A stretch of 62,419 nucleotides of DNA. Source: Proteiniphilum sp. Lineage in GTDB: Bacteria > Bacteroidota > Bacteroidia > Bacteroidales > Dysgonomonadaceae. The notes below the pieces were generated by a model. The model was not told where the DNA came from. It made no database searches and saw nothing but the letters and a program-made list of their open reading frames with translations. The stretch covers positions 1-62,419 of the forward strand of contig JAHDQF010000055.1 of the NCBI GenBank assembly GCA_018433945.1, given 5' to 3'. Made by a program: the position numbers and the translations under genes. Below are positions 1 through 62,419 of this stretch, piece by piece. Every line of letters starts with the position of its first letter. The first letter of the stretch is position 1.

Positions 1-94
1 ACACTAATGGAACCAGTCCGCCGTTGGTTCTTCACACAAAATACAAAAAATGAGAATGATTAAAACGAATAATTAACAAGAAATCTGCATATGC

Positions 95-114
95 GCTAAA
101 CAACTTTAGCTTTT
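95..114 (+). terminator. Terminator-like hairpin of the gene upstream of the window
   Basis: GCTAAA (95-100) and TTTAGC (105-110) form a 6-bp stem with a 4-nt loop, followed by four T. It probably ends a plus-strand gene that lies mostly left of the window. A second short hairpin (GAACCA 10-15, TGGTTC 25-30) sits just before it. I see no coding region between base 1 and rng. Confidence 0.4.
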
Positions 115-191
115 ACGCTACTGCGGAAATTAGTACAACAGGCATAAGAAGAAAAAGTAAGCCGGAGATTTTTTTTTACACCACAATACAG

Positions 192-293
192 GAACAAACT
201 TAAAAAAAACCACTCGGAAATTAAGTTTGTTCTTTGTGTATTTGTCAGGGAAGTGGTTCAGGCGTGAACCTCCTTTCTGTTGTGAAGACAGAA
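192..293 (+). promoter_or_regulatory. Hairpin-rich leader of rng
   Basis: Three consecutive inverted repeats lie in front of rng. The first is a perfect 12-bp stem (192-203 with 221-232) around a 17-nt A-rich loop. The second is GGTTCA/TGAACC (255-260, 265-270), and the third is TTCTGT/ACAGAA (275-280, 288-293). A TAnnTTTG-type box (TAAGTTTG, 222-229) lies inside the first stem, so that stem could instead be part of the promoter. RNase E genes in other bacteria are autoregulated through 5'-leader hairpins; a similar role here is an inference. Confidence 0.45.
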
Positions 294-330
294 GCCCGAA
301 AGATTATGTAAACATTTAAAAAAAAAAATT

Positions 331-1899
331 GTGACAAGCGAACTTGTGGTAGATGTTCAACCTAAAGAGATTACCATTGCCGTTCTCGAAGACAAGAAGC
401 TGGTAGAATTGCAACAGGAAAGCCTGGAAGGCTCTTTTGCGGTTGGGAATATTTACCTGGGCAAAGTAAAAAAACTGATGCCCGCCCTCAACGCTGCATT
501 TGTGAACGTGGGACACAAAAAGGACGCTTTTCTTCACTATTTGGATTTAGGGGTTGAATTCAACTCTGTTCTGGACTTCCAGAAGATGGTTGAAGAGAAA
601 AAAAAGATTCCGCAGCTTCAGAAGATGAAGCTGAAACCCGATATCGATAAGGAAGGATCCATCTCGGACATCCTGAAAGTGGGACAGGAGATACTGGTTC
701 AGATCGCCAAGGAACCGATCTCAACCAAAGGTCCCCGTCTGACGGCCGAGATCTCTTTCGCGGGTCGGTTTATGGTGTTGATTCCATTCATCGACCGTGT
801 ATCGGTATCGCAGAAAATCAAATCGCGCGAAGAGCGCGCCCGGCTCCGGCAGCTCATGCAGAGCATCAAACCTAAGAACTTCGGCGTCATCATCCGAACG
901 AACGCCGAAGGGAAGAAGGTAGCTGACCTCGATGCAGAGCTCAAGGTGCTGGTGAAACGATGGGAAGACAATATCGGCAAGATCATGAAAGCCAAGGCTC
1001 CCTCCCTCATCTATGAGGAAACGGGACGTACCGTGGCACTGTTAAGAGATATTTTCAGTCCCTCATTCGAACAGATTCACGTCAACGACAGGGACGTGAG
1101 CCGGCAGATCGCCGATTATGTGAGCATCATTGCACCGGAACGGAAAAACGTGGTCAAGGAGTATACCGGTGCACTGCCCATATTAGACAACTTCGGCATC
1201 ACCAAACAGATCAAATCGCTCTTTGGAAAAACTGTTACGTTCAAGAACGGTGCCTACCTCATCATTGAGCATACCGAGGCCCTGCATGTGATCGATGTGA
1301 ACAGCGGTAACCGCAACAAATCGAAGCTGGGGCAGGACGAGAGTGCCTTTGAGGTCAACATGGCTGCCGCCGAGGAGATAGCCCGTCAGCTCCGGCTGCG
1401 GGATATGGGCGGCATCATCGTAATCGACTTCATCGACATGAGCAAGGGTGAGTTTCGCAACAAGCTACTTGCCAGGATGCAGGAGTTGATGGCCGGCGAC
1501 CGTGCCAGACACAACATTTTACCATTGAGTAAGTTCGGGTTGATGCAGATCACGCGTCAGCGTGTGCGCCCTGAAATGGAAGTTACCACAAGCGAAGAGT
1601 GCCCCACTTGCTTTGGTAAAGGAAAGATCAAATCATCGATACTTTTTACCGACACGCTGGAAGGAAAGATCGATTATCTGGTCAACAATCTAAAAGTGAA
1701 GAAATTCAGTCTGCACATACACCCTTATGTTGCAGCGTATGTTCAGCAAGGATTGTTTTCGTTGAAGTTCAAATGGAGAAAAAAATACGACGTAGGATTG
1801 AAAGTGATCCCGGATCAGAAGCTGGGTTTCCTGCAGTATGTTTTCTATGACAAAGACGGAAATGAAATTGATCTGAAGGAAGAGATTGAAATGAAATAA
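331..1899 (+). CDS. rng: Ribonuclease E/G family endoribonuclease (RNase G)
   Basis: Single-strand-specific endoribonuclease of rRNA maturation and mRNA decay, acting in the cytoplasm. The 522-residue product begins with the family N terminus (TSELVVDVQ) at a GTG codon; no ATG fits. An S1-like RNA-binding region occupies roughly residues 35-130 with an insertion, as is usual in this phylum. The two catalytic magnesium-binding aspartates are visible as D322 (HVIDVNSGN) and D366 (GIIVIDFIDM). The zinc-link motif CPTC (C424, C427) supports dimerisation. There is no long C-terminal scaffold, so it is RNase G-like rather than full RNase E. It stands alone behind a hairpin-rich leader and ends at a terminator shared with convergent priA. 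Confidence 0.95.
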   Translation: MTSELVVDVQPKEITIAVLEDKKLVELQQESLEGSFAVGNIYLGKVKKLMPALNAAFVNVGHKKDAFLHYLDLGVEFNSVLDFQKMVEEKKKIPQLQKMKLKPDIDKEGSISDILKVGQEILVQIAKEPISTKGPRLTAEISFAGRFMVLIPFIDRVSVSQKIKSREERARLRQLMQSIKPKNFGVIIRTNAEGKKVADLDAELKVLVKRWEDNIGKIMKAKAPSLIYEETGRTVALLRDIFSPSFEQIHVNDRDVSRQIADYVSIIAPERKNVVKEYTGALPILDNFGITKQIKSLFGKTVTFKNGAYLIIEHTEALHVIDVNSGNRNKSKLGQDESAFEVNMAAAEEIARQLRLRDMGGIIVIDFIDMSKGEFRNKLLARMQELMAGDRARHNILPLSKFGLMQITRQRVRPEMEVTTSEECPTCFGKGKIKSSILFTDTLEGKIDYLVNNLKVKKFSLHIHPYVAAYVQQGLFSLKFKWRKKYDVGLKVIPDQKLGFLQYVFYDKDGNEIDLKEEIEMK

Positions 1900-1937
1900 G
1901 GTCATGCCGGTGAATCGCCGGCAGATATGCGGAAAAG

Positions 1938-1972
1938 AACCGGTGTTGCCTCAGTGTGATACCGGTTTTTTT
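1938..1972 (+). terminator. Terminator between rng and priA
   Basis: AACCGGT (1938-1944) pairs with ACCGGTT (1961-1967), followed by a T-run to 1972. It lies between the convergent ends of rng (1899) and priA (1981) and may serve both strands. Confidence 0.7.
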
Positions 1973-1980
1973 GTGTTTGA

Positions 1981-4218
1981 TCACATCGGATCGACATCGT
2001 AGCTGAGGGTCACATATCTGTAAGATGGTATCGCATGCAGTGATTGTTCCGCTTTCAGCAGGAATTGCCGCACTCGCTGAGGGGAGTAACCTGTCTCCAG
2101 CTTCAACAGGATCTCCTGCAGGTATTGCATCTTCACCCGCGCCACTGGTGGGCGGCTGGGACCCAGCACCCTTTCTTTCAGTTTCTCCCTTAACAGTTCC
2201 ACCAGGTGAGTGGCTGCTCCCGCTGTGAGGTGCTCTTGCCTGTGTCTGAGGGTAATTCGTATCAGACGTGTGAATGGCGGGTAGCCAAACTGTTTTCGCT
2301 CTGCCAGCTCCTCACTGAAGAAGCCTGCATAATCGTTGTCAATTACATAACGGTAGATGGATTGCATCGGATCGGCGGTCTGGATGATCACCATCCCTTG
2401 TTCATTTTTTCGTCCCGAGCGGCCTGCAGCCTGCGTCATGAGTTGAAATCCACGCTCGTGTGATCGGAAATCGGGATGGTTGATCAGCGCATCGGCGGAG
2501 ATGATGCCTACCACCCTTACATGGTCGAAATCAAGGCCTTTGGATAGCATCTGCGTGCCTACAAGGATATCAATTTTTCTATCCTGAAACGCGTGGATGA
2601 TCCGCTCGTAAGCCTTTCTGCCGCGTGTGGTGTCGCCATCCATCCGTACCACGTTGCAGGTCGGGAAGATTTTTTTCACTTCCTCCTCCAGTTGTTCGGT
2701 ACCCAACCCATGGGGTTCCAGCCGTTCAGTTCCGCACATGGGGCAGCTTGAGGGCAAAGGGTATGATTTGTTGCAATAGTGGCACACCAGCCGTTGTGGC
2801 TGCCTGTGAAGTGTGAGCGACACATCACAGTGGCTGCATTTGGGTGTCCAGGCACACTCTTTGCACTCCAACACCGGTGCATAACCCCTCCTGTTGCGAA
2901 AGAGAATAACCTGCTCGCTTCTCTCCAGTGCTGCTGCCGTTTCATTGATCAGGGCGGGGGAGAGGATCGATTTCATTTTTTTCCTCCTGCGGAGCTCCCG
3001 TGTGTTTTCCAATTGAATACGAGGCATCTTCATCCCGTTGAAGCGCTCATTGAGTGTTACCAGCCCATATTTTCCGGATCGGGTGTTGTAGTAGGACTCA
3101 ACAGAGGGGGTTGCCGAACCAAGCAGACACTTGGCACCGTTAAGGTGGGCCAGCATGATAGCGGTATCACGTGCATGGTAGCGGGGCGCCGGGTCTTGTT
3201 GCTTGTAGCTGGTCTCATGCTCCTCATCTACGATGACCAATCCCAGCTTCCTGAATGGCAGAAAAAGGGACGATCGTGCCCCGAGGATGATCTGATAGGG
3301 GTTGTCAGAGAGCATCTTTTGCCAGATCTCGGTACGCTCGTTGTCGCCGATGCCGGAGTGGTAGATACCCAGCTTGTGACCGAAGACATCTTTCAGACGC
3401 TGCGTGAGCTGTGTGGTCAGAGCGATCTCAGGCAGGAGGTAAAGTGTCTGTTTTCCCTGTGAAAGGATGCTCTCAATCAGATGGATGTAGATCTCCGTCT
3501 TGCCGCCCGAGGTGACACCATGCAACAGGACGGTCTCCTTCTCAGATAGGATTCCCCGTAACTGCTCCATTGCCTGTTGTTGAGCTTTACTCAGCGCATA
3601 GGGCTCCCTGATGGATGCTAAGCTTTTCTCCAGGCGGCTGGTTTGTATGGTCTCAACCTTCACTATTCCCTTGTCTGTCAATCCTTTCAGAATTGAGGGG
3701 CTGTATTGTGGCAGTGAGGTCACCTCCTGCCGGCGGATGCTCTCTCGTTTTGTCGTTCTCAGCTCTTCGCGGATTGAGGTGAGAAGGGCCTCCTGCTTCT
3801 TTGCTCTTGCCAGCAGTTGGCTGAGATCCGCCGCTTCAATCTCCTTGTTGAGCCGGTAATAAATTTCAATTTTCGGAACATACCGGTTGGAAAGATCTTC
3901 CGGTTTCATGAATGAGGGGAGGGCTGCCTTACAAACTTCACCCAAAGGAGAGAGATAGTAAAAGGCAACCCACTCCCACAACTGTAACTGCGATGGGGTG
4001 ACCACTGGTTTGTCATCAGGGAGTGAATGTATCTCCCTGATGGTAAACCCCTCTTTGGGCTGATCATGGATGCGCGCAATGATGCCGGTATAATGTTTCC
4101 GTTTCCCGAACGGAACCACCACCCTCTGTCCTATTTCCGTGCGTTTTGCCACCTCTGCCGGTAGCGCATAGGTGAACATCCCGGGCAGGGGAAGGGGCAG
4201 GATCACATCTACATACAT
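1981..4218 (-). CDS. priA: Primosomal protein N' (replication restart helicase PriA)
   Basis: Superfamily 2 DNA helicase that recognises stalled forks and reloads the replisome. The 745 residues carry the N-terminal 3' DNA-binding domain (about 1-100), a Walker A GVTSGGKT (234-241), a DEEH box (331-334), and eight zinc-binding cysteines in two clusters (C452, C455, C461, C464, C479, C482, C492, C495) inserted in the second helicase lobe. All expected motifs are intact. The start (MYVDVILP) matches the family. The gene begins only 3 nt after the stop of a beta-barrel protein gene, so the two are probably co-transcribed although functionally unrelated. Confidence 0.96.
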   Translation of the reverse strand: MYVDVILPLPLPGMFTYALPAEVAKRTEIGQRVVVPFGKRKHYTGIIARIHDQPKEGFTIREIHSLPDDKPVVTPSQLQLWEWVAFYYLSPLGEVCKAALPSFMKPEDLSNRYVPKIEIYYRLNKEIEAADLSQLLARAKKQEALLTSIREELRTTKRESIRRQEVTSLPQYSPSILKGLTDKGIVKVETIQTSRLEKSLASIREPYALSKAQQQAMEQLRGILSEKETVLLHGVTSGGKTEIYIHLIESILSQGKQTLYLLPEIALTTQLTQRLKDVFGHKLGIYHSGIGDNERTEIWQKMLSDNPYQIILGARSSLFLPFRKLGLVIVDEEHETSYKQQDPAPRYHARDTAIMLAHLNGAKCLLGSATPSVESYYNTRSGKYGLVTLNERFNGMKMPRIQLENTRELRRRKKMKSILSPALINETAAALERSEQVILFRNRRGYAPVLECKECAWTPKCSHCDVSLTLHRQPQRLVCHYCNKSYPLPSSCPMCGTERLEPHGLGTEQLEEEVKKIFPTCNVVRMDGDTTRGRKAYERIIHAFQDRKIDILVGTQMLSKGLDFDHVRVVGIISADALINHPDFRSHERGFQLMTQAAGRSGRKNEQGMVIIQTADPMQSIYRYVIDNDYAGFFSEELAERKQFGYPPFTRLIRITLRHRQEHLTAGAATHLVELLREKLKERVLGPSRPPVARVKMQYLQEILLKLETGYSPQRVRQFLLKAEQSLHAIPSYRYVTLSYDVDPM

Positions 4219-4221
4219 GGA

Positions 4222-4860
4222 TCAAAAATAGAGTGCAGCAGTGATGCTCCATGTTTCGGACTTGCCGTTTAACGGATCCTGCCAGTTTGGTTGTTCAACT
4301 GCATAGTTGTCGGTGAGCTGTGCACCATAATTGATACCCACCTGAAGCATCTTGAAAAGCTCCACTCCCAGTCCGATGTTTGCGCCGGCCTGAAACTCTT
4401 TCGCTTTGATGTTTTCCTGCATCGACTGCACATCAATCTCGTCACCTGCAATCAGATAGCCAGCGTAGGGCCCGGCTGCCACATACATCCGTAGTGGCAA
4501 CATGCCCGGTCTGAATTTGATCTTGGCGTTGAGCGGCAGGTAGAGGTAACGGTTCGACACCTCGTTCGATGCTCCCGTCTGACCGTCGGTGATATTTGAG
4601 ACTGTCATCCGGTTATCGTTATAGAGCAGTGATGCCTCGACACCAAAGTCGACCACCAAAAAGGGGAAAATCACTTCGAGAGAGGGTCCGATGCTGTAGG
4701 AAGTCAAATTCTCTACCTGCAACGCTTCACTGCTGAAGGTGGGGTTGTTCAGTCCTACGTCTGCTTTCACGCCGAACCGTATCTGGCCGAAAAGTGCCGG
4801 GGTGAGCAGTATCGCAATCAGGATAAAGAGGCTTCTTTTCATCATTTCACTTGTTTTCAT
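4222..4860 (-). CDS. Outer-membrane beta-barrel (porin-family) protein
   Basis: A 212-residue secreted protein of the small outer-membrane beta-barrel type. From ATG 4860 it has a short polar start, a hydrophobic signal (FILIAILLTPALFG) and then alternating strands rich in glycine and aromatic residues (FGVKADVGLN near the start, SITAALYF at the end). The last residue is phenylalanine, typical of barrels inserted by the BAM complex. ATG 4845 is an alternative start. An upstream in-frame ATG at 4899 would add a non-signal-like extension and is less likely. The ligand is unknown. priA follows after 3 nt. Confidence 0.75.
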   Translation of the reverse strand: MKTSEMMKRSLFILIAILLTPALFGQIRFGVKADVGLNNPTFSSEALQVENLTSYSIGPSLEVIFPFLVVDFGVEASLLYNDNRMTVSNITDGQTGASNEVSNRYLYLPLNAKIKFRPGMLPLRMYVAAGPYAGYLIAGDEIDVQSMQENIKAKEFQAGANIGLGVELFKMLQVGINYGAQLTDNYAVEQPNWQDPLNGKSETWSITAALYF

Positions 4861-4959
4861 CAGCTTCTGTGTTAATTGAATTATATAGTCTTGCCACAAA
4901 GGTAAAACAAAAAAGATGAATGGATGGTTGTTAAATAAACTTTAAATGGGTTGAAAAGA

Positions 4960-4998
4960 AAAGCGTTTGTTTCTCCCGGAAAGGAGAACAAACGCTTT
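4960..4998 (-). terminator. Terminator of the sdhCAB operon
   Basis: A long stem (AAAGCGTTTGTT at 4960-4971 against AACAAACGCTTT at 4987-4998, continuing into TCTCC/GGAGA with one bulged T). On the minus strand it is followed by a T-rich run and lies just after the sdhB stop. Confidence 0.75.
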
Positions 4999-5022
4999 AT
5001 CTTGGGGTAACGCGGGAAGGTT

Positions 5023-5778
5023 TTAATCCCTCAACTTCGCTTTCAGGAACTCACGGTTGAGACGTGCAATATTGGTGATGGAGATGTTCTTCGGACACTC
5101 CACCTCACAGGCACCGGTGTTGGTACAGTTGCCGAAGCCCAGCTCATCCATCTTGGCGACCATCGATTTGGCACGGCGGGCCGCTTCCACCCGCCCCTGC
5201 GGCAGGAGGGCGAACTGGCTCACCTTGGCTGAGACGAAGAGCATGGCCGACCCGTTCTTGCAGGCTGCCACGCAGGCACCACAGCCAATGCAGGCAGCTG
5301 CATCCATCGCCATCTCGGCATCCTCACGCGGGATGGGGATCGCATTGGCATCGGGCACACCGCCGGTGTTGACGGAGATGTAACCGCCCGCCTGGATGAT
5401 CTTGTCGAATGCTGAGCGGTCCACCATCAGGTCCTTGATGATGGGGAAGCCGGCGGAACGCCAGGGTTCCACGGTGATGGTGTCGCCATCGTTGAAGTGA
5501 CGCATATGAAGCTGGCAGGTGGTGATGCCGGTGTCAGGACCATGCGGATGTCCATTGATGTAGAGGCTACACATGCCGCAGATCCCTTCGCGGCAGTCAT
5601 GGTCGAACACCACCGGCTCCTTGCCCTCGTTGATCAGCTGTTCGTTGAGGATGTCGAGCATCTCCAGGAAAGAGCTTCCCTGCGAGATCTTTTCAAGTGA
5701 GTATGTTTCGAAGTGTCCCTTATCTTTCGGCCCGTTCTGGCGCCACACTTTTACTTTTATGTTGATATCTTTATCCAT
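5023..5778 (-). CDS. sdhB: Succinate dehydrogenase / fumarate reductase iron-sulfur subunit
   Basis: The 251-residue electron-transfer subunit that carries electrons between the flavin of SdhA and the quinone/haem site of SdhC. Cluster ligands are visible. The [2Fe-2S] site is C62, C67, C70 and C88 (motif CREGICGMC). The second cluster region is [11 protein letters not shown] (C163, C166, C169, C173), and the third is C218, C224 and C228. It is the last gene of a C-A-B operon, 41 nt after sdhA, with a strong terminator behind it. In fermenting Bacteroidota this complex works mainly as a fumarate reductase that produces succinate; the physiological direction cannot be read from sequence. Confidence 0.95.
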
Positions 5779-5819
5779 GATCGTTTGTTGTTTTTCGTTT
5801 ACACTTGTTGTATCAACCC

Positions 5820-7763
<1,944 letters not shown>

Positions 7764-7781
7764 AATATTTGGTTTCTAAAG

Positions 7782-8456
7782 TTATCCTAACAGGTTGGAG
7801 TATCCCAGGTGAACAGCGATGGCCACAACCATGAATCCGAGGCAGATCACCGTGGCAACGATGTTGCTGAGCACCTTGATTCGTTTTATCCAGATGGTGT
7901 TATTCCATCCAATGGTATGGAGTGCGCTCCAGAAGCCATGCGTAAGATGGAACCAGAGAGCGATGAAAGCGATCACATATACAATCACTACCCAGAGGTG
8001 TGAGAAGACCTCTTCAACCAGCTGAGCTCCGTCGTGGCGGGCACCCTCAATCATGAAGAGCTCCTTGAACTGCATATTGTACCACATCTGGTAGAGGTGC
8101 AGGATCAGGAACAGCAGGATGAAAACACCGAGCACGAACATGTTCTGTGACGACCAGGTGGTGGCTGTCTTGCTCGGGGATGCGTAACGGTCCTTGCCCC
8201 TCGCCTTGCGGTTCTGCAGGGTGAGGATGATCGCGTAGATGATGTGGATCACGAAGCCCAATGCGATCACCCCAGTTCCAATGATGGCCCACCAGTTGGC
8301 ACCCAGCACCTCGTTGGCGAGGAAGTTGTAGGCGTCGTAGCTGAAGATGAGCACCAGGTTCATCGACATGTGGAATAGCAGGAACAGGACCATGAACAGA
8401 CCGGAAATACTCTGCACAAATTTCCGTCCGATAGATGAATCAATTAACCAACTCAT
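7782..8456 (-). CDS. sdhC: Succinate dehydrogenase / fumarate reductase cytochrome b subunit
   Basis: The 224-residue, five-helix membrane anchor of the B-type (single large anchor, di-haem) complex, which holds the quinone site. The start at ATG 8456 gives the family N terminus (MSWLIDSSIGRKF). An open frame extends 46 codons further upstream but runs through the promoter and is rejected. Candidate haem-ligand histidines lie in hydrophobic segments (FLLFHMSMN, FVIHIIYA, LILHLYQ, LWFHLTHG). It is the first gene of sdhCAB. Confidence 0.92.
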   Translation of the reverse strand: MSWLIDSSIGRKFVQSISGLFMVLFLLFHMSMNLVLIFSYDAYNFLANEVLGANWWAIIGTGVIALGFVIHIIYAIILTLQNRKARGKDRYASPSKTATTWSSQNMFVLGVFILLFLILHLYQMWYNMQFKELFMIEGARHDGAQLVEEVFSHLWVVIVYVIAFIALWFHLTHGFWSALHTIGWNNTIWIKRIKVLSNIVATVICLGFMVVAIAVHLGYSNLLG

Positions 8457-8569
8457 AAAGTTCTGTTTTTTTAATGATTTTGATGATTTGTAAATTATTG
8501 CTTGATTGTTTGTTGCAAACAGGGTTTGGATAGAATTTATCTTTTTTGTCTTGGAAACATTTGAAGATA

Positions 8570-8577
8570 CAAAAGTA
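8570..8577 (-). promoter_or_regulatory. Promoter -7 box of sdhCAB
   Basis: On the minus strand TACTTTTG matches the Bacteroidota -7 consensus TAnnTTTG. The nearest TTG is too close to be a good -33 element. Transcription would start near 8563 and give a leader of about 105 nt. Confidence 0.4.
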
Positions 8578-8719
8578 ATACTTTTACCGCTCAAAAGAGT
8601 GTCATTTGCGGAAATATTTCCTTAATGGCGCTATTTTTGAATTGCTATGGATTTCAGGGTGAAAGATACAACAAAAAAGCATGATGGAATAATCGATGCC
8701 GCTATTGGTGATATTTTCC

Positions 8720-8727
8720 TATCTTTG
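8720..8727 (+). promoter_or_regulatory. Promoter -7 box of trpS
   Basis: TATCTTTG matches TAnnTTTG and lies 26 nt before the trpS ATG. No convincing -33 TTG is seen at the normal distance. Confidence 0.45.
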
Positions 8728-8753
8728 TAGGCTGAAAAAATGGAAATGTGATC

Positions 8754-9743
8754 ATGGATATAGTATTAAGTGGTATACGTTCAACCGGTAAGTTACACCT
8801 GGGCAATTACTACGGTGCCCTGCGCAACTTCGTCAGGATGCAGGAGGAGAACAGTTGTTATTTTTTTATCGCAGATATTCACTCCCTCACCACCCATCCA
8901 GACCCCAAGATGCTGCACGAAAACGTGAAGAACGTGCTGGTGGATTACCTGGCAGCCGGCATCGACCCGCAGAAATCGGTGATCTATGTACAAAGTGACC
9001 TGCACGAGACGGCTGAACTTTACCTCTACCTGAACATGCATGCCTACCTTGGTGAGCTCTCCAAAACAACCTCTTTCAAGGAGAAAGCCCGTAAGCAGCC
9101 GGAGAACGTGAACGCAGGGCTGCTCACCTATCCCACGCTGATGGCAGCCGATATCCTGATTCACAATGCCCATAAGGTGCCGGTAGGCAAGGATCAGGAG
9201 CAACACCTGGAGATGACACGCCGGTTTGCCCGTCGCTTTAACAACTTCTACGGGGTGGAGTATTTCAGGGAGCCGGTGGCTTACAACTTTGGCGAAGAGC
9301 TGGTGAAGATACCGGGTCTGGACGGAAGTGGCAAGATGGGTAAGTCGGAGGGGAACGCTATCTACCTGGGCGACAGTCCGGAAGAGATTGAGAAGAAGGT
9401 AAAGAAAGCACTTACAGATGCCGGTCCCACTCAACCCAATTCAGAGAAACCAGACTATATCGAGAACCTGTTCACCCTGCTGCGCGTAGTCTCCACGCCG
9501 GAGGTGGTGGAGCACTATGAGAATCAGTGGAACCGCTGCGAGATTCGCTACGGTGAACTGAAGAAACAACTGGCCGCCGACATCATCCGTGTGACGGCTC
9601 CCATCCGCCAGCGGATGCTGGAGATAGAGAAGGATGAGGCCTACCTGCGCCGTGTGACGCAGGAGGGTGTGGAGAGGGCTCGTGAGAACGCCTCGAAGAC
9701 GATCCGGGAAGTCCGCGAGATCGTCGGTTTCAGAAAATTTTGA
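8754..9743 (+). CDS. trpS: Tryptophanyl-tRNA synthetase
   Basis: Class I aminoacyl-tRNA synthetase charging tRNA-Trp. The 329 residues include the HIGH-type signature (KLHLGNYYGAL) near the N terminus and the KMSKS-type loop (KMGKS) in the middle, followed by the helical anticodon-binding region. The ATG at 8754 is preferred over an in-frame GTG at 8748 because it gives the usual N terminus (MDIVLSGIRSTG). A promoter -7 box stands 26 nt upstream. The DUF2156 gene follows after 16 nt, so read-through is possible. Confidence 0.95.
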   Translation: MDIVLSGIRSTGKLHLGNYYGALRNFVRMQEENSCYFFIADIHSLTTHPDPKMLHENVKNVLVDYLAAGIDPQKSVIYVQSDLHETAELYLYLNMHAYLGELSKTTSFKEKARKQPENVNAGLLTYPTLMAADILIHNAHKVPVGKDQEQHLEMTRRFARRFNNFYGVEYFREPVAYNFGEELVKIPGLDGSGKMGKSEGNAIYLGDSPEEIEKKVKKALTDAGPTQPNSEKPDYIENLFTLLRVVSTPEVVEHYENQWNRCEIRYGELKKQLAADIIRVTAPIRQRMLEIEKDEAYLRRVTQEGVERARENASKTIREVREIVGFRKF

Positions 9744-9759
9744 GCCAAGCCACCCATTT

Positions 9760-10668
9760 ATGCTTACATTTAAACCCGTTGCCCTGCAGGACAGGGAATT
9801 GATCAATAGTTTTCTCAGCAAACAGAACTACAGGGCTTCCGATCTCTGTTTCACCAATCTCTGTTGCTGGGGCTCCAGGTTTGATACCCGTTTTGCCGTG
9901 GAGGATGGATGGCTCTTCATCCGTTTTTGCGACAACAACGGTCGCATCTCCTATCTCAAACCCATCGGAGAAGGCGATATCAGGGAGGGAGTTCAGGCGA
10001 TCATGGATGATCACAAGGAGTTCGATACCCTCTTTCAGATGCGAGGTCTCACCCGTGAGATGATAGATGAGATCGAAGCGGCGATGCCGGGCCTGTTCGA
10101 CTATAGGCTTAACCGGTCAGTCTCCGACTACATTTATACCACCGAAAAGCTGACTCACCTGAGGGGTAAGAAGCTGCAGAGCAAACGCAATCATATCAAC
10201 CGCTTCATGCGCGAGAACGATTGGAACTACAAGTCGCTGACCGGTCATCCGGAGTTGGTGAAAGAGTGTAAGGCTATGTTGGACGAATGGATGGTGGTGA
10301 ACCGTGATGAGAAGGATCCTACGTTGACCTACGACGTGCACGCCACCACGATGATGTTGGATAACTTTGAATATCTGGAGCTGAGAGGAGGATTGATCTG
10401 TGTGGACAACCGGATCGCCGCCTTCAGCATCGGTGAGCCACTCACGGAAGATACCATCGTGGTGCATGTGGAGAAGGCATTCACCACCATCCATGGTGCC
10501 TATGCGATCATCAACCAGCAGTTCGCTGAGCATGAGGCAGAAGGGTTTACCTATATCAATCGGGAAGAGGATATGGGTATCGAGAACCTGCGCAAGGCGA
10601 AGCTTTCCTATCAGCCTGATATGCTGCTGGAGAAGTTTAATGCACGACTCAAACAATACGGATCATGA
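9760..10668 (+). CDS. DUF2156 protein (phosphatidylglycerol lysyltransferase C-terminal domain-like)
   Basis: A 302-residue soluble protein of the DUF2156 family, a double-GNAT fold related to the catalytic domain of MprF/LysX-type aminoacyl-phosphatidylglycerol synthases. Features seen are an N-terminal half with LCFTNLCCW, a basic middle (KLQSKRNHINRF) and a C-terminal half ending in YINREEDMGIENLRKAKLSY, the conserved signature of this family. ATG 9760 lies between trpS and the body of the domain; the frame extends upstream inside trpS but that part is a shadow. It overlaps the next GNAT gene by 4 nt (ATGA), so the two are translationally coupled. The substrate is unknown. Confidence 0.8.
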   Translation: MLTFKPVALQDRELINSFLSKQNYRASDLCFTNLCCWGSRFDTRFAVEDGWLFIRFCDNNGRISYLKPIGEGDIREGVQAIMDDHKEFDTLFQMRGLTREMIDEIEAAMPGLFDYRLNRSVSDYIYTTEKLTHLRGKKLQSKRNHINRFMRENDWNYKSLTGHPELVKECKAMLDEWMVVNRDEKDPTLTYDVHATTMMLDNFEYLELRGGLICVDNRIAAFSIGEPLTEDTIVVHVEKAFTTIHGAYAIINQQFAEHEAEGFTYINREEDMGIENLRKAKLSYQPDMLLEKFNARLKQYGS

Positions 10669-11540
10669 TACGTTTTGCCGATGAGCATACCCGTGAGGCG
10701 GTGCGGGCGATGTGGAAAACCTGTTTCGGTGACCCTGATGATTACATGGATGTTTACTTCCGTCACAAGTACCGTGATGAGCAGACACTGGTTTACTTCG
10801 ACGAAGGCAGGGCGGTGGCATCGCTGCAGATGCTGCCCTACAGCTTCACCTTTCATGGCAGCGAGATCCCGGTGCTTTACCTCTCCGGCGTATGTACGCT
10901 GCCGGAAGCACGCAGGAAGGGATTTATGGATCAGTTGCTGCTGCGTAGCTTTGAGGTGGCAAGAGAGCGGGAGATACCGCTGATGCTGCTGGTGCCGCAG
11001 GAGGAGTGGCTGCTCGGTTTTTATGCGCGGTATGGCTTTGCACAGACCTTCGATGCAGGCAATGAGCCGCTGCCGTCGCTCCAAGCGTTTACCGATCTTC
11101 ACCCGGGTGACCTGCAGGCAGCCTACCGTGCCTTTGACACCTACTTTCGCGGGCGCGACATGACCCTGCAGAAGTCGTTCAATGACTTCCAGGCCATGGT
11201 GGAGGAGGCAGCTCTCTTTCACTTCCCGCCCAAGAAGAACCTGATCGGTATGGCCCGGGTGATCGATGTGGAGCGGCTGTTGCAGCTCTATGCATCTGCA
11301 CACGGCGATACTGTTTTCTCGCTGAAAGTGGATGATGAATTGTTACCCCGGAACAGTGGCTCATATAACCTTTCTGGTGGTGTAGTCCAAAGGGGGTTGA
11401 AGCTGGTTGAGCCACAACTGCAGCTGGATATTGCCGAGCTCACACAGTTGCTCATGGGGTATCATACCGCTGCACGCGGCGGACAGATCGCCTCCCTCTT
11501 TCCGGAGAAGGTGCCGGCGATGCATTACATGCTGGAATAA
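10665..11540 (+). CDS. GNAT-family N-acetyltransferase (Eis-like)
   Basis: A 291-residue acyl-CoA-dependent acetyltransferase. The acetyl-CoA-binding motif A appears as CTLPEARRKGFMDQL around residues 75-90, after the beta-strand YLSGVCTL. The long C-terminal extension (RVIDVERLLQLY, then a beta-rich end) is like the sterol-carrier-type tail of Eis proteins. The acceptor is unknown. The start overlaps the DUF2156 stop, indicating an operon of two acyl/aminoacyl-transfer enzymes. It converges on corA with 12 nt between the stops. Confidence 0.75.
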   Translation: MIRFADEHTREAVRAMWKTCFGDPDDYMDVYFRHKYRDEQTLVYFDEGRAVASLQMLPYSFTFHGSEIPVLYLSGVCTLPEARRKGFMDQLLLRSFEVAREREIPLMLLVPQEEWLLGFYARYGFAQTFDAGNEPLPSLQAFTDLHPGDLQAAYRAFDTYFRGRDMTLQKSFNDFQAMVEEAALFHFPPKKNLIGMARVIDVERLLQLYASAHGDTVFSLKVDDELLPRNSGSYNLSGGVVQRGLKLVEPQLQLDIAELTQLLMGYHTAARGGQIASLFPEKVPAMHYMLE

Positions 11541-11552
11541 GCTGCGATCCGC

Positions 11553-12497
11553 TCAGAGCCACTTCCTCTTCTTGAAATAGTAGAGGATCAGCAGCGAGGA
11601 GAGCACCATGAAGAGGATGGCAGCCGGATAGCCCCACTTCTTGTCCAGCTCCGGCATAAAGGAGAAGTTCATCCCGTAGATGCTGGCGATGAGCGTGGGT
11701 GGCATGAAGATGACCGAAACGATGGTGAATATTTTGATGATCTTGTTCTGTTCAATGTTCACATAACCCAGGAAAGTGTCCTGCAGGTAATCGAGGCGGT
11801 CGAAGCTGAACTTGATGTGCTCCACCAGCGAGTTGATGTCCTTGATGATGATGGTGAGCTTGGACTGCAGCTCGGCAGGGATAAACTCGCTGCGAAGCAT
11901 GCTTGAAACGGTACGCTGCTTGTCAATGATGTTCTCCCTGAGGAGCATTGTCTTTTCCTGCAGGTTTTTGATCTCGGAGAGCAGCTCTTCGTCAGCCTCC
12001 TGCAGGGAGAGTGAGTTACTGAGCTGCGTGATCTTCTGCGTCATGTTCTCGATCATGTCGGCATCAAACTCCACCCGTGTCTCCAGGAGAGCGACCAGCA
12101 CATGTGCCCCGGTGGGGTAGTTCTTCGGGTTGGCCGATATCTTCTTCACCGTCTCGTGAAAGGAACTCAGCTCCTCGCCGCGGACGGTCACCAGGATGTT
12201 GTTCTTGAGGATGAACGATACCGGGTCGGTCTCGAAGTTGGAGAGCAGAAAGTTGGAGTTGACCACCAGTGTGTCGTTGGTCTCGATGTATCGCGATGAC
12301 ATCTCAATCTCGATCATCTCCTCCTCTTCCTGGATGTAGATCTTCAGGAAATCCTCCAGTTCATTTTCCACCTCCTCGTCTACATCGTTGAGGTCGATCC
12401 ACAAAAAGTTCTGTATGGGGTTTGATTTCAGGAAGTCAAGGCTGCGGCTCAATCTTACGATGCCATCCTGGTGATAAAATAATTTTACTTCCGCCAT
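11553..12497 (-). CDS. corA: CorA-family magnesium/cobalt transporter
   Basis: A 314-residue pentameric divalent-cation channel of the inner membrane. It has a long acidic cytoplasmic N-terminal domain with coiled-coil helices, then two C-terminal transmembrane helices separated by the signature YGMNF. The first helix (IVSVIFMPPTLIASI) precedes the motif and the second (AAILFMVLSSLLILYYF) follows it, with a basic end (KKRKWL). It lies 28 nt after ksgA on the same strand, so the two are likely co-transcribed. Confidence 0.92.
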   Translation of the reverse strand: MAEVKLFYHQDGIVRLSRSLDFLKSNPIQNFLWIDLNDVDEEVENELEDFLKIYIQEEEEMIEIEMSSRYIETNDTLVVNSNFLLSNFETDPVSFILKNNILVTVRGEELSSFHETVKKISANPKNYPTGAHVLVALLETRVEFDADMIENMTQKITQLSNSLSLQEADEELLSEIKNLQEKTMLLRENIIDKQRTVSSMLRSEFIPAELQSKLTIIIKDINSLVEHIKFSFDRLDYLQDTFLGYVNIEQNKIIKIFTIVSVIFMPPTLIASIYGMNFSFMPELDKKWGYPAAILFMVLSSLLILYYFKKRKWL

Positions 12498-12525
12498 GGT
12501 CTCTCTCTTTTAAATCGTGCATAAA

Positions 12526-13332
12526 TCAGTCCTTTAACACCTTTGGCTCTGCATGCCTGATCAGGGGCTCCAGCAGGTTGGTGAGGTGTTCGAACTGCTC
12601 AATGGAGAGCTGTTCGGGCCTTTTGGTGAGCATCGGGTCGACGGGCAGCGGATGCTCTTCTGACAGCAGTGACTTGATGGAGTTGCGCAGCATCTTGCGG
12701 CGCTGGTTGAAACTGGTCTTCACTACCGTTTTGAATAATTTTTCATTGCAGTTGAGCCGCTTTCGCCTGTTTCGCGTAAGCCGCACGACCGCCGATTTGA
12801 CCTTGGGCGGAGGAATAAACGCCTGTTCGTTTACCGTGAAGAGGTACTCGATGTCGTACCAGGCCTGCAGCAATACACTTAAGATGCCATAGGTCTTACT
12901 GCCGGGTGAGGCGACCATGCGTTCCGCGACCTCCTTTTGGATCATTCCCGAACAACAGGGGATCTGTTCCCTGTGATCGATCACTTTAAAAAATATTTGT
13001 GAGGAAATGTTATAGGGATAATTGCCGATCACGCAGAAGTCGCCACTGTAATGCTTTGAAAGGTCCATCCGCAGAAAATCCTGTTGCAGGATTCTACCCT
13101 GCAACTGCGGGTAATGTGTGTGCAGATAGTCAATGGATTCGTAATCTATCTCTACCACAGTCAGGTCTCTCTTCCTTTGCAGCAGGAACTGCGTAAGCAT
13201 ACCGGTGCCGGGCCCCACCTCCAGCACAGGAAGTGAGGGAAAATCATCGAGGGTTTCCGCAATGCGGTTAGCGATCTCCTCATCCTTGAGAAAATGCTGG
13301 CCCAGGTTTTTTTTTGCTCTTACCGGAAACAT
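12526..13332 (-). CDS. rsmA: 16S rRNA dimethyladenosine transferase RsmA/KsgA
   Basis: SAM-dependent enzyme that dimethylates two adjacent adenosines in the 3'-terminal helix of 16S rRNA, a late step in small-subunit assembly. From ATG 13332 the product has 268 residues and starts MFPVRAKKNLGQHFL, the family opening. The SAM motif LEVGPGTGMLTQ and the catalytic motif IGNYPYNIS are present. A GTG 36 nt upstream would overlap the promoter -7 box (13368-13375) and is rejected. The gene leads a probable operon with corA. Confidence 0.93.
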   Translation of the reverse strand: MFPVRAKKNLGQHFLKDEEIANRIAETLDDFPSLPVLEVGPGTGMLTQFLLQRKRDLTVVEIDYESIDYLHTHYPQLQGRILQQDFLRMDLSKHYSGDFCVIGNYPYNISSQIFFKVIDHREQIPCCSGMIQKEVAERMVASPGSKTYGILSVLLQAWYDIEYLFTVNEQAFIPPPKVKSAVVRLTRNRRKRLNCNEKLFKTVVKTSFNQRRKMLRNSIKSLLSEEHPLPVDPMLTKRPEQLSIEQFEHLTNLLEPLIRHAEPKVLKD

Positions 13333-13367
13333 TGCAATATGGCGTTTATTCCTTATCTTTACGGCCA

Positions 13368-13375
13368 CAAAGGTA
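13368..13375 (-). promoter_or_regulatory. Promoter -7 box of rsmA
   Basis: TACCTTTG on the minus strand matches TAnnTTTG. It lies about 35 nt upstream of the ATG at 13332 and overlaps the alternative GTG, which decides the start. Confidence 0.5.
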
Positions 13376-13510
13376 ACATTTTATTATAGAAATAAAATCA
13401 TACACTATTTAAAAAACAAGTTTCCATTCTTGATTCATAAGTGTTTGAACACCTTTGTGGGATGATTTAGATCCTGATTTTATATACTAATAAACGGCTA
13501 ATTGGTGAAT

Positions 13511-14518
13511 ATGAATGCAGAATCCGTGAAGAGTGTGCTGAAGACAGTGCTTTCTTTGCTGCTGGGATTGCTCATTATATGGGCGATGTATCGCAATACC
13601 GATCTGGGTGAGTTATGGCAGATCGTACAATCGGCCAACTTCGGCATTATCGCAGCATCCCTTATTTTCGGACTCCTGGGAAATACCATACGGGGGTTAA
13701 GATGGGAACTTTTTGTGCACTCGCTCGGCTATCATCCTCCCCGGGCCAGTATCTTATATGCTACCTTGGGAAATTATGCGGTCAACTTTGTGCTGCCACG
13801 CGCGGGTGATATCTGGCGTTGCGGGGTGGTTAGCAGGTACGATAAAATTCCTTTTGGCAAAACGTTGGAAACATTCCTGGTTGACAAAGTGGTAGATGTG
13901 CTGGCAGGATTGCTGTTGGTCATTGTGAGTGTGTTCCTGTATATTGATTTTTTTGTCACCTATTTTCAAAACAATCCGCAGTTCGCAGCCGGTATGTCTG
14001 CCTTTTTTGCTTCGGTGTGGTTCTATGTGATTTTGGGAGCACTGTTGCTGATTGTGGTGTTGATGGTGACTGTTTTAAAGAATACACCGTTCATGGTGAA
14101 GGTTAAAAATTTTTTCTATACGGTGAAGCGCGATCTGACGCTGATTTGGGCGATGAAGAAGAAATGGAGCGTAATAATTTATACCATTCTGCTTTGGTTC
14201 TGTTTTTATTTGTATTTTTACATTTGCTTTTATGCGTTTGACTTCACCAAAGATCTGGGACCTTTGGCTGCGTTGATTATATTTGCGATGGTCAACATCG
14301 GTCTTTCCGTACCGGTACAAGGGGGGATTGGCACGTGGCATTTTATGGTCATCTCCTCGCTTCTGATACTGGGTGTGGCTGAAAATCAGGCGCTTGCTTT
14401 CGCAGGGGCTGTGTTTACCATTCAGTCGGTGTGGCAAATACTTTACGGACTTTTCGGCGTTATCGCCATGCCGTATGTGAAAAGAAAAAATAAAGCAACC
14501 GAAAAAACAATTAAATAG
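13511..14518 (+). CDS. Lysylphosphatidylglycerol synthase transmembrane-region family protein (UPF0104)
   Basis: A 335-residue polytopic inner-membrane protein with about eight hydrophobic segments, of the family that forms the flippase half of MprF. Family landmarks seen are NTIRGLRWELF near residue 60, LPRAGDIWRCGVV near 95, and VPVQGGIGTWHF in the C-terminal third. It has no catalytic lysyl-transferase domain. The frame is open from a TTG at 13502, but ATG 13511 is the likely start. pepD follows after 9 nt. The function is probably lipid or lipid-linked substrate translocation, by family analogy. Confidence 0.8.
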   Translation: MNAESVKSVLKTVLSLLLGLLIIWAMYRNTDLGELWQIVQSANFGIIAASLIFGLLGNTIRGLRWELFVHSLGYHPPRASILYATLGNYAVNFVLPRAGDIWRCGVVSRYDKIPFGKTLETFLVDKVVDVLAGLLLVIVSVFLYIDFFVTYFQNNPQFAAGMSAFFASVWFYVILGALLLIVVLMVTVLKNTPFMVKVKNFFYTVKRDLTLIWAMKKKWSVIIYTILLWFCFYLYFYICFYAFDFTKDLGPLAALIIFAMVNIGLSVPVQGGIGTWHFMVISSLLILGVAENQALAFAGAVFTIQSVWQILYGLFGVIAMPYVKRKNKATEKTIK

Positions 14519-14527
14519 ATAAACGAT

Positions 14528-15997
14528 ATGGCTACAGCAGAAATACTCAGTATAAACCCGCAAAATGTGTGGAAACATTTTTATTCCCTTACCCAAATCC
14601 CCCGTCCCACAGGACAGATGAATCAGGTGACCCGGTTCATGATGGATTTTGGCGAATCACTGCACCTGGAAACACGGCAGGATAAGACGGGCAATGTGGT
14701 GATCAAAAAACCGGCTGCAAAGGGGTATGAAAGTGCAAAAACGGTGATATTACAATCCCATCTCGATATGGTTCCGCAAAAGAATGCCGATGTGGCGCAC
14801 AATTTTGCCACCGACCCCATCGAAACACATATCGACGGCGAATGGGTGAAAGCGCACTCCACTACGCTGGGGGCTGATAACGGCATCGGTTGTGCCATGA
14901 TCATGGCGGTGCTGGAAGACGAAATGCTGCAACACCCGGCTATTGAAGCTCTTTTTACGGTGGATGAAGAAGTCGGAATGGTTGGTGCAAACGGTTTGGG
15001 AAAAGGGATGCTGCATGGTTCGCTGATGTTGAATCTGGACACCGAGGAAGAGGGTGAACTATGCATTGGTTGTGCAGGGGGAAGAGATGTGAACGTTTCT
15101 TTCCGCTTCAAGCCCGACAGGGCAATCGATAAAGGCGATGTTGCGTATAAAATAAGCCTCACGGGACTCAGGGGCGGCCATTCAGGAACACAGATCCATC
15201 TGGGGCGCGCCAACGCGAACAAGCTGATGAACCGCTTTTTGAAAGAGGTGGTGAGAAATTACGAAGCCCGCATCGCGAGCATTCAGGGGGGTTCTCTCCG
15301 GAATGCGATTCCGCGTGAATCGTTTGTCGTGCTGACCATCCCCGAACAACTTTCCGACGATCTGGTGGATCTGGTAGCAGAATACGAAACACGATTCCTT
15401 GAAGATTTTTCCGGTATTGAAGAGAGCATCTCTTTTAAAGCCGAGCCTGCTGATCTGCCGAAGGCAATCCTGCCCGAAGAGATTCAGGACGATCTGATCA
15501 ATGCCGTGGAGGGGTGCCCCAATGGCGTTATCAGTTATCTGGCCGATTTTCCCGGTGTGGTGGAAAGCTCGCTCAACCTGGCGCTGGTGCAGTCATCAGA
15601 GGATAGCATCGAAGTGAAGCTGCTGGTGCGCAGCTCCTCCGAAAGCCGCAAAGACTGGGTCTGCTCATCGGTGGAGAGTCTTTTTCTGCTGGCCGGCGCA
15701 AAAGTGGAATTCGATGGCGATTATCCAGGCTGGCAACCCAACGCCAATTCTGAATTACTGAGCCTGATGGAAAGGGTCTATCTGGAGAAATTCGATCAGC
15801 GACCCAGGGTGATCGTCATCCATGCCGGCCTGGAGTGCGGTATTATCCAGTCGAACGTAACACAGACCCTCGATATTGTTTCCTTCGGGCCTACAATCAC
15901 GGGCGCACACTCACCCGACGAGGCAGTGAAAATCGATACGGTAGCCCGTACATATGATTACCTGGTGACTACTCTGGAGAATCTGAAAGAAGGGTAA
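14528..15997 (+). CDS. pepD: Aminoacyl-histidine dipeptidase (M20 family, PepD-like)
   Basis: A 489-residue cytosolic zinc dipeptidase with broad Xaa-His-type specificity. The di-zinc site is visible: LQSHLDMVPQK (His and catalytic Asp), LGADNGIGCAM (bridging Asp), VDEEVGMVGA (general-base Glu pair), LNLDTEEEGEL (Asp) and a C-terminal His in GPTITGAHSPDE. The lid/dimerisation domain lies between about 200 and 390. It begins 9 nt after the UPF0104 gene and overlaps the next small membrane-protein gene by 1 nt (TAATG), suggesting one operon. Confidence 0.93.
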   Translation: MATAEILSINPQNVWKHFYSLTQIPRPTGQMNQVTRFMMDFGESLHLETRQDKTGNVVIKKPAAKGYESAKTVILQSHLDMVPQKNADVAHNFATDPIETHIDGEWVKAHSTTLGADNGIGCAMIMAVLEDEMLQHPAIEALFTVDEEVGMVGANGLGKGMLHGSLMLNLDTEEEGELCIGCAGGRDVNVSFRFKPDRAIDKGDVAYKISLTGLRGGHSGTQIHLGRANANKLMNRFLKEVVRNYEARIASIQGGSLRNAIPRESFVVLTIPEQLSDDLVDLVAEYETRFLEDFSGIEESISFKAEPADLPKAILPEEIQDDLINAVEGCPNGVISYLADFPGVVESSLNLALVQSSEDSIEVKLLVRSSSESRKDWVCSSVESLFLLAGAKVEFDGDYPGWQPNANSELLSLMERVYLEKFDQRPRVIVIHAGLECGIIQSNVTQTLDIVSFGPTITGAHSPDEAVKIDTVARTYDYLVTTLENLKEG

Positions 15998-16245
15998 TGC
16001 ACAATACACTCAAATTATCTCTTCATATCATCATGAGAAAGCTTGAAAGACATATCCTCCTGCCGCTGGTGCTGGCGGCATACGCACTCATCATGGGTGT
16101 CATTGCATATCCCCGTTACCGCACCTCCGGCAATTGGGGGGAGTACTTCACCATTATCGGAATCACCCTCCTGCTGGCGCTGATGCTGCATTTTCTGCTG
16201 AAACGCAGGCACCAGGCCCGCAAACGCTTCAAGGGAGAGGAATAA
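15997..16245 (+). CDS. Small membrane protein of unknown function
   Basis: I do not recognise the family. The 82 residues contain two hydrophobic helices (LLPLVLAAYALIMGVIAY and TIIGITLLLALMLHFLL), then a strongly basic cytosolic tail (KRRHQARKRFKGEE). The start shares its A with the pepD stop, so translation is probably coupled; an alternative ATG is at 16033. A hairpin terminator follows at 16292. A typical small two-helix hypothetical membrane protein. Confidence 0.6.
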   Translation: MHNTLKLSLHIIMRKLERHILLPLVLAAYALIMGVIAYPRYRTSGNWGEYFTIIGITLLLALMLHFLLKRRHQARKRFKGEE

Positions 16246-16291
16246 CGAAGTGATCCGGCAGATATCTATTTGCCGCTTCACTGAATCGCTG

Positions 16292-16321
16292 CCGGATGAA
16301 CATCTGTTCGTCCGGTTTTTT
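16292..16321 (+). terminator. Terminator after the pepD operon
   Basis: CCGGATGAAC (16292-16301) pairs with GTTCGTCCGG (16306-16315, one G-T pair) around a 4-nt loop, followed by six T. Confidence 0.75.
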
Positions 16322-16387
16322 CTTCTCCACCGGTTAGGAAGCTATTTCACAAAATGCTATATTTGTTGAGCTATTCAATATCAAAGC

Positions 16388-17665
16388 ATGACAGAAGATT
16401 CGTTCTCACTTACCGAACTGAACCGCCGCGTGAAGGATGCCATCCGCGATCATTTGCCGGAGAGCTACTGGCTGCGGGCCGAGACCAGCGATGTGCGCCT
16501 CAATCAGAATGGACATTGCTACCTGGAGTTTGTGGAGAAAGATGCGGAGAAACAACATATCGTGGCCAAAGCTCGCGGGATGATCTGGTCGAACGTCTTC
16601 CAGATGCTCTCTGCCTACTTCGAAGCGGAGACAGGGCAGGCTTTCACCTCCGGCCTGAACGTGCTGGTACGCGTGATGGTGGACTTCCACGAGCTCTACG
16701 GATACTCCCTCACCGTGGTTGATATTGAGCCATCCTTCACGCTGGGTGAAATAGCCCGCAGCCGGCAGCAGGTGCTCCGGCAACTGGAAGAGGAGGGGGT
16801 GCTGACACTCAACAGGGAGCTGGAACTGCCGGAGCTGGCACAGCGCATCGCGGTGATCTCTTCACCCACCGCCGCGGGCTATGGCGACTTCTGCGACCAG
16901 TTGGCCCGTAATCCAGGTGGTTTCGCTTTTTATACGAAATTGTTCCCCGCCATCATGCAGGGTGAACGAAGCGAGAGCTCCATCATCGAAGCACTGGAGC
17001 AGGTGTTCCGCTACAGCCACCTCTTCGATGCGGTAGCCATCATCCGGGGGGGCGGTGCCACCTCCGACCTGAGCTGCTTCGACAGCTACGCGCTGGCTGT
17101 CAACGTGGCACAGTTCCCGCTGCCAGTGGTGAGCGGCATCGGACACGAGCGCGATGTGACGGTGCTCGATCATGTGGCGCACACCCGTGCCAAGACACCC
17201 ACGGCGGTTGCCGAGTTTTTCATCGGTCACATCACCCGCACGGCCACGGAGCTGACGGACCTGGAGGAGCGGTTGTTCAACCGGACCCGTTCGATTCTGC
17301 AGGAGGAGGCGTCGCAACTCCATCTCCTGACAAAGGAGGTGGTTCATCTCTCGCTCCTGTTGGTACAAAAGGAGCGTGCAGAGGTGCAGCAGATTTCCGA
17401 TGCGATGCGACATCTATTGAAACAGCTGATGCAGAGCCAATTGCACTACGTGGAATCCAGAGAGCAATATCTCCGCATGGTCTCTCCGGCAAATATTCTA
17501 AAACGTGGATATACCCTCACCACCCGTCAGGGACGGATCATCACCTCCCTGCAGGCACTCTTACCCGATGATGTGATCGAGACCCACTTCCGTGACGGTG
17601 TTGCCACCTCGGTGGTGAGCGCTCTGCGCAGTGAGCCGGAGACGGAAAAGAACGAAAAGAGTTAA
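16388..17665 (+). CDS. xseA: Exodeoxyribonuclease VII large subunit
   Basis: Catalytic subunit of the single-strand-specific exonuclease that degrades DNA bidirectionally into oligonucleotides during repair. The 425 residues show the N-terminal OB-fold (SYWLRAETSDVRLNQNGHCY region), the catalytic core with VISSPTAAGYGDF and RGGGATSDLSCFD, and SGIGHERDVTVLDHVAHTRAKTPTA, followed by a long C-terminal coiled coil. It is followed after 20 nt by xseB and then by ispD, forming a three-gene operon. Confidence 0.95.
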   Translation: MTEDSFSLTELNRRVKDAIRDHLPESYWLRAETSDVRLNQNGHCYLEFVEKDAEKQHIVAKARGMIWSNVFQMLSAYFEAETGQAFTSGLNVLVRVMVDFHELYGYSLTVVDIEPSFTLGEIARSRQQVLRQLEEEGVLTLNRELELPELAQRIAVISSPTAAGYGDFCDQLARNPGGFAFYTKLFPAIMQGERSESSIIEALEQVFRYSHLFDAVAIIRGGGATSDLSCFDSYALAVNVAQFPLPVVSGIGHERDVTVLDHVAHTRAKTPTAVAEFFIGHITRTATELTDLEERLFNRTRSILQEEASQLHLLTKEVVHLSLLLVQKERAEVQQISDAMRHLLKQLMQSQLHYVESREQYLRMVSPANILKRGYTLTTRQGRIITSLQALLPDDVIETHFRDGVATSVVSALRSEPETEKNEKS

Positions 17666-17685
17666 AATCAAACAAACCAGATAGA

Positions 17686-17886
17686 ATGACCAATATGGAA
17701 AAATTGAGCTATACGGAAGCAAAGAAAGAGCTGACCGCAATCGTCAACGCTATCGAGACGGGTGAGCTCGACGTGGATGCCCTGACCGAGAAGGTGAAGC
17801 GGGCATCGGAGCTGATTCTCTTTTGCCGGGAGAAGCTGACCCGCACCGATCAGGAGTTGCAAAAGATACTGGACGACATCGCATGA
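17686..17886 (+). CDS. xseB: Exodeoxyribonuclease VII small subunit
   Basis: A 66-residue helical-hairpin protein that binds the XseA coiled coil. The family pattern is visible: LSYTEAKKELTAIVNAIE followed by DVDALTEKVKRASELI and FCREKL. The start could be ATG 17686 or the in-frame ATG 17695. Its TGA overlaps the ispD ATG (ATGA at 17883), so the genes are coupled. Confidence 0.9.
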   Translation: MTNMEKLSYTEAKKELTAIVNAIETGELDVDALTEKVKRASELILFCREKLTRTDQELQKILDDIA

Positions 17887-18572
17887 GACGGACTGAACAG
17901 GAGAGCGTGGTCATCGTTGCCGGTGGCAGGGGACTCCGTGCGGGTGGGGAGCTGCCGAAGCAGTTCCGTTTGATTGGCGGTCGTCCGGTATTGATGCATA
18001 CCATTGAGGCGTTTTATCGTTACAACCCTGCGATCGCCATCGTGGTGGTGCTGCCGGAGGACTTTATTGATTATTGGCAGCAGCTCTGTCGCACGCATCA
18101 ATTCATTGTTCCTTTTCGCACCGCAATCGGTGGGGAGACACGGTTCCACTCGGTCCGAAACGGACTGGATCTGATTCCCGCGGAAGGGGTTGTGGCGGTG
18201 CACGACGCCGTACGCCCCCTGGTGAGTCCCGGACTCATCGGTCGTTGTTTCGCTACCTGTGCCGCTAAGCAGTGCGGGGTGATCCCGGTGGTGCCCGTGA
18301 CGGGCAGCGTACGTCTGCTCACAGAAGAGGGAAGCAGCATGATTGACCGGGATCTGCTGCGGGTGGTGCAGACACCACAGCTTTTTCCTGTTGCAGCACT
18401 GAAGAAGGCATACGAAACAGTGTACGATCCCGCCTTCACCGACGATGCCTCTGTAGCCGGGAAGCATGGTCTTCCTATCCTGCTGGAGGAGGGTGAGGAG
18501 AGCAACATCAAGATTACCACACCGCTTGACTTTTTGATAGCGGAGCAGCTTCTTCTGCAGCTGCCAAAATGA
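17883..18572 (+). CDS. ispD: 2-C-methyl-D-erythritol 4-phosphate cytidylyltransferase
   Basis: Third enzyme of the MEP isoprenoid pathway, transferring CMP from CTP to methylerythritol phosphate. The 229 residues begin at ATG 17883. The nucleotide-binding loop (IVAGGRGLRAGGELPKQF) has the conserved Gly, Arg and Lys. The family motifs HDAVRPLVSPGL and VVQTPQLFPV are present, as is TDDASV near the C terminus. Reading further upstream only duplicates xseB sequence in another frame. It is the last gene of xseA-xseB-ispD. Confidence 0.93.
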   Translation: MRRTEQESVVIVAGGRGLRAGGELPKQFRLIGGRPVLMHTIEAFYRYNPAIAIVVVLPEDFIDYWQQLCRTHQFIVPFRTAIGGETRFHSVRNGLDLIPAEGVVAVHDAVRPLVSPGLIGRCFATCAAKQCGVIPVVPVTGSVRLLTEEGSSMIDRDLLRVVQTPQLFPVAALKKAYETVYDPAFTDDASVAGKHGLPILLEEGEESNIKITTPLDFLIAEQLLLQLPK

Positions 18573-18640
18573 TAGAAGGGCTTCCTATTTTTCAATAAAT
18601 AGGGCGGAATGAGGTTATTTTAGAAAAAAATCATTCCATT

Positions 18641-18673
18641 TTGTCATCATATCATAGATTTTTATTATTTTTG
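18641..18673 (+). promoter_or_regulatory. Promoter of the Lrp-family regulator
   Basis: TTG (18641-18643) and TATTTTTG (18666-18673), 22 nt apart, resemble the Bacteroidota promoter with slightly long spacing. The ATG follows 26 nt after the -7 box. Confidence 0.4.
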
Positions 18674-18699
18674 ATGGAAGATTACTAAGTACATTTCTC

Positions 18700-19167
18700 A
18701 TGGAAAAAATTGACAAGTTAGACAGACAAATACTGGAGATCATCTCACAAAATGCCCGGATACCGTTTCGTGATGTGGCTGAGCAATGTGGTGTATCACG
18801 TGCCGCCATCCACCAGCGTGTGCAGCGGATGATTGAGAACGAGGTGATTACCGGTTCGGGCTACCATGTGAACCCGAAAGTGCTGGGCTACGCTTCCAGT
18901 GCCTATATCGGTGTGAAGCTGGAGAAAGGATCGATGTACAAGAATGTGATTCCCGAGTTTGAAAAGATCCCGGAGGTAACCGAGTGTCATTTCACCACGG
19001 GTCCCTATACGTTGTTGGTGAAGCTCTTTGCTCGTGACAATGAGCATCTGATGGATCTGCTCAATAACCGCATCCAGGAGATCCCCGGCGTAGTGGCTAC
19101 CGAGACCATGATCTCGTTGAGCCAGAGTGTAAAGCGCGAGATACCGATCATGCGGGAGGGCAACTGA
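18700..19167 (+). CDS. Lrp/AsnC-family transcriptional regulator
   Basis: A 155-residue feast/famine regulator. The N-terminal winged helix-turn-helix (LDRQILEIISQNARIPFRDV, then CGVSRAAIHQRVQRM) binds DNA. The C-terminal RAM domain (AYIGVKLEKGSM; ECHFTTGPYTLLVKLFA) normally binds amino acids and drives oligomerisation. It precedes the porin-ProVWX operon on the same strand, which has its own promoter at 19238-19269. The regulator may control that operon; this rests on neighbourhood only. Confidence 0.85.
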   Translation: MEKIDKLDRQILEIISQNARIPFRDVAEQCGVSRAAIHQRVQRMIENEVITGSGYHVNPKVLGYASSAYIGVKLEKGSMYKNVIPEFEKIPEVTECHFTTGPYTLLVKLFARDNEHLMDLLNNRIQEIPGVVATETMISLSQSVKREIPIMREGN

Positions 19168-19237
19168 TCCTGATCCCCTCAGCACACCTGTCACTCCTTC
19201 ATCGGGGCCTAACTGTTTTACCCGGTGAAGGGGGTGA

Positions 19238-19269
19238 TTTGCTAAATTCATTGTTTTTCCCTATCTTTG
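19238..19269 (+). promoter_or_regulatory. Consensus promoter of the porin-proVWX operon
   Basis: TTTG (19238-19241), 20 nt, TATCTTTG (19262-19269): an excellent match to the Bacteroidota promoter consensus. The predicted start is near 19276, leaving a leader of about 260 nt. Confidence 0.7.
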
Positions 19270-19273
19270 CGCC

Positions 19274-19536
19274 GCATTTAAGGTGGGTGTCTCACCCTTA
19301 CGGGTGCATTTGAGGCGGGTTGTGGCTGTTGTTACAGAGGGTTATTTCCCACATTGCCATCACATTTTAACACATCTCCCTCCTCCCGGTTTTAGGTTTT
19401 TGATCCTTCGTAAAAGGCATCCGTCGATGCTTTCACCATTTCACCGGATATTTCAATCCGTTTTGTTGAACAGATCGTGGTTATCTGATCAACTTCATCA
19501 TTGAATCAAGAGTATTCAATCAACAAAATATTTCGA
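19274..19536 (+). promoter_or_regulatory. Long structured leader of the porin-proVWX operon
   Basis: No gene is seen in these 263 nt. A 15-nt direct repeat (19274-19288 and 19306-19320, 13 of 15 identical) brackets two mutually exclusive hairpins. CACCC at 19293-19297 can pair with GGGTG at 19285-19289 or at 19302-19306. I do not recognise a known riboswitch. The arrangement could allow attenuation or protein binding. Confidence 0.4.
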
Positions 19537-20745
19537 ATGGTTTATCAAAGAATTCTACTTTTTATTTTATTGTTTTTCACCGCATCATCATTGTACCCAC
19601 AACCACAGGAAAAAGAGGATGGCTTCACCCTTGGCGGAGCTCTTCGCTACAACCTGATATCGACCAACTACGAGAGCGACGGCAACAAGCTCAATACGAA
19701 AACCGACTGGGATACATGGCGACTCAACGTGGATGGTTCGCACTCCGGCATCGACCTGAGCTTCGAGTACCGGTTCTATTCCGCCAGCGGGACCCATTTC
19801 ATTCATCACGGATACCTGGGATATGGATTCTCGGAAAAAGTATATATGATGCTGGGGGTTTCGCAGGTACCCTTCGGTATCGCCGATTTTGCCTCCCACT
19901 CCTGGTGGTTCCAGATCCCCTATTACCTGGGACTGGAGGATGACTACGACATGGGTGTGCGGTTCGACATCGCGGCTGCCGATAACCTGGATCTCTCACT
20001 GGCCTACTACCGGCAGGCGGAACCCGCAGGCCCGATATCGGGAGGAAACAACGTGGGGCAGGGGAGATACTCCTACGACATCCTGCCCGGGAGCGGTGCC
20101 ATCGTTGATCAACAGGGTGTGATGCAAGATGCCTATGCCACCCTGCATGAGATCGATCAGTTCAACGCACGACTCAACTGGGAGTTCCTTCCCGGCTGGG
20201 TGGCGGGTCTCTCTGCACAGGCGGGCGGTCTTTACAACCCGGAGCTGGATGAGACGACCACTTCAACTGCATATGCCGGTCACCTGACCGCTACCGTCGG
20301 TCGCTTCAGCCTGAAAACGGAGCTGATCAGCTACGATTATAACGCCCTCTCAGACGAGGGTGAGAAGCTTGATGTGGTGCAGATGGGTGCCTATGGTTAT
20401 GAATATGCCGGTGGCGACAACTACAGCGGCGGTGTGGCGGCCAGGGGCAATGTATACGTGGCGGGTCTCGCCTACACGCTGCCTGTTTCGTGGGGACCGG
20501 TCTCCTCTATACAGGCACATCTCGACTATTCAGTGGTGGACAAGGCGGAGGAGTCGTTTCACAACACCCATCATCTTGTGCCCGGCATCCTGGTTACTGC
20601 CGGTTCGGTCTACACCTACGTGGATTACGCGATGGGTAAGAACCAGCCCTGGCTGACCGATGATTTCGGGAAGGGGTTGGGATCGGGGGTTGAAGATCCC
20701 GACTGGAACAGCCGCCTCAACATCAATGTAGGTTACTACTTTTAA
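19537..20745 (+). CDS. Outer-membrane porin of a betaine uptake operon
   Basis: A 402-residue beta-barrel porin of the phosphate-selective porin O/P-like type. A signal peptide (RILLFILLFFTASSLYP) is followed by amphipathic strands (GALRYNLIST, GIDLSFEYRFYSASG, YSVVDKAEESFHNTHHL), ending in LNINVGYYF with a terminal Phe. ATG 19537 is preferred; the open frame continues to a TTG at 19501. The stop lies 9 nt before proV, so it is the first gene of a four-gene operon. It presumably lets the ABC substrate cross the outer membrane, which is an inference from the operon. Confidence 0.75.
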   Translation: MVYQRILLFILLFFTASSLYPQPQEKEDGFTLGGALRYNLISTNYESDGNKLNTKTDWDTWRLNVDGSHSGIDLSFEYRFYSASGTHFIHHGYLGYGFSEKVYMMLGVSQVPFGIADFASHSWWFQIPYYLGLEDDYDMGVRFDIAAADNLDLSLAYYRQAEPAGPISGGNNVGQGRYSYDILPGSGAIVDQQGVMQDAYATLHEIDQFNARLNWEFLPGWVAGLSAQAGGLYNPELDETTTSTAYAGHLTATVGRFSLKTELISYDYNALSDEGEKLDVVQMGAYGYEYAGGDNYSGGVAARGNVYVAGLAYTLPVSWGPVSSIQAHLDYSVVDKAEESFHNTHHLVPGILVTAGSVYTYVDYAMGKNQPWLTDDFGKGLGSGVEDPDWNSRLNINVGYYF

Positions 20746-20754
20746 ACAACGATT

Positions 20755-22005
20755 ATGACAGAAAACAGCGATAGAACGGTAAAAATCAAAGTTGAGGATT
20801 TGACACTGATCTTCGGTCAGCACAAGAAAGAGGCGCTGGCGATGCTTGAGAAAGGAGCATCGAAAGAGGAGATCCTGAAGAAGACCAAGTGCACGGTAGG
20901 GATCAACAAGGCCAGCTTCGAAGTGTATGAAGGGGAGGTCTTCGTGGTGATGGGCCTCTCCGGGAGCGGTAAGTCGACACTTATTCGCTGCCTGAACAGG
21001 CTGAACGAGCCGACGGCGGGGAAGGTTTTTTTCAACGATCACGATATCACCCGTGAGGGGAACAAGGAACTGTTGCAGATACGTCGCTACGAGATGAGCA
21101 TGGTGTTTCAAAAGTTCGGTTTGCTTCCCCATAAGACCATCCTGGAGAACGCCGCCTTCGGCCTCGAGCTGAGGGGTGAACCCAGGGAGGAGCGTGAGAA
21201 GAAGGCACGGCAGGCGCTCGAAACAGTAGGCCTGAAAGGTTATGAGGAGCAGCTGCCCGCCGCCATGTCGGGCGGCATGCAGCAGCGTGTCGGTCTGGCC
21301 AGGGCACTGGCCAACGACAGCGAGGTGCTGCTGATGGACGAGGCCTTCTCGGCTCTCGATCCGCTGATCAAATCCGACATGCAGGATAACCTGCTGCAGA
21401 TCCAGGAGAAGCTGCAGAAGACCATCGTCTTTATCACCCATGATCTGGATGAGGCAATCAAGCTGGGCGATCGCATCGCGATCATGAAGGATGGTGTGAT
21501 CGAGCAGATCGGTACCGCCGAGGAGATCCTTACCAACCCGGCCAGCGAATATGTGGAGGCGTTCACGGAGAAGGTGGACCGCAAGACGATCATCACCGCG
21601 GAGACACTGATGTTCCGTAAGCCTACCCTGCTGCAGCTGAAGAAAGATGGTCCCATGCAGGCCATCCGCAAGATGCGCACGATCTCGGTAGATGTGCTGC
21701 CTGTGGAAGATGAGAAGCGTGTGTTTATGGGATATGTATGGCTGAAAGATGTACTGAAGCTGGTGGATCGAAAGGAGACCTCTTTGCAGTCGGTCATCCG
21801 GAGCGAGGTGCCAAGTGTCTACCGTCACTATACGGTAGAGGAGATGCTGCCGTTGATTTCAAACCACAACTACCCTTTGGCAGTGGTCGACGAGGAGAGC
21901 AAGCGGTTGCTGGGTATCGTGACCCAGACATCACTGATCATTGAGGCTACCCGCTACGAGCGTGATGAGATAAAAGAGTTAATAGAAAAAGCAAACGAGA
22001 TTTGA
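20755..22005 (+). CDS. proV: Glycine betaine/proline (quaternary amine) ABC transporter ATP-binding protein
   Basis: The 416-residue ATPase of an osmoprotectant importer. The ABC domain shows Walker A GLSGSGKST, the Q-loop region MVFQKFGLLPH, the signature MSGGMQQRVGLARAL and Walker B VLLMDEAFSALDP. The N terminus has the ProV-type extension (KKEALAMLEKGASKEEILKK). Two CBS domains (about 285-400) at the C terminus act as ionic-strength sensors in OpuA/ProV proteins. It lies between the porin and proW with gaps of 9 and 1 nt. Confidence 0.93.
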   Translation: MTENSDRTVKIKVEDLTLIFGQHKKEALAMLEKGASKEEILKKTKCTVGINKASFEVYEGEVFVVMGLSGSGKSTLIRCLNRLNEPTAGKVFFNDHDITREGNKELLQIRRYEMSMVFQKFGLLPHKTILENAAFGLELRGEPREEREKKARQALETVGLKGYEEQLPAAMSGGMQQRVGLARALANDSEVLLMDEAFSALDPLIKSDMQDNLLQIQEKLQKTIVFITHDLDEAIKLGDRIAIMKDGVIEQIGTAEEILTNPASEYVEAFTEKVDRKTIITAETLMFRKPTLLQLKKDGPMQAIRKMRTISVDVLPVEDEKRVFMGYVWLKDVLKLVDRKETSLQSVIRSEVPSVYRHYTVEEMLPLISNHNYPLAVVDEESKRLLGIVTQTSLIIEATRYERDEIKELIEKANEI

Positions 22006-22006
22006 T

Positions 22007-22870
22007 ATGGAAAGAGTCATCAACTTAGGTAAATATATTGAACAGGGAATCAACGCCCTGGAGGAGAACTTCTCGTTTCTCTGGCGTGCCATTGATGAGG
22101 GTATCTCCTGGGCGGTCGATAACCTAAACGACCTGCTGCAGGGGATCCCTTTTGTGATTTTCCTGCTGCTCATCACCTTCCTGGCCTACTATGCCAGGAC
22201 AGGCAGCAAGCTGTTCAAGAAGGAGGGCTTGAAAATGGGTGCCGGACTGGCTTCTTTCGTGGTCATCGGCTTCCTGCTGATCTATTTAATGGGTTACTGG
22301 GAGGATGCGATCCACACCACCACGCTGGTGCTGGTGGCCACCTTCATCGCCCTGATACTGGGAATCCCGCTGGGTATCCTCTCGGCAAGACACAAGACAG
22401 CCGATAGGATCATACGCCCCATCCTCGATTTTATGCAGACGATGCCGGCATTCGTCTATCTGATTCCGGCCATCTTCTTCTTCAGCGTGGGTAACACGCC
22501 GGGCATCATCGCCACGGTGATCTTCTCCCTGCCCCCGGCAGTGCGTCTTACCAGCCTCGGCATCAGGAACGTGCCGTCTGATGTGGTGGAGGCAGGTCAT
22601 GCCTTCGGAGCCACCGAGAACCAGATCCTCTACAAGATTCAGCTCCCGCTGGCCATGCCGACCATTCTGACGGGCGTGAACCAGGTGATCCTGCTCTCCC
22701 TCTCCATGGTGGTGATCGCCTCGATGGTTGGTGCCCGTGGATTGGGTAGTATCGTCTATCAGGGAATCCAGCAAAACGATATCGCGAAAGGGTTTGAGTC
22801 GGGGCTCGGGATTGTGATCCTGGCTATCATCCTCGACCGGATTACCCAGTCGTTCGCGAAAAAGAAATAG
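22007..22870 (+). CDS. proW: Glycine betaine/proline ABC transporter permease
   Basis: A 287-residue inner-membrane permease (BPD_transp_1 fold). A cytoplasmic amphipathic N terminus is followed by transmembrane helices. The EAA loop that docks the ATPase is seen as EAGHAFGATENQILYKIQLP. Other family landmarks are DFMQTMPAFVYLIPAIFFF and VVIASMVGARGLGS. It begins 1 nt after proV and is followed after 26 nt by proX. Confidence 0.93.
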   Translation: MERVINLGKYIEQGINALEENFSFLWRAIDEGISWAVDNLNDLLQGIPFVIFLLLITFLAYYARTGSKLFKKEGLKMGAGLASFVVIGFLLIYLMGYWEDAIHTTTLVLVATFIALILGIPLGILSARHKTADRIIRPILDFMQTMPAFVYLIPAIFFFSVGNTPGIIATVIFSLPPAVRLTSLGIRNVPSDVVEAGHAFGATENQILYKIQLPLAMPTILTGVNQVILLSLSMVVIASMVGARGLGSIVYQGIQQNDIAKGFESGLGIVILAIILDRITQSFAKKK

Positions 22871-22896
22871 AAAACAATTTTTTAAAACAGAGAAAT

Positions 22897-23754
22897 ATGG
22901 AAAAAATGAGTAAACTGCTGTCCATCTTTATGGCAGCTTCGATCCTGTTGCTTGCAACAGCCTGTGGCAACAGCCAAAAAAGTGACCGTGAAGAGGTGAC
23001 CATCCTCTATCCCAACTGGGCCGAAGGGATTGCCCTCACCTACCTGAGCAAGGTAGTGCTTGAAGAGAAGGGTTACGATGTGGAACTGATCAACCTGGAG
23101 CCGGGTCTGATCTACGGTGAGCTGTCGAAAGAGAACTCCAAGGGAGATCTTTTCCTCGACGCCTGGCTACCCCACACCCATAAGGAGTACTGGGCAGATT
23201 ACGGCGACAAGCTGGTGAAGCTGGGTGAAGCGTTTAGCGGCGGCACCACCGGGCTTGTGGTGCCCGACTATGTCACCATCAACTCCATCGAGGAGCTGAA
23301 TGCACACCGTGACCGGTTCAATGGTGAGATCATCGGCATCGGCAGCGGAGCAGGGATACATGCCAGTACCCTGAAGGCGATCGAGGAGTATGATCTCGAC
23401 TACGAGCAGATTACCTCCAGCGGTCCGGCAATGGTTGCCAGCCTCGACAAGGCTGTGAAAAGGAATGAGTGGATCGTGATCACCGGGTGGAAGCCCCACT
23501 TCATGTGGATGAACTTCGACCTGAAGTATCTGGAGGATCCCAAAGGAGTATACCCCACAGATGTCTGTGCCATCATATCCAGGAGAGGGTTTGAGGAGGA
23601 TATGCCGGAAGTGGCAGCCTTCTACCGGAAGTTCAACCTGAACGAAGATCATCTTTACAGCCTGATGGCTGCCATCAATGAGCAGGGTGAAGATGCAGGT
23701 GCCGCCTCATGGTACGAAGCCAACAAAGAGATGATTGATGCCTGGTTTGAATAA
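22897..23754 (+). CDS. proX: Glycine betaine/proline ABC transporter substrate-binding lipoprotein
   Basis: A 285-residue solute-binding protein anchored by a lipobox (LLLATACGNS, Cys about residue 23). The aromatic residues that build the trimethylammonium cage in ProX/OpuAC proteins have clear counterparts: PNWAEGIA, DAWLPHTHKEYW and TGWKPHFMWMNFDLKYLEDP. This supports betaine, proline betaine or a related ligand. It is the last gene of porin-proV-proW-proX and is followed by a strong terminator. Confidence 0.92.
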   Translation: MEKMSKLLSIFMAASILLLATACGNSQKSDREEVTILYPNWAEGIALTYLSKVVLEEKGYDVELINLEPGLIYGELSKENSKGDLFLDAWLPHTHKEYWADYGDKLVKLGEAFSGGTTGLVVPDYVTINSIEELNAHRDRFNGEIIGIGSGAGIHASTLKAIEEYDLDYEQITSSGPAMVASLDKAVKRNEWIVITGWKPHFMWMNFDLKYLEDPKGVYPTDVCAIISRRGFEEDMPEVAAFYRKFNLNEDHLYSLMAAINEQGEDAGAASWYEANKEMIDAWFE

Positions 23755-23784
23755 ATCTTACCGGTATTGATCGGTAAGTAACGA

Positions 23785-23811
23785 CAAAAGCCGCCCCGAG
23801 GGCGGCTTTTG
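23785..23811. terminator. Bidirectional terminator between proX and tRNA-Pro
   Basis: CAAAAGCCGCCC (23785-23796) and GGGCGGCTTTTG (23800-23811) form a perfect 12-bp stem with a 3-nt loop. Both strands end in a T-run, so it can serve the plus-strand operon and the minus-strand tRNA. A smaller TTACCG/CGGTAA hairpin precedes it. Confidence 0.8.
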
Positions 23812-23824
23812 TATTTTCAATCTG

Positions 23825-23898
23825 TCGGGATGAGGTGACTCGAACACCCGACCTCCACGTCCCGAACGTGGCGCGCTAGCCAACTGTGCTACATCCCG
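23825..23898 (-). tRNA. tRNA-Pro (anticodon CGG)
   Basis: A 74-nt cloverleaf on the minus strand. Acceptor arms are CGGGATG/CATCCCG with discriminator A; the anticodon stem is CCACG/CGTGG with loop TTCGGGA, so the anticodon is CGG. The T-arm GTTCGAG is present. CCA is not encoded. A -7 box (TACCTTTG, 23915-23922 on the minus strand) lies 17 nt upstream. Confidence 0.93.
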
Positions 23899-23996
23899 AT
23901 CTGTTTTGTGGGTGCAAAGGTAAATATTTTTTCTGTATTCATTCAAATTTGAGATAAAAAACAAAGCCAATGAGTAGATCGAATAAAAAAATTCGG

Positions 23997-24004
23997 TACA
24001 TTTG
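23997..24004 (+). promoter_or_regulatory. Promoter -7 box of tRNA-Gly
   Basis: TACATTTG matches TAnnTTTG and lies 12 nt before the mature 5' end of tRNA-Gly. Confidence 0.5.
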
Positions 24005-24016
24005 CAGGGTACTTTT

Positions 24017-24089
24017 GCGGCAATAGCTCAGTTGGTAGAGCACTAGCTTCCCAAGCTGGTGGTCGCGAGTTCGAGTCTCGTTTGCCGCT
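24017..24089 (+). tRNA. tRNA-Gly (anticodon CCC)
   Basis: A 73-nt cloverleaf. Acceptor arms are GCGGCAA/TTGCCGC with discriminator T; the anticodon stem is CTAGC/GCTGG with loop TTCCCAA, giving anticodon CCC. The T-loop GTTCGAGTC is present. CCA is not encoded. Confidence 0.93.
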
Positions 24090-24102
24090 CCCAGAAAATC
24101 AG

Positions 24103-24134
24103 GCACTTATCGGTTCATCCCGGTAGGTGCTTTT
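24103..24134 (+). terminator. Terminator after tRNA-Gly
   Basis: GCACTTATCGG (24103-24113) pairs with CCGGTAGGTGC (24120-24130) through two G-T pairs, followed by TTTT. A near-identical hairpin follows tRNA-Lys at 47837. Confidence 0.7.
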
Positions 24135-24157
24135 CTCATTGGCATATTCCAGAATCG

Positions 24158-25339
24158 TTACAAGCCCATCGCATTCAGTTCCGCTACCGCCAGCTCATAG
24201 TCCCGCTCCGTTGCCAGCACCTGTTCCAGCGCGTCGTAGTAGTAGCCGATTTCCGTCAGATAATCCAACAACGATATCTCACCCGCATCCAGTGCCTTTT
24301 TCAGTAACGCTTCATTGCGGTGCACGGTGAGCGACTGACGCAGGTTGGCTGCATTTTTCTGCAGGACCGATGCTTTCAGGTACGCTCCTTCAAGATGGTT
24401 GTAGAACTGCCTCTTCTGGTCCTCGAGCATTGTTTCCGTTGTCTTGACCCGCGCACGGGCTTCCTGCATCCGGTTTTTGTTCTCCCACAACGGAAGGGAC
24501 AACCCTACCGCGATACCCTGGAATTGTTCGCCGACAACTTTTTCGCTCATGTAGCCGGCCTTAAATTTCGGCAAGGTGAGTGCCCTGCTCAGCTTGACCT
24601 GCTCCCTGCCGATGGCGATCTCTCCCTTTACATATTGCAGAACAGGGTTTATCCGCTCCATACCGGCAACCCACGACGCAAAATCGGTGGGCAGCACGGA
24701 GGGAGGATAGCGATCTTCCGTGATTTCAATCTCCTGCCCACCGTTCAGCCTCCTCAACTCGCTCTGCAGCCCTACCTGTTCCGATTGTAGCAGGCTCATC
24801 TCAGCCTGGATGGTGGTCAGGTTCAACCGCGACTTGTTGTACTCGATGATGTTGGCTTCACCATTGTCCAACATTTTCCGGGTGGCTTCTGAGATCTTTT
24901 CTGCATTTTGCAGTCGCAAACGCAGCTCGCTCATCCGGGCATTGAGGTAGACCAGCTCAATTGCCACCCGTTTGGCCGAGAGCAGGATGCCTATCCTTTC
25001 CGATTGGTAGGTAAGTTCTGCGTTTGTTTCCTGCAGGTCTGCGATCTCCCTGCGGTGGCCGTAGGCAGTGGGGAAGTCGAACGATTGGGTCACCGAGAAA
25101 TCGGTTCGGTTGCCAATGGCACGCGGTTTACCCCAGAGGTGGTGGAACTCAACCTCCGGGTCGGGCAGGTAGATGCCGGTGCGGCTGGCAATTTTCCTGG
25201 TTGTCGCCTCTTCCCGCAAAGCCTTCAGCGTACGGTTGTTCGATTCGATGCTCTCCAGCACCCTGTCGTAAGGATTCTGGGCGAGTAAGGCTGTAAGAGG
25301 GATGATGGTCAGGATGATGCCAATAAGCTGTTTTTTCAT
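24158..25339 (-). CDS. TolC-family outer-membrane efflux protein (CusC-like)
   Basis: A 393-residue outer-membrane channel component of a tripartite metal efflux pump. It has a signal peptide (LIGIILTIIPLTALLAQ) and the two repeated helical regions of outer-membrane efflux proteins (about 25-200 and 215-390), with long coiled-coil helices such as ALREEATTRKIASRTGIY. It is slightly shorter than E. coli TolC/CusC, as usual in this phylum. Its ATG overlaps the cusA-like stop by 4 nt. It is the last gene of the four-gene minus-strand operon. Confidence 0.9.
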   Translation of the reverse strand: MKKQLIGIILTIIPLTALLAQNPYDRVLESIESNNRTLKALREEATTRKIASRTGIYLPDPEVEFHHLWGKPRAIGNRTDFSVTQSFDFPTAYGHRREIADLQETNAELTYQSERIGILLSAKRVAIELVYLNARMSELRLRLQNAEKISEATRKMLDNGEANIIEYNKSRLNLTTIQAEMSLLQSEQVGLQSELRRLNGGQEIEITEDRYPPSVLPTDFASWVAGMERINPVLQYVKGEIAIGREQVKLSRALTLPKFKAGYMSEKVVGEQFQGIAVGLSLPLWENKNRMQEARARVKTTETMLEDQKRQFYNHLEGAYLKASVLQKNAANLRQSLTVHRNEALLKKALDAGEISLLDYLTEIGYYYDALEQVLATERDYELAVAELNAMGL

Positions 25340-28300
25340 TTTCTCTCCTTTCTTTTCTGGATGATTTCATATACAACAGGAACGATGTAGATATTCAACA
25401 AGGTGGAGGTGAGCAATCCTCCCAGTACCACCACTGCCATCGGACTCTGAATCTCGTTGCCCGGCTTGTCACCCTGAAACACAAGCGGTATCAGTGCCAG
25501 GGCGGCTGTGAGCGCTGTCATCAATATCGGGTTCAGACGATCCGCAGACCCTTCCAATACCGTCTCATGGAGCGGCTTCCCTCTCTCCTGCAACTGCTGG
25601 TATTTCGAAATCAGGAGGATCCCGTTTCGTGTGGCAATTCCAAAGAGTGTGATGAATCCGATGATGGAGGGAATGCTGACGATGCCGGAGGTGAAGTAAA
25701 CGGCAAAAACGCCTCCGATCAGTGCCAGTGGCAGGTTGACCAGCACGATGGCCGAGAGGGTGGCATCCCTGAACTCCCCGAAGAGCAGGAGAAATATCAC
25801 GCAGATAGCCAGGAAGGAGGCAATCAGCAGGGTACGGCCTGCACTTTCGGCACTCTCGAATTGTCCTCCATATTCTATCCGGTAACCTTCCGGCAGGGTG
25901 ATATCCTGCTCCACGGCTGCCTTGATGTCATCCACGATGCTTTTCAGATCGCGACCCGCGGTGTTGGCCGATACCACGATCTTGCGCTGCACATTTTCAC
26001 GTGAGATGTTGCTGGGCCCGCCCACGGAGACCACGTCGGCCACCATCCCCAGCGGCACTTTCCCTCCTGTTCCGGTATCAATCAATGCCGAACGAATCTC
26101 TTCTATGTGTTCCGTGTAGTGCTGGTTGAGCCGCAACACCAGGTCAAAGCTGCGCTCTCCTTCGTAGATATCCCCCAGCTTCTCCCCGGCAAAAGCCAAC
26201 TCCACGAAGTGGTTGAACGCTTCGATGGTGATGCCGTACCTGGCCAGCATGGCCCTGTTGGCCCTGATCTGCAGCTGCGGTGTTTCTGTTTGCTGCTCCA
26301 CCGAGAGATCCACCAGTCCCTCCACATCGCTGATCGCCTGTTGAACCTGATTCCCCATGAGGAAGAGGGTGCTCAGATCCGTACCGAATATCTTGATGGC
26401 GATGTTTGCCCTGGTCCCCGACAACATGTGATCGATCCTGTGTCCGAGGGGTTGTCCCACGGTGAATGCGATACCGGGAATGGCTGCGAGCGTTTCCCGT
26501 ACCTCGGACAGAAACGTCTCCCTGCTTCTTTTACCCAGATTGAAGTTCACATCGATTTCGGCACTGTTGACCGATTGCGAGTGTTCGTCTAGCTCACCGC
26601 GTCCCGTGCGCCGTGCGGTATGGGTTACCTCCTCGATGTGTAGCAGCTCCCTTTCCATCAGGTCGCCCAGCCGGTTGCTCTCCTCCAGTGAGATCCCCGG
26701 CCTGGTGACGGCTGAGATGACCAGCGACCCCTCGTTGAATTCAGGCAGGAAGCTCCTTCCCATGGTGAGAAAGAGGATCATCGCCACCAGTAACAGGGAA
26801 ACCGTGGGAACCAGGATCGCCCGCTTGTTTTTCAATACCCGGTTGAGGGATCTCCTGTAAAAGGCGTTCAACCGGTGGGTAAAACGTGTTTCACCCTTCG
26901 TTTTGTTTAGGTACTTCTCGTCCGAAAGCATCAGCCGGCACATCACAGGGGTAACGGTCATCGCTACCACCAACGACATGAAGAGTGAGACGATATAGGC
27001 CACTCCAAGCGGTTTCAACATCCTTCCCTCCATTCCTGTCAGGAAGAAGAGAGGCAGAAACGCTACGATGATGATGAGGGTAGCGTTCAGGATCGATGAC
27101 CGGATCTCTACCGAGGCCTCGAAGATCACCTGCATCACCGGCAGACGCTCTTCCGCAGGCCTGCGGTGATTCTCTCTCAGCCGCTTGAAGACGTTCTCCA
27201 CATCGATGATTGCATCGTCGACCAGCGAACCGATGGCGATGGTCATCCCACCCAGTGTCATCGTGTTGATGTTCATCCCCAGCAGGTGAAGCACGATCAT
27301 CGATCCCAACAGGGAGAGGGGGATGGCAACGACGGAGATGACGGTGGTACGAAAGCTGGAGAGGAACAGAAAGAGAATGATGATCACAAACAGGGCACCC
27401 TCCAGCAATGCGCTCCCCACGTTTCTGACCGATGCTTCGATGAAATCGGCTTGCCGGAAAATCCGGGTGTCCATCTTCACATCTGCCGGCAACGACTTGT
27501 GCAACTCCTGCAGGTTCTTTTCGATGTTTTGCGTGACATTCAGCGTGTTGATGTTGGGTTGCTTGGAGATGGAGAGGATCACGGCAGGCTTGCCGTTCTG
27601 CGAAGCGTGTCCCATCTTCACGGCGCTGCCAATCACCACCTCAGCCACATCGGATACCACGACCGGCCTTCCGTTCACCGTCCGGATATAGGTCTGGCGC
27701 AGCTGCTCAAGGTCGTTGGTACGTGCCATGCCGCGCAGTGCATATTCATTTCCGTAGTCACGGATCACCCCGCCCGTGGAGTTGGCACTCATGGTGCGTC
27801 CCACCTGTGCCAGCTCATCCATCGTGACGCCGTAGTGGTTCATCTTTTGCGGGTCGGCGAGGATCTGGTATTGCTTGTAATCACCCCCAATGATCGTGAC
27901 CTGCGAAACACCACCCGTGGCCAGTATGTTGGGCTTCACGATCCACTCGGCCAGCGTGCGCAGCTCCATCATCGATGTGCTGTCGGCCTGGAGCCCTACG
28001 AACAGGATCTCCCCCATCACACTCGACTGTGGGGCCAGCACCGGCACAACATCTGCAGGCAGCAGGCTGGAGAGCGTCACCATTTTTTCACTCACGATCT
28101 GACGGGCTCTGAAAATGTCCGTTCCCCAGTCAAATTCCACCCAGACAAAAGAGTAACCCTGCATCGAGGCCGAACGGACACGGCGGACATCCGTTGCTCC
28201 GTTCACTGCCGTTTCGATGTGGAAGGTGACCAGACGCTCCACCTCTTCGGCTGACATGCCGTGGGCATCGCTCATCACCACCACCGTGGGGGCCGTGAGG

Positions 28301-28422
28301 TCGGGAAACACATCCACATCCATCTGGCGGGTCGTGTAGATCCCGGCGATAACCAGCAGCGCTGCTCCCAGCAACACGAACTGCTTGTTGTGGAGCGAAT
28401 ATTGTATGATTTTGTTCAGCAT
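25336..28422 (-). CDS. Heavy-metal efflux RND transporter permease (CusA/CzcA family)
   Basis: A 1028-residue proton-driven trimeric inner-membrane pump that exports metal ions through the periplasmic adaptor and the TolC channel. Twelve transmembrane helices are arranged as a first helix, a large periplasmic loop, a block of helices, a second loop and a final block. The HME-RND signature in helix 4 is visible as AIGSLVDDAIIDVEN with its proton-relay acidic residues. I cannot tell Cu/Ag from Zn/Co/Ni specificity by eye. It lies 12 nt after the adaptor gene and overlaps the channel gene. Confidence 0.93.
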   Translation of the reverse strand: MLNKIIQYSLHNKQFVLLGAALLVIAGIYTTRQMDVDVFPDLTAPTVVVMSDAHGMSAEEVERLVTFHIETAVNGATDVRRVRSASMQGYSFVWVEFDWGTDIFRARQIVSEKMVTLSSLLPADVVPVLAPQSSVMGEILFVGLQADSTSMMELRTLAEWIVKPNILATGGVSQVTIIGGDYKQYQILADPQKMNHYGVTMDELAQVGRTMSANSTGGVIRDYGNEYALRGMARTNDLEQLRQTYIRTVNGRPVVVSDVAEVVIGSAVKMGHASQNGKPAVILSISKQPNINTLNVTQNIEKNLQELHKSLPADVKMDTRIFRQADFIEASVRNVGSALLEGALFVIIILFLFLSSFRTTVISVVAIPLSLLGSMIVLHLLGMNINTMTLGGMTIAIGSLVDDAIIDVENVFKRLRENHRRPAEERLPVMQVIFEASVEIRSSILNATLIIIVAFLPLFFLTGMEGRMLKPLGVAYIVSLFMSLVVAMTVTPVMCRLMLSDEKYLNKTKGETRFTHRLNAFYRRSLNRVLKNKRAILVPTVSLLLVAMILFLTMGRSFLPEFNEGSLVISAVTRPGISLEESNRLGDLMERELLHIEEVTHTARRTGRGELDEHSQSVNSAEIDVNFNLGKRSRETFLSEVRETLAAIPGIAFTVGQPLGHRIDHMLSGTRANIAIKIFGTDLSTLFLMGNQVQQAISDVEGLVDLSVEQQTETPQLQIRANRAMLARYGITIEAFNHFVELAFAGEKLGDIYEGERSFDLVLRLNQHYTEHIEEIRSALIDTGTGGKVPLGMVADVVSVGGPSNISRENVQRKIVVSANTAGRDLKSIVDDIKAAVEQDITLPEGYRIEYGGQFESAESAGRTLLIASFLAICVIFLLLFGEFRDATLSAIVLVNLPLALIGGVFAVYFTSGIVSIPSIIGFITLFGIATRNGILLISKYQQLQERGKPLHETVLEGSADRLNPILMTALTAALALIPLVFQGDKPGNEIQSPMAVVVLGGLLTSTLLNIYIVPVVYEIIQKRKERK

Positions 28423-28434
28423 GGTGTCTCATCT

Positions 28435-29937
28435 TTAATGAACATGCCCGGAATGGGCATCAAGGGCTCCCGCTGTTTGTGCCAGCTTCACGAGGAGTGC
28501 CCCCTTGCTGACCACTCGTTCCCCCTCAGTGATTCCTTCGCTTATCTCGGTTCGGATCCCGTTGCGCTTGCCGATCTTCACCGGCCGTTTCTCAAAGTAC
28601 TCGGGGGTCAGCTGAACAAAAACAAAATAATTGCCCATCTCCTCCACCACTGCCTCATTGGCAACTGTTAACGCTTCATCGCTTGTCTGCGTCTGGATGT
28701 AGATATCGAGGAAACTGCCCGGCAGCAATCCGCCCCTGTTCTCTATCTGAAACACTACCGGAATCAGCGGGTTCTCCATATCGACCGATTTGCCGTAGGA
28801 GAGCAGCTCTCCTCCAAGCTCTTCCAGCGTGAATGAGCGCTCCTTTCCCGGGATGCGCAGGGTGGCCGATGTAACATGCAGCAGACTCTCATAATGGTGC
28901 GGACTGATGTCGGCCCTGACAAACAGATCCTTATTCTGAGAGACCGTCAGCAGGGTCTGTCCCGCTTCAGCAAATTGGCCATTGCGGACCAGCATGTTCG
29001 TGATAAAACCGCTGATGGGTGAGCTGACCGTTTGCCTGCCTGCTCTGAAATTGCGCTGCAGGTGGTTGTATGCCGCCTCCGCACTCGAGAATGCCCTCCG
29101 TGCTCTCTCCAGATCACTTTGTGAAACGATTCGATCCTCCGCCAATTGCGCTTTACGCTCATATTCCGCCCGGGCTCTTTCATATTCGCTTTCGACTTCT
29201 GCCAGGCGAACAGAGAGGTTGTTGTCCGACATGCCACCTGCATCAATGGTGAACAGAGCCTGCCCTGCACTGACGGAACGGCCCGCAATCAGTTCGTTGT
29301 CGCCTATTTGGACGATGCCGCTGGTTTGTGCCGTGATCACCCGCTGGTCACCGGGCGAGGGCTCAATTTGCCCCACCGTGTGGATGATTGCCCCAAACGG
29401 TTCCCGCCGCACCTCTTCGGTAGCGAAATCCACCTTCCAGCTTTGCTCTTTGGTGAAGCGCACTCCGCTGCTGCTGGTGACTGCTGCTTCGGCAGCCTCA
29501 TGACGTGCCTCTTGCGGGTTGCTGAACACTGTTATCCCGGAAAGGGTTATTTGTGAATTACCCTCTTCCGTGCGGATGTCGAAAATGATTTTCCCCGATC
29601 CCTCTTTTCCAGGGTTCAGGGAGAAGCGGTAAATGCCCGGACGGATGGGCTGTTCCACTGTCTGATGCTCCTCTTCCGTGCCGACGATGAGGCGTGCCGT
29701 CACGCTCCCCTGTTCGAGCGGTTTGAAGTTTTTCAGATGTGTGAAGTGCGCCAGGATTTCACTTGTCTGCCCCTTGATAAAAGGTGTGGCTTCCGCGAAC
29801 AGTTCCAGGTCGTTGTTGTAAGCGGTCAGTTGCAGGCTCTCTTCGTGGGCATGCTCATCGCTGACGCTCTCTTTACGGGTACAACTCAACAGGACAACTG
29901 CGAGAAACAGTGCCGCACCCAAACAGATATGTCTCAT
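28435..29937 (-). CDS. Efflux RND periplasmic adaptor lipoprotein (CusB family)
   Basis: A 500-residue membrane-fusion protein bridging CusA-like and TolC-like components. From ATG 29937 it starts with a lipoprotein signal (LFLAVVLLSCTR); upstream codons are rejected for lack of a signal. An extra N-terminal beta domain (about 30-140) precedes the lipoyl and hairpin regions (AQTSGIVQIGDNELIAGRSV, and a coiled coil around 245-310). The C terminus is His-rich (AHSGHVH) and residues 20-30 contain DEHAHEE, consistent with metal handling. Confidence 0.9.
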   Translation of the reverse strand: MRHICLGAALFLAVVLLSCTRKESVSDEHAHEESLQLTAYNNDLELFAEATPFIKGQTSEILAHFTHLKNFKPLEQGSVTARLIVGTEEEHQTVEQPIRPGIYRFSLNPGKEGSGKIIFDIRTEEGNSQITLSGITVFSNPQEARHEAAEAAVTSSSGVRFTKEQSWKVDFATEEVRREPFGAIIHTVGQIEPSPGDQRVITAQTSGIVQIGDNELIAGRSVSAGQALFTIDAGGMSDNNLSVRLAEVESEYERARAEYERKAQLAEDRIVSQSDLERARRAFSSAEAAYNHLQRNFRAGRQTVSSPISGFITNMLVRNGQFAEAGQTLLTVSQNKDLFVRADISPHHYESLLHVTSATLRIPGKERSFTLEELGGELLSYGKSVDMENPLIPVVFQIENRGGLLPGSFLDIYIQTQTSDEALTVANEAVVEEMGNYFVFVQLTPEYFEKRPVKIGKRNGIRTEISEGITEGERVVSKGALLVKLAQTAGALDAHSGHVH

Positions 29938-30012
29938 TTGTGCTGATTTTTTTCGGTGATTGTAAGATGATGGAATCTCTTCGGTCACCGGCAGATAAGG
30001 CCGGTAAAAAAA

Positions 30013-30471
30013 TCAGCAGGCAGGAGGAGCTCTCAATCCGATGGATGCTCTTACCAGGTTGGTGTAATAGGATTCTTTGAATGGCTTTGGACGGAATGGC
30101 TTGTTGTCGTTCGGGTGGGTGACAGCCGGAATATCATCCACGGGAAGAAAGACGATACCGGGAACAAACTGCTCCGAAGCAGTTTGTCCGGGTTGACTCT
30201 GCTGTTTCGCCAGCAGGTAGGCCTGCGACAGCAGACAATCTGCGAACAGATCACTGTCGGCGGTGTGGGCATGATTTGATTCAACCGGCAGGGAATGATC
30301 TCTCTCACCGCTCTGGTTGTCCGATTTGGGCTCATCACAGTGACTGTGAAGATCACCGGCAGTAAACAGCGCAACGGGGATTCTGTGGTGTTGATGGTGT
30401 GGAATAGCAGTATAAGCCAACAGATTCAGGTTGGCAAGCAACAGAAACAGGAACCCTACTGCTCGTTTCAT
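30013..30471 (-). CDS. His-rich secreted/membrane protein of the metal efflux operon (DUF6769-like)
   Basis: A 152-residue protein. From ATG 30471 a hydrophobic N-terminal helix (VGFLFLLLANLNLLAYTAIP) is directly followed by a His cluster (HHQHHR), and further histidines lie at GDLHSHCDE, DHSLP and NHAH. It resembles the small DUF6769 proteins of Bacteroidota that begin heavy-metal RND operons; this name is from memory. It probably binds metal in the periplasm. A -7 box lies just upstream, so it is the first gene of the operon that continues with the CusB, CusA and CusC-like genes. Confidence 0.6.
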   Translation of the reverse strand: MKRAVGFLFLLLANLNLLAYTAIPHHQHHRIPVALFTAGDLHSHCDEPKSDNQSGERDHSLPVESNHAHTADSDLFADCLLSQAYLLAKQQSQPGQTASEQFVPGIVFLPVDDIPAVTHPNDNKPFRPKPFKESYYTNLVRASIGLRAPPAC

Positions 30472-30485
30472 ACCGGTTGTTTTTG

Positions 30486-30493
30486 CAAAGATA
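30486..30493 (-). promoter_or_regulatory. Promoter -7 box of the metal efflux operon
   Basis: TATCTTTG on the minus strand matches TAnnTTTG, 14 nt before the ATG of the His-rich protein. No clear -33 TTG was found. Confidence 0.4.
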
Positions 30494-30696
30494 CATTTTT
30501 TTCTGAAAATCCTCGAATCACCTTGTGCAATCTCTCTCTGATTGCTCAGGCATCGGTTGACACCGTGTGGCACCTAACGCAGAATCAAATAGAGAATCTT
30601 TGCATTTCTTTTTGTAAAATAAAACCCTTTCAGCACCCTTAATTTGCCGAAAAATTTGTTTATTTGTCATCGGAATCTTTCAAAATAACAGATGAT

Positions 30697-31596
30697 ATGA
30701 TCCGCGATTTATCTGAATTGGTGCAACGCGCCAAAAACAGGGGGAGATCTACTGTTGCTGTGGCTGCTGCGGAGGATGAGGATGTGCTGATCTCCCTGCA
30801 TCATGCCATGAGAGAGGGGTTTGTGACTCCTCTGCTGATAGGTGACAGCAACAGAATTGCCGCTGCCGCACGCCGTGCAGGTATCCCGACCGAGGGGATG
30901 GAGGTGCTGGATAACCGTGAGGGAGCTGCTGTCTCGGCACAGTTGGCCGTGGCGGAGGTGAGAGAGGGGCGTGCCGGCATGCTGATGAAAGGGCATGTGG
31001 GTACGGCCGACCTGCTGAAAGCGGTGCTCGACAAGGAAAAGGGACTCAACACCGGTGGGCTGCTGAGTCACGTGGCCTTCTTCCAGTCACCTTATTACCA
31101 CAAGGTGTTTGGTCTCACCGATGCGGCGATGAATATTGCACCCGACCTGGAAGGAAAGAGGCTGATCCTGCTCAACGCGGTGAGGCTATGCCACCGGCTG
31201 GGAATCAGCAATCCAAAAGTTGCGGTGGCAGCGGCAGTTGAGAAGGTGAACCCGAAGATGGAGGCGACACTGCATGCTGTTGCTTTGAAAGAGATGAACC
31301 GAAACGGCCGGCTGTCCGGATGTGTGGTGGATGGTCCCTTTGCCATCGATATCGCCTTCAACCGCGAGTCGGCACAGCTCAAGGGTATCGGAGGAGAGGT
31401 GGCCGGTGATGCCGACCTGATCCTGGCGCCCGATATCGAGGCCGGCAACATGTTCTATAAGGCACTCAACTTCCTGGGGGGAGCCGTCTCTGCAGCGGTC
31501 GTAACCGGCGCCTCTGTTCCGATTGTGCTTACATCGCGATCGGACAACGACCGCAGCAAGCTGCTCTCACTGGCTCTGGGCGCTGTGATCAGATAA
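30697..31596 (+). CDS. ptb: Phosphate butyryltransferase (phosphate acyltransferase)
   Basis: The 299-residue enzyme moves the acyl group from butyryl-CoA (or branched-chain acyl-CoA) to phosphate. The phosphotransacetylase fold is recognisable from GFVTPLLIGDSNRI, LMKGHVGTADLLKAVL, SHVAFFQSPYYHK and the C-terminal FLGGAVSAAVVTGASVPIV. The frame is open from a TTG at 30664, but ATG 30697 is the likely start. buk follows after 38 nt; together they make acyl-phosphate and then ATP plus a short-chain fatty acid. Confidence 0.9.
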   Translation: MIRDLSELVQRAKNRGRSTVAVAAAEDEDVLISLHHAMREGFVTPLLIGDSNRIAAAARRAGIPTEGMEVLDNREGAAVSAQLAVAEVREGRAGMLMKGHVGTADLLKAVLDKEKGLNTGGLLSHVAFFQSPYYHKVFGLTDAAMNIAPDLEGKRLILLNAVRLCHRLGISNPKVAVAAAVEKVNPKMEATLHAVALKEMNRNGRLSGCVVDGPFAIDIAFNRESAQLKGIGGEVAGDADLILAPDIEAGNMFYKALNFLGGAVSAAVVTGASVPIVLTSRSDNDRSKLLSLALGAVIR

Positions 31597-31634
31597 TCAA
31601 CCAGAAAATATCAAAACCATAAAATCATCAAACT

Positions 31635-32714
31635 ATGGCAACCAACACCCGCATCCTGGTGATCAACCCGGGATCTACCTCTACCAAGATCGCCATCTAC
31701 CAGCAGGAGAAGGTGATCTTCCTGAAAACCATCAAGCATGCTCCTGAAGTATTGCGCCGTTTTGCAAAGATCACCGATCAATATGAATACCGGAAGGATA
31801 TCGTTTATGAGGAGCTGAAGAGCGCGGATGTGCCTTTGGAGACCATCGATGCCGTGATTGGCCGCGGGGGCCTGGTAAAGCCGATTGCATCGGGTGTTTA
31901 CCGGGTGAACGATGCCATGCGCGACGACCTGCTCGCATGCAGGCGGGGAGAGCATGCCAGCAACCTGGGCGCATTGATCGCATACGACATCGCGAAGTTA
32001 CTGCCCTCGGCAGAGGCATTTATTGCTGATCCGGTGGTGGTGGATGAGCTGCAGCCGCTTGCAAGATATTCCGGTCATCCCCTCTTCGAGAGAAGGTCTA
32101 TCTTTCATGCCTTGAACCAGAAAGCGATTGCCCGTGCACATGCCAAGTCGGTCATGAAGAAATATGAAGATCTCAATCTGATTGTGGTGCACCTGGGTGG
32201 CGGTATCACCGTGGGAGCCCATCAGAAGGGGAAGGTGATCGATGTGAACCAGGGACTGGATGGCGACGGCCCTTTTTCTCCGGAACGTTCCGGGACGCTG
32301 CCTGTGGGGCAGTTGCTGAAAGTGGCTTTTAGCGGCATTTACAGCTACGAGAAGATGTCGGAGATGATTGTAGGCAAAGGGGGTATGATGGCTTACCTCG
32401 GTACCAACGATGCCTATGTCGCCGAACGGGAGGCGAAGGATGGCGATAAGAAGCACCGCGAGGTGCTGGAGGCGATGGCCTATCAGGTGGCAAAGGAGAT
32501 CGGTGCCATGGGCACCGTGCTGAAAGGTGAGGTGGATGCGATCCTGATCACCGGCGGCATCGCCAACAGCAAGTGGTTCTGCAACCTGGTGATCGAGCGG
32601 GTCTTCCGCATCGCGCCGGTGCATGTTTACCCGGGTCAGGATGAGATGGGTGCCCTGGCGGAGAATGCCCTGCTGGCCCTCAACGGTGAGATCGAAGTGA
32701 AGGAGTACCGATAA
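31635..32714 (+). CDS. buk: Butyrate kinase
   Basis: A 359-residue ASKHA-fold kinase that converts butyryl-phosphate and ADP to butyrate and ATP. The phosphate-1 motif (ILVINPGSTSTKIAIY) opens the protein, VHLGGGITVGAHQKGKVIDV forms the phosphate-2 region and ILITGGIANSKW the adenosine site. It is coupled to ptb upstream and directly abuts an ATP-grasp-like gene downstream. It may also act on isobutyrate or isovalerate from amino-acid fermentation, fitting a proteolytic anaerobe. Confidence 0.94.
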   Translation: MATNTRILVINPGSTSTKIAIYQQEKVIFLKTIKHAPEVLRRFAKITDQYEYRKDIVYEELKSADVPLETIDAVIGRGGLVKPIASGVYRVNDAMRDDLLACRRGEHASNLGALIAYDIAKLLPSAEAFIADPVVVDELQPLARYSGHPLFERRSIFHALNQKAIARAHAKSVMKKYEDLNLIVVHLGGGITVGAHQKGKVIDVNQGLDGDGPFSPERSGTLPVGQLLKVAFSGIYSYEKMSEMIVGKGGMMAYLGTNDAYVAEREAKDGDKKHREVLEAMAYQVAKEIGAMGTVLKGEVDAILITGGIANSKWFCNLVIERVFRIAPVHVYPGQDEMGALAENALLALNGEIEVKEYR

Positions 32715-33875
32715 ATGATCTTCCTGTTTAATCCCGAACACGACCTGGCGCTGGCTCACTTCTCTCCAAACTACACACCGCCCGCCTCGGCGGCGCTCAT
32801 GGCGGCCGAGCTGGCGCTGCTGCCGGCATGGTACGGCGAGGGTGACCCGGTGGTAGCAGAAGGGGAGCGGCACCGGCTGCACCTTGAAGCGGTGCGGCAG
32901 TTGCTGCCGATCACTTCTTCATTGCTCTCCTACTCCGAAGTAAGCCTACAGACCAACCAACCTATTATCCCCTGGGGGTGGAACCCCCTCTTGAGAAAAC
33001 GACTCATCAGCTATGGGGTGCACGAAGAAAGGTTGCCTTCTCCGGAAGAGCTGCAGAGGTTGAGGGCCTATTCCCACCGGCAGCACGCCGTGCGCATCCT
33101 GGGTGAGCTGCAGGCTGAGGAGCCTGCCTTTTGCGGCGAATCGCGCTATGTCACCTCCCTGGAGGATCTGCTGGCTTACCTCCAATCCTTCTCCGGCGAC
33201 AAGCTGTTAAAAATGCCGCTCTCCGGCAGCGGCAAGGGACTGATTCGCGTGCTGGGGACGATCACCGACAAGCAGGGCGACTGGTGCCGGCGGGTGATCC
33301 GCGAGCAGGGGGGAGTGGTGGCAGAGCCGGTATTGCGCAAGGTGGAGGATTTCGCCATGGAGTTCTACCTGAAAAGGGGAAAAGCACAATTTGCCGGCTA
33401 TTCGCTCTTTCGTGCCACCACCTCGGGGGCTTACCGGGGGAACGAGTTATTGTCTGATGCCCTGATTCTGGAGAGACTGTCCCGCTACATACCGATCCGT
33501 TTGCTGGACGATCTGCGTGCGTCGCTTACGGCAAAGCTTGCCGCCAGCTTTCCCCATTACAACGGGTATGCAGGTGTGGATATGATGATCTGCGATACCG
33601 GTGCGGGATACCGTATCCAGCCCTGTGTGGAGATCAACATGCGGATGAACATGGGAATGGTGGCGCGCATCTTCCACAACCGGTTTATGCCGGACCATGG
33701 GGAGGGTAGCTTCACGGTCGCTTACTTCAAAAAGCCGGGCAGCGCGCTGCTGTTTCACCGGAAGATGCAGGTGGAGCATCCGCTCAAAGTGGAGCAAGGG
33801 CGCATCATATCGGGCTACCTGGCACTTACACCGGTAACGGGGACTACCCGCTATGCAGCTTATGTGATTGTCTGA
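32715..33875 (+). CDS. Conserved protein with ATP-grasp-like C-terminal region
   Basis: A 386-residue cytosolic protein whose exact family I cannot name. It starts with a distinctive MIFLFNPEHDLALA. The middle carries LLKMPLSGSGKGLIRV, a glycine-rich phosphate-binding-like loop. The C-terminal part (HYNGYAGVDMMI, then QPCVEINMRMNMGM) resembles the metal-binding acidic/Asn end of ATP-grasp ligases. The ATG follows the buk TAA with no gap, so it is probably translated together with buk. A link to acyl-phosphate metabolism is only contextual. Confidence 0.55.
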   Translation: MIFLFNPEHDLALAHFSPNYTPPASAALMAAELALLPAWYGEGDPVVAEGERHRLHLEAVRQLLPITSSLLSYSEVSLQTNQPIIPWGWNPLLRKRLISYGVHEERLPSPEELQRLRAYSHRQHAVRILGELQAEEPAFCGESRYVTSLEDLLAYLQSFSGDKLLKMPLSGSGKGLIRVLGTITDKQGDWCRRVIREQGGVVAEPVLRKVEDFAMEFYLKRGKAQFAGYSLFRATTSGAYRGNELLSDALILERLSRYIPIRLLDDLRASLTAKLAASFPHYNGYAGVDMMICDTGAGYRIQPCVEINMRMNMGMVARIFHNRFMPDHGEGSFTVAYFKKPGSALLFHRKMQVEHPLKVEQGRIISGYLALTPVTGTTRYAAYVIV

Positions 33876-33890
33876 CCTCTGCCTGCTGTC

Positions 33891-34035
33891 AAAGAGAAAA
33901 TCCCGCAGCCAACAGGAGCTCTTTCCCTTCTCAGCGGCTCGGTACATATCGGGTTTGTGCTCCGGCAGCGAGGATATGGAGGGGATGCGGATCAGTTCGA
34001 ACAGCTCTTCAAGGAATCGTTTTTCGTGGGTTTGA
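33891..34035 (-). pseudogene. Relic of the N terminus of an M20 dipeptidase
   Basis: On the minus strand about 34 codons read through FLEELFELIRIPSISSLPE and then HKPDMYRAAEK, the typical opening of M20 dipeptidases. The frame then shifts by one base inside the expected KELLLAAG segment and meets a stop within a few codons. There is no start codon upstream and no trace of the remaining 400 or so residues. It is therefore a dead fragment wedged between the ATP-grasp-like gene and the metallopeptidase gene. Confidence 0.65.
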
Positions 34036-34045
34036 AAAAAACTGC

Positions 34046-34053
34046 TATATTTG
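34046..34053 (+). promoter_or_regulatory. Promoter -7 box of the HEFGH metallopeptidase gene
   Basis: TATATTTG matches TAnnTTTG, 19 nt before the ATG. A TTTG only 11 nt upstream is too close to be a normal -33 element. Confidence 0.4.
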
Positions 34054-34072
34054 AAAAAAAAATAAACTTTTT

Positions 34073-36133
34073 ATGAATACCCGGTCTTTTATTGCCATTG
34101 CCGTGACGATTACCCTGTTGACGGCATGCACAAACAATCAGGATAAGAAACAGGATATGAAACAGGCAGAGTTTATCACCGCTACGCAGTTGCAAGCGGT
34201 GATCACACAGTTGAAAGACTCGCTCGGTGAGGCAGATGCCTTCCGCATCGAACGTGGCGTACAGCAGGTGGCAGCCCTCTGGCGCGAGCAGGATGGCAAC
34301 GCCGATGTGTTTGCACAGTTCTGCAAGAGCTCGTTCGTGGCCGACACGGCAGCACTTTTCAAGCTATTCAGCACGCTGGAACGCAACTTCGAGGTGATCG
34401 GCGGATACTTCCACAAAATGGATGTGGAGCTCAAAATGCCGCTGCAACTGGAGGGTCCCGACATCACGCCGGTCGATATGATGTTTGGTAGCTACGATGC
34501 GTCGGCGCATCTCACCGACGATCTCTACGGCAACAAAATCGCCTTCCTCACCGCACTCAACTTTCCCTTTTTCTCCCTTGAGGAGAAGACGGAACGGGGT
34601 GCTAAGTGGAGCCGCAGGGAGTGGGCTTATGCCCGCATGGGAGACCGCTTCATCTCCCGCGTGCCGGCAGCCATACAGCAGGATATCTCCCAAACGCTCA
34701 CGGAGGCCGATGCCTATATCTCCGACTACAACATCTTCATGGGCAACCTGCGGAACGAGGCGGGTGAGCAGCTCTTCCCCGAAGGGATGAAGCTGATTAC
34801 CCACTGGGGGTTGCGCGACGAACTGAAGTCGAACTATGCCGACCCGGAACGGGGACTGGAGAAGCAGCGGATGATCTACCGGGTGATGCAGCGCATCATC
34901 GACCAGTCCATCCCGCGGGAGGTGATCAACAGCGGATCGCACACCTGGAACCCGGTGACCAATGAGCTTTTCATTGATGGGGACATCGTGACGGGTACTC
35001 CCGAGGATACTCATCGCTACGAGGTGTTCCTGAAGAACTTCCATGCCATGCGTCAGCTCGACGCCTACTCACCGCATTACCCCACCCAGCTGGCCCGCGC
35101 CTTCGATGGCACCATGGAGGTGCCGCAGAAAGATGTGGAGGCACTCTTTGTGGGGTTGCTCTCCTCGCCGCAGGTGAAGGAGGTGGCTGCCTTTATCGCC
35201 TCACGACTGGGACGGGAGCTGGAGCCGTTCGATATCTGGTACAACGGTTTCAAGGGCGGGGAGGGGATCCCCGAGGAGCAGCTGACAGCCCTCACCTCCC
35301 GTAAGTATCCCGATGCGAAGGCTTTGGAAAAAGATCTGCCCAACATCCTGGTGAAGCTGGGCTGGAAACCGGAGCGAGCGAAGGAGATCACCTCGCTCAT
35401 CACCGTCGATGCCTCCCGCGGTGCCGGCCATGCCTGGGGTGCTGCCATGCGCAACGATGTGGCACGACTGCGCACCCGGATCGGGGAAAACGGAATGGAC
35501 TATAAGGGATACAACATCGCCGTGCATGAGTTTGGGCACAACGTGGAACAGACCATCACGATGAACGACGTGGATTACTACATGCTAAACGGCGTGCCCA
35601 ACACCTCGTTTACCGAGGCGGTGGCGTTCCTCTTTCAGAAGCGCGATCTGGAGCTGCTGGGCCTGAAGGACAGCAATCCCGGTGAGGAGCATTGGCTCGC
35701 CCTCAGCAGCTTCTGGTCCGCCTACGAGATCATGGGTGTCTCGCTGGTCGATATCAGGGTGTGGGAGTGGCTCTACGCCCATCCCGATGCCACGGCGGCC
35801 GAGCTGAAGGAGGCGGTGATCGCCATTGCAAAAGAGGTGTGGAACAGCTATTATGCCGGTCTGCTGGGTGGTAAGGATGAGATGCTGCTCGGCATTTACT
35901 CCCACATGATCGATAACCCGCTCTACCTGCCCAACTACCCGATGGGGCACCTGATCGATTTCCAGATTGAGCAACAGGTGAAGGGGAAGAACCTGGCGAA
36001 GGAGATCGACCGGATGTGCAGACAAGGCAGCATCATCCCCCAGCTCTGGATGCAGCATGCCGTGGGGTCGCCCATCTCTATTGACCCGCTGCTGTCCGCA
36101 ACAGCGGAGGCTCTGGCGGCATTGAAACAATAA
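34073..36133 (+). CDS. Zinc metallopeptidase lipoprotein with HEFGH motif (family not assigned)
   Basis: A 686-residue secreted lipoprotein (lipobox LLTACTNN). The catalytic zinc motif HEFGH appears in NIAVHEFGHNVEQTI near residue 485, and TSFTEAVAF about 30 residues later offers a glutamate as third ligand. This fits the gluzincin clan (M3-like spacing). The remainder is helical without further domains that I recognise. It does not contain the HExxGH of dipeptidyl peptidase III, although its size and lipoprotein nature are similar. It probably cleaves peptides in the periplasm or at the surface. Confidence 0.65.
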   Translation: MNTRSFIAIAVTITLLTACTNNQDKKQDMKQAEFITATQLQAVITQLKDSLGEADAFRIERGVQQVAALWREQDGNADVFAQFCKSSFVADTAALFKLFSTLERNFEVIGGYFHKMDVELKMPLQLEGPDITPVDMMFGSYDASAHLTDDLYGNKIAFLTALNFPFFSLEEKTERGAKWSRREWAYARMGDRFISRVPAAIQQDISQTLTEADAYISDYNIFMGNLRNEAGEQLFPEGMKLITHWGLRDELKSNYADPERGLEKQRMIYRVMQRIIDQSIPREVINSGSHTWNPVTNELFIDGDIVTGTPEDTHRYEVFLKNFHAMRQLDAYSPHYPTQLARAFDGTMEVPQKDVEALFVGLLSSPQVKEVAAFIASRLGRELEPFDIWYNGFKGGEGIPEEQLTALTSRKYPDAKALEKDLPNILVKLGWKPERAKEITSLITVDASRGAGHAWGAAMRNDVARLRTRIGENGMDYKGYNIAVHEFGHNVEQTITMNDVDYYMLNGVPNTSFTEAVAFLFQKRDLELLGLKDSNPGEEHWLALSSFWSAYEIMGVSLVDIRVWEWLYAHPDATAAELKEAVIAIAKEVWNSYYAGLLGGKDEMLLGIYSHMIDNPLYLPNYPMGHLIDFQIEQQVKGKNLAKEIDRMCRQGSIIPQLWMQHAVGSPISIDPLLSATAEALAALKQ

Positions 36134-36171
36134 ATGGCTGCGGGATTGTACTTTTTTTCGCGGAAAAAGTG

Positions 36172-36179
36172 TAATTTTG
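36172..36179 (+). promoter_or_regulatory. Promoter -7 box of tRNA-Ser
   Basis: TAATTTTG matches TAnnTTTG; a TTG lies 23 nt further upstream (36146-36148). The mature tRNA starts 12 nt downstream. Confidence 0.45.
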
Positions 36180-36190
36180 TAGCCAGAACA

Positions 36191-36277
36191 GGAAAGATGC
36201 CGGAGTGGTCGATCGGGGCGGTCTCGAAAACCGTTGTACCCTCATGGGTACCAAGGGTTCGAATCCCTTTCTTTCCG
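36191..36277 (+). tRNA. tRNA-Ser (anticodon CGA)
   Basis: An 87-nt class II tRNA. Acceptor arms are GGAAAGA/TCTTTCC with discriminator G; the anticodon loop CTCGAAA gives CGA. A long variable arm (GTACCC/GGGTAC stem) and the T-loop GTTCGAATC are present. CCA is not encoded. Confidence 0.93.
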
Positions 36278-36287
36278 CAATAATTAC

Positions 36288-36971
36288 CTACACCACCTCA
36301 CTCATCGCCGGATAATCGGTCCGGTTGGAGTAAATAAACAGGAGTGAGCCTCCCTTGATGGTATCGATGATGGGTTTTGCCAGCTCCCTGGGAAGCGCGG
36401 GGCAGCCGTAGCTTCGTCCCAGCCGTCCTGCGGATCGGATGACCTGCTCGCTGCAGTAGTCGGCACCATGAATCACGATGGCGCGTGATCTTGCCTCGTC
36501 GTTAATACCTTTTTCCAGTCCATCCAGCAACAGCGAATAGCCATTGCTACCCTGATAGGTGCCGCCTGTGCGGTAAAAACCTAGCGAACTCTTGTGCGAA
36601 CCGTTTCTGTTGGAGAACGATGTGGCATAGTTGTCCCCGCTGTTCCGCCCGTGAGCGACATAGGTACTATACAACACCTCTTTATGTGCAAGATCCAGCA
36701 CATACATCCGCTTCTCAGTGGAGGGAAGGCTGAAATCAATCACTGTGAGAATAGCAGAATTGTTGTTGTTTAACTTTTTATAACCCGTAAAGGCGGCTTT
36801 GAAAGCGTCAACTTGCATCAATTCGCTGAGGTTCATCTCTTCGTACAGGAGCACACAAGCGTTGTCAAAAAAACCCGAGTACCAATTCTCATGGGGCTTG
36901 TATCCCCCTCCAATAGGGAAAGTGAGGTTCCCAAAGATGAGAAAAAGTATAGATATGATGATGGTGCGCAT
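36288..36971 (-). CDS. Murein L,D-transpeptidase catalytic-domain protein (YkuD_2-like)
   Basis: A 227-residue exported protein. From ATG 36971 there is a signal-like helix (TIIISILFLIFGNLTF). The domain carries IVIHGADYCS and, after a short helix, GRLGRSYGCPALP. This corresponds to the His and the catalytic Cys of the L,D-transpeptidase fold in the variant family with Tyr-Gly-Cys. It probably remodels or cross-links peptidoglycan, or anchors proteins to it. It follows another L,D-transpeptidase gene with a 52-nt gap on the same strand. Confidence 0.82.
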   Translation of the reverse strand: MRTIIISILFLIFGNLTFPIGGGYKPHENWYSGFFDNACVLLYEEMNLSELMQVDAFKAAFTGYKKLNNNNSAILTVIDFSLPSTEKRMYVLDLAHKEVLYSTYVAHGRNSGDNYATSFSNRNGSHKSSLGFYRTGGTYQGSNGYSLLLDGLEKGINDEARSRAIVIHGADYCSEQVIRSAGRLGRSYGCPALPRELAKPIIDTIKGGSLLFIYSNRTDYPAMSEVV

Positions 36972-37023
36972 AGCGTCATTCAGAAAATTATTCCCAAATA
37001 TATCTTTTTTTCTGATACCACCT

Positions 37024-38058
37024 TTAGTCAATCACCACCACAACTGACTCTTTAACAGTCGCACGGTCGTAAATGAATTTCGAGTGTGACGATGCGTTTC
37101 TCACGCACATGTGCGACCGGGGAGTTGTTCCCAGCGAAGGACTATATTCAATGATACGCTTTCTTGGCAACTGTACGGGCACACCGTGCACGTAGGCACC
37201 ATTGGTGAAGCGTGAGGCATAGGGGGCATATCCGGCAATCTGCGAGGTGCCGTCGCGGACGTAGTACATCTTCTCTTTCTTTTCCTGTATGGCAAAAATA
37301 CCGGTAGGTGTTTCCTGTGCGTGCGGTGGGTTATGCATTCCCGTGGTGGCAGGGTTCATGCTGAGGATACACCATACATCTCCTCTTTTTTCCAGCAGGG
37401 CGATATTTTGATTGGTGACGTCTACTGCGACAACCTTATCGAAGCTGATCGTGTCGCCCCACACCTTCAGATAGCGTTTTGGCACCAGGTACTCCCCTTC
37501 AAAAGAGACACCCCGCACCCTTACCATCTCTGTGGTGTCACTATCCAGGATCTTCACCAGCCATCCGTCTCTGCCGTAACGCAACAGCTCTTCCTCGTTC
37601 TCAACCGCATAGAGCGGTGCCGATTGATAGCGTTCAACACCGAACTGGTCCGAGACACGTCCATATTCGTTGCGTACAAAACCCTTGATGGTGGGCGATT
37701 CCCCGTTCATATTCTTATAGTTGCTCAGTACACCCCAGTTCCCTCCATCGGCAACCGCATTTTCAAGATGGGCAATTTTCTCTTTGATCTTCTCCCATTG
37801 AAAACGGCGGACGGTATCCTGGTAGGGATATTCATCGTCCAGCGTGTACTGTTCATATTCCAACTCTTTTTTCAACTGGATATCGGCTCCTGTCCATTCT
37901 CTTCTTTTTTCGCGTTCAGGGGCGATGGAATCGATTATCTCCAGCGTGATATCCGGTTCGAGATTGTCACTGCTGTCACCGGGCTTGCAACCTGTATAAA
38001 GGAGCAACAGAAACATTGAGATGAGGGTGAGGGTGTATGGATTTCCCGGTTTTGTCAT
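37024..38058 (-). CDS. L,D-transpeptidase (YkuD family) lipoprotein
   Basis: A 344-residue lipoprotein (lipobox LLLYTGCKPG). The N-terminal half (about 25-150) is charged and helical without a recognised domain. The YkuD domain occupies the C-terminal part, with GAYVHGVP and the catalytic RSHMCVRNA (Ser-His-x-Cys). These enzymes form 3-3 cross-links in peptidoglycan. The adjacent smaller transpeptidase downstream suggests one transcription unit with two enzymes of different subfamilies. Confidence 0.82.
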   Translation of the reverse strand: MTKPGNPYTLTLISMFLLLLYTGCKPGDSSDNLEPDITLEIIDSIAPEREKRREWTGADIQLKKELEYEQYTLDDEYPYQDTVRRFQWEKIKEKIAHLENAVADGGNWGVLSNYKNMNGESPTIKGFVRNEYGRVSDQFGVERYQSAPLYAVENEEELLRYGRDGWLVKILDSDTTEMVRVRGVSFEGEYLVPKRYLKVWGDTISFDKVVAVDVTNQNIALLEKRGDVWCILSMNPATTGMHNPPHAQETPTGIFAIQEKKEKMYYVRDGTSQIAGYAPYASRFTNGAYVHGVPVQLPRKRIIEYSPSLGTTPRSHMCVRNASSHSKFIYDRATVKESVVVVID

Positions 38059-38084
38059 CGTTTTTTTATGGAACCAATGGAGCC

Positions 38085-38810
38085 TTATTCCATTTTCCGG
38101 ATCCGTGCATCAATGCCGCTCTCCTCCAACTGCTCCTTGATCGGTTTCACATCGGTCTCGCCGAAATGGTAGGGGTAAAGCACCTTTGGAGAGAACATTT
38201 TCGCAGCACGTACCGCCTGCTCCACGGTCATGGTGTAGGGCTGATTCACCGGCAGGAAGGCGATGTCGATCTCTTTCAGGTTGCTCATCTCGGGGATGTC
38301 TTCGGTATCGCCGGCTATGTATATGCGCAACCCGTCGATGGTGAGCATATAACCGTTGTCGCGGTGACGGGGGTGATACTGCTCCCGTCCCGGAGTGGTA
38401 TTGTATGCGGGGACGGCATCCAGCCCGATATCATCGGTCAGCCTTAATCTCTCACCGTTGCGGATCTCCTCCCCTTTTCCCAGGATCTCACGGGAGGAGG
38501 GGTTGAGAATCAGTCGCGTATTGTCTTTGGTGAGTGCCTCGACTGCCTTTGCATCAAGATGGTCGCCATGCTCATGGGTCACCAGGATGAAATCGGCCTT
38601 CGGAAAGGTGCTGTAGTCGGCAAACATGGTCACAGGATCCACCTGGATATGCTGCCCCTCGTAGGTGAGCATCAACGACCCATGTTTGATAAAGGTGAGG
38701 GTCACCTCTTTGCCGTTGTCGGTGCGGAAGCTGTCTTTTTCATACTCACCTGCCGTACCCAGATGAGTGAAAAGAAGTGTCATTGCTAAGCAGAGAATTG
38801 TAGATTTCAT
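38085..38810 (-). CDS. Exported MBL-fold metal-dependent hydrolase (UPF0173-like)
   Basis: A 241-residue metallo-beta-lactamase-fold protein with an N-terminal signal (STILCLAMTLLFTHLG). The metal-binding motif THEHGDHLD is intact (HxHxDH), and later ligands are visible in IYIAGDTEDIPE and YPYHFGETD. These proteins are small-molecule hydrolases of mostly unknown substrate; export to the periplasm is unusual for the cytosolic UPF0173 relatives. It is monocistronic with its own promoter, divergent from znuA. Confidence 0.8.
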   Translation of the reverse strand: MKSTILCLAMTLLFTHLGTAGEYEKDSFRTDNGKEVTLTFIKHGSLMLTYEGQHIQVDPVTMFADYSTFPKADFILVTHEHGDHLDAKAVEALTKDNTRLILNPSSREILGKGEEIRNGERLRLTDDIGLDAVPAYNTTPGREQYHPRHRDNGYMLTIDGLRIYIAGDTEDIPEMSNLKEIDIAFLPVNQPYTMTVEQAVRAAKMFSPKVLYPYHFGETDVKPIKEQLEESGIDARIRKME

Positions 38811-38863
38811 TGTGTTTGATTTTTGGAAATGAGTAATTGCATTTTCATCGTTCTATGGTGGAA

Positions 38864-38921
38864 CAAAAGTAGGAAATCTTTGTTTACTATTTCCACCGGA
38901 ACGCTAAATTTCTTACATTTG
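38864..38921. promoter_or_regulatory. Divergent promoter region (MBL hydrolase / znuA)
   Basis: A minus-strand -7 box (TACTTTTG, 38864-38871) faces the MBL gene and a plus-strand -7 box (TACATTTG, 38914-38921) faces znuA. Neither has an obvious TTG at the right spacing. No clear Zur-type palindrome was seen between them. Confidence 0.4.
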
Positions 38922-38938
38922 TCTTTCAATACCAACCT

Positions 38939-39847
38939 ATGCAGAAATATCTTTTCATTCTTCTGGCTCTCTTGCTGGTTGTTGCCTGCAGTGGCGGTTC
39001 CAAAAACAGGAATGAGGCAAAGAAGCAACTGCTCACCGTTACCATTGAACCGCAACGCTACTTCCTGGAACAGCTGGTAGGAGAGGATTACAGCGTCAAC
39101 ACGCTGGTACCCCCCGGCACCAGCCCCGAGACCTATGAGCCCTCCCCCTCCGTGATGATCGACCTGGGGAAGAGTGCCATCTACTTCCGTGTGGGTGACC
39201 TGGGGTTTGAGAAGGCATGGAGTGCACGTCTGGCGGAAAACAACCCGAATGTGAAAATTGTGGACTGCTCCACGGGCATTGAACTGATGGCGGGTGATCC
39301 ACTCAATCAAGAGCAAGTGAGTCATGCGGGGCACGGCCACACACACGAGGCTCTTGATCCCCATGTATGGTCCTCCCCCCGCGCCATGCGGATCTTTGTG
39401 CGGAACATGCTCGATGCACTGGTGGATGCCAACCCTGAAAGAGCAGAAACCTACCGGGAGAATTATCTCCGTTTATCAGAGAAGATTGATGCAGTGGACA
39501 GCACCCTCACGGCATTGCTGGAGATAGCGCCCTCCCGCTCTTTCATCATCTACCACCCCGCGCTGGGCTACCTTGCCCGCGATTACGGCCTGCGGCAGCA
39601 CAGCATTGAATTCGAGGGGAAGAACCCTTCACCGGCGCAGCTCAAAGAGCTGGTCGACCTGGCCCGGCGGGAGGAGATCAACACCCTTTTCGTGCAGCGC
39701 GGCTTCGATCTGAAGAACGGTGAAGTGATTGCCCGTGAGATCGGTGCCGAGCTGTTTGAGATCGATCCCCTGCGCTACGAGTGGGACGAAGAATTGATTC
39801 GGATTGCCACCATCCTCTCCCGACAACACGATGAACAGACTGATTGA
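38939..39847 (+). CDS. znuA: Zinc ABC transporter substrate-binding lipoprotein (ZnuA-like)
   Basis: A 302-residue cluster 9 metal-binding protein with lipobox LLVVACSGG. The His-rich loop GHGHTHEALDPHVWSSP is typical of zinc-binding ZnuA. Further ligands are HPALGYLARDY and the C-terminal EIDPL. The last 17 nt overlap the ATPase gene, so the two are co-translated. No permease gene follows, which is unusual (see findings). Confidence 0.9.
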   Translation: MQKYLFILLALLLVVACSGGSKNRNEAKKQLLTVTIEPQRYFLEQLVGEDYSVNTLVPPGTSPETYEPSPSVMIDLGKSAIYFRVGDLGFEKAWSARLAENNPNVKIVDCSTGIELMAGDPLNQEQVSHAGHGHTHEALDPHVWSSPRAMRIFVRNMLDALVDANPERAETYRENYLRLSEKIDAVDSTLTALLEIAPSRSFIIYHPALGYLARDYGLRQHSIEFEGKNPSPAQLKELVDLARREEINTLFVQRGFDLKNGEVIAREIGAELFEIDPLRYEWDEELIRIATILSRQHDEQTD

Positions 39848-40628
39848 GATCACCAACCTGTCGGTGGGTTACGAGAATAAGCCCGATGTGCTCAGAGATG
39901 TGTCGCTTACCATCTATGATGACGATTTTCTGGGCATCATCGGTCCCAATGGTGGGGGGAAGACCACTCTGCTGAAGACGATGCTGGGGCTGATCACACC
40001 CGATTCCGGCACGGTGCGGTTCTACCACGGGGAGCGGCAGGTGCCCTCGCTTAACATCGGCTACCTGCCGCAGATCAACCAGATCGACCGTAAGTTTCCA
40101 ATCTCTGTCTCGGAGGTGATTCTCTCGGGACTGACCCTGCGCAAGCAGCTCTTCCGGCGTTATGGTGCGGCGGACAAACGGCGGGTGAGAGAGGTGGCGG
40201 GGCGACTGGGTATCACCGACCTGCTGCCGCGTGCCATCGGTGAGCTGTCGGGGGGGCAGTTGCAGCGGGTGCTGCTTGGCAGGGCCATCATCGATAACCC
40301 GAGGTTGATCATCCTGGATGAGCCGAGCACCTACGTGGACAAGCTGTTCGAGACCAACTTCTACAAACTACTGGGTGACATCAACAAAGAGATCGCCATC
40401 ATACTGGTGTCGCACGATGTGGGCACCATCATCTCACTGGTGAAGAACATCGCCTGCGTAAATCAGAGGCTCCATTATCACTCCGGGAACGAGATATCGC
40501 AGGAGTGGCTGAACAACGCTTACGACTCCTGTCCCATTGAGCTGCTGGGGCACGGTTCCCTGCCGCACCGGGTACTGATGCAGCATGACCATCCCGAAGC
40601 GGAACCACACAACCCGTCTCAAGACTAG
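39831..40628 (+). CDS. znuC: Metal ABC transporter ATP-binding protein (ZnuC-like)
   Basis: A 265-residue ABC ATPase. Walker A is GPNGGGKTTLL, the signature LSGGQLQRVLLGRA and Walker B LIILDEPSTYVD. The C-terminal tail is His-containing (HYHSGNE, HGSLPHRVLMQHDHPE), as in zinc-transport ATPases. ATG 39831 lies inside the znuA end. The expected ZnuB permease gene does not follow; a convergent DUF393 gene begins 109 nt later. Confidence 0.88.
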   Translation: MNRLIEITNLSVGYENKPDVLRDVSLTIYDDDFLGIIGPNGGGKTTLLKTMLGLITPDSGTVRFYHGERQVPSLNIGYLPQINQIDRKFPISVSEVILSGLTLRKQLFRRYGAADKRRVREVAGRLGITDLLPRAIGELSGGQLQRVLLGRAIIDNPRLIILDEPSTYVDKLFETNFYKLLGDINKEIAIILVSHDVGTIISLVKNIACVNQRLHYHSGNEISQEWLNNAYDSCPIELLGHGSLPHRVLMQHDHPEAEPHNPSQD

Positions 40629-40737
40629 CTCACAGGTGATGCAACCAGCATCATTTTTGCAGGGTTGTTGTTGGTGAGAGCCATTGGCAGCGTGGCCCCC
40701 GGTGATTCCCGGGGAGCAGCACCGTAAAAGGGATTGT

Positions 40738-41127
40738 TTACAGGAATCGCTGCTGTTCACCCGGTTTCGGCAAACGGCAGGCATCTCTTTGTCCGAACCA
40801 TCTGTACCTGTTCCGGGCGACGAGATCGTAGGCTGCATGAGAGATTCTCCGGGGCATGATCCTCAGTAGGAAGGACAGCCATGAATAACCTTTCAGCTCT
40901 CTGGTGATGGCGATTACCGCCTCCATTCCTTCCAGCAGTTCATCCTCATCAATCAATATCAGTGTTTTCAGCGTGGCGTCGGCATGGCCACGCAGCTCCA
41001 GCAATTTGCGCCCCTGGTCGCTTTGCTGAGCAGCAAAGCGAAAGATCTGTTGCTTGTCCTTTTTCAGGATGAAATTGACGGTGGCATTACAGAAGTTGCA
41101 GACGCCGTCGAATAGGATGATTTTCAT
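40738..41127 (-). CDS. DCC-family thiol-disulfide oxidoreductase-like protein (DUF393)
   Basis: A 129-residue protein with the family signature at its N terminus (ILFDGVCNFCNATVNF, containing the CxxC-type pair C10 and C13) and the C-terminal YDLVARNRYRWFG. The fold is thioredoxin-like and the substrate unknown. The gene follows asd on the same strand but a strong terminator separates them. Confidence 0.85.
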   Translation of the reverse strand: MKIILFDGVCNFCNATVNFILKKDKQQIFRFAAQQSDQGRKLLELRGHADATLKTLILIDEDELLEGMEAVIAITRELKGYSWLSFLLRIMPRRISHAAYDLVARNRYRWFGQRDACRLPKPGEQQRFL

Positions 41128-41143
41128 TGATTTTTACACAAAA

Positions 41144-41173
41144 AGGGTGTCAGTTCCAATGAGCTGACACCCT
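41144..41173 (-). terminator. Terminator of asd
   Basis: AGGGTGTCAG (41144-41153) and CTGACACCCT (41164-41173) form a 10-bp stem; on the minus strand it is followed by a T-run. Confidence 0.8.
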
Positions 41174-41187
41174 ATGTGGAATGAGAA

Positions 41188-42186
41188 TTATTGTCTGATC
41201 AGGTACTCCGCGATCTGTACCGCGTTCAGCGCGGCGCCCTTGCGGATCTGATCCGATACCGACCAGAAGCTGAGCCCTTTGTCGTTGGTCAGGTCCTTGC
41301 GGATACGGCCCACATAGACAGGGTCCTTGCCGCTGAGATCGATCGGCATGGGATACTCCTTGTTGGCGGGATTGTCGATCACTACCACACCCTCGGCTTT
41401 CTCAAATGCTTCGCGAGCTTCCTCAACCGGGATGGGACGTGCTGTTTCCACCCAGATTGCTTCCGAGTGTGCCCGCATCACGGGTACGCGGACACAGGTT
41501 GCACTCACCTCAATATCGGAGTGCATGATCTTGCGCGTCTCGTTGTACATCTTCATCTCCTCCTTCGTGTAGCCGTTGTCGGTGAAGAGATCCACCTGCG
41601 GAATCAGGTTGTAAGCTAGCTGATAAGCAAACTTGCTGATGGTGGGCTCCTCGCCGTTCACCAACTGCCTCTGCTGCTCTTCCAGTTCCTGCATCGCTGC
41701 AGCACCGGCACCCGATGCTGCCTGGTAGGTGGCCACATGCACCTTCTTAATGGGCGAGAGGTTATTGATCGCCTTCAGTGCGACCACCAGTTGTGCCGTG
41801 GTGCAGTTGGGGTTGGCGATGATGTTGCGGGGATGGTTCAGTGCATCGGCGGCATTCACCTCGGGCACCACCAGGGGTACATCCTTCTCCATGCGGAAAG
41901 CACTGGAGTTATCGATCATGATGGCTCCATGTTTGGTGATGGTACCGGCAAACTCGATGGAGGTGCCGCCGCCGGCCGATACAAAAGCTATGTCGATTCC
42001 CTTGAAATCGTCGTTATGTTGCAGCTCCTTCACCTTGATCTCCTTGCCTTTGAAGTGATAGGTGGTGCCGGCACTGCGTGATGAGCCGAACAAAACAAGA
42101 TTATCGAGGGGAAAGTTTCTCTCTTCCAGTATGCGCAGCAGCTCTTGGCCTACTGCTCCGCTGGTTCCTACAATTGCGATGTTCAT
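41188..42186 (-). CDS. asd: Aspartate-semialdehyde dehydrogenase
   Basis: A 332-residue NADPH-dependent enzyme that reduces aspartyl phosphate to the semialdehyde on the path to lysine/diaminopimelate, threonine and methionine. The NADP loop is [12 protein letters not shown]. The catalytic cysteine lies in NPNCTTAQ, and the later substrate-binding region contains [11 protein letters not shown] with its Arg and His. A good promoter (42281-42312) and terminator frame it as a single-gene unit. Confidence 0.95.
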
Positions 42187-42280
42187 GAGAATAAAAATTT
42201 ATACGTGTTGATAACCATGCCGAGATCCCTCCTTTTCATTTTCATTGCTGATGGAAGAAAATCGTGTGATATTTAAACCA

Positions 42281-42312
42281 CAAAGATATATAAAAGCCGA
42301 TAAATGTGGCAA
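42281..42312 (-). promoter_or_regulatory. Promoter of asd
   Basis: On the minus strand TTG (42312-42310), 21 nt, TATCTTTG (42288-42281): a good match to the Bacteroidota consensus, with a leader of about 90 nt. Confidence 0.6.
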
Positions 42313-42336
42313 TCTGGGACTGTTAAAGTGTTATTT

Positions 42337-42681
42337 TTACCGGATGGCGACCTTTTTCGTGGTTCTACCGATTTTCAGGATGTAGTATCCTCTGGACAGG
42401 TTGACCGGATACTCCCCATTGCCGGGGGGTATGCGTCGACTGTATACTTTTACTCCCATGATGTTGTATATCTCCAGGATCATCACTCTCTGCAGATTTT
42501 CTACATAGATCCTGTTTTCAACCACCTTGACAATAATTTCCGGTTCCTGTTTCACCTCCCCCTGCTTCATCGTGTCTGCAACCTCCGCTCTGATCGGGAC
42601 AGAGTCGTTTTCCTCTGCCTGGGCAGGTAGCCTAACGCAGCAAAGGAGTAACAGCAGGAGGATGAACAGGAAACGTTTCAT
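42337..42681 (-). CDS. Small secreted protein consisting of a T9SS-like C-terminal domain
   Basis: A 114-residue protein. A signal peptide (FLFILLLLLLCCVRLPAQA) and an acidic linker are followed by a beta-rich domain (RVMILEIYNIMGVKVYSRR, then LSRGYYILKIG and a basic end). This matches the pattern of type IX secretion C-terminal sorting domains, but there is no cargo domain. It lies 15 nt after the RNase Z gene at the end of a long minus-strand gene series. The function is unknown; it may be a shortened secreted protein or an adhesin remnant. Confidence 0.55.
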   Translation of the reverse strand: MKRFLFILLLLLLCCVRLPAQAEENDSVPIRAEVADTMKQGEVKQEPEIIVKVVENRIYVENLQRVMILEIYNIMGVKVYSRRIPPGNGEYPVNLSRGYYILKIGRTTKKVAIR

Positions 42682-42696
42682 TGGCAGTAGGCTCTG

Positions 42697-43470
42697 TCAC
42701 AAAGATACTATTTTTCCTTCATCTGCCAGATCGGTGTTTGAGAAAACCGCCCTGGCCTCATGAAGCAGGGTCTCCAGCTCATTGTAGCGTGAAGAGTAGT
42801 GACCGATGAGCAGCTTCTTTACACTGGCGGCAGCAGCAATCTCTGCTGCCTGCCTGGCGGTTGAGTGATAGGTTTCGGCTGCCCGGTTCCGTTCGCTCTC
42901 GGCAAAAGTGGCTTCATGATAAAGCAGATCCACCCCTTCAATGAAGGGGATGATCTCAGGGGCATAGGCCGTGTCGGAGCAGTAGGCATATCTCCGCTGC
43001 GTCTCTTTCTCTTCGAAGAGAAAGCCGTTGGTGTCGACCCGGTGTTTCAGCGGGAAGGAGCTGACCCGTAAGGTTTTGTTTTCATAGATAACCTCTTTTT
43101 TTCCCGCGTTCAGCGGGTGGAGCTGTATTTTGAAAGACAGGTGCTGTCCCATGTAGATTAGCAGGGGCTTGAGCATCAGCTCGATCTCCCTGTGGGCGTA
43201 GATGTGCAGGTCGTTGGTTCGTCCCAGCATGCTGAGGGTGGAGATCAGGCCGGGCAGGCCGAAGATATGGTCGCCATGCAGGTGAGAAATGAAGAGTGCC
43301 TGGAGCTTCCCTATTCGTGTCTTGTACTTGCGCATCGGTAGCTTTGTTCCCTCACCGCAGTCGATCATGAAGAGCTTCTCGTTGAGCTCTACCAGTTGTG
43401 AGGGCGGGTTGTGCAGGGTGGTGGGCATGGCCGATCCGCAGCCCAGGATGGTGATGTTGAACCTTGTCAT
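42697..43470 (-). CDS. rnz: Ribonuclease Z-like tRNA 3'-processing endonuclease (short form)
   Basis: A 257-residue metallo-beta-lactamase-fold nuclease. Metal ligands are in SHLHGDHIFGLPGL (63-68), CSDTAYAP (Asp), LYHEATFAE and IGHYSSRY. Compared with the roughly 300-residue Bacteroides RNase Z that I recall, a segment of about 45 residues between FLFEEK and RRYAYCSD (around 152-160) is missing; the remainder is complete. It is one base from the queE stop, so the genes are coupled. Confidence 0.85.
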   Translation of the reverse strand: MTRFNITILGCGSAMPTTLHNPPSQLVELNEKLFMIDCGEGTKLPMRKYKTRIGKLQALFISHLHGDHIFGLPGLISTLSMLGRTNDLHIYAHREIELMLKPLLIYMGQHLSFKIQLHPLNAGKKEVIYENKTLRVSSFPLKHRVDTNGFLFEEKETQRRYAYCSDTAYAPEIIPFIEGVDLLYHEATFAESERNRAAETYHSTARQAAEIAAAASVKKLLIGHYSSRYNELETLLHEARAVFSNTDLADEGKIVSL

Positions 43471-43471
43471 A

Positions 43472-44053
43472 TCAGCGGATTCCGATCAGTTTGTGTGTTT
43501 GTAGGCTCAGTGCCCACTCCGGATGCTGTTTGATCAGGGAGATGCAGTAGTCCACGTTTTCCGGAATCAACTGCTGGCCTTCGAAGATGGGACTCAGCAG
43601 GTAGCGATCTGTTCTGGGGAGAACGGAGATATCCGGCAGGGGGTCCCCTGCTTGCATGGGAAATCGCAGTTCATCCACCGCGGGGATCAGTTCCCTCACC
43701 TTCCCGAACTGTTGCTTGGGGCTGCAGGTGATATAGTCGATGCCGGCCGGTAGCGGTCGCGTGCCATTGGTCTCAATGGCCTGGAGGTATCCCCTCTCCT
43801 TGAAGAAAGCAACCACCTCATCGGTCAGTTGGAGAGTGGGCTCCCCGCCTGTCCAGACGATCCATCTGCAGGGCCAGTCTGCGATCTCACCCAGCAGCTC
43901 CTCCAGTCCCATTTTCACTCCACGTTCAAAGTTGGTGTCGCAGAAGCTGCAGGCCAGGTTACACTTGGCCAGCCGGATGAAGATAGATGCCTGCCCGGTG
44001 CGTCCTCCCTCTCCCTGGAGAGAGTAGAAAATCTCATTCACATTCAGGTTCAT
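43472..44053 (-). CDS. queE: 7-carboxy-7-deazaguanine synthase
   Basis: A 193-residue radical-SAM enzyme of queuosine/preQ0 synthesis that contracts 6-carboxytetrahydropterin. The cluster motif CNLACSFC follows the N-terminal EIFYSLQGEGG. ATG 44053 is chosen over an upstream ATG at 44080 because it gives the family N terminus (MNLNVNEIF). The start overlaps the end of queD by 20 nt, so they form an operon. Confidence 0.92.
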   Translation of the reverse strand: MNLNVNEIFYSLQGEGGRTGQASIFIRLAKCNLACSFCDTNFERGVKMGLEELLGEIADWPCRWIVWTGGEPTLQLTDEVVAFFKERGYLQAIETNGTRPLPAGIDYITCSPKQQFGKVRELIPAVDELRFPMQAGDPLPDISVLPRTDRYLLSPIFEGQQLIPENVDYCISLIKQHPEWALSLQTHKLIGIR

Positions 44054-44399
44054 AGATGGCCGATGTCTTGTATGTTTCACTTACCTCGATGGCGTAGAGT
44101 TCGGGGAGCAGTGGCTTGAAGTGATCGTAGATCATCTTCGCCAGGTTCTCAGCCGAGGAGTTGAGGGGGGCCATGATCTCGTTGAGGTTCCGGTGATCGA
44201 GTTGCGTGTCGATATACTCTTTCACGATTCGAAGCTCGTTGTAGTCGCGGACGAACCCTTGACTGTTCAGTTCGGGTGAGCGGAGGTGAACAGTGACCAG
44301 GTAGTTGTGTCCATGTAGCCGGCTACAGGGGTGATCCTCAGCGAGTCCTTGGAGGGAGTGTGCCGCTGAGAAATGAAATTGCTTGCTTATCTTGTACAT
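44034..44399 (-). CDS. queD: 6-carboxy-5,6,7,8-tetrahydropterin synthase
   Basis: A 121-residue PTPS-family enzyme that converts dihydroneopterin triphosphate to 6-carboxytetrahydropterin. Zinc ligands are seen in FHFSAAH and in LHGHNYLVTV; LDHRNLNE carries the catalytic His/Asp pair. It overlaps queE downstream and follows the endonuclease/phosphatase gene by 18 nt. Confidence 0.92.
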   Translation of the reverse strand: MYKISKQFHFSAAHSLQGLAEDHPCSRLHGHNYLVTVHLRSPELNSQGFVRDYNELRIVKEYIDTQLDHRNLNEIMAPLNSSAENLAKMIYDHFKPLLPELYAIEVSETYKTSAIYEPECE

Positions 44400-44417
44400 G
44401 TTGGTTGTGCTGTTGAT

Positions 44418-45563
44418 TTACTCTTTGTCATTGCTGTTGCCCACCCATTTCAGGTGGGTTTTGAGCGGATAATGATCTGAAAAAGGCACCCTGTCAACCT
44501 TTGTGTGGAATGCTTTCAGCTCCTCGCTGTGCAGGATGTAGTCGATGCGAAACAGGAAGAAATCCTCGTGGTAGGTGATCCCCGGCCCGAAAGCGGTGGA
44601 GACGTAGGCATCCTTCAATCCTCTCTTCATTCTGGAATAGGCATAAGAGATGGGGGTGTCGTTGAAGTCGCCGCAGATGATGGTTCCATCGGTCTGCTGT
44701 GTCGCGATATAGCTCTTCACTTTCTCTACCTGCCGGGCACGCATCCGGTAGGCACTGCCCAGCCGTCTGCGGATGTTGCTGGTCACCTGTTCCAGCTTCA
44801 CCGAATCAATGTTCTGGAGGAAATCGCTGTAGAGTTTTTTATCCTCCGCCATGATGCTGTTCGATTCCAGGTGTACGTTCGCCACCGTATAACGCTTTCC
44901 GTCGATGTTGATGGTGTAGACCGCTGCACCGTTATAGGAGGACTCAAAGACGATCTCGTCGGTCTTCTCGATGGGATACTTCGAGAAGCATGCCAGCCCA
45001 AAGATATGATATTTTCCGGATGATTCCAAACCGGTGACAGACCGGTAGGGATACTGGTTCAGAATGCGGTTCACATCTCTCTGAGAGAAGATCGATTGTC
45101 CGGTCTTGCTTACCAGATACTCCTGGAGGCAGACAATGTCGGCATCGGTTGCCGCGATGTAATCCAGTATGGGATGCTCTTCCGAATTTTTGTTCCGCTC
45201 TTCCGGGAACCCCTGCACGTTATAGGTCAGTACTTCGATAGTTCCGTATGGCTCCTTTACCGGAAAGAGATGCATCGGGAAGAAAGTGGTCACCGGTTTG
45301 TGGCAGATCAGCAATGCCGTCAGAGAGATGAGTGCCAGCTTCCATTTCGAAAAGAAGATCCAGAAAACAAGGTAGGCTACATTGACCAGAAGGATGAATC
45401 CAAATCCCAGTCCGATGTAGGAGAAGAGGTTGGTTTTGAGCGGTGAAACACTCCAGGAGAGAAAGGAGGTGAAGAGTAACAGGATTGCTACCAGGTTGGT
45501 GGCGAAGATGATCCACTTGATATAATCCCTGAATGTCCGCTTTTTACTATTTTTTGCTCGCAT
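44418..45563 (-). CDS. Membrane-anchored endonuclease/exonuclease/phosphatase-family protein
   Basis: A 381-residue protein. The basic N terminus is followed by three hydrophobic helices (about 20-105) and then an EEP domain. Catalytic residues are visible in VLTYNVQGF (Asn), IVCLQEYLV (Glu), NVHLESNS, ICGDFNDTP (Asp/Asn) and SDHYPLKTHL (Asp/His). The substrate may be a phosphodiester or phospholipid. ATG 45563 lies 17 nt inside the upstream rhomboid gene. It is the third gene of the rhomboid operon. Confidence 0.8.
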   Translation of the reverse strand: MRAKNSKKRTFRDYIKWIIFATNLVAILLLFTSFLSWSVSPLKTNLFSYIGLGFGFILLVNVAYLVFWIFFSKWKLALISLTALLICHKPVTTFFPMHLFPVKEPYGTIEVLTYNVQGFPEERNKNSEEHPILDYIAATDADIVCLQEYLVSKTGQSIFSQRDVNRILNQYPYRSVTGLESSGKYHIFGLACFSKYPIEKTDEIVFESSYNGAAVYTINIDGKRYTVANVHLESNSIMAEDKKLYSDFLQNIDSVKLEQVTSNIRRRLGSAYRMRARQVEKVKSYIATQQTDGTIICGDFNDTPISYAYSRMKRGLKDAYVSTAFGPGITYHEDFFLFRIDYILHSEELKAFHTKVDRVPFSDHYPLKTHLKWVGNSNDKE

Positions 45564-46434
45564 CGAAAAGCTTCTTTTTTTCTTCTGATGAGAGGCTGCC
45601 ATATCCCGACTGTTTCAGCTTGTCCAGGATCGCATCGATCACCTCCTGCTCATCATGCTTTCGCTTGTTGTACTCCCAGTCGGTCTCGTTGCGACTGTGT
45701 TTTACCTTCATCCTGGCACCTTTTTTCCGTGGTTTGAAGAGACCTACCAGCCCGTCGAGCAGGCGACTCATCCAGTTGGTGATATCTCTTCCCCGTTTGT
45801 ATTGCATGGCGAAGATATATCCCAACAACGCTCCACCGATATGAGCCACATGACCTCCGGGGTTGGCAGGGCTGCCCAGTGAGAGGAAATCGAGGATAAA
45901 AGCAAAGATGGCGATATAAACGATCTTAACCGGGCCCAGGAAGAGGAGGTTCATCTGCACCTCAGGGTGGTAGAAGGCGGCACCCATCACGATGGCCATC
46001 ACCGCAGCTGAGGCACCGATCATCCATCCGGGTCCCATCTCTGTGTAGTAGGGGATGGTGTTGAAGGCAACCACGTAGAGGAGGGCACCTGCCAGTCCCC
46101 CCAGCAGGTAAAGGCTTCCCAGGGTACGTCCGGTGAAATATTGCAGGAAGATCTGCCCGAACCAGTAGAGCCAGAGCATGTTGAAAAGCAGGTGCAGGAA
46201 TCCCTCATGTACGAACATATAGGTGAGGAGGGTCCAGATGCGGCTCAACAAAATCGGGACATGAGAGGGTACACCCAGGAAAGTGATCGGGTCCACAGCA
46301 TGGATATTGAAAAGTGTGAAGATGACCACTACCACTTTCAGAGCAACAAAAACGAGGGTGTTGGCAAAGATCAGGCGTGTGATCACATTTCCTGTCCTGT
46401 ACTTCTGTTTCAGTCTATCAATAATATCGGCCAT
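45547..46434 (-). CDS. Rhomboid-family intramembrane serine protease (second copy)
   Basis: A 295-residue polytopic membrane protease. The catalytic serine is in MIGASAAVMAI and the catalytic histidine in HVAHIGGALLGY; the loop-1 segment and FNMLWLYWFG are recognisable. A charged cytosolic C-terminal tail of about 75 residues carries many Lys and Glu. It overlaps both neighbours by 17 nt, so it is tightly coupled to the first rhomboid and to the EEP gene. Confidence 0.9.
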   Translation of the reverse strand: MADIIDRLKQKYRTGNVITRLIFANTLVFVALKVVVVIFTLFNIHAVDPITFLGVPSHVPILLSRIWTLLTYMFVHEGFLHLLFNMLWLYWFGQIFLQYFTGRTLGSLYLLGGLAGALLYVVAFNTIPYYTEMGPGWMIGASAAVMAIVMGAAFYHPEVQMNLLFLGPVKIVYIAIFAFILDFLSLGSPANPGGHVAHIGGALLGYIFAMQYKRGRDITNWMSRLLDGLVGLFKPRKKGARMKVKHSRNETDWEYNKRKHDEQEVIDAILDKLKQSGYGSLSSEEKKKLFDASKK

Positions 46435-47095
46435 ATTTCCTGTCTCGTTTTCTCCAGTAAAGAATCATGAAGATTCCGAACAGCATCCCTCCCAGGTGAG
46501 CAAAATGGGCTACATTGTCGCCCGACCGGTTGGCTACGCCGAAGATAAGTTCCAACAATCCGTACCCGATTACAAACCACTTAGCCTTGATAGGGAAAGG
46601 GAATGGAATGATGAACAGCTCCGCATTGGGAAAGAGCAAGCCAAAAGCGAGCAGAATACCGAAAACGGCACCTGAAGCTCCCACGGTGACGCTGTCGACC
46701 ATGGAGAACATTTCCTGTGGCAATACCGCCTGAACACGGATGTAGAGGATCAGCAGCTGAATGAGTCCTGCCCCGATACCTGTTACCAGGTAATAGGTGA
46801 GGAAACGCTTGGGTCCCCATACCTGTTCCAGGGTTCGTCCGAACATAAAGACGGCAAACATGTTGAAAAAGACATGTGAAAAGGAGTAGGGATCATGCAG
46901 GAACATATAGGTGACCAGCTGATAGATGCGAAACTGCTCCGCAGCAGGGAAGTGCAAGCCGAACAGACCGGTAAGGTCAATGTTGGCCCTGCTCAGCAAT
47001 ACAAACTGAGCCAGCCAGATGATCACGTTGATGATGATCAGGTTCTTGGTGACCACCGGCAGCATTCCCGCAAAACTATTTCTTGAATTATTCAT
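46418..47095 (-). CDS. Rhomboid-family intramembrane serine protease (first copy)
   Basis: A 225-residue, six-helix membrane protease. The catalytic GASGAVFGI serine and HFAHLGGMLFG histidine are present, as is the AVFMFGRTLEQVWG loop. From ATG 47095 it starts MNNSRNSFAGML. The frame extends 49 codons further upstream but that part lacks membrane character and runs through the promoter. It is the first gene of a three-gene overlapping operon. Confidence 0.9.
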   Translation of the reverse strand: MNNSRNSFAGMLPVVTKNLIIINVIIWLAQFVLLSRANIDLTGLFGLHFPAAEQFRIYQLVTYMFLHDPYSFSHVFFNMFAVFMFGRTLEQVWGPKRFLTYYLVTGIGAGLIQLLILYIRVQAVLPQEMFSMVDSVTVGASGAVFGILLAFGLLFPNAELFIIPFPFPIKAKWFVIGYGLLELIFGVANRSGDNVAHFAHLGGMLFGIFMILYWRKRDRKYGRYY

Positions 47096-47118
47096 ATTTA
47101 TACCCAACTGTTGAGGCG

Positions 47119-47126
47119 CAAAATTA
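47119..47126 (-). promoter_or_regulatory. Promoter -7 box of the rhomboid operon
   Basis: TAATTTTG on the minus strand matches TAnnTTTG, 23 nt before the ATG at 47095. No TTG at ideal spacing. Confidence 0.4.
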
Positions 47127-47207
47127 CAATTATTTCCTGCAATTTGCGGTTTTATGCTACATAAATGGTTTTTTTTTATAAAAAACAAGTACTTTTTATC
47201 ATTTTTC

Positions 47208-47238
47208 TTGATTTTGTAGGTTTTAACGCTTATATTTG
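47208..47238 (+). promoter_or_regulatory. Promoter of hup
   Basis: TTG (47208-47210), 20 nt, TATATTTG (47231-47238): a good Bacteroidota promoter, 62 nt before the ATG. Confidence 0.6.
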
Positions 47239-47300
47239 GCAACTAAAATAAGGCTCAGCCTTGACTTATCGTATGTTTAATTATTAATTTACCATTTCTT

Positions 47301-47567
47301 ATGAACAAATCAGAACTTATTAGCGCTATTGCCGAAAAAGCCGGTCTTAGCAAAGTGGATGCAAAGAAAGCATTGGACGCCACTCTCGACACCATCTCCG
47401 GTGAAGTAAAAGCTGGCGGCAAAGTTGTATTGGTCGGATTCGGCACATTCTCCGTATCTGAAAGAAGCGCCAGAAAAGGAATTAACCCGCGCACGAAGAA
47501 AGCCATCAACATTCCTGCAAAGAAAACCGCTAAATTTAAAGCCGGTTCGGAATTGTCGAATCTCTAA
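47301..47567 (+). CDS. hup: HU-family DNA-binding protein
   Basis: An 88-residue nucleoid protein that bends DNA. The helical N-terminal half (NKSELISAIAEKAGLSKVDA) and the beta-arm region (GFGTFSVSERSARKGINPRT) with its proline tip are complete; the C terminus KKTAKFKAGSELSNL matches canonical HU. It is monocistronic between a good promoter and a strong terminator, next to tRNA-Lys. Confidence 0.96.
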   Translation: MNKSELISAIAEKAGLSKVDAKKALDATLDTISGEVKAGGKVVLVGFGTFSVSERSARKGINPRTKKAINIPAKKTAKFKAGSELSNL

Positions 47568-47590
47568 GTTGTTGGCCGGAGCATAAAAAA

Positions 47591-47619
47591 GGAACAAATT
47601 ACTGGTTTGTTCCTTTTTT
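47591..47619 (+). terminator. Terminator of hup
   Basis: GGAACAAA (47591-47598) pairs with TTTGTTCC (47606-47613), followed by six T. Confidence 0.85.
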
Positions 47620-47731
47620 GACTTTCCATTCATCTGATGTTCCATTCATCTGATGCACGCTTCTACCGCCGTTTTATATCCTATACACAATAAAAAAATG
47701 AGGATTTTTACGGTGGTAAAAAAAATATTTG

Positions 47732-47739
47732 TACCTTTG
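47732..47739 (+). promoter_or_regulatory. Promoter -7 box of tRNA-Lys
   Basis: TACCTTTG matches TAnnTTTG and lies 13 nt before the mature tRNA. Confidence 0.5.
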
Positions 47740-47752
47740 CCACCCTGAAAAT

Positions 47753-47825
47753 GACTCCGTAGCTCAGTTGGTAGAGCAATTGACTCTTAATCAATGGGTC
47801 GAGAGTTCGAGCCTCTCCGGGGTCA
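47753..47825 (+). tRNA. tRNA-Lys (anticodon CTT)
   Basis: A 73-nt cloverleaf. Acceptor arms are GACTCCG/CGGGGTC with discriminator A; the anticodon stem is ATTGA/TCAAT with loop CTCTTAA, so the anticodon is CTT. CCA is not encoded. It stands at the left edge of the accessory region and may be the integration target. Confidence 0.93.
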
Positions 47826-47836
47826 CTTCATAATCA

Positions 47837-47869
47837 AGCACTTACCGCATCAACCGGTAGGTGCTTTTT
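47837..47869 (+). terminator. Terminator after tRNA-Lys
   Basis: AGCACTTACCG (47837-47847) pairs with CGGTAGGTGCT (47855-47865) with one G-T pair, followed by T. It is closely similar to the hairpin after tRNA-Gly. Confidence 0.7.
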
Positions 47870-47874
47870 CTTTG

Positions 47875-47894
47875 GGTCATACATAGGTCATACA
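47875..47894. repeat. Short direct repeat next to the tRNA-Lys terminator
   Basis: GGTCATACA occurs twice 11 nt apart (47875-47883 and 47886-47894). It sits at the presumed left edge of the element, where integrase arm or core sites are often found. The role is unproven. Confidence 0.35.
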
Positions 47895-48002
47895 AGTTGA
47901 TTGTAACATCAATAAATAACACAATTCAAATCACACTTTCAGTAGATTTCATTTCTGAAACGATGCTGTTAATCCTGGATCTTCAAAACCCACCTTTCTC
48001 CC

Positions 48003-48051
48003 ATTGGTAACATTTAGGAGTATAACTACCTGTACCAACAATGTTACCAAT
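48003..48051. repeat. Perfect 12-bp inverted repeat carrying the GGTAAC motif
   Basis: ATTGGTAACATT (48003-48014) and AATGTTACCAAT (48040-48051) form a perfect inverted pair with a 25-nt centre. The same 12-mer occurs again as the first iteron at 52156-52167, and another TGTTACCAA lies at 48189-48197. The surrounding 47.9-48.28 kb holds no gene. A 10-bp palindrome (CCGGTACCGG) lies at 48203-48212. Confidence 0.6.
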
Positions 48052-48277
48052 CCCTGCAAAAACTGCTTTTCTTCACAAAATAATTAGAACAGCCAAAGAA
48101 CCAATAAGATAATAATAATCGACTAACCAACCAACCCATTAAGATACCACCCAGCCATCCTCCCAACCCCATGGAAACCCCCAAAATGTGTTACCAACTC
48201 CCCCGGTACCGGTCACACCTTCACTCCCTTATCCCTAACAAAATCAAACACATCTGCTGTTTATTATTTTTTATGCT

Positions 48278-48285
48278 TATTTTTG
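48278..48285 (+). promoter_or_regulatory. Promoter -7 box before the candidate structured RNA
   Basis: TATTTTTG matches TAnnTTTG, and transcription would begin near 48290-48293. This coincides with the 5' side of the first stem of the structured region. Confidence 0.45.
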
Positions 48286-48288
48286 TAG

Positions 48289-48475
48289 CGATGTCGGTCA
48301 AAACGTAAGATATATTTTTCGGTGGTGCACTTTACCGAAATTGAGACATCGGCGTTAGTCTTTTTATCTTGGTGCCCTATCGTTCTCTTGTAGAACACTC
48401 GGCACAGCGTGTAAACTGGTAAGCGGTGTAATTGCTACAGCGTTTGTCGGATGAGTGATATTTTTTCACTTTTTG
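48289..48475 (+). ncRNA. Candidate structured small RNA or leader of the element
   Basis: About 185 nt without a coding frame, starting at a -7 box. Stem 1 is CGATGTC (48289-48295) with GACATCG (48345-48351), and it encloses TTTCGGT with ACCGAAA. Stem 2 is GTGCC/GGCAC (48372-48376, 48401-48405) with inner GTTCT/AGAAC (48382-48386, 48392-48396). The last hairpin is AGTGA/TCACT (48454-48458, 48466-48470) followed by TTTT, like a terminator. It could be an sRNA of the element or the structured leader of the gene at 48552. I do not recognise a known RNA family. Confidence 0.4.
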
Positions 48476-48551
48476 AAATAATTCCTTTTGAAGCATGAGG
48501 TCTTTGGATTAGATCAATTGCTGTGCGTATTTAATTCTTAACATTCCTTCC

Positions 48552-50099
48552 ATGAGAGCGAAAGAAAAGCTAGAGTTCAACAAAACCGAATTCGAATTCT
48601 ACATGCTTGTCAAAAAATCTATCTACGATCTTTATCCCCTGAGAACAAACAAACGAAAAACAGAAGAGTATTGCGACAATCATCTCTTTGCCGATGCCAG
48701 GTGTCGGGAGATCTTCAAAATCAACAACTGCAATCATGAATCGGTCAATTTCCATGAAAACGATGATGAAATAGATCACCTGATCTCCTACAGGGTCAGG
48801 AAGGAGATTCAAAACGCCATCTGCGACGACAAGACATTTATCTATGCCTACAACATCATCGAACGGGATCACAATCCCTACAACGATGTTTACAAGAGCA
48901 AGAGTCTCCAACTCAAACCCGAAACTCTAACTTCCGCGAGAGAGATCGAGGAGGAGATCTCAAGCTACAAGGAGGACTATCCCAAGAACAATTTGAGCGA
49001 CTACCTGATCGTTGAGGCGAATTTTAAATTTTACAACGAACGTTTCTTGAATCTTAATTTTGATGATGAGGGGTGGCTCTTTATCTTCAACAAGGCTTAT
49101 GAGATCTTCGATCGCATTCGCACCCTGGCTGCAAATCCCTCGCAAGCCCATCATATCGCCAACAACATCTATTTTGGCGACAAGCTGATGGAGGATACCA
49201 TACTCGACTTCCTACTCCTTCTGATCGATAACTACTCCTACGATCTGACACCGGAGCAGGTGAAGAAGTTCAGGTTGCTGGCATTCTTCATCCGCAAACA
49301 TCGCGACCCGCAGACGCTGACAATTGAGAAGAAATATCTCGACAGAATTCAATCCCTCAACCTGGCTAAGGTGGACTGGATGAAAGCTACACGCTATTTC
49401 AATGTTCACCTCATCTCAAATTGGGTCACCTACTCCGGTCTCTCTTATGATCAGCAGCTGCAAATCCTGAACCTTATCAAAGGGAAATACCTCACCGAGA
49501 AACAGCACAACCCCGATTTCTTCTGTTATGATTTGAGCGATTGCTTCTCTCAACTGCAGCAGCTCTTGACGTCAGATGAACCCCCACCTGGATGCAATGG
49601 CTCACCCGTTCCCTCCACAAACACAATAAATCCCAACCCACCACAAAAGCAACTTCCCATGGTACGCATGATTGAGCACCTGAACACTTCTTTGGATGAA
49701 TTGAAAGAACAAAATGCCCAACTCACCCGGATCATCACACAACAAAATGAAGAATTGAGAGTGCTTCATGAGAAACATGATGAGGAGACCCGTAACATGA
49801 TGACGGTTCTCAACGAACATGAAGAGAACTACAATTCAAAAGGCTTTACGCTTGCTCAAATGACTCTCGTCTTCTATTACCTTTTCAATGAACTGGGCAT
49901 CACCTTCGACAATACACCCAAAGTGAAATGGGCCCGTTTCATTCAGAAAGTCACCGGTAAGCATATTCAAAATGTCAAAACAGAACTCGATATCGATTTC
50001 GATAGCTCAAAAACCAAAAAGAATCTCAAGATCATGGCCGATCTGTTCCTTGAAATGCTGCCACACATCAAAGTAAAAATAGAAAACGATAGTAAATAA
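48552..50099 (+). CDS. Element-encoded coiled-coil protein of unknown function
   Basis: A 515-residue hydrophilic, mostly helical cytosolic protein that I do not recognise with confidence. After a proline/threonine-rich linker (about 350-375) comes a coiled coil (about 380-435, SLDELKEQNAQL and onward). A C-terminal domain (GFTLAQMTLVFYYLFNEL, then FIQKVTGKHIQNVK) has a pattern reminiscent of the RteC-type proteins of Bacteroidota conjugative elements; this is a weak, by-eye resemblance. It is the first gene behind the structured non-coding left arm and is followed by a hairpin terminator. A regulatory or DNA-processing role is possible. Confidence 0.6.
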   Translation: MRAKEKLEFNKTEFEFYMLVKKSIYDLYPLRTNKRKTEEYCDNHLFADARCREIFKINNCNHESVNFHENDDEIDHLISYRVRKEIQNAICDDKTFIYAYNIIERDHNPYNDVYKSKSLQLKPETLTSAREIEEEISSYKEDYPKNNLSDYLIVEANFKFYNERFLNLNFDDEGWLFIFNKAYEIFDRIRTLAANPSQAHHIANNIYFGDKLMEDTILDFLLLLIDNYSYDLTPEQVKKFRLLAFFIRKHRDPQTLTIEKKYLDRIQSLNLAKVDWMKATRYFNVHLISNWVTYSGLSYDQQLQILNLIKGKYLTEKQHNPDFFCYDLSDCFSQLQQLLTSDEPPPGCNGSPVPSTNTINPNPPQKQLPMVRMIEHLNTSLDELKEQNAQLTRIITQQNEELRVLHEKHDEETRNMMTVLNEHEENYNSKGFTLAQMTLVFYYLFNELGITFDNTPKVKWARFIQKVTGKHIQNVKTELDIDFDSSKTKKNLKIMADLFLEMLPHIKVKIENDSK

Positions 50100-50167
50100 C
50101 ATTATTTAACGTGGTGGTAGTGACTTTGTTATACTACTTTTCCCACTACCTCCCGTTTTTTGCCTTT

Positions 50168-50213
50168 TATATTTGCACCACTGTCTCACCGTTGAGGCAG
50201 TGGTGCTCTTTTC
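50168..50213 (+). terminator. Hairpin between the coiled-coil gene and the HTH genes
   Basis: GCACCACTG (50175-50183) and CAGTGGTGC (50198-50206) form a perfect 9-bp stem followed by a T-rich run. A TATATTTG -7-like box (50168-50175) abuts its 5' arm, so it could be a terminator for the upstream gene, an attenuator for the HTH genes, or both. Confidence 0.55.
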
Positions 50214-50252
50214 TATTGGCACGGAAGATTACCCAATTGCCATTTATTTACC

Positions 50253-50597
50253 ATGGATGAAAAGACGATTACCTTCAATGACATCCCTGAGGCAATGAAC
50301 TACCTCATCACTAAAATGAACGACCTGGAGGAGATGATCAGAACTTCTGCCTTCCAACAACCTGATCAGAATGACTGGTTCAACCTTGAGGAGCTCTGCG
50401 ATTACCTCCCCGACCGGCCGGCAAAACAAACAGTCTACAGCTGGGTCAACCAAAAGAAGATTCCCTATCACAAGAAGGGGAAGAAGCTCCAGTTCCTGAA
50501 ATGTGAAATCGATGAGTGGCTGCATACCGATGAACTGCAGCAGGAAATTATCGCGAATCCCGTTTTACAAACCAACAAAAAAAGAAGAAGATCATGA
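50253..50597 (+). CDS. Helix-turn-helix (excisionase/MerR-like) DNA-binding protein 1
   Basis: A 114-residue protein. An acidic coiled N terminus (AMNYLITKMNDLEEMI) is followed by a winged HTH of the excisionase type (FNLEELCDYLPDRPAKQTVY, then SWVNQKKIPYHKKGKKLQF and the wing/helix CEIDEWL). Such paired HTH proteins are standard in Bacteroidota mobile elements, where they control excision or transcription. It overlaps the second HTH gene by 4 nt (ATGA). Confidence 0.8.
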   Translation: MDEKTITFNDIPEAMNYLITKMNDLEEMIRTSAFQQPDQNDWFNLEELCDYLPDRPAKQTVYSWVNQKKIPYHKKGKKLQFLKCEIDEWLHTDELQQEIIANPVLQTNKKRRRS

Positions 50598-50851
50598 AAA
50601 AAGAAAAACATTACGCCATTCTTTATGAGTGGGCCGACTGGGTGGATTCTCAGGATGTGATGCAGAAATTCCACATCTCTGTCCGTACGTTGCAGAGCTG
50701 GCGGACCAATAAGGTTTTGCCCTACTCTTGCATCCGCGGAAAGATCTACTATCGGAAGTCTGACATTCTTCTCATCCTCCAGAAAAATTACAATGGCACC
50801 AGGAAGTCATTGTTACCGGAGTTCAATGATTGCAATGTAGAATTTCGATGA
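50594..50851 (+). CDS. Helix-turn-helix DNA-binding protein 2
   Basis: An 85-residue protein with an excisionase-like winged HTH (WVDSQDVMQKFHISVRTL, QSWRTNKVLPYSCIRGKI, YYRKSDILLIL). It is translationally coupled to the first HTH gene and followed after 15 nt by the ATPase gene. The two HTH proteins share the domain layout but are clearly different in sequence, so they may form a heteromeric regulator. Confidence 0.78.
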   Translation: MKKEKHYAILYEWADWVDSQDVMQKFHISVRTLQSWRTNKVLPYSCIRGKIYYRKSDILLILQKNYNGTRKSLLPEFNDCNVEFR

Positions 50852-50866
50852 TTCAACATCTTTAGC

Positions 50867-52108
50867 ATGAAAGCGAACGCTCTTTCTGCCGATGAAATGA
50901 AAAGTCAGTCGGTAGATATCCTGGATGTCGATATCGAACAATTCAGGATCAACAACTTTGTGAAGCTGTTGGGGGATGATCTGAACGACAACCTCCAACA
51001 GCTTAAAGCTTCCAAACCTGCCGATCTGCTCGAGGTGAAAACCGCAAACAAGTGGATCGAACAGGCTTCCCGGCGTCCCATCCCCCGGATGCTCTTTAGT
51101 GAGTTCTGGTTCGAACAGGAGCTCTGCATCCTCTTTGCCGATACCAACGTGGGGAAGACTATCCTGGCGGTACAAATCGCCGACAGCATATCCCGGGGAC
51201 AATCCATTCCGGGTTTCAAGCTGGAAACAAAAGCGCAGAAAGTGATTTATTGCGACTTTGAACTCAACGACAAACAATTCCAGAGCCGATACTCTCGCAA
51301 CTACGAAGTTCCTTATCAATTCAGCGATAACTTTCTCAGGGTGGAGATTAATCCGGATGCTGATTTTCCCGAGGATGCCTCTTTTGAGTTTGCCCTCAGC
51401 AACGCGATCGAGAGGGTGATTACCGATAACGGTGCCAAGATCGTGATCATCGACAACATCACCTACCTCCGCCACGAGAACGAGCGGGCAAAGGATGCGC
51501 TACCACTGATGAAGCATCTGAAACGTCTCAAAAGCAAGTACAACCTATCCCTGCTGGTCTTGGCGCACACACCCAAGCGTGATCTCACAAAGCCGCTCAC
51601 GCGGAACGACCTTCAGGGGAGTAAGGTGCTGATGAACTTCTGCGACAGCAGCTTCGCGATAGGGGAGAGCTCTTCCGATAGTTCTTTCCGTTACATCAAG
51701 ATGATCAAGGTCCGCTCAACCGAACACATTTATGACAGCTACAACATCATGGTCTGCCAAATTACAAAGCCGGACAATTTCCTTCACTTCAACTTCTTGC
51801 ATCTCGACAGTGAGTATAAGCATCTCAAGACGGTGACGGAACGGGATCGGGAGATTCTTGTTGAGGAGGTCAGCAAATGCATGAAGGAAGATCCTTCCAT
51901 TTCCGCTTATGCGATTGCCAAGCGTCTCTGCCCGGAGGAGAAAAAATTCAGCAGCTTCAAGATCAAAATCCTGCGCATCTATAAGAAGATCATCCAGGAC
52001 GTCAATCTCTGCGATGAAGTAGATTCCGGTCAACAGGATCCTTTCAATCCCGAAGATTATAACCGGTTAAATGGAGATGAAGAATTCCCTTCGTGTACCA
52101 ATCCGTAA
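50867..52108 (+). CDS. RecA-fold AAA ATPase (RepA-like replicative helicase candidate)
   Basis: A 413-residue cytosolic ATPase. Walker A is ADTNVGKT (91-98) and Walker B KIVIIDN (191-197); LVLAHTPKR (about 231-239) supplies a sensor histidine, and NDLQGSKVLMNFCDSSF is the region typical of the RepA/AAA_25 group. The C-terminal part (SKCMKEDPSISAYAIAKRL) looks like a winged-helix domain. It is placed between the HTH genes and an iteron-like array followed by a primase-like gene, which fits a plasmid-type replication initiator/helicase. Helicase activity is inferred. Confidence 0.75.
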   Translation: MKANALSADEMKSQSVDILDVDIEQFRINNFVKLLGDDLNDNLQQLKASKPADLLEVKTANKWIEQASRRPIPRMLFSEFWFEQELCILFADTNVGKTILAVQIADSISRGQSIPGFKLETKAQKVIYCDFELNDKQFQSRYSRNYEVPYQFSDNFLRVEINPDADFPEDASFEFALSNAIERVITDNGAKIVIIDNITYLRHENERAKDALPLMKHLKRLKSKYNLSLLVLAHTPKRDLTKPLTRNDLQGSKVLMNFCDSSFAIGESSSDSSFRYIKMIKVRSTEHIYDSYNIMVCQITKPDNFLHFNFLHLDSEYKHLKTVTERDREILVEEVSKCMKEDPSISAYAIAKRLCPEEKKFSSFKIKILRIYKKIIQDVNLCDEVDSGQQDPFNPEDYNRLNGDEEFPSCTNP

Positions 52109-52155
52109 TAAGTTTCCACTAGCATGACCCTGTCAATCCTAAACGCAAAATTCAG

Positions 52156-52285
52156 ATTGGTAACATTGTTGGTAACACTGGTAACATCGGTAACCCTCCT
52201 ATATATATGTTTCTTTGTTACCAATCTATATAACTGTAAGAATATCAGAGTTTAGACTCTATTTTATTGGTAACACCCTGTTACC
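52156..52285. repeat. Iteron-like cluster of seven GGTAAC motifs with AT-rich segment
   Basis: GGTAAC occurs in direct orientation at 52159, 52171, 52180, 52189 and 52269, and inverted (GTTACC) at 52217 and 52280. The first unit, ATTGGTAACATT, is identical to the arm at 48003-48014. Spacings of the first four are 12, 9 and 9 bp. An AT-rich stretch (about 52197-52265) lies between the motifs. The layout resembles an iteron origin or a cooperative operator between the ATPase and primase genes. Confidence 0.6.
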
Positions 52286-52305
52286 TTTCACTCTTGAAAT
52301 CCTTT

Positions 52306-53496
52306 ATGATGTACAAGCCCCCCTATCTCCAGAAGTATGCCGGCAAGTCTACCCGCTTCACCTGCCCGGGATGCAAGACTCCCCACAGCTTCACCCGCTA
52401 CCTCGATGGGGAGACCCATCAACCTATCCACCCCACCGTCGGCCGCTGCAACCGTGAGATCAAGTGTGGCTATCACTATACCCCCCGGCAATACTTCACA
52501 GATATCAAACGCCAGGAAACCTATGCCCCAACCACAAATCAATTCGTTCCATCTCGTTCCGATCTCCTTTCTCCCGCAACTCAACATGCCACTACTGGCT
52601 CCATGATATCACCCTCAAAATTACCTCAACACGATAAACCTCTGCCCCTGGACTCCAATCACTTTTCTTCACAACCCAAAAGCGACCCTCCCGTTCCTCA
52701 ACATCAAAAATCTCTGCACCTGCAATCTAATCTCCATACTTCACATTCCAAAAGCCAAACAACCGTTCCCCTACCTCTATACCAATACCCGGTTCCCGAT
52801 TCACTCTTTCTTACACCTCAATCCTCCCAACAAAAAACTCCCGACTATATTCCTCGCAAATACCTGAAACGCTCCCTCTCCTACAACTCTAACTTTGTCC
52901 GGTTCCTCCGCAAACATTTTTCTGATCTTCAGATTGCCGAGGCAGCCAACAACTACCTGCTGGGTGCCACGATAAAGAAGGAAGTGATATTCTGGCAGGT
53001 CGATATCAATGGGAAAGTCCGTACCGGTAAGATCATGAAGTACAATCCAACCACCGGCCGGCGCATCAAAAACGGATATGGCGGCATCAACTGGGTCCAC
53101 CACAAGCTGAAGAAATCCAACCCTTCATTCTCCGACTTTAATCTCTCACAGTGCTATTTTGGTGAGCACCTCCTCCGTCTCTACCCCGACAAACCGGTAG
53201 CGATCGTTGAGGCAGAGAAAACCGCGGTGATCGCAAGCATAATCTACCACGATTATAACTGGCTTGCAGCCGGAAACCTCAACGGTCTCAACGTTGAAAA
53301 ATCAAGAGTCCTCCGTGGCAAAACCATCATCCTCTATCCCGATGCCGGCTGTTACAACCGGTGGCTCCGGAAAGCCGAACAAATCAACCGCGAGCTCCCC
53401 CTCCACCTCACTGTCTCCGCCTTCCTGGAGCATTTCGTAACCCCCCAGCAAACCCACAACGGCTACGACCTTGCCGACTACATAATTAAAAAATAA
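52306..53496 (+). CDS. Zinc-ribbon / Toprim-like primase-type protein (DUF6371-like)
   Basis: A 396-residue protein. ATG 52306 (MMYKPPYLQKYAG) is chosen; the frame is open further upstream through the repeats. A zinc-ribbon-like N terminus has CPGC (C20, C23) and later C48 and C54. A long proline/serine-rich, low-complexity linker (about 65-190) precedes a C-terminal domain with VAIVEAEKTAVIAS and TIILYPDAGCYNRW, which look like the Glu and Asp motifs of a Toprim fold. This architecture is common next to RepA-like ATPases in Bacteroidota elements and suggests a primase-related role. Confidence 0.68.
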   Translation: MMYKPPYLQKYAGKSTRFTCPGCKTPHSFTRYLDGETHQPIHPTVGRCNREIKCGYHYTPRQYFTDIKRQETYAPTTNQFVPSRSDLLSPATQHATTGSMISPSKLPQHDKPLPLDSNHFSSQPKSDPPVPQHQKSLHLQSNLHTSHSKSQTTVPLPLYQYPVPDSLFLTPQSSQQKTPDYIPRKYLKRSLSYNSNFVRFLRKHFSDLQIAEAANNYLLGATIKKEVIFWQVDINGKVRTGKIMKYNPTTGRRIKNGYGGINWVHHKLKKSNPSFSDFNLSQCYFGEHLLRLYPDKPVAIVEAEKTAVIASIIYHDYNWLAAGNLNGLNVEKSRVLRGKTIILYPDAGCYNRWLRKAEQINRELPLHLTVSAFLEHFVTPQQTHNGYDLADYIIKK

Positions 53497-53751
53497 CGTG
53501 TTACGTGTATGGTGTCGTTTGGCGATTGGAAGCACGAACCTTTCAAACTAACACAAATTTTATTAAATGTAACACCCTTGAATTTAGCACTATCCGCCCA
53601 ATGATTTATACACTTTGTTAGCAACTGGGCGTTGATTCTTCCAGTCTGTTTTTCAGTAATTTAAGGTTTTGTTAATTGTCTTTTCTGTCCGCACGAAACT
53701 GTCAACGGAGCACAAATTTATTTTGTTTTTTTTGTGGGAGGGCAACCCTAA

Positions 53752-53771
53752 AACCGCCCTTAAAGGCGGTT
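53752..53771. repeat. Hairpin in the 53.5-53.87 kb intergenic region
   Basis: AACCGCC (53752-53758) pairs with GGCGGTT (53765-53771) around CTTAAA. Upstream, from 53497 to 53750, I see no gene, tRNA or clear promoter. Confidence 0.45.
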
Positions 53772-53783
53772 ACTTGGGCTGGC

Positions 53784-53849
53784 TTTGTAAGCTCTTTGGC
53801 AAGCTTTGGTCGTGCGGCGGCTCGTGGGGCTTGCCAATGTGCTTACAAA
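53784..53849. repeat. Large nested palindrome downstream of the 53.87-54.5 kb gene
   Basis: TTTGTAAGC (53784-53792) pairs with GCTTACAAA (53841-53849). Inside a symmetric 5/5-nt internal loop, GGCAAGC (53798-53804) pairs with GCTTGCC (53829-53835), leaving a 24-nt GC-rich loop. It begins 17 nt after the stop of the minus-strand gene at 53867 but lacks a T-run, so a simple terminator is unlikely. It may be a dispersed palindromic repeat, a recombination site or part of an element end. Confidence 0.55.
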
Positions 53850-53866
53850 TAGGGTGGGCTTTTCCA

Positions 53867-54526
53867 TCAGCTTCTCACTGTTTTACCCAATGCTTCTAAC
53901 AACTGCGGATTATCCTCTAAACCAATCTTTGCTACTGCATAGAATTCACTCATCCAATCATCTATTTTGGCAAATGCAGCATCTTTTATTTTTGTTGCAT
54001 CTTGTGATTCCCCTTTTTCTTTCAGATAAATTGCTCTTGCTGCTTCTAATCCAGATATTAGGGTGTTTGCTGCTGTCAAGTCGTCAACTGATATTTTTAA
54101 ACGAGCTAATTTACCTTGAATAGCAGAATCGGCAGATGCAACACTGTAAAACTTTTTTGCTGCTTCTAACCATTTTATATATGTCCGTGGCATTACGCCT
54201 GAAATGGCTAATTTATCTGCGATTAATGAATCATTTCGGAATACAACTTTAGCTTTTTTTCGATGGGTGTTAAATGTGTCTTCTAATTGCTCCTTTTTAC
54301 TTGAAAAATCTGCGTAAGCGGCAGATGTTTCATCATCTTCGGTTTTGTTTGCATCGTATGCAGTCCGGGTTTTTGTAAGCAATGCTTTACCTTCTGCGAT
54401 AACTACTGAATCATAACCTAAATCAGCCATAATAGCCGCAATTTCAGGTTGGGTCTCCGCATTTTCCAAAGCTACCCGGTACAATTCCAAAGTTGCTGTG
54501 TCTGTAAGTTTTGTTCGTGATGCCAT
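53867..54526 (-). CDS. Unknown all-helical cytosolic protein
   Basis: I do not recognise this 219-residue protein. It is rich in Ala, Asp, Glu and Lys, with no signal, membrane segment or cysteine cluster. Predicted features by eye are long helices (ATLELYRVALENAETQPEIA; EQLEDTFNTHRKKAKVVF) and a Tyr/Trp pair in RTYIKWLEAAKKFYSVA. It is monocistronic, with a repeat-rich region upstream and the nested palindrome downstream. A structural or stress-related role is possible but unsupported. Confidence 0.6.
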   Translation of the reverse strand: MASRTKLTDTATLELYRVALENAETQPEIAAIMADLGYDSVVIAEGKALLTKTRTAYDANKTEDDETSAAYADFSSKKEQLEDTFNTHRKKAKVVFRNDSLIADKLAISGVMPRTYIKWLEAAKKFYSVASADSAIQGKLARLKISVDDLTAANTLISGLEAARAIYLKEKGESQDATKIKDAAFAKIDDWMSEFYAVAKIGLEDNPQLLEALGKTVRS

Positions 54527-54564
54527 AATTAAATTTTTAAAGGTTAATAATTAATTACATTTGG

Positions 54565-54749
54565 TTTTTTCGCTTTTACAATTCTGTTTTTCAGTCTTAC
54601 AATTGCGTTACCCCCACCGACATTTTCTCTATTCGGATTTGAAATTGATTTTTCCGACCGTACTGCAATATTTCCCCTACTTGCCAGTCTTTTTTTCCTT
54701 TCTACTATTGCATTTTTCAAACTTACAACTGCTATTTTTCAACTTGATG
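54565..54749. repeat. Imperfect 21-nt repeats upstream of the unknown gene
   Basis: Units of the form TTTTTC-N(3-5)-CTTACAA-yTGC recur at about 54565-54584, 54585-54606, 54650-54670, 54712-54732 and, partly, 54733-54749. The 54527-54830 interval has no gene. The repeats lie in the region upstream of the minus-strand gene that starts at 54526 and could be operator sites. Confidence 0.4.
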
Positions 54750-54830
54750 TTGTATTTGTAAAACCAAATGTTAAATATAATGAAAATACTTTTTGTAGGA
54801 ACTCAGTTGCATTTCCGTTTTGTTAAAAAA

Positions 54831-55037
54831 TCAGCAACAACTTTCATTCTTTTGTATCGAAGGGCATTTTACCGAACCATACGAACAATAAACGCAGCAA
54901 TCGCCTTTTTTGGGTTTTATAAAAGCTTTGCACTTTTCACACTCATAGAAGAACTGGCATGAATCTTCAGGCATTTCTTCTTCTTTTTGATGCCCGCAAT
55001 TTGGGCAGGTTATGATTGAGTGGTATTGAATTTTCAT
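54831..55037 (-). CDS. GDCCVxC-domain small cysteine-rich protein
   Basis: A 68-residue protein from ATG 55037. It has a zinc-ribbon-like CPNCGH near the N terminus, then CQFFYECEKCKAFIKP and the family signature KKGDCCVYCSYGSVKCPSIQ, ending CC. It is one of the GDCCVxC proteins, in which some relatives have selenocysteine at a signature position; here the positions are ordinary Cys codons. The many cysteines fit metal binding. It is the last gene of the metal-handling operon, 13 nt after the CDF gene. Confidence 0.75.
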   Translation of the reverse strand: MKIQYHSIITCPNCGHQKEEEMPEDSCQFFYECEKCKAFIKPKKGDCCVYCSYGSVKCPSIQKNESCC

Positions 55038-55050
55038 ATCTATAAAGTTT

Positions 55051-55935
55051 TCAACAATCAGTTTTACATTCCTTTTCAATCCTTTCATTCTCAATTTGAA
55101 AGGTAGTGTGCCCTATCCCGAATTCGTGTTCAAGTTTCTTCTGCAGTTCAGAAATAAATTCATCGTTAAACCCTTCCGGCATTATCAGGTGGGCGGTTAA
55201 AGCTATTTGGGTGGTACTCATTGCCCAAACGTGTAAATCGTGAATATCGTTAACTCCATTTTGGGATAAAAGAAAGTTGCGTACTTTATCAAGTTTTATT
55301 TGTTTGGGTACTGCATCCAGTGCTAAATCAATGGAATCGGCAAATAACCGCCATGTACCCCAAAGGATGACCAGAATAATTATAAAACTCATTACCGGGT
55401 CAATCCATTGAATTCCGGTAAGGTTAATCAAAAGCCCGGCAACAACTACACCCAACGACACCCCGGCATCGGCAGCCATGTGCAGGAATGCCCCTTTGAT
55501 GTTCAGGTCATCCTTTTGGCCTTTCAGAAACAGCAAAGCCGTTATGGTATTGATTACCACACCTATCCCGGCAACAATCATTACTTGCGTACCTGCCACG
55601 GGTTCTGGATTTTTGAATTTTCCTACAGCATCCCAGCCAATTGCTATTACTGCCCCAAAAAGCAATAGCGCATTGAGTATCGATACAAGAATGGTTGTTT
55701 TGCGTAAACCATAAGTGTATTTCCCTTTTGGTTTTATGGAAGCGAGCCTGATTGCAGCCCAGGCAAAAATCAAACTCAGTACGTCGCTGGCGTTGTGGCC
55801 TGCATCGGCTAATAGTGCTGATGAGTTGGCTAATAAACCATAAAATATTTCAACGGCTACCAAGGTGATGTTTAAACCGATGCCAATAGCAAAAGCTTTT
55901 CCGTAACTTTTGTTTGTCGCATGTGAATGTGACAT
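55051..55935 (-). CDS. Cation diffusion facilitator efflux transporter (CzcD/ZitB-like)
   Basis: A 294-residue inner-membrane antiporter exporting Zn2+, Co2+ or Cd2+. Six transmembrane helices and a cytosolic C-terminal domain are present. The transport-site motifs DAGHNASDVLS (helix 2) and HMAADAGVSLG (helix 5) show the HxxxD pairs typical of zinc-type CDF proteins. Four histidines cluster at the N terminus/C-terminal domain (SHSHATNK; HDLHVWAM). It lies 12 nt after ynfA and 13 nt before the GDCCVxC gene. Confidence 0.92.
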   Translation of the reverse strand: MSHSHATNKSYGKAFAIGIGLNITLVAVEIFYGLLANSSALLADAGHNASDVLSLIFAWAAIRLASIKPKGKYTYGLRKTTILVSILNALLLFGAVIAIGWDAVGKFKNPEPVAGTQVMIVAGIGVVINTITALLFLKGQKDDLNIKGAFLHMAADAGVSLGVVVAGLLINLTGIQWIDPVMSFIIILVILWGTWRLFADSIDLALDAVPKQIKLDKVRNFLLSQNGVNDIHDLHVWAMSTTQIALTAHLIMPEGFNDEFISELQKKLEHEFGIGHTTFQIENERIEKECKTDC

Positions 55936-55947
55936 AATTTTACTGAT

Positions 55948-56283
55948 TTAATTTCTTGGGGCGTACATAATGATTCCCATCCCGATAAGCGCAACGATTC
56001 CCCCAATTATATCGTACCTGTCGGGGATAAACCCGTCTACTTTCCAACCCCACAGTATGGCCATAATGATAAAAACTCCACCATAAGCGGCATATACACG
56101 CCCAAAGTTAGCGGGTTGCCAGGTTGCCACAATTCCATACATTATAAGAATTATCCCTCCGATTGCTCCAAACCACCAGGGTTTATTTTCCCGAAGCCAC
56201 AGCCAAACAAGGTAACCACCGCCGATTTCACAGAGTCCGGCTAAAACAAATAAAAGTATGGAATAAACTATTTTCATAAGCAT
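55948..56283 (-). CDS. YnfA-family (UPF0060) small membrane protein
   Basis: A 111-residue, four-helix SMR-like inner-membrane protein. The family signature is clear: [20 protein letters not shown] near the N terminus and [11 protein letters not shown] in helix 3, ending [11 protein letters not shown]. Relatives have been linked to drug or metal efflux, but the physiological substrate is uncertain. The start codon directly abuts the CDF stop upstream (no gap), so it is translationally coupled. Confidence 0.9.
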
Positions 56284-57078
56284 CTATTTCCCTAATTTTA
56301 AAATTCTTAAAGCCCCTCTTACCACAATCAAAAATACAATTGAGCCAATGATTAAATCGGGATATTTTGATTGGGTCAACAATACCAAAACACCTGCAAG
56401 GATAACGCCCGTATTGATAATAATATCGTTTGATGTAAAAATCATGGTAGCTTTCATGTGTGCTTCTTTGCTCTTTGACTTTTGCAACAGATATAGACAA
56501 ACTGAATTCGCAATCAATGCCAGTATTGATACAATTATCATGGTTTGAAAATCCGGCACCTCTTCAAAACTGATAAACCTACGTATTACTTCTACGAGGC
56601 CTATCAGTGCCAATGCCAGTTGAAAATAGCCACTTAGTCGGGCTACTTTTTTCTTGCGGGTTACAGTTGAGCCAACTGCCCAAAGGCTTAGGCCATAAAC
56701 CAACGCGTCTGCCAGCATATCCAGTGAATCGGCAACCAGGCCCATAGATTTTGAAATAAAACCTGTGGTAATTTCAATGAGAAAAAAAGCAAAATTGATA
56801 ATCAGAACTGTCCAAAGCAGTTTCGATTGTACTGATGAATCGTCCTTGAATTCATCCTGTTGGACAACAATGGTTTCTTTGTGTTCCGTGCCCAATTTGA
56901 GTTCTTTAAGGTGTTTTTCGATTTCCTCATTTTCTTCGGAATGAAACACGGTGAGCTTCCGGTTTTCAATATCGAACACCAAACTTTTAATTGTGGAAAG
57001 CCCTTCCAGCTTCATCCTGATAAGGGATTCTTCGGAAGGGCAGTCCATTTTACTGATGGTAAATACAGATTTGAACAT
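56284..57078 (-). CDS. CDF-type cation transporter with degenerate N-terminal metal domain (copy 1)
   Basis: A 264-residue transporter with an N-terminal ferredoxin-like domain (TISKMDCPSEESLIRMKLEG) and membrane helices carrying DSLDMLADALVYG and TSNDIIINTG, so the transport site lacks the usual His residues. It is about 90 percent identical by eye to the C-terminal 265 residues of the protein encoded at 60844-61890, but lacks that protein's first 83 or so residues. It is part of the eight-gene operon, 5 nt after the beta-barrel-like gene and abutting ynfA. Confidence 0.85.
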   Translation of the reverse strand: MFKSVFTISKMDCPSEESLIRMKLEGLSTIKSLVFDIENRKLTVFHSEENEEIEKHLKELKLGTEHKETIVVQQDEFKDDSSVQSKLLWTVLIINFAFFLIEITTGFISKSMGLVADSLDMLADALVYGLSLWAVGSTVTRKKKVARLSGYFQLALALIGLVEVIRRFISFEEVPDFQTMIIVSILALIANSVCLYLLQKSKSKEAHMKATMIFTSNDIIINTGVILAGVLVLLTQSKYPDLIIGSIVFLIVVRGALRILKLGK

Positions 57079-57083
57079 GTGAA

Positions 57084-57551
57084 CTAATCTTTATGCAAAA
57101 CCACATTTAAAGGAATAAAAGCGCCCACTTTCAAGCCCCAGTCAATATTATCAACAGGGGTAAACAGAAATACAAACGCATTTCCCACGTTCCCTAATTT
57201 GAAATTGAGGCCGGTCTGGACTATGAATTTATTTTCATCTATCATATACTCTTCCGCCAAAACCCACGATACCGGGATTTTTTTGTCGAACCCTACAAAC
57301 CAGTATTCGTTAAAATTGTAGATGGTATTGGCAAAGGGCGTGTATCCCACCGACAGGTAGGTTTTATTATTGAACATGGCGCCCAACTCGGCATGGATAC
57401 GCGTTATTTCCGTTTTGTTACCGTCAAAATCGTACATCACAAAAGGGTTAACACGTACCCCTGTGATTACTTTTAACCGTTCGCCTTCCTGGGCATTCGC
57501 TGTGAATACCCAGAAAAGTACGAAGGTTAATAACAACAGTTGTTTTCTCAT
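57084..57551 (-). CDS. Secreted beta-strand-rich protein of unknown function
   Basis: A 155-residue exported protein, start ATG 57551 (a second ATG lies 6 nt upstream). A signal peptide (LLLLTFVLFWVFTANAQ) is followed by alternating beta-strand pattern (ITGVRVNPFVMYDF; YLSVGYTPFANTIYNF; LNFKLGNVGNAFVFLF). It is probably a small outer-membrane beta-barrel or periplasmic beta protein. It lies between DUF302 and a CDF transporter in the metal operon and may form an outer-membrane exit or sensor. Confidence 0.6.
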   Translation of the reverse strand: MRKQLLLLTFVLFWVFTANAQEGERLKVITGVRVNPFVMYDFDGNKTEITRIHAELGAMFNNKTYLSVGYTPFANTIYNFNEYWFVGFDKKIPVSWVLAEEYMIDENKFIVQTGLNFKLGNVGNAFVFLFTPVDNIDWGLKVGAFIPLNVVLHKD

Positions 57552-57595
57552 TTCCAAAGATTTTTTAAATACTTTAGGTTAAAATACTGGCCGTA

Positions 57596-57982
57596 TTATA
57601 CGTTTTCAATGACCTTTTCAAGTTTTGCCCTTATTTCGTTGGCGATTTCCCCTAATTTGTCATTTTCAACCGCCAGCATCGAAGCCATCGGGTCAACGGC
57701 AGCTACTTCTGTTTTGCCATCATCCAGTTCCTGCACAATCACATTGCAGGGAAGCATGGCTCCGATTTTATTTTCGGCCCGCAGCGCTTTATGTGCAAAT
57801 GGCGGATTGCAAGCCCCTAAAATTTGGTATTTATTGAAATCGACATCCAGTTTCTTTTTCAATGTGGCCTGCACATCAATCTCTGTCAAAACCCCGAATC
57901 CTTCTTTTTTAAGTTCTTCGGTTACTTTCTCAATGGCTTCATCGAAACCGTACTCTGTTGTTTTTTCAATGTAATACTTCAT
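57596..57982 (-). CDS. DUF302 protein
   Basis: A 128-residue soluble protein of the DUF302 fold. The typical pattern is seen: DEAIEKVTEELKKEGFGVLTEIDVQATLK, YQILGACNPPFAHKAL and IGAMLPCNVIV, VAAVDPMASM. The two conserved cysteines (in GACNPP and LPCNV) could bind a metal or react with thiols. It often accompanies metal-resistance and efflux genes. It sits 16 nt after the SHOCT gene in the operon. Confidence 0.88.
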   Translation of the reverse strand: MKYYIEKTTEYGFDEAIEKVTEELKKEGFGVLTEIDVQATLKKKLDVDFNKYQILGACNPPFAHKALRAENKIGAMLPCNVIVQELDDGKTEVAAVDPMASMLAVENDKLGEIANEIRAKLEKVIENV

Positions 57983-57998
57983 GATTTTTTATTTTACA

Positions 57999-58226
57999 TT
58001 AAATTTTTTTTCGTTCTTCAAATTCTTGTTTATCAATTTCTCCCTTGGCATAACGCTCTTTTAAAATATCGAGCGCCGACTTACTTTCGGGTAGGTTGCC
58101 GGGGCGGTTATTTTGACTCATTCCTTTAACAACCATCCAAACAACGGCAATTACGATAATGAGCCCTATAACCCACCACCAGCCCATTCCCATTCCCCAT
58201 CCGTGACACCCAAATCCATCCATCAT
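57999..58226 (-). CDS. SHOCT-domain small membrane protein
   Basis: A 75-residue protein. A Gly/Met/Trp-rich N terminus (GCHGWGMGMGWWW) precedes one transmembrane helix (VIGLIIVIAVVWMVV), and the C terminus has the SHOCT motif (SALDILKERYAKGEID, then EFEERK). These small proteins frequently accompany copper/heavy-metal genes. The start could be either of two adjacent Met codons. It lies 51 nt after the Spy-like gene. Confidence 0.85.
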   Translation of the reverse strand: MMDGFGCHGWGMGMGWWWVIGLIIVIAVVWMVVKGMSQNNRPGNLPESKSALDILKERYAKGEIDKQEFEERKKI

Positions 58227-58277
58227 AACATTCTCCTTTCTTTTTATCGCTTGTTTTTTTAAAAACCGAACTGGTGT

Positions 58278-58802
58278 TTACCAACAATTGCTGCGACGTG
58301 ACATCATCATCTGTTTACGAGAATTCATTCCCATATTACCTGCATGCCAGCAATTTTCCGACATATCCCACCAATTGTAATTGTTGTTGTTAAAGTAGGT
58401 AAGCTGCTTTTCAGTAAGAAGTTTTTTTACCTGAACTTTTGTCTCCAGGTTGATATCCTCAATTTTTTCTTCTTTATCGCGGATAGTGCTTCTCAGTGAT
58501 TTCACCTTTTTTACATCGAGCTCGGGATTTGAATTAGCAGCCCGGTATTCCATTCTCAAACTGCGAAGCTCATTTTCGATTGGAAGCTTTTTCTCGTAAC
58601 TGTTTTTACGTAGCTCATTGATTTCCGTAATTTGTTCGGCTGATAAGGCATATTCCGCCGGGGTGTTGTTGTTCCACCATTGGGCATTAGCGTTTACCGA
58701 CCAGTTTGAGTTACAACAATGAGGTTGTGCCATTGCCTGCGATGCAGAAAAGATAATTAATCCTGCAAGTAAAAAAGCCATTTTAAATTTTCCAGTTTTC
58801 AT
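58278..58802 (-). CDS. Spy/CpxP/ZraP-like periplasmic metal-stress protein
   Basis: A 174-residue exported protein. The signal peptide (FLLAGLIIFSASQAMAQ) is followed by PHCCNSNW, an Asn/Trp-rich linker, an LTxxQ-like motif (LSAEQITEINEL), long helices (NELRSLRMEYRAA; IRDKEEKIEDIN) and a second LTEKQLTYF motif. The C terminus is rich in Met, Cys and Asn. This is the ZraP/CpxP pattern of metal-binding periplasmic chaperones. It is the first gene of the apparent eight-gene operon, behind the Fur-type operator. Confidence 0.8.
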   Translation of the reverse strand: MKTGKFKMAFLLAGLIIFSASQAMAQPHCCNSNWSVNANAQWWNNNTPAEYALSAEQITEINELRKNSYEKKLPIENELRSLRMEYRAANSNPELDVKKVKSLRSTIRDKEEKIEDINLETKVQVKKLLTEKQLTYFNNNNYNWWDMSENCWHAGNMGMNSRKQMMMSRRSNCW

Positions 58803-58845
58803 AATTAATAATTTTTAATGTTAGACATTCTAATAATTTCAACAT

Positions 58846-58880
58846 CAAAATTACCAATAAGTTAGTGCAACACTATTGCA
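58846..58880 (-). promoter_or_regulatory. Promoter and Fur-type operator of the metal-handling operon
   Basis: On the minus strand the 15-bp operator (TGCAA-N5-TTGCA, 58866-58880) lies 12 nt upstream of the -7 box TAATTTTG (58846-58853). The layout matches the other operator-promoter at 61947-61982. The operator starts only 4 nt after the end of the Fur-family gene. Confidence 0.6.
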
Positions 58881-58883
58881 AAG

Positions 58884-59297
58884 TTAATCGCAGCGAGGAC
58901 ACACACCGTTAATAATGAATTGAGCATTATCGTAGGTGTAGCCTTCAGGAAGTTTAATGTTGGGAATTGGAAGTTCTTTCATACAACGTGTTCTGCCACA
59001 ACGTGTACAATAAAAATGAACGTGCAGGTCATGTATATTACATGTGCATTCATCATCGCAAACGGCATATTTAACCGAGCCTGAACCATCATCAACAGGG
59101 TGGACAATGAAATTTTCCTCGAATGTTTTAAGCGCCCTGAAAATGGTTGAACGCTCCACTTTTTCAAATCGTTGCTCCAAATCCGCCAGGCTCAGCGCTT
59201 TCCCGGTTTCGGCAAGTGTTTTATAAACCAGGGTTCGCATGGCTGTTGGTTTGACGTTTTTCGATTCGAGTTTTTTGTCGATTTCCTTGTTTTCCAT
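58884..59297 (-). CDS. Fur-family metal-responsive transcriptional regulator
   Basis: A 137-residue repressor. The N-terminal winged helix (TAMRTLVYKTLAETGKALSLADLEQRF, then VERSTIFRALKTFEE) is followed by the dimerisation and metal domain with HDLHVHFYCTRCG and a final CPRC. The structural zinc site (two CxxC) and sensory His residues are present. It is more Zur- or generic Fur-like than PerR-like, but metal specificity is not decided. A candidate promoter -7 box (TAAATTTG on the minus strand) lies at 59345-59352. It likely controls both operators described nearby. Confidence 0.9.
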   Translation of the reverse strand: MENKEIDKKLESKNVKPTAMRTLVYKTLAETGKALSLADLEQRFEKVERSTIFRALKTFEENFIVHPVDDGSGSVKYAVCDDECTCNIHDLHVHFYCTRCGRTRCMKELPIPNIKLPEGYTYDNAQFIINGVCPRCD

Positions 59298-59344
59298 ATC
59301 GTCAAATATTTATGAGAGAAATATTATTCAGAACTTTCATACCC

Positions 59345-59352
59345 CAAATTTA
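59345..59352 (-). promoter_or_regulatory. Promoter -7 box of the Fur-family gene
   Basis: TAAATTTG on the minus strand matches TAnnTTTG, 47 nt before the ATG. No TGCAA-N5-TTGCA operator is seen here, so simple autoregulation through that site is not evident. Confidence 0.4.
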
Positions 59353-59423
59353 CATAAAAATGTTTAATAACCTTACGGGATTTATCTTTACAACTTCAAT
59401 TGCTGTACTACCCACATCTTTAA

Positions 59424-60026
59424 TTACTTGACTCCTTCAAATACTTCAAAATAATTGGAATTGTTCTGAATTGTAAATTTGAAAATACATGAATTCATTT
59501 TTGGATTAAATCCCCCAAAATGATTGTCATTTTGATTGTGTTGGGTATTCATGTGATTGGTCCAGGCGTTCCATTGGTCAGTTCCCGCCCAGTTGCTGTT
59601 GCCCCAACCTTGATTCATATTTCCCCAGCAATTGCCATCGTTCATCCAGGCGTTATTTGTCCAACCGGATTGGCGGTTTGTGCAAAAATCATAATTATTG
59701 CGATTATGTCCATATTCAGCAAAAAAATCTTGTCCGGTATAACACACCATAATGCTGTCATAGTTTTGGTATAGTTGCATTGTAAAGGTTGAATCAAAAT
59801 TGTAGGACAAACAATGCATACTAACTAAGCTATCGTTTATTAGCGTTACATTTAATGTCGCCGGACTGGACTGATTAGTAGCTGTACTCTTAAGAGTACC
59901 TGTATATGTGCCGATTACGCTGGAAGCTAAAGTATTATCCAAGGGTGTTTCTTCTTCCTTGTTACATGAATAAAAAAGGAATCCAACTACTGCTACCATT
60001 AAAAAAATAACTTTTGTATTTTTCAT
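59424..60026 (-). CDS. Asn/Trp-rich secreted lipoprotein of unknown function
   Basis: A 200-residue lipoprotein (start ATG 60026; lipobox FLFYSCNKE). The first domain is a beta-sandwich-like SVIGTYTGTLKSTA and onward. The second half is a striking Asn/Trp/Gly-rich stretch (NDGNCWGNMNQGWGNSNWAG; DQWNAWTNHMNTQHNQN) with many His. It resembles the Asn/Trp-rich part of the neighbouring Spy-like protein. It is possibly a metal-chelating surface lipoprotein. It lies 44 nt after the gene at 60071. Confidence 0.6.
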   Translation of the reverse strand: MKNTKVIFLMVAVVGFLFYSCNKEEETPLDNTLASSVIGTYTGTLKSTATNQSSPATLNVTLINDSLVSMHCLSYNFDSTFTMQLYQNYDSIMVCYTGQDFFAEYGHNRNNYDFCTNRQSGWTNNAWMNDGNCWGNMNQGWGNSNWAGTDQWNAWTNHMNTQHNQNDNHFGGFNPKMNSCIFKFTIQNNSNYFEVFEGVK

Positions 60027-60070
60027 GCCAGTAAATAATTTATTTCGTTTCATTTTTCTATCCTCCTATT

Positions 60071-60571
60071 TTATTCCAATATAAATCCTGCATTTTTAAC
60101 TTTTGCCTCCAATTCGCTATACGCAATTTGTTTTGGATTGTATTCAATCAGTACCTGGTTCGATTTACGATATAACTTAAAATCTTCAACACCTTTAATT
60201 CCGTTTAACAAAGTCGTCAATTTCTCGTTATCACCTTCTTTATGCTCAACAAAACAGATTACGGTTTTTCTTTCATCAATTTTAATTGTAGTGATTTTAT
60301 TATTATCATTAAGTTCAGCTTCTATATAGAGGGCAAAAGGTAAATCTGTCAATTTTGTTTCCTCCCCGTTGTATTTAACAGTCATGTTTTTGTCTATCTG
60401 AACCGGCATGCAAGCCTGTGTTCCTAAAACACATATTACAATTCCGTCGTCACCTAATTTTTCACCACCGACTGTTCCAATAATTTTTTCTGTTTCCTGC
60501 GCATAGATGTTCGCAATTGATACACCAAAAATCAAGACTGTTGCTTTGATTACATTTAATATCTTGTTCAT
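60071..60571 (-). CDS. Secreted protein with C-terminal heavy-metal-associated-like domain
   Basis: A 166-residue exported protein with signal peptide (VLIFGVSIANIYAQ). The first half is a small beta domain containing VLGTQACMPVQ. The C-terminal 60 residues (CFVEHKEGDNEKLTTLLNGI, KGVEDFKLYRKSNQVLIEYN) have the HMA fold pattern but no CxxC, so metal binding by the classical site is lost. It is transcribed towards the lipoprotein gene at 59424. Confidence 0.6.
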   Translation of the reverse strand: MNKILNVIKATVLIFGVSIANIYAQETEKIIGTVGGEKLGDDGIVICVLGTQACMPVQIDKNMTVKYNGEETKLTDLPFALYIEAELNDNNKITTIKIDERKTVICFVEHKEGDNEKLTTLLNGIKGVEDFKLYRKSNQVLIEYNPKQIAYSELEAKVKNAGFILE

Positions 60572-60683
60572 TTTACTTTTTTTATAAATTTTAAGTTATT
60601 GTATGCGAAATTTTAGTTTGATTTCGCTTTTCTGAAAGCGGGCAAGTTGCCTTGCCTGCCTTCAAAAAAAGCATCTAAATCTG

Positions 60684-60854
60684 TTACAATCCTTTGCTAT
60701 TCAGAAAGGAATTGATTTTATATGAACCACTTGACTGGTTGTATGCATGTAAGGCTGAATTTGAAGTAAACAACAATTCCATTTCAGAATAAAGTGGGTC
60801 GTCAGCGGGAATAACATTATTGACTCTAAAATTACTTCCATATCTATTTTCCAA
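60684..60854 (-). CDS. Possible small coupled protein or gene remnant after the CDF gene
   Basis: A 56-codon open frame begins at a TTG (60852-60854) that overlaps the last codons of the CDF gene and ends at TAA (60684-60686). The product starts MENRYGSNF and is polar (DDPLYSEMELLF; SSGSYKINSF), with coding-like composition. No known family is apparent. It could be a translationally coupled small protein or the tail of a lost gene. From 60572 to 60683 there are only two small hairpins (60626-60641 and nearby). Confidence 0.3.
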   Translation of the reverse strand: MENRYGSNFRVNNVIPADDPLYSEMELLFTSNSALHAYNQSSGSYKINSFLNSKGL

Positions 60855-61890
60855 GTTTTAATATCCTGAAAGCCCCCCTGACCACAATTAAAAAAACAAT
60901 TGCACCAATGATTAAATCAGGATACTTTGATTGGGTCAACAAAACCAATACTCCTGCTGCGATAACACCAGTATTGATAATAATATCATTCGATGTGAAT
61001 ATCATCGTGGCTTTCATGTGTGCTTCTTCACTTTTTGATTTTTGTAATAAATAAAGGCAAACGGAATTGGCAATTAATGCCAATATGGAAACAATAATCA
61101 TGGTTTTGAAATCCGGCACAGCTTCGAAACTGATAAATCTGCGTATTACTTCTATAAGCCCAATCAATGCTAAAGCCAGTTGAAAATAGCCACTCAGCTT
61201 TGCCACTTTTTTCTTACGGAACACAGTTGAACCGACAGCCCAAAGGCTAAGACCATAAACAAGTGCATCTGCCAGCATATCCAACGAATCGGCAACCAAA
61301 CCCATAGATTTAGAAATAAAACCCGTGGTAATTTCAATAATAAAAAATGCAAAGTTGATAATCAAAACCGTCCAAAGGAGTTTCGATTGTACCGATGAAT
61401 TGTCCTTGAATTCATCCGCTTGGACAACAATTGTTTCTTGGAGTTGCGACCCTAAATTGAGTTCTTTCAGGTGATTCTCAATTTCAGAGCTTTCTTCAGA
61501 ATGAAAGACAGTAAGTTTTCGGTTTTCAATATCGAACACCAAACTTTTAATCATGGAAAGCCCTTCGAGTTTCATCCTGATAAGGGTTTCCTCGGAAGGG
61601 CAATCCATTTTGGAAATTTTAAAGGTGCTTTTAATTATTGTTCCTTTATTTTCTGCAAGTTCATTTACCGAAACCAATGTTTTATCTTTCTCAATATCTT
61701 GAATTTCGACATCCGGTTCAATTGTTTTAATTTTGGATTTGACCTTTTCGATATCATCTGTATCGATAGTCATAGTGGCATTTGCAAAATTGACGGTTAC
61801 GAATTTTACGCCCTCCAGTTTTGACAGACTGTTTTCAATCTTATTTGCACATGACGCACAATCTAAATTGTTTAGCTTATATTTTTTCAT
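60844..61890 (-). CDS. CDF-type cation transporter with N-terminal heavy-metal domain (copy 2)
   Basis: A 348-residue transporter. A complete HMA domain with LDCASCANKIENSL (CxxC at residues 11-14) lies at the N terminus, then a linker and a second ferredoxin-like domain (KISKMDCPSEETLIRM). Membrane helices follow, with DSLDMLADALVYG and TSNDIIINTG. It is a near-duplicate of the protein at 56284-57078 plus about 83 N-terminal residues. The metal could be delivered through the HMA domain. It has its own promoter with the 15-bp operator. Confidence 0.88.
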   Translation of the reverse strand: MKKYKLNNLDCASCANKIENSLSKLEGVKFVTVNFANATMTIDTDDIEKVKSKIKTIEPDVEIQDIEKDKTLVSVNELAENKGTIIKSTFKISKMDCPSEETLIRMKLEGLSMIKSLVFDIENRKLTVFHSEESSEIENHLKELNLGSQLQETIVVQADEFKDNSSVQSKLLWTVLIINFAFFIIEITTGFISKSMGLVADSLDMLADALVYGLSLWAVGSTVFRKKKVAKLSGYFQLALALIGLIEVIRRFISFEAVPDFKTMIIVSILALIANSVCLYLLQKSKSEEAHMKATMIFTSNDIIINTGVIAAGVLVLLTQSKYPDLIIGAIVFLIVVRGAFRILKLGK

Positions 61891-61946
61891 ATCTAATTTG
61901 TATTTAGTTTTAGATCAGAATAAACCATAATAGGTTTTGTCTGTTA

Positions 61947-61982
61947 CAAAAGTACTAAAAATGAGCGTGCAACTAAGTTGCA
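61947..61982 (-). promoter_or_regulatory. Promoter and Fur-type operator of the HMA-CDF gene
   Basis: Operator TGCAACT-A-AGTTGCA (61968-61982), a perfect 7-1-7 inverted repeat on either strand, lies 13 nt upstream of the -7 box TACTTTTG (61947-61954, minus strand). Sequence and spacing match the operator at 58866-58880. Confidence 0.6.
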
Positions 61983-62060
61983 AAGTTGATCGTCACAGAT
62001 ACTTTTGATTAATTAGAAAAGACTGCCCAGTCATGTTGACCAAGCTGTCTTAAATCGGAA

Positions 62061-62294
62061 TTACATTGCTGTATTTTTTAAGTCTTGATTTACTTTATAA
62101 ACATTCTCGACTTCAGAAACATAGATAATACCATCACCCGGATTGCCGGTTCTTCCTTTAGTGGAAATAATGCTAACAATTTTTTCTACATCAACATCAT
62201 TGCACACAATTTCAATCTTAGCCACTTTGCTATCTGTTATAGAAAAATGGGTTGACAGTGATAATTCATCACTTTTAACCGAAAATCCCGCGTT
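62061..62294 (-). pseudogene. P-II-like regulator, broken at its N terminus
   Basis: The C-terminal part of a P-II family protein is clear on the minus strand: KIEIVCNDVDVEKIVSII followed by GRTGNPGDGIIYV and SEVENVYKV. This frame meets a stop codon at 62295-62297. The apparent continuation (GKAYQQTITNKHGYK) is in another frame and reaches to about 62350, without the typical P-II start. Either a frameshift or degraded gene, or a short variant with an unusual start. P-II-like proteins accompany metal RND pumps in other bacteria. Confidence 0.55.
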
Positions 62295-62358
62295 TTATAA
62301 CCATGTTTATTCGTTATTGTTTGCTGATAAGCTTTCCCAATGTCAGTGAAAATTAAAT

Positions 62359-62378
62359 ATGGTTATAAATATAACCAT
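62359..62378. repeat. 20-bp palindrome upstream of the P-II-like fragment
   Basis: ATGGTTATA (62359-62367) and TATAACCAT (62370-62378) form a 9-bp inverted repeat with a 2-nt centre; a related ATAACCAT lies at 62298-62305. It could be an operator for a gene beyond the window. Confidence 0.4.
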
Positions 62379-62419
62379 AAATATAGGTAAAAACAGAGGA
62401 GGATCAAAACTTTATCTCT

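Follow-up and report, generated by a model that had tools for sequence, protein, structure and literature searches.

A contig of Proteiniphilum sp. (Bacteroidota) carries, between a predicted helicase gene and a predicted primase gene, an array of the short repeated word GGTAAC. The contig was analysed as a whole, and this stretch of 62,419 nucleotides is referred to below as the window. The two genes are part of a probable integrated mobile element that begins at a tRNA gene and runs off the contig at 62419, with its integrase and right end lying beyond. The features on which the argument depends are as follows.

47753 to 47826, forward strand: tRNA-Lys, the left element edge and probable integration site; a tRNA is likewise found in relatives
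48004 to 48197, no strand assigned: second GGTAAC set near the left end (48006 forward, 48043 reverse, 48190 reverse), the first two copies flanking the core AGTATAACTACCTGTACCAAC at 48019
48552 to 50099, forward strand: gene for a 515-aa protein, family unassigned, first in a conserved block and matched in relatives at 32-97% identity
50253 to 50597, forward strand: HTH_17 protein 1 (excisionase-like), a weaker candidate than the helicase for reading the array
50594 to 50851, forward strand: HTH_17 protein 2, likewise a weaker candidate
50867 to 52108, forward strand: predicted initiator-helicase of 413 aa with an AAA_25 RecA fold (AAA_25 E 4e-21; KaiC/RadA matches)
51839 to 52012, forward strand: predicted C-terminal helix-turn-helix (HTH) of the helicase, residues 325-382 (modelled helices 325-341, 347-354 and 358-382), which covaries with the repeated word
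52157 to 52194, forward strand: main iteron block, four direct GGTAAC (52159, 52171, 52180, 52189) on a 9-bp unit
52195 to 52268, no strand assigned: A+T-rich stretch (74%), a candidate melting region, with one opposed copy inside at 52217-52222
52269 to 52285, no strand assigned: opposed GGTAAC/GTTACC pair with a gap of 5 nt, the primase start codon lying 20 bp further on
52306 to 53496, forward strand: DUF6371 primase with an N-terminal Zn ribbon (DUF6371 E 1e-55; Zn_ribbon_16 E 3e-23)

A first-pass annotation of this DNA had claimed seven copies of GGTAAC at 52156-52285, five direct and two inverted, with 9-12-bp spacing in the first four, an adjacent AT-rich stretch, a helicase-like gene upstream and a primase-like gene downstream, and all of these points hold. 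The copies, counted at 52159-52285, start at 52159, 52171, 52180, 52189 and 52269 in the direct orientation and at 52217 and 52280 in the inverted one, giving start-to-start distances of 12, 9, 9, 28, 52 and 11. The A+T content is 74% in 52195-52268, 65% in the gap 52109-52305 and 55% in 48000-53496. Seven copies stand in the 190 bp before the primase, where the commonest 6-mer of 200 dinucleotide shuffles averages 2.38 copies and in none of them (0/200) reaches seven; the whole window contains 32 copies versus 16.3 +/- 4.1 in shuffles. In the 2.31-Mb assembly there are 20 occurrences of a longer form of the word, TTGGTAACA (17 of the backward control), and 7 of the 20 lie within 48004-52275. 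The copies at 48006, 48043 and 48190 near the left end of the element were absent from the first-pass annotation.

The upstream gene encodes an AAA_25 ATPase, predicted to be a helicase, whose PHROGs matches are primase/helicases and DnaB-like helicases. Its structure model (m87f4245d8404, mean pLDDT 70) gives a Foldseek list headed by KaiC and RadA. A Pfam scan of this helicase returned no HTH match, although an HTH is matched in its homologues from loci L037 and L071, and a PDB sequence search with the helicase alignment gave no helicase match and a single match in the HTH region (E 0.006). For the downstream protein, with its Zn ribbon and DUF6371 domain, each of the best 16 Foldseek matches is a chain from a DnaG/T7/T4-type primase or from a replisome/primosome, with DnaG and T7 gp4 at the head of the list; E falls below 0.001 at rank 1 alone (8e-4) and TM-scores are low. 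Sequence searches with the primase gave nothing better than E 0.3 against PDB (alignment query) and no matches in a first viral scan.

The 515-aa gene has no Pfam match above cut-off and no NCBIfam or PHROGs match, and a tRNA (Lys, Gly or Arg) stands directly to its left in 8 of 19 relatives scanned. Directly after the tRNA in the window, at 47875-47894, is a direct repeat GGTCATACA with 11-bp spacing, a word that varies in relatives (GGGAAAACA in L002, GGGTAAACA in L042, AGTCGAGC in L003); perhaps these are arm sites whose word depends on the integrase. HTH_17 protein 1 scores 71.1 bits against the NCBIfam model antiphage_MADS1 (cut-off 80) and thus resembles a defence-associated HTH protein. 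To the right of the primase, 53867-61890 encodes a PQLLE family gene, three Cation_efflux genes (two with HMA domains), a YnfA-like gene, a DUF302 gene, a Metal_resist-like gene and a Fur-family regulator. Together these form a metal-related block, perhaps cargo of the element. The nine ORFs scanned in this direction belong mostly to metal-related families or to no family, with no integrase or relaxase among them, and the 17 window proteins scanned gave no relaxase/mobilization gene, terminase, capsid, ParA/ParM-type or Rep-family match. The close relative L040 has DNA-methyltransferase genes and, beyond them at its far side, a tyrosine integrase; its five scanned proteins included integrase and methyltransferase genes and no relaxase, and a 12-mer search of L040/L107 did not find the attR of L040.

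Conservation of the array layout

Seven close relatives (L002, L003, L004, L042, L007, L040 and L041) keep the plan of the window array, in which a tandem block is followed by an A+T-rich stretch with opposed copies and by an opposed pair before the primase. Across the eight close elements compared, the tandem block has between 3 and 6 direct copies, in most cases spaced by a 9-bp unit, and the opposed pair is kept in all eight, with a gap of 4 in L041. The A+T-rich stretch is nearly unchanged in L002, L003, L004, L042 and L007 and partly retained in L040. The number of units thus varies while the flanks of the closest relatives stay near-identical, a pattern to be expected if proteins bind the repeats. 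A hairpin 20 nt before the start codon could also form from the last opposed pair and so serve as an RNA-level element, a leader or hairpin of the primase mRNA, but the direct copies, the variable 3-bp spacers, the variation in copy number and a word that follows a DNA-binding helix (see below) leave this idea with an almost negligible probability.

To more distant relatives we were led by searches with the primase protein, one giving matches in 32 of 101 family genomes and another giving six loci. On their upstream sequence, 42 primase loci were sorted by eye into 31 groups, one member of each being scored; removal of the discovery set (window, L040 and L041) leaves 28 test groups. Left unscored were L005, L006, L038, L043, L044 and the second primase copy in L051, and distant primase starts were placed approximately from tblastn. 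For the lag test, the 190 bp preceding the primase were scanned for 5-mers that recur at a given lag, with a threshold of at least 3 matches. A lag-9 score of at least 3 was obtained in 19 of the 28 test groups versus 4.4% of 5,081 tiles taken as background elsewhere in these loci. The threshold was reached at lag 18 in 11/28 groups and at every other lag in at most 7/28, and opposed 6-mer pairs fell within the top 5% of background in 17/28. The nine groups that lack a lag-9 signal are L055, L056, L057, L059, L061, L065, L067, L068 and L076, of which L055, L056 and L061 have AAA_25 helicases; other spacings found among them are lag 7 in L065, 8 in L068 and 13 in L056. Within the discovery family, L041 itself has a lag-9 score of 0, its array lying further from the primase and partly outside the 190 bp. 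A cruder comparison of the commonest 6-mer with shuffles (P 0.05) divides the 42 primase loci into 27 that exceed the shuffles and 15 that do not.

While the place and layout recur, the word does not. By eye, the array site contains CTACAC in L053, CGTAACAC in L058, TGGGACA in L037, GGACG in L073, GGAAAC in L070, TTCACT in L047 and others elsewhere; the words of relatives were read in this way except in the scored tests (shuffle, lag, Mantel, upstream-ORF, last ATPase set and GGTAAC count). Additionally, the layout recurs behind three helicase families. An AAA_25 helicase lies upstream in the window, L037, L049, L055, L056, L058, L061, L070 and L071, a DUF5906/D5_N helicase in 15 scanned sequences (with a TIGR01613 P4-type match for L045), and a DUF3987 helicase in L057, L059, L065, L068 and L075.

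Loci were also chosen by the ATPase. An order-wide search gave matches in 37 of 393 genomes; 29 loci were submitted and 27 had a tblastn match, and at least 3 lag-9 matches around the stop codon were found in 21 of these 27 (16/20 after 90% de-duplication). In the IMG/VR set, a lag-9 array was present in 13 of the 14 loci examined out of 17, and in 10/10 after de-duplication. A last set of 34 loci was reduced to 25 by removal of 9 duplicates (L137-L141, L144, L145 and L166-L175 were left out); its lag-9 score was at least 3 in 11/25 loci and below 3 in 14/25, and no array was seen by eye in five (L131, L134, L135, L142 and L165). L125 and L126 have GTCCG repeats at the helicase stop region with a period of 4 bp instead of 9.

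An array in this position could be an operator, at which the helicase or another element protein binds purely for transcription control of the primase gene or operon. The array is upstream of the primase gene, the second set is upstream of the 515-aa gene and a pair in L040 is upstream of the integrase gene, and binding alone would also be compatible with an operator. We nonetheless regard this explanation as unlikely. The array of L037 and L058 reaches into the 3' end of the helicase gene, and the distance from stop to primase start is 3 and ~16 bp, leaving little promoter room after the array. The -7 promoter element, with consensus TAnnTTTG, does not occur on either strand of 52051-52310. 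The same layout stands behind three helicase families, and both L114 and L117 have an array with no DUF6371 match in the DNA examined, L114 having another primase-type gene.

Covariation of the repeated word with the helicase C-terminus

Sequences of the predicted recognition helix at the helicase C-terminus are found with particular words. For example, xLGAVNKYL occurs with GTGAAC, MKVKR and SFKIKILRI with GTAAC, KSTVxRI with GGGACA, DRQVRNI with GGAAAT, TTIHRW with GGAAC and EGAIRK with CGTAC. This association was quantified by Mantel analysis of 50 proteins reduced to 38 that are non-redundant at 90% identity, after L052 (anchor not found) and L103, L104 and L121 (truncated or without a C-terminus) had been dropped. 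Over the 38 loci, motif similarity correlates with HTH identity at r 0.322 versus 0.194 for identity of the ATPase domain. The partial correlation is 0.287 for the HTH (reached in 0/2000 permutations) and 0.121 for the ATPase domain (63/2000), in permutations that leave some shared ancestry. When only DNA after the stop codon is used the values are 0.231 (0/2000) and 0.128 (85/2000), and without the window's family they are 0.354 (0/2000) for the HTH and 0.001 (994/2000) for the ATPase domain. L080 and L111 have 76% of the ATPase in common and 33% of the HTH, and share no motif.

A helix-to-word code was fixed before the IMG/VR scan and a stricter version before the last set was examined. In IMG/VR the code, read by eye, held in all 11 loci that it covered (9 non-redundant). 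The classes of the stricter code cover 5 of the 25 loci in the last set, and 4 of these 5 were correct with non-predicted words in 0/25; the fifth, L132, has CGTAC three times where four were required. Ten near-variant helices, judged post hoc, fit the code (GTAAC in L127, L133, L155 and L157; GTGAA in L148 and L151; GGGAC in L136, L143 and L163; GGAAA in L164, as in L070), while near-variants in L134 and L142 (SVGLVNKLM) and in L165 (SKSTISVW) lack the coded word. The word of L125/L126 (helix ISHQKADRL) differs from that of L112/L116 (ISHQQAKRI and ISHQTAKRI).

The distribution of GGTAAC itself leads in the same direction. At least three copies in the 330 bp before the primase are found in 10 of the 42 loci (the window, L002, L003, L004, L042, L007, L040, L041, L049 and L052), and these ten are exactly the loci with a window-type helicase. 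Two of them, L049 and L052, have the array with no match to the 515-aa gene or to HTH_17 protein 1, and HTH_17 protein 2 is matched at 43% in L049 and not in L052. Conversely, eleven relatives (L045, L046, L047, L048, L050, L051, L053, L054, L060, L063 and L064) have the 515-aa gene and HTH_17 protein 2 with no match to the window ATPase, and in these GGTAAC occurs 0 or 1 times; HTH_17 protein 1 is present in 6 of the 11, and DUF5906/D5_N helicases in all 10 that were scanned (every one but L051). Thus the word goes with the window-type helicase and not with the neighbouring genes, which makes the helicase's own C-terminal HTH a better candidate for reading the repeats than either of the separate HTH_17 proteins.

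These observations also bear on a possible role of the array in excision, as Cox/Xis-type binding sites for the excisionase-like HTH_17 proteins. The HTH_17 genes are in the same operon, three copies of the word lie near the probable attachment end, and Cox of P2 binds short tandem boxes. Such a role is very unlikely given that L049 and L052 keep GGTAAC without a match to HTH_17 protein 1, and that none of the eleven relatives with HTH_17 protein 2, the 515-aa gene and another helicase has an array of the word (11/11). Furthermore, the word shows no covariation with the ORF before the helicase (r 0.005, reached by 459/1000 permutations over 36 loci), although this is a weak control because the ORFs were picked mechanically and many are not HTH proteins.

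With the helicase as the probable reader, the second GGTAAC set at 48004-48197 may be a second initiator site comparable to the crr of phage P4, or else a control site. Its 21-bp core AGTATAACTACCTGTACCAAC is present in the window, L002, L003/L043, L040, L041 and L042, and was not found in the eleven relatives with the 515-aa gene and another helicase (in L045 only ~530 bp upstream were covered, and L054 is partly N). The sole match outside GGTAAC elements, with 5 mismatches in L070, was taken as chance. L002 has just two exact GGTAAC copies at this set. Second clusters of the local origin word also occur in L058 (GTAACA, +8684 to +8727 from the primase start) and in L065 (GGTCAC, -2082 to -2050), both given in locus orientation. 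In L040 a GTTACC pair with 11-bp spacing at 18121-18137 directly precedes the integrase gene, so the initiator may also touch integrase expression.

The left-end set could pair with the first, and iteron-like arrays also serve as centromeres, which together would allow the array to be a partition or incompatibility site of the excised circle and not its origin. We consider this extremely unlikely, given that a scan of 17 window proteins gave no ParA/ParM-type match and that the protein which tracks the word is a helicase-type ATPase adjoining a primase.

A candidate replication origin and its relation to known systems

Three things are computed observations, namely the repeats, a layout that is conserved while its word changes, and the tie between word and helicase C-terminus. 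On these grounds we hold it to be quite probable that an integrated mobile element has its replication origin in the array, where the helicase binds GGTAAC through its own C-terminal HTH and is then loaded. In the mechanism that we propose, the helicase made from the gene directly upstream would bind the 9-bp-phased copies through this HTH and assemble on the two opposed sets, so that oligomers on either side of the A+T-rich stretch are face to face. This stretch would then open and the helicase would load itself as the fork helicase, with priming by the DnaG-like DUF6371 primase encoded just downstream. The excised circle would presumably replicate from the array. Several small relatives are in line with such circles. 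For example, the ~6-kb IMG/VR sequences L114 (1-6120) and L116 (1-6180) contain an integrase, an HTH_17 gene, the helicase and the array, and have exact terminal repeats (77 bp in the part of L114 examined, 127 bp in L116) as circles would show, and the record of L037 (10 kb) is itself circular. A related contig, L111, carries a terminase small subunit gene, which together with the content of L114 and L116 suggests small phage-satellite-like elements in Bacteroidota.

The first-pass annotation had proposed an iteron origin with its own initiator and had suggested looking for covarying repeats in related elements. That search was made, and it found the layout in 19/28 groups and a word that changes with the helicase C-terminus, both of which support the proposal. 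What changes is the identity of the initiator, whose reading part would be the HTH of the helicase and not a separate HTH_17 protein, and the type of origin, which resembles that of SaPI/PICI elements and not that of a classical Rep-iteron plasmid. Classical iteron plasmids (Rep_3 and similar) have a dedicated Rep initiator distinct from the helicase, and no Rep-family match is found among the 17 window proteins scanned, on a contig that ends before the element does.

Among plasmids, RSF1010/IncQ replicates with RepA, RepB and RepC, a system with a RecA-fold helicase, a separate primase, and iterons beside an AT-rich region that are read by the separate protein RepC. The window has the same type of helicase, a separate primase, and iterons next to an A+T-rich region, but its reader appears to be fused to the helicase. 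The HTH_17 proteins are present as RepC-type candidates, and the word does not follow them (by the comparison of loci and the weak upstream-ORF control). The alpha protein of P4 is an initiator-helicase that reads short iterons in two separated sets, ori and crr, and it also holds a primase domain. The window element similarly has two separated sets (52157-52285 and 48004-48197), but its primase is a separate gene. PMC6092414 mentions a cognate ori for P4 alpha.

The closest likeness is to SaPI/PICI elements. As described in PMC7581432, SaPI Rep and SCCmec Cch2 bind, through a C-terminal domain, iterons just downstream of their own gene, and PICI origins are described in PMC6092414 as two iteron sets on either side of an AT-rich region, an organisation stated there not to be shared by any other known bacterial replicon. 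The window shares with these systems an origin that immediately follows the 3' end of the helicase gene, an A+T-rich region with an iteron set on each side, the element's own primase, and a helicase C-terminus that is expected to read the iterons (PMC6092414 and PMC7581432). Iteron sets directly 3' of the helicase gene and on either side of the A+T-rich stretch are seen in the window itself, and covariation argues that the helicase C-terminus determines iteron specificity. The window helicase differs in being RecA-fold AAA_25/KaiC-like and not of the SaPI Rep types (DUF927 or D5/primase_Cterm; PMC7581432), although some relatives of the window do carry D5/P4-type helicases. Furthermore, the window primase is DnaG-like and follows the origin, and the element is in Bacteroidota. 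Phage induction and packaging belong to the known systems; among the 17 window proteins scanned there was no terminase or capsid match. SCCmec Cch2 is similar in having short AAGTG iterons downstream of its own gene that are bound by its C-terminal domain (PMC7581432), but the window helicase belongs to another family. AAGTG occurs 2-4 times in the 190 bp of five D5-type relatives (L045, L047, L050, L053 and L063), 0 or 1 times in 8 of 13 D5-type loci checked and 3 times in the DUF3987 loci L057, L059 and L068, and is thus not specific to the D5 type. The window arrangement would work like a SaPI/PICI origin without being a member of that group by helicase family.

L037 is a 10-kb circular B. 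fragilis record, cfxA-bearing and presumably a Tn4555-like element, in which ATPase, array and primase are arranged as in the window with the word TGGGACA; it differs in having an annotated mobilization gene, while none was recognised in the 17 window or five L040 proteins scanned. A relaxase or mobilization gene of their own marks integrative and mobilizable elements of the NBU/Tn4555 type, and the part of the window element beyond the contig may hold one. Other Bacteroides records also hold an AAA ATPase together with DUF6371. Titles and abstract starts of open-licence PMC papers described no Bacteroides element origin of this kind among the matches listed. The IME review PMC5704250 gives replication genes for several elements; the part available describes no comparable primase/helicase origin in an element of Bacteroides.

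The occurrence in Bacteroidota of the same layout with three helicase families, one of them RecA-fold, makes the layout look either convergent or much more widely spread, and a RecA-fold helicase with its own reading domain and a cassette-like pairing of helix and word appears to be a new variant. We lean towards a general interpretation in which a KaiC/RadA/DnaB-like ATPase of RecA fold with a C-terminal HTH is a one-protein origin reader and self-loading helicase, whose helix and iterons are swapped as one cassette. This would constitute a natural helix-to-DNA code across Bacteroidota mobile elements, within an origin format common also to the D5/P4-type and DUF3987 helicases. The paired helix and word sets provide a directly testable recognition code, and the array provides a sequence signature by which origins could be located in integrated elements whose annotation gives no hint of replication.
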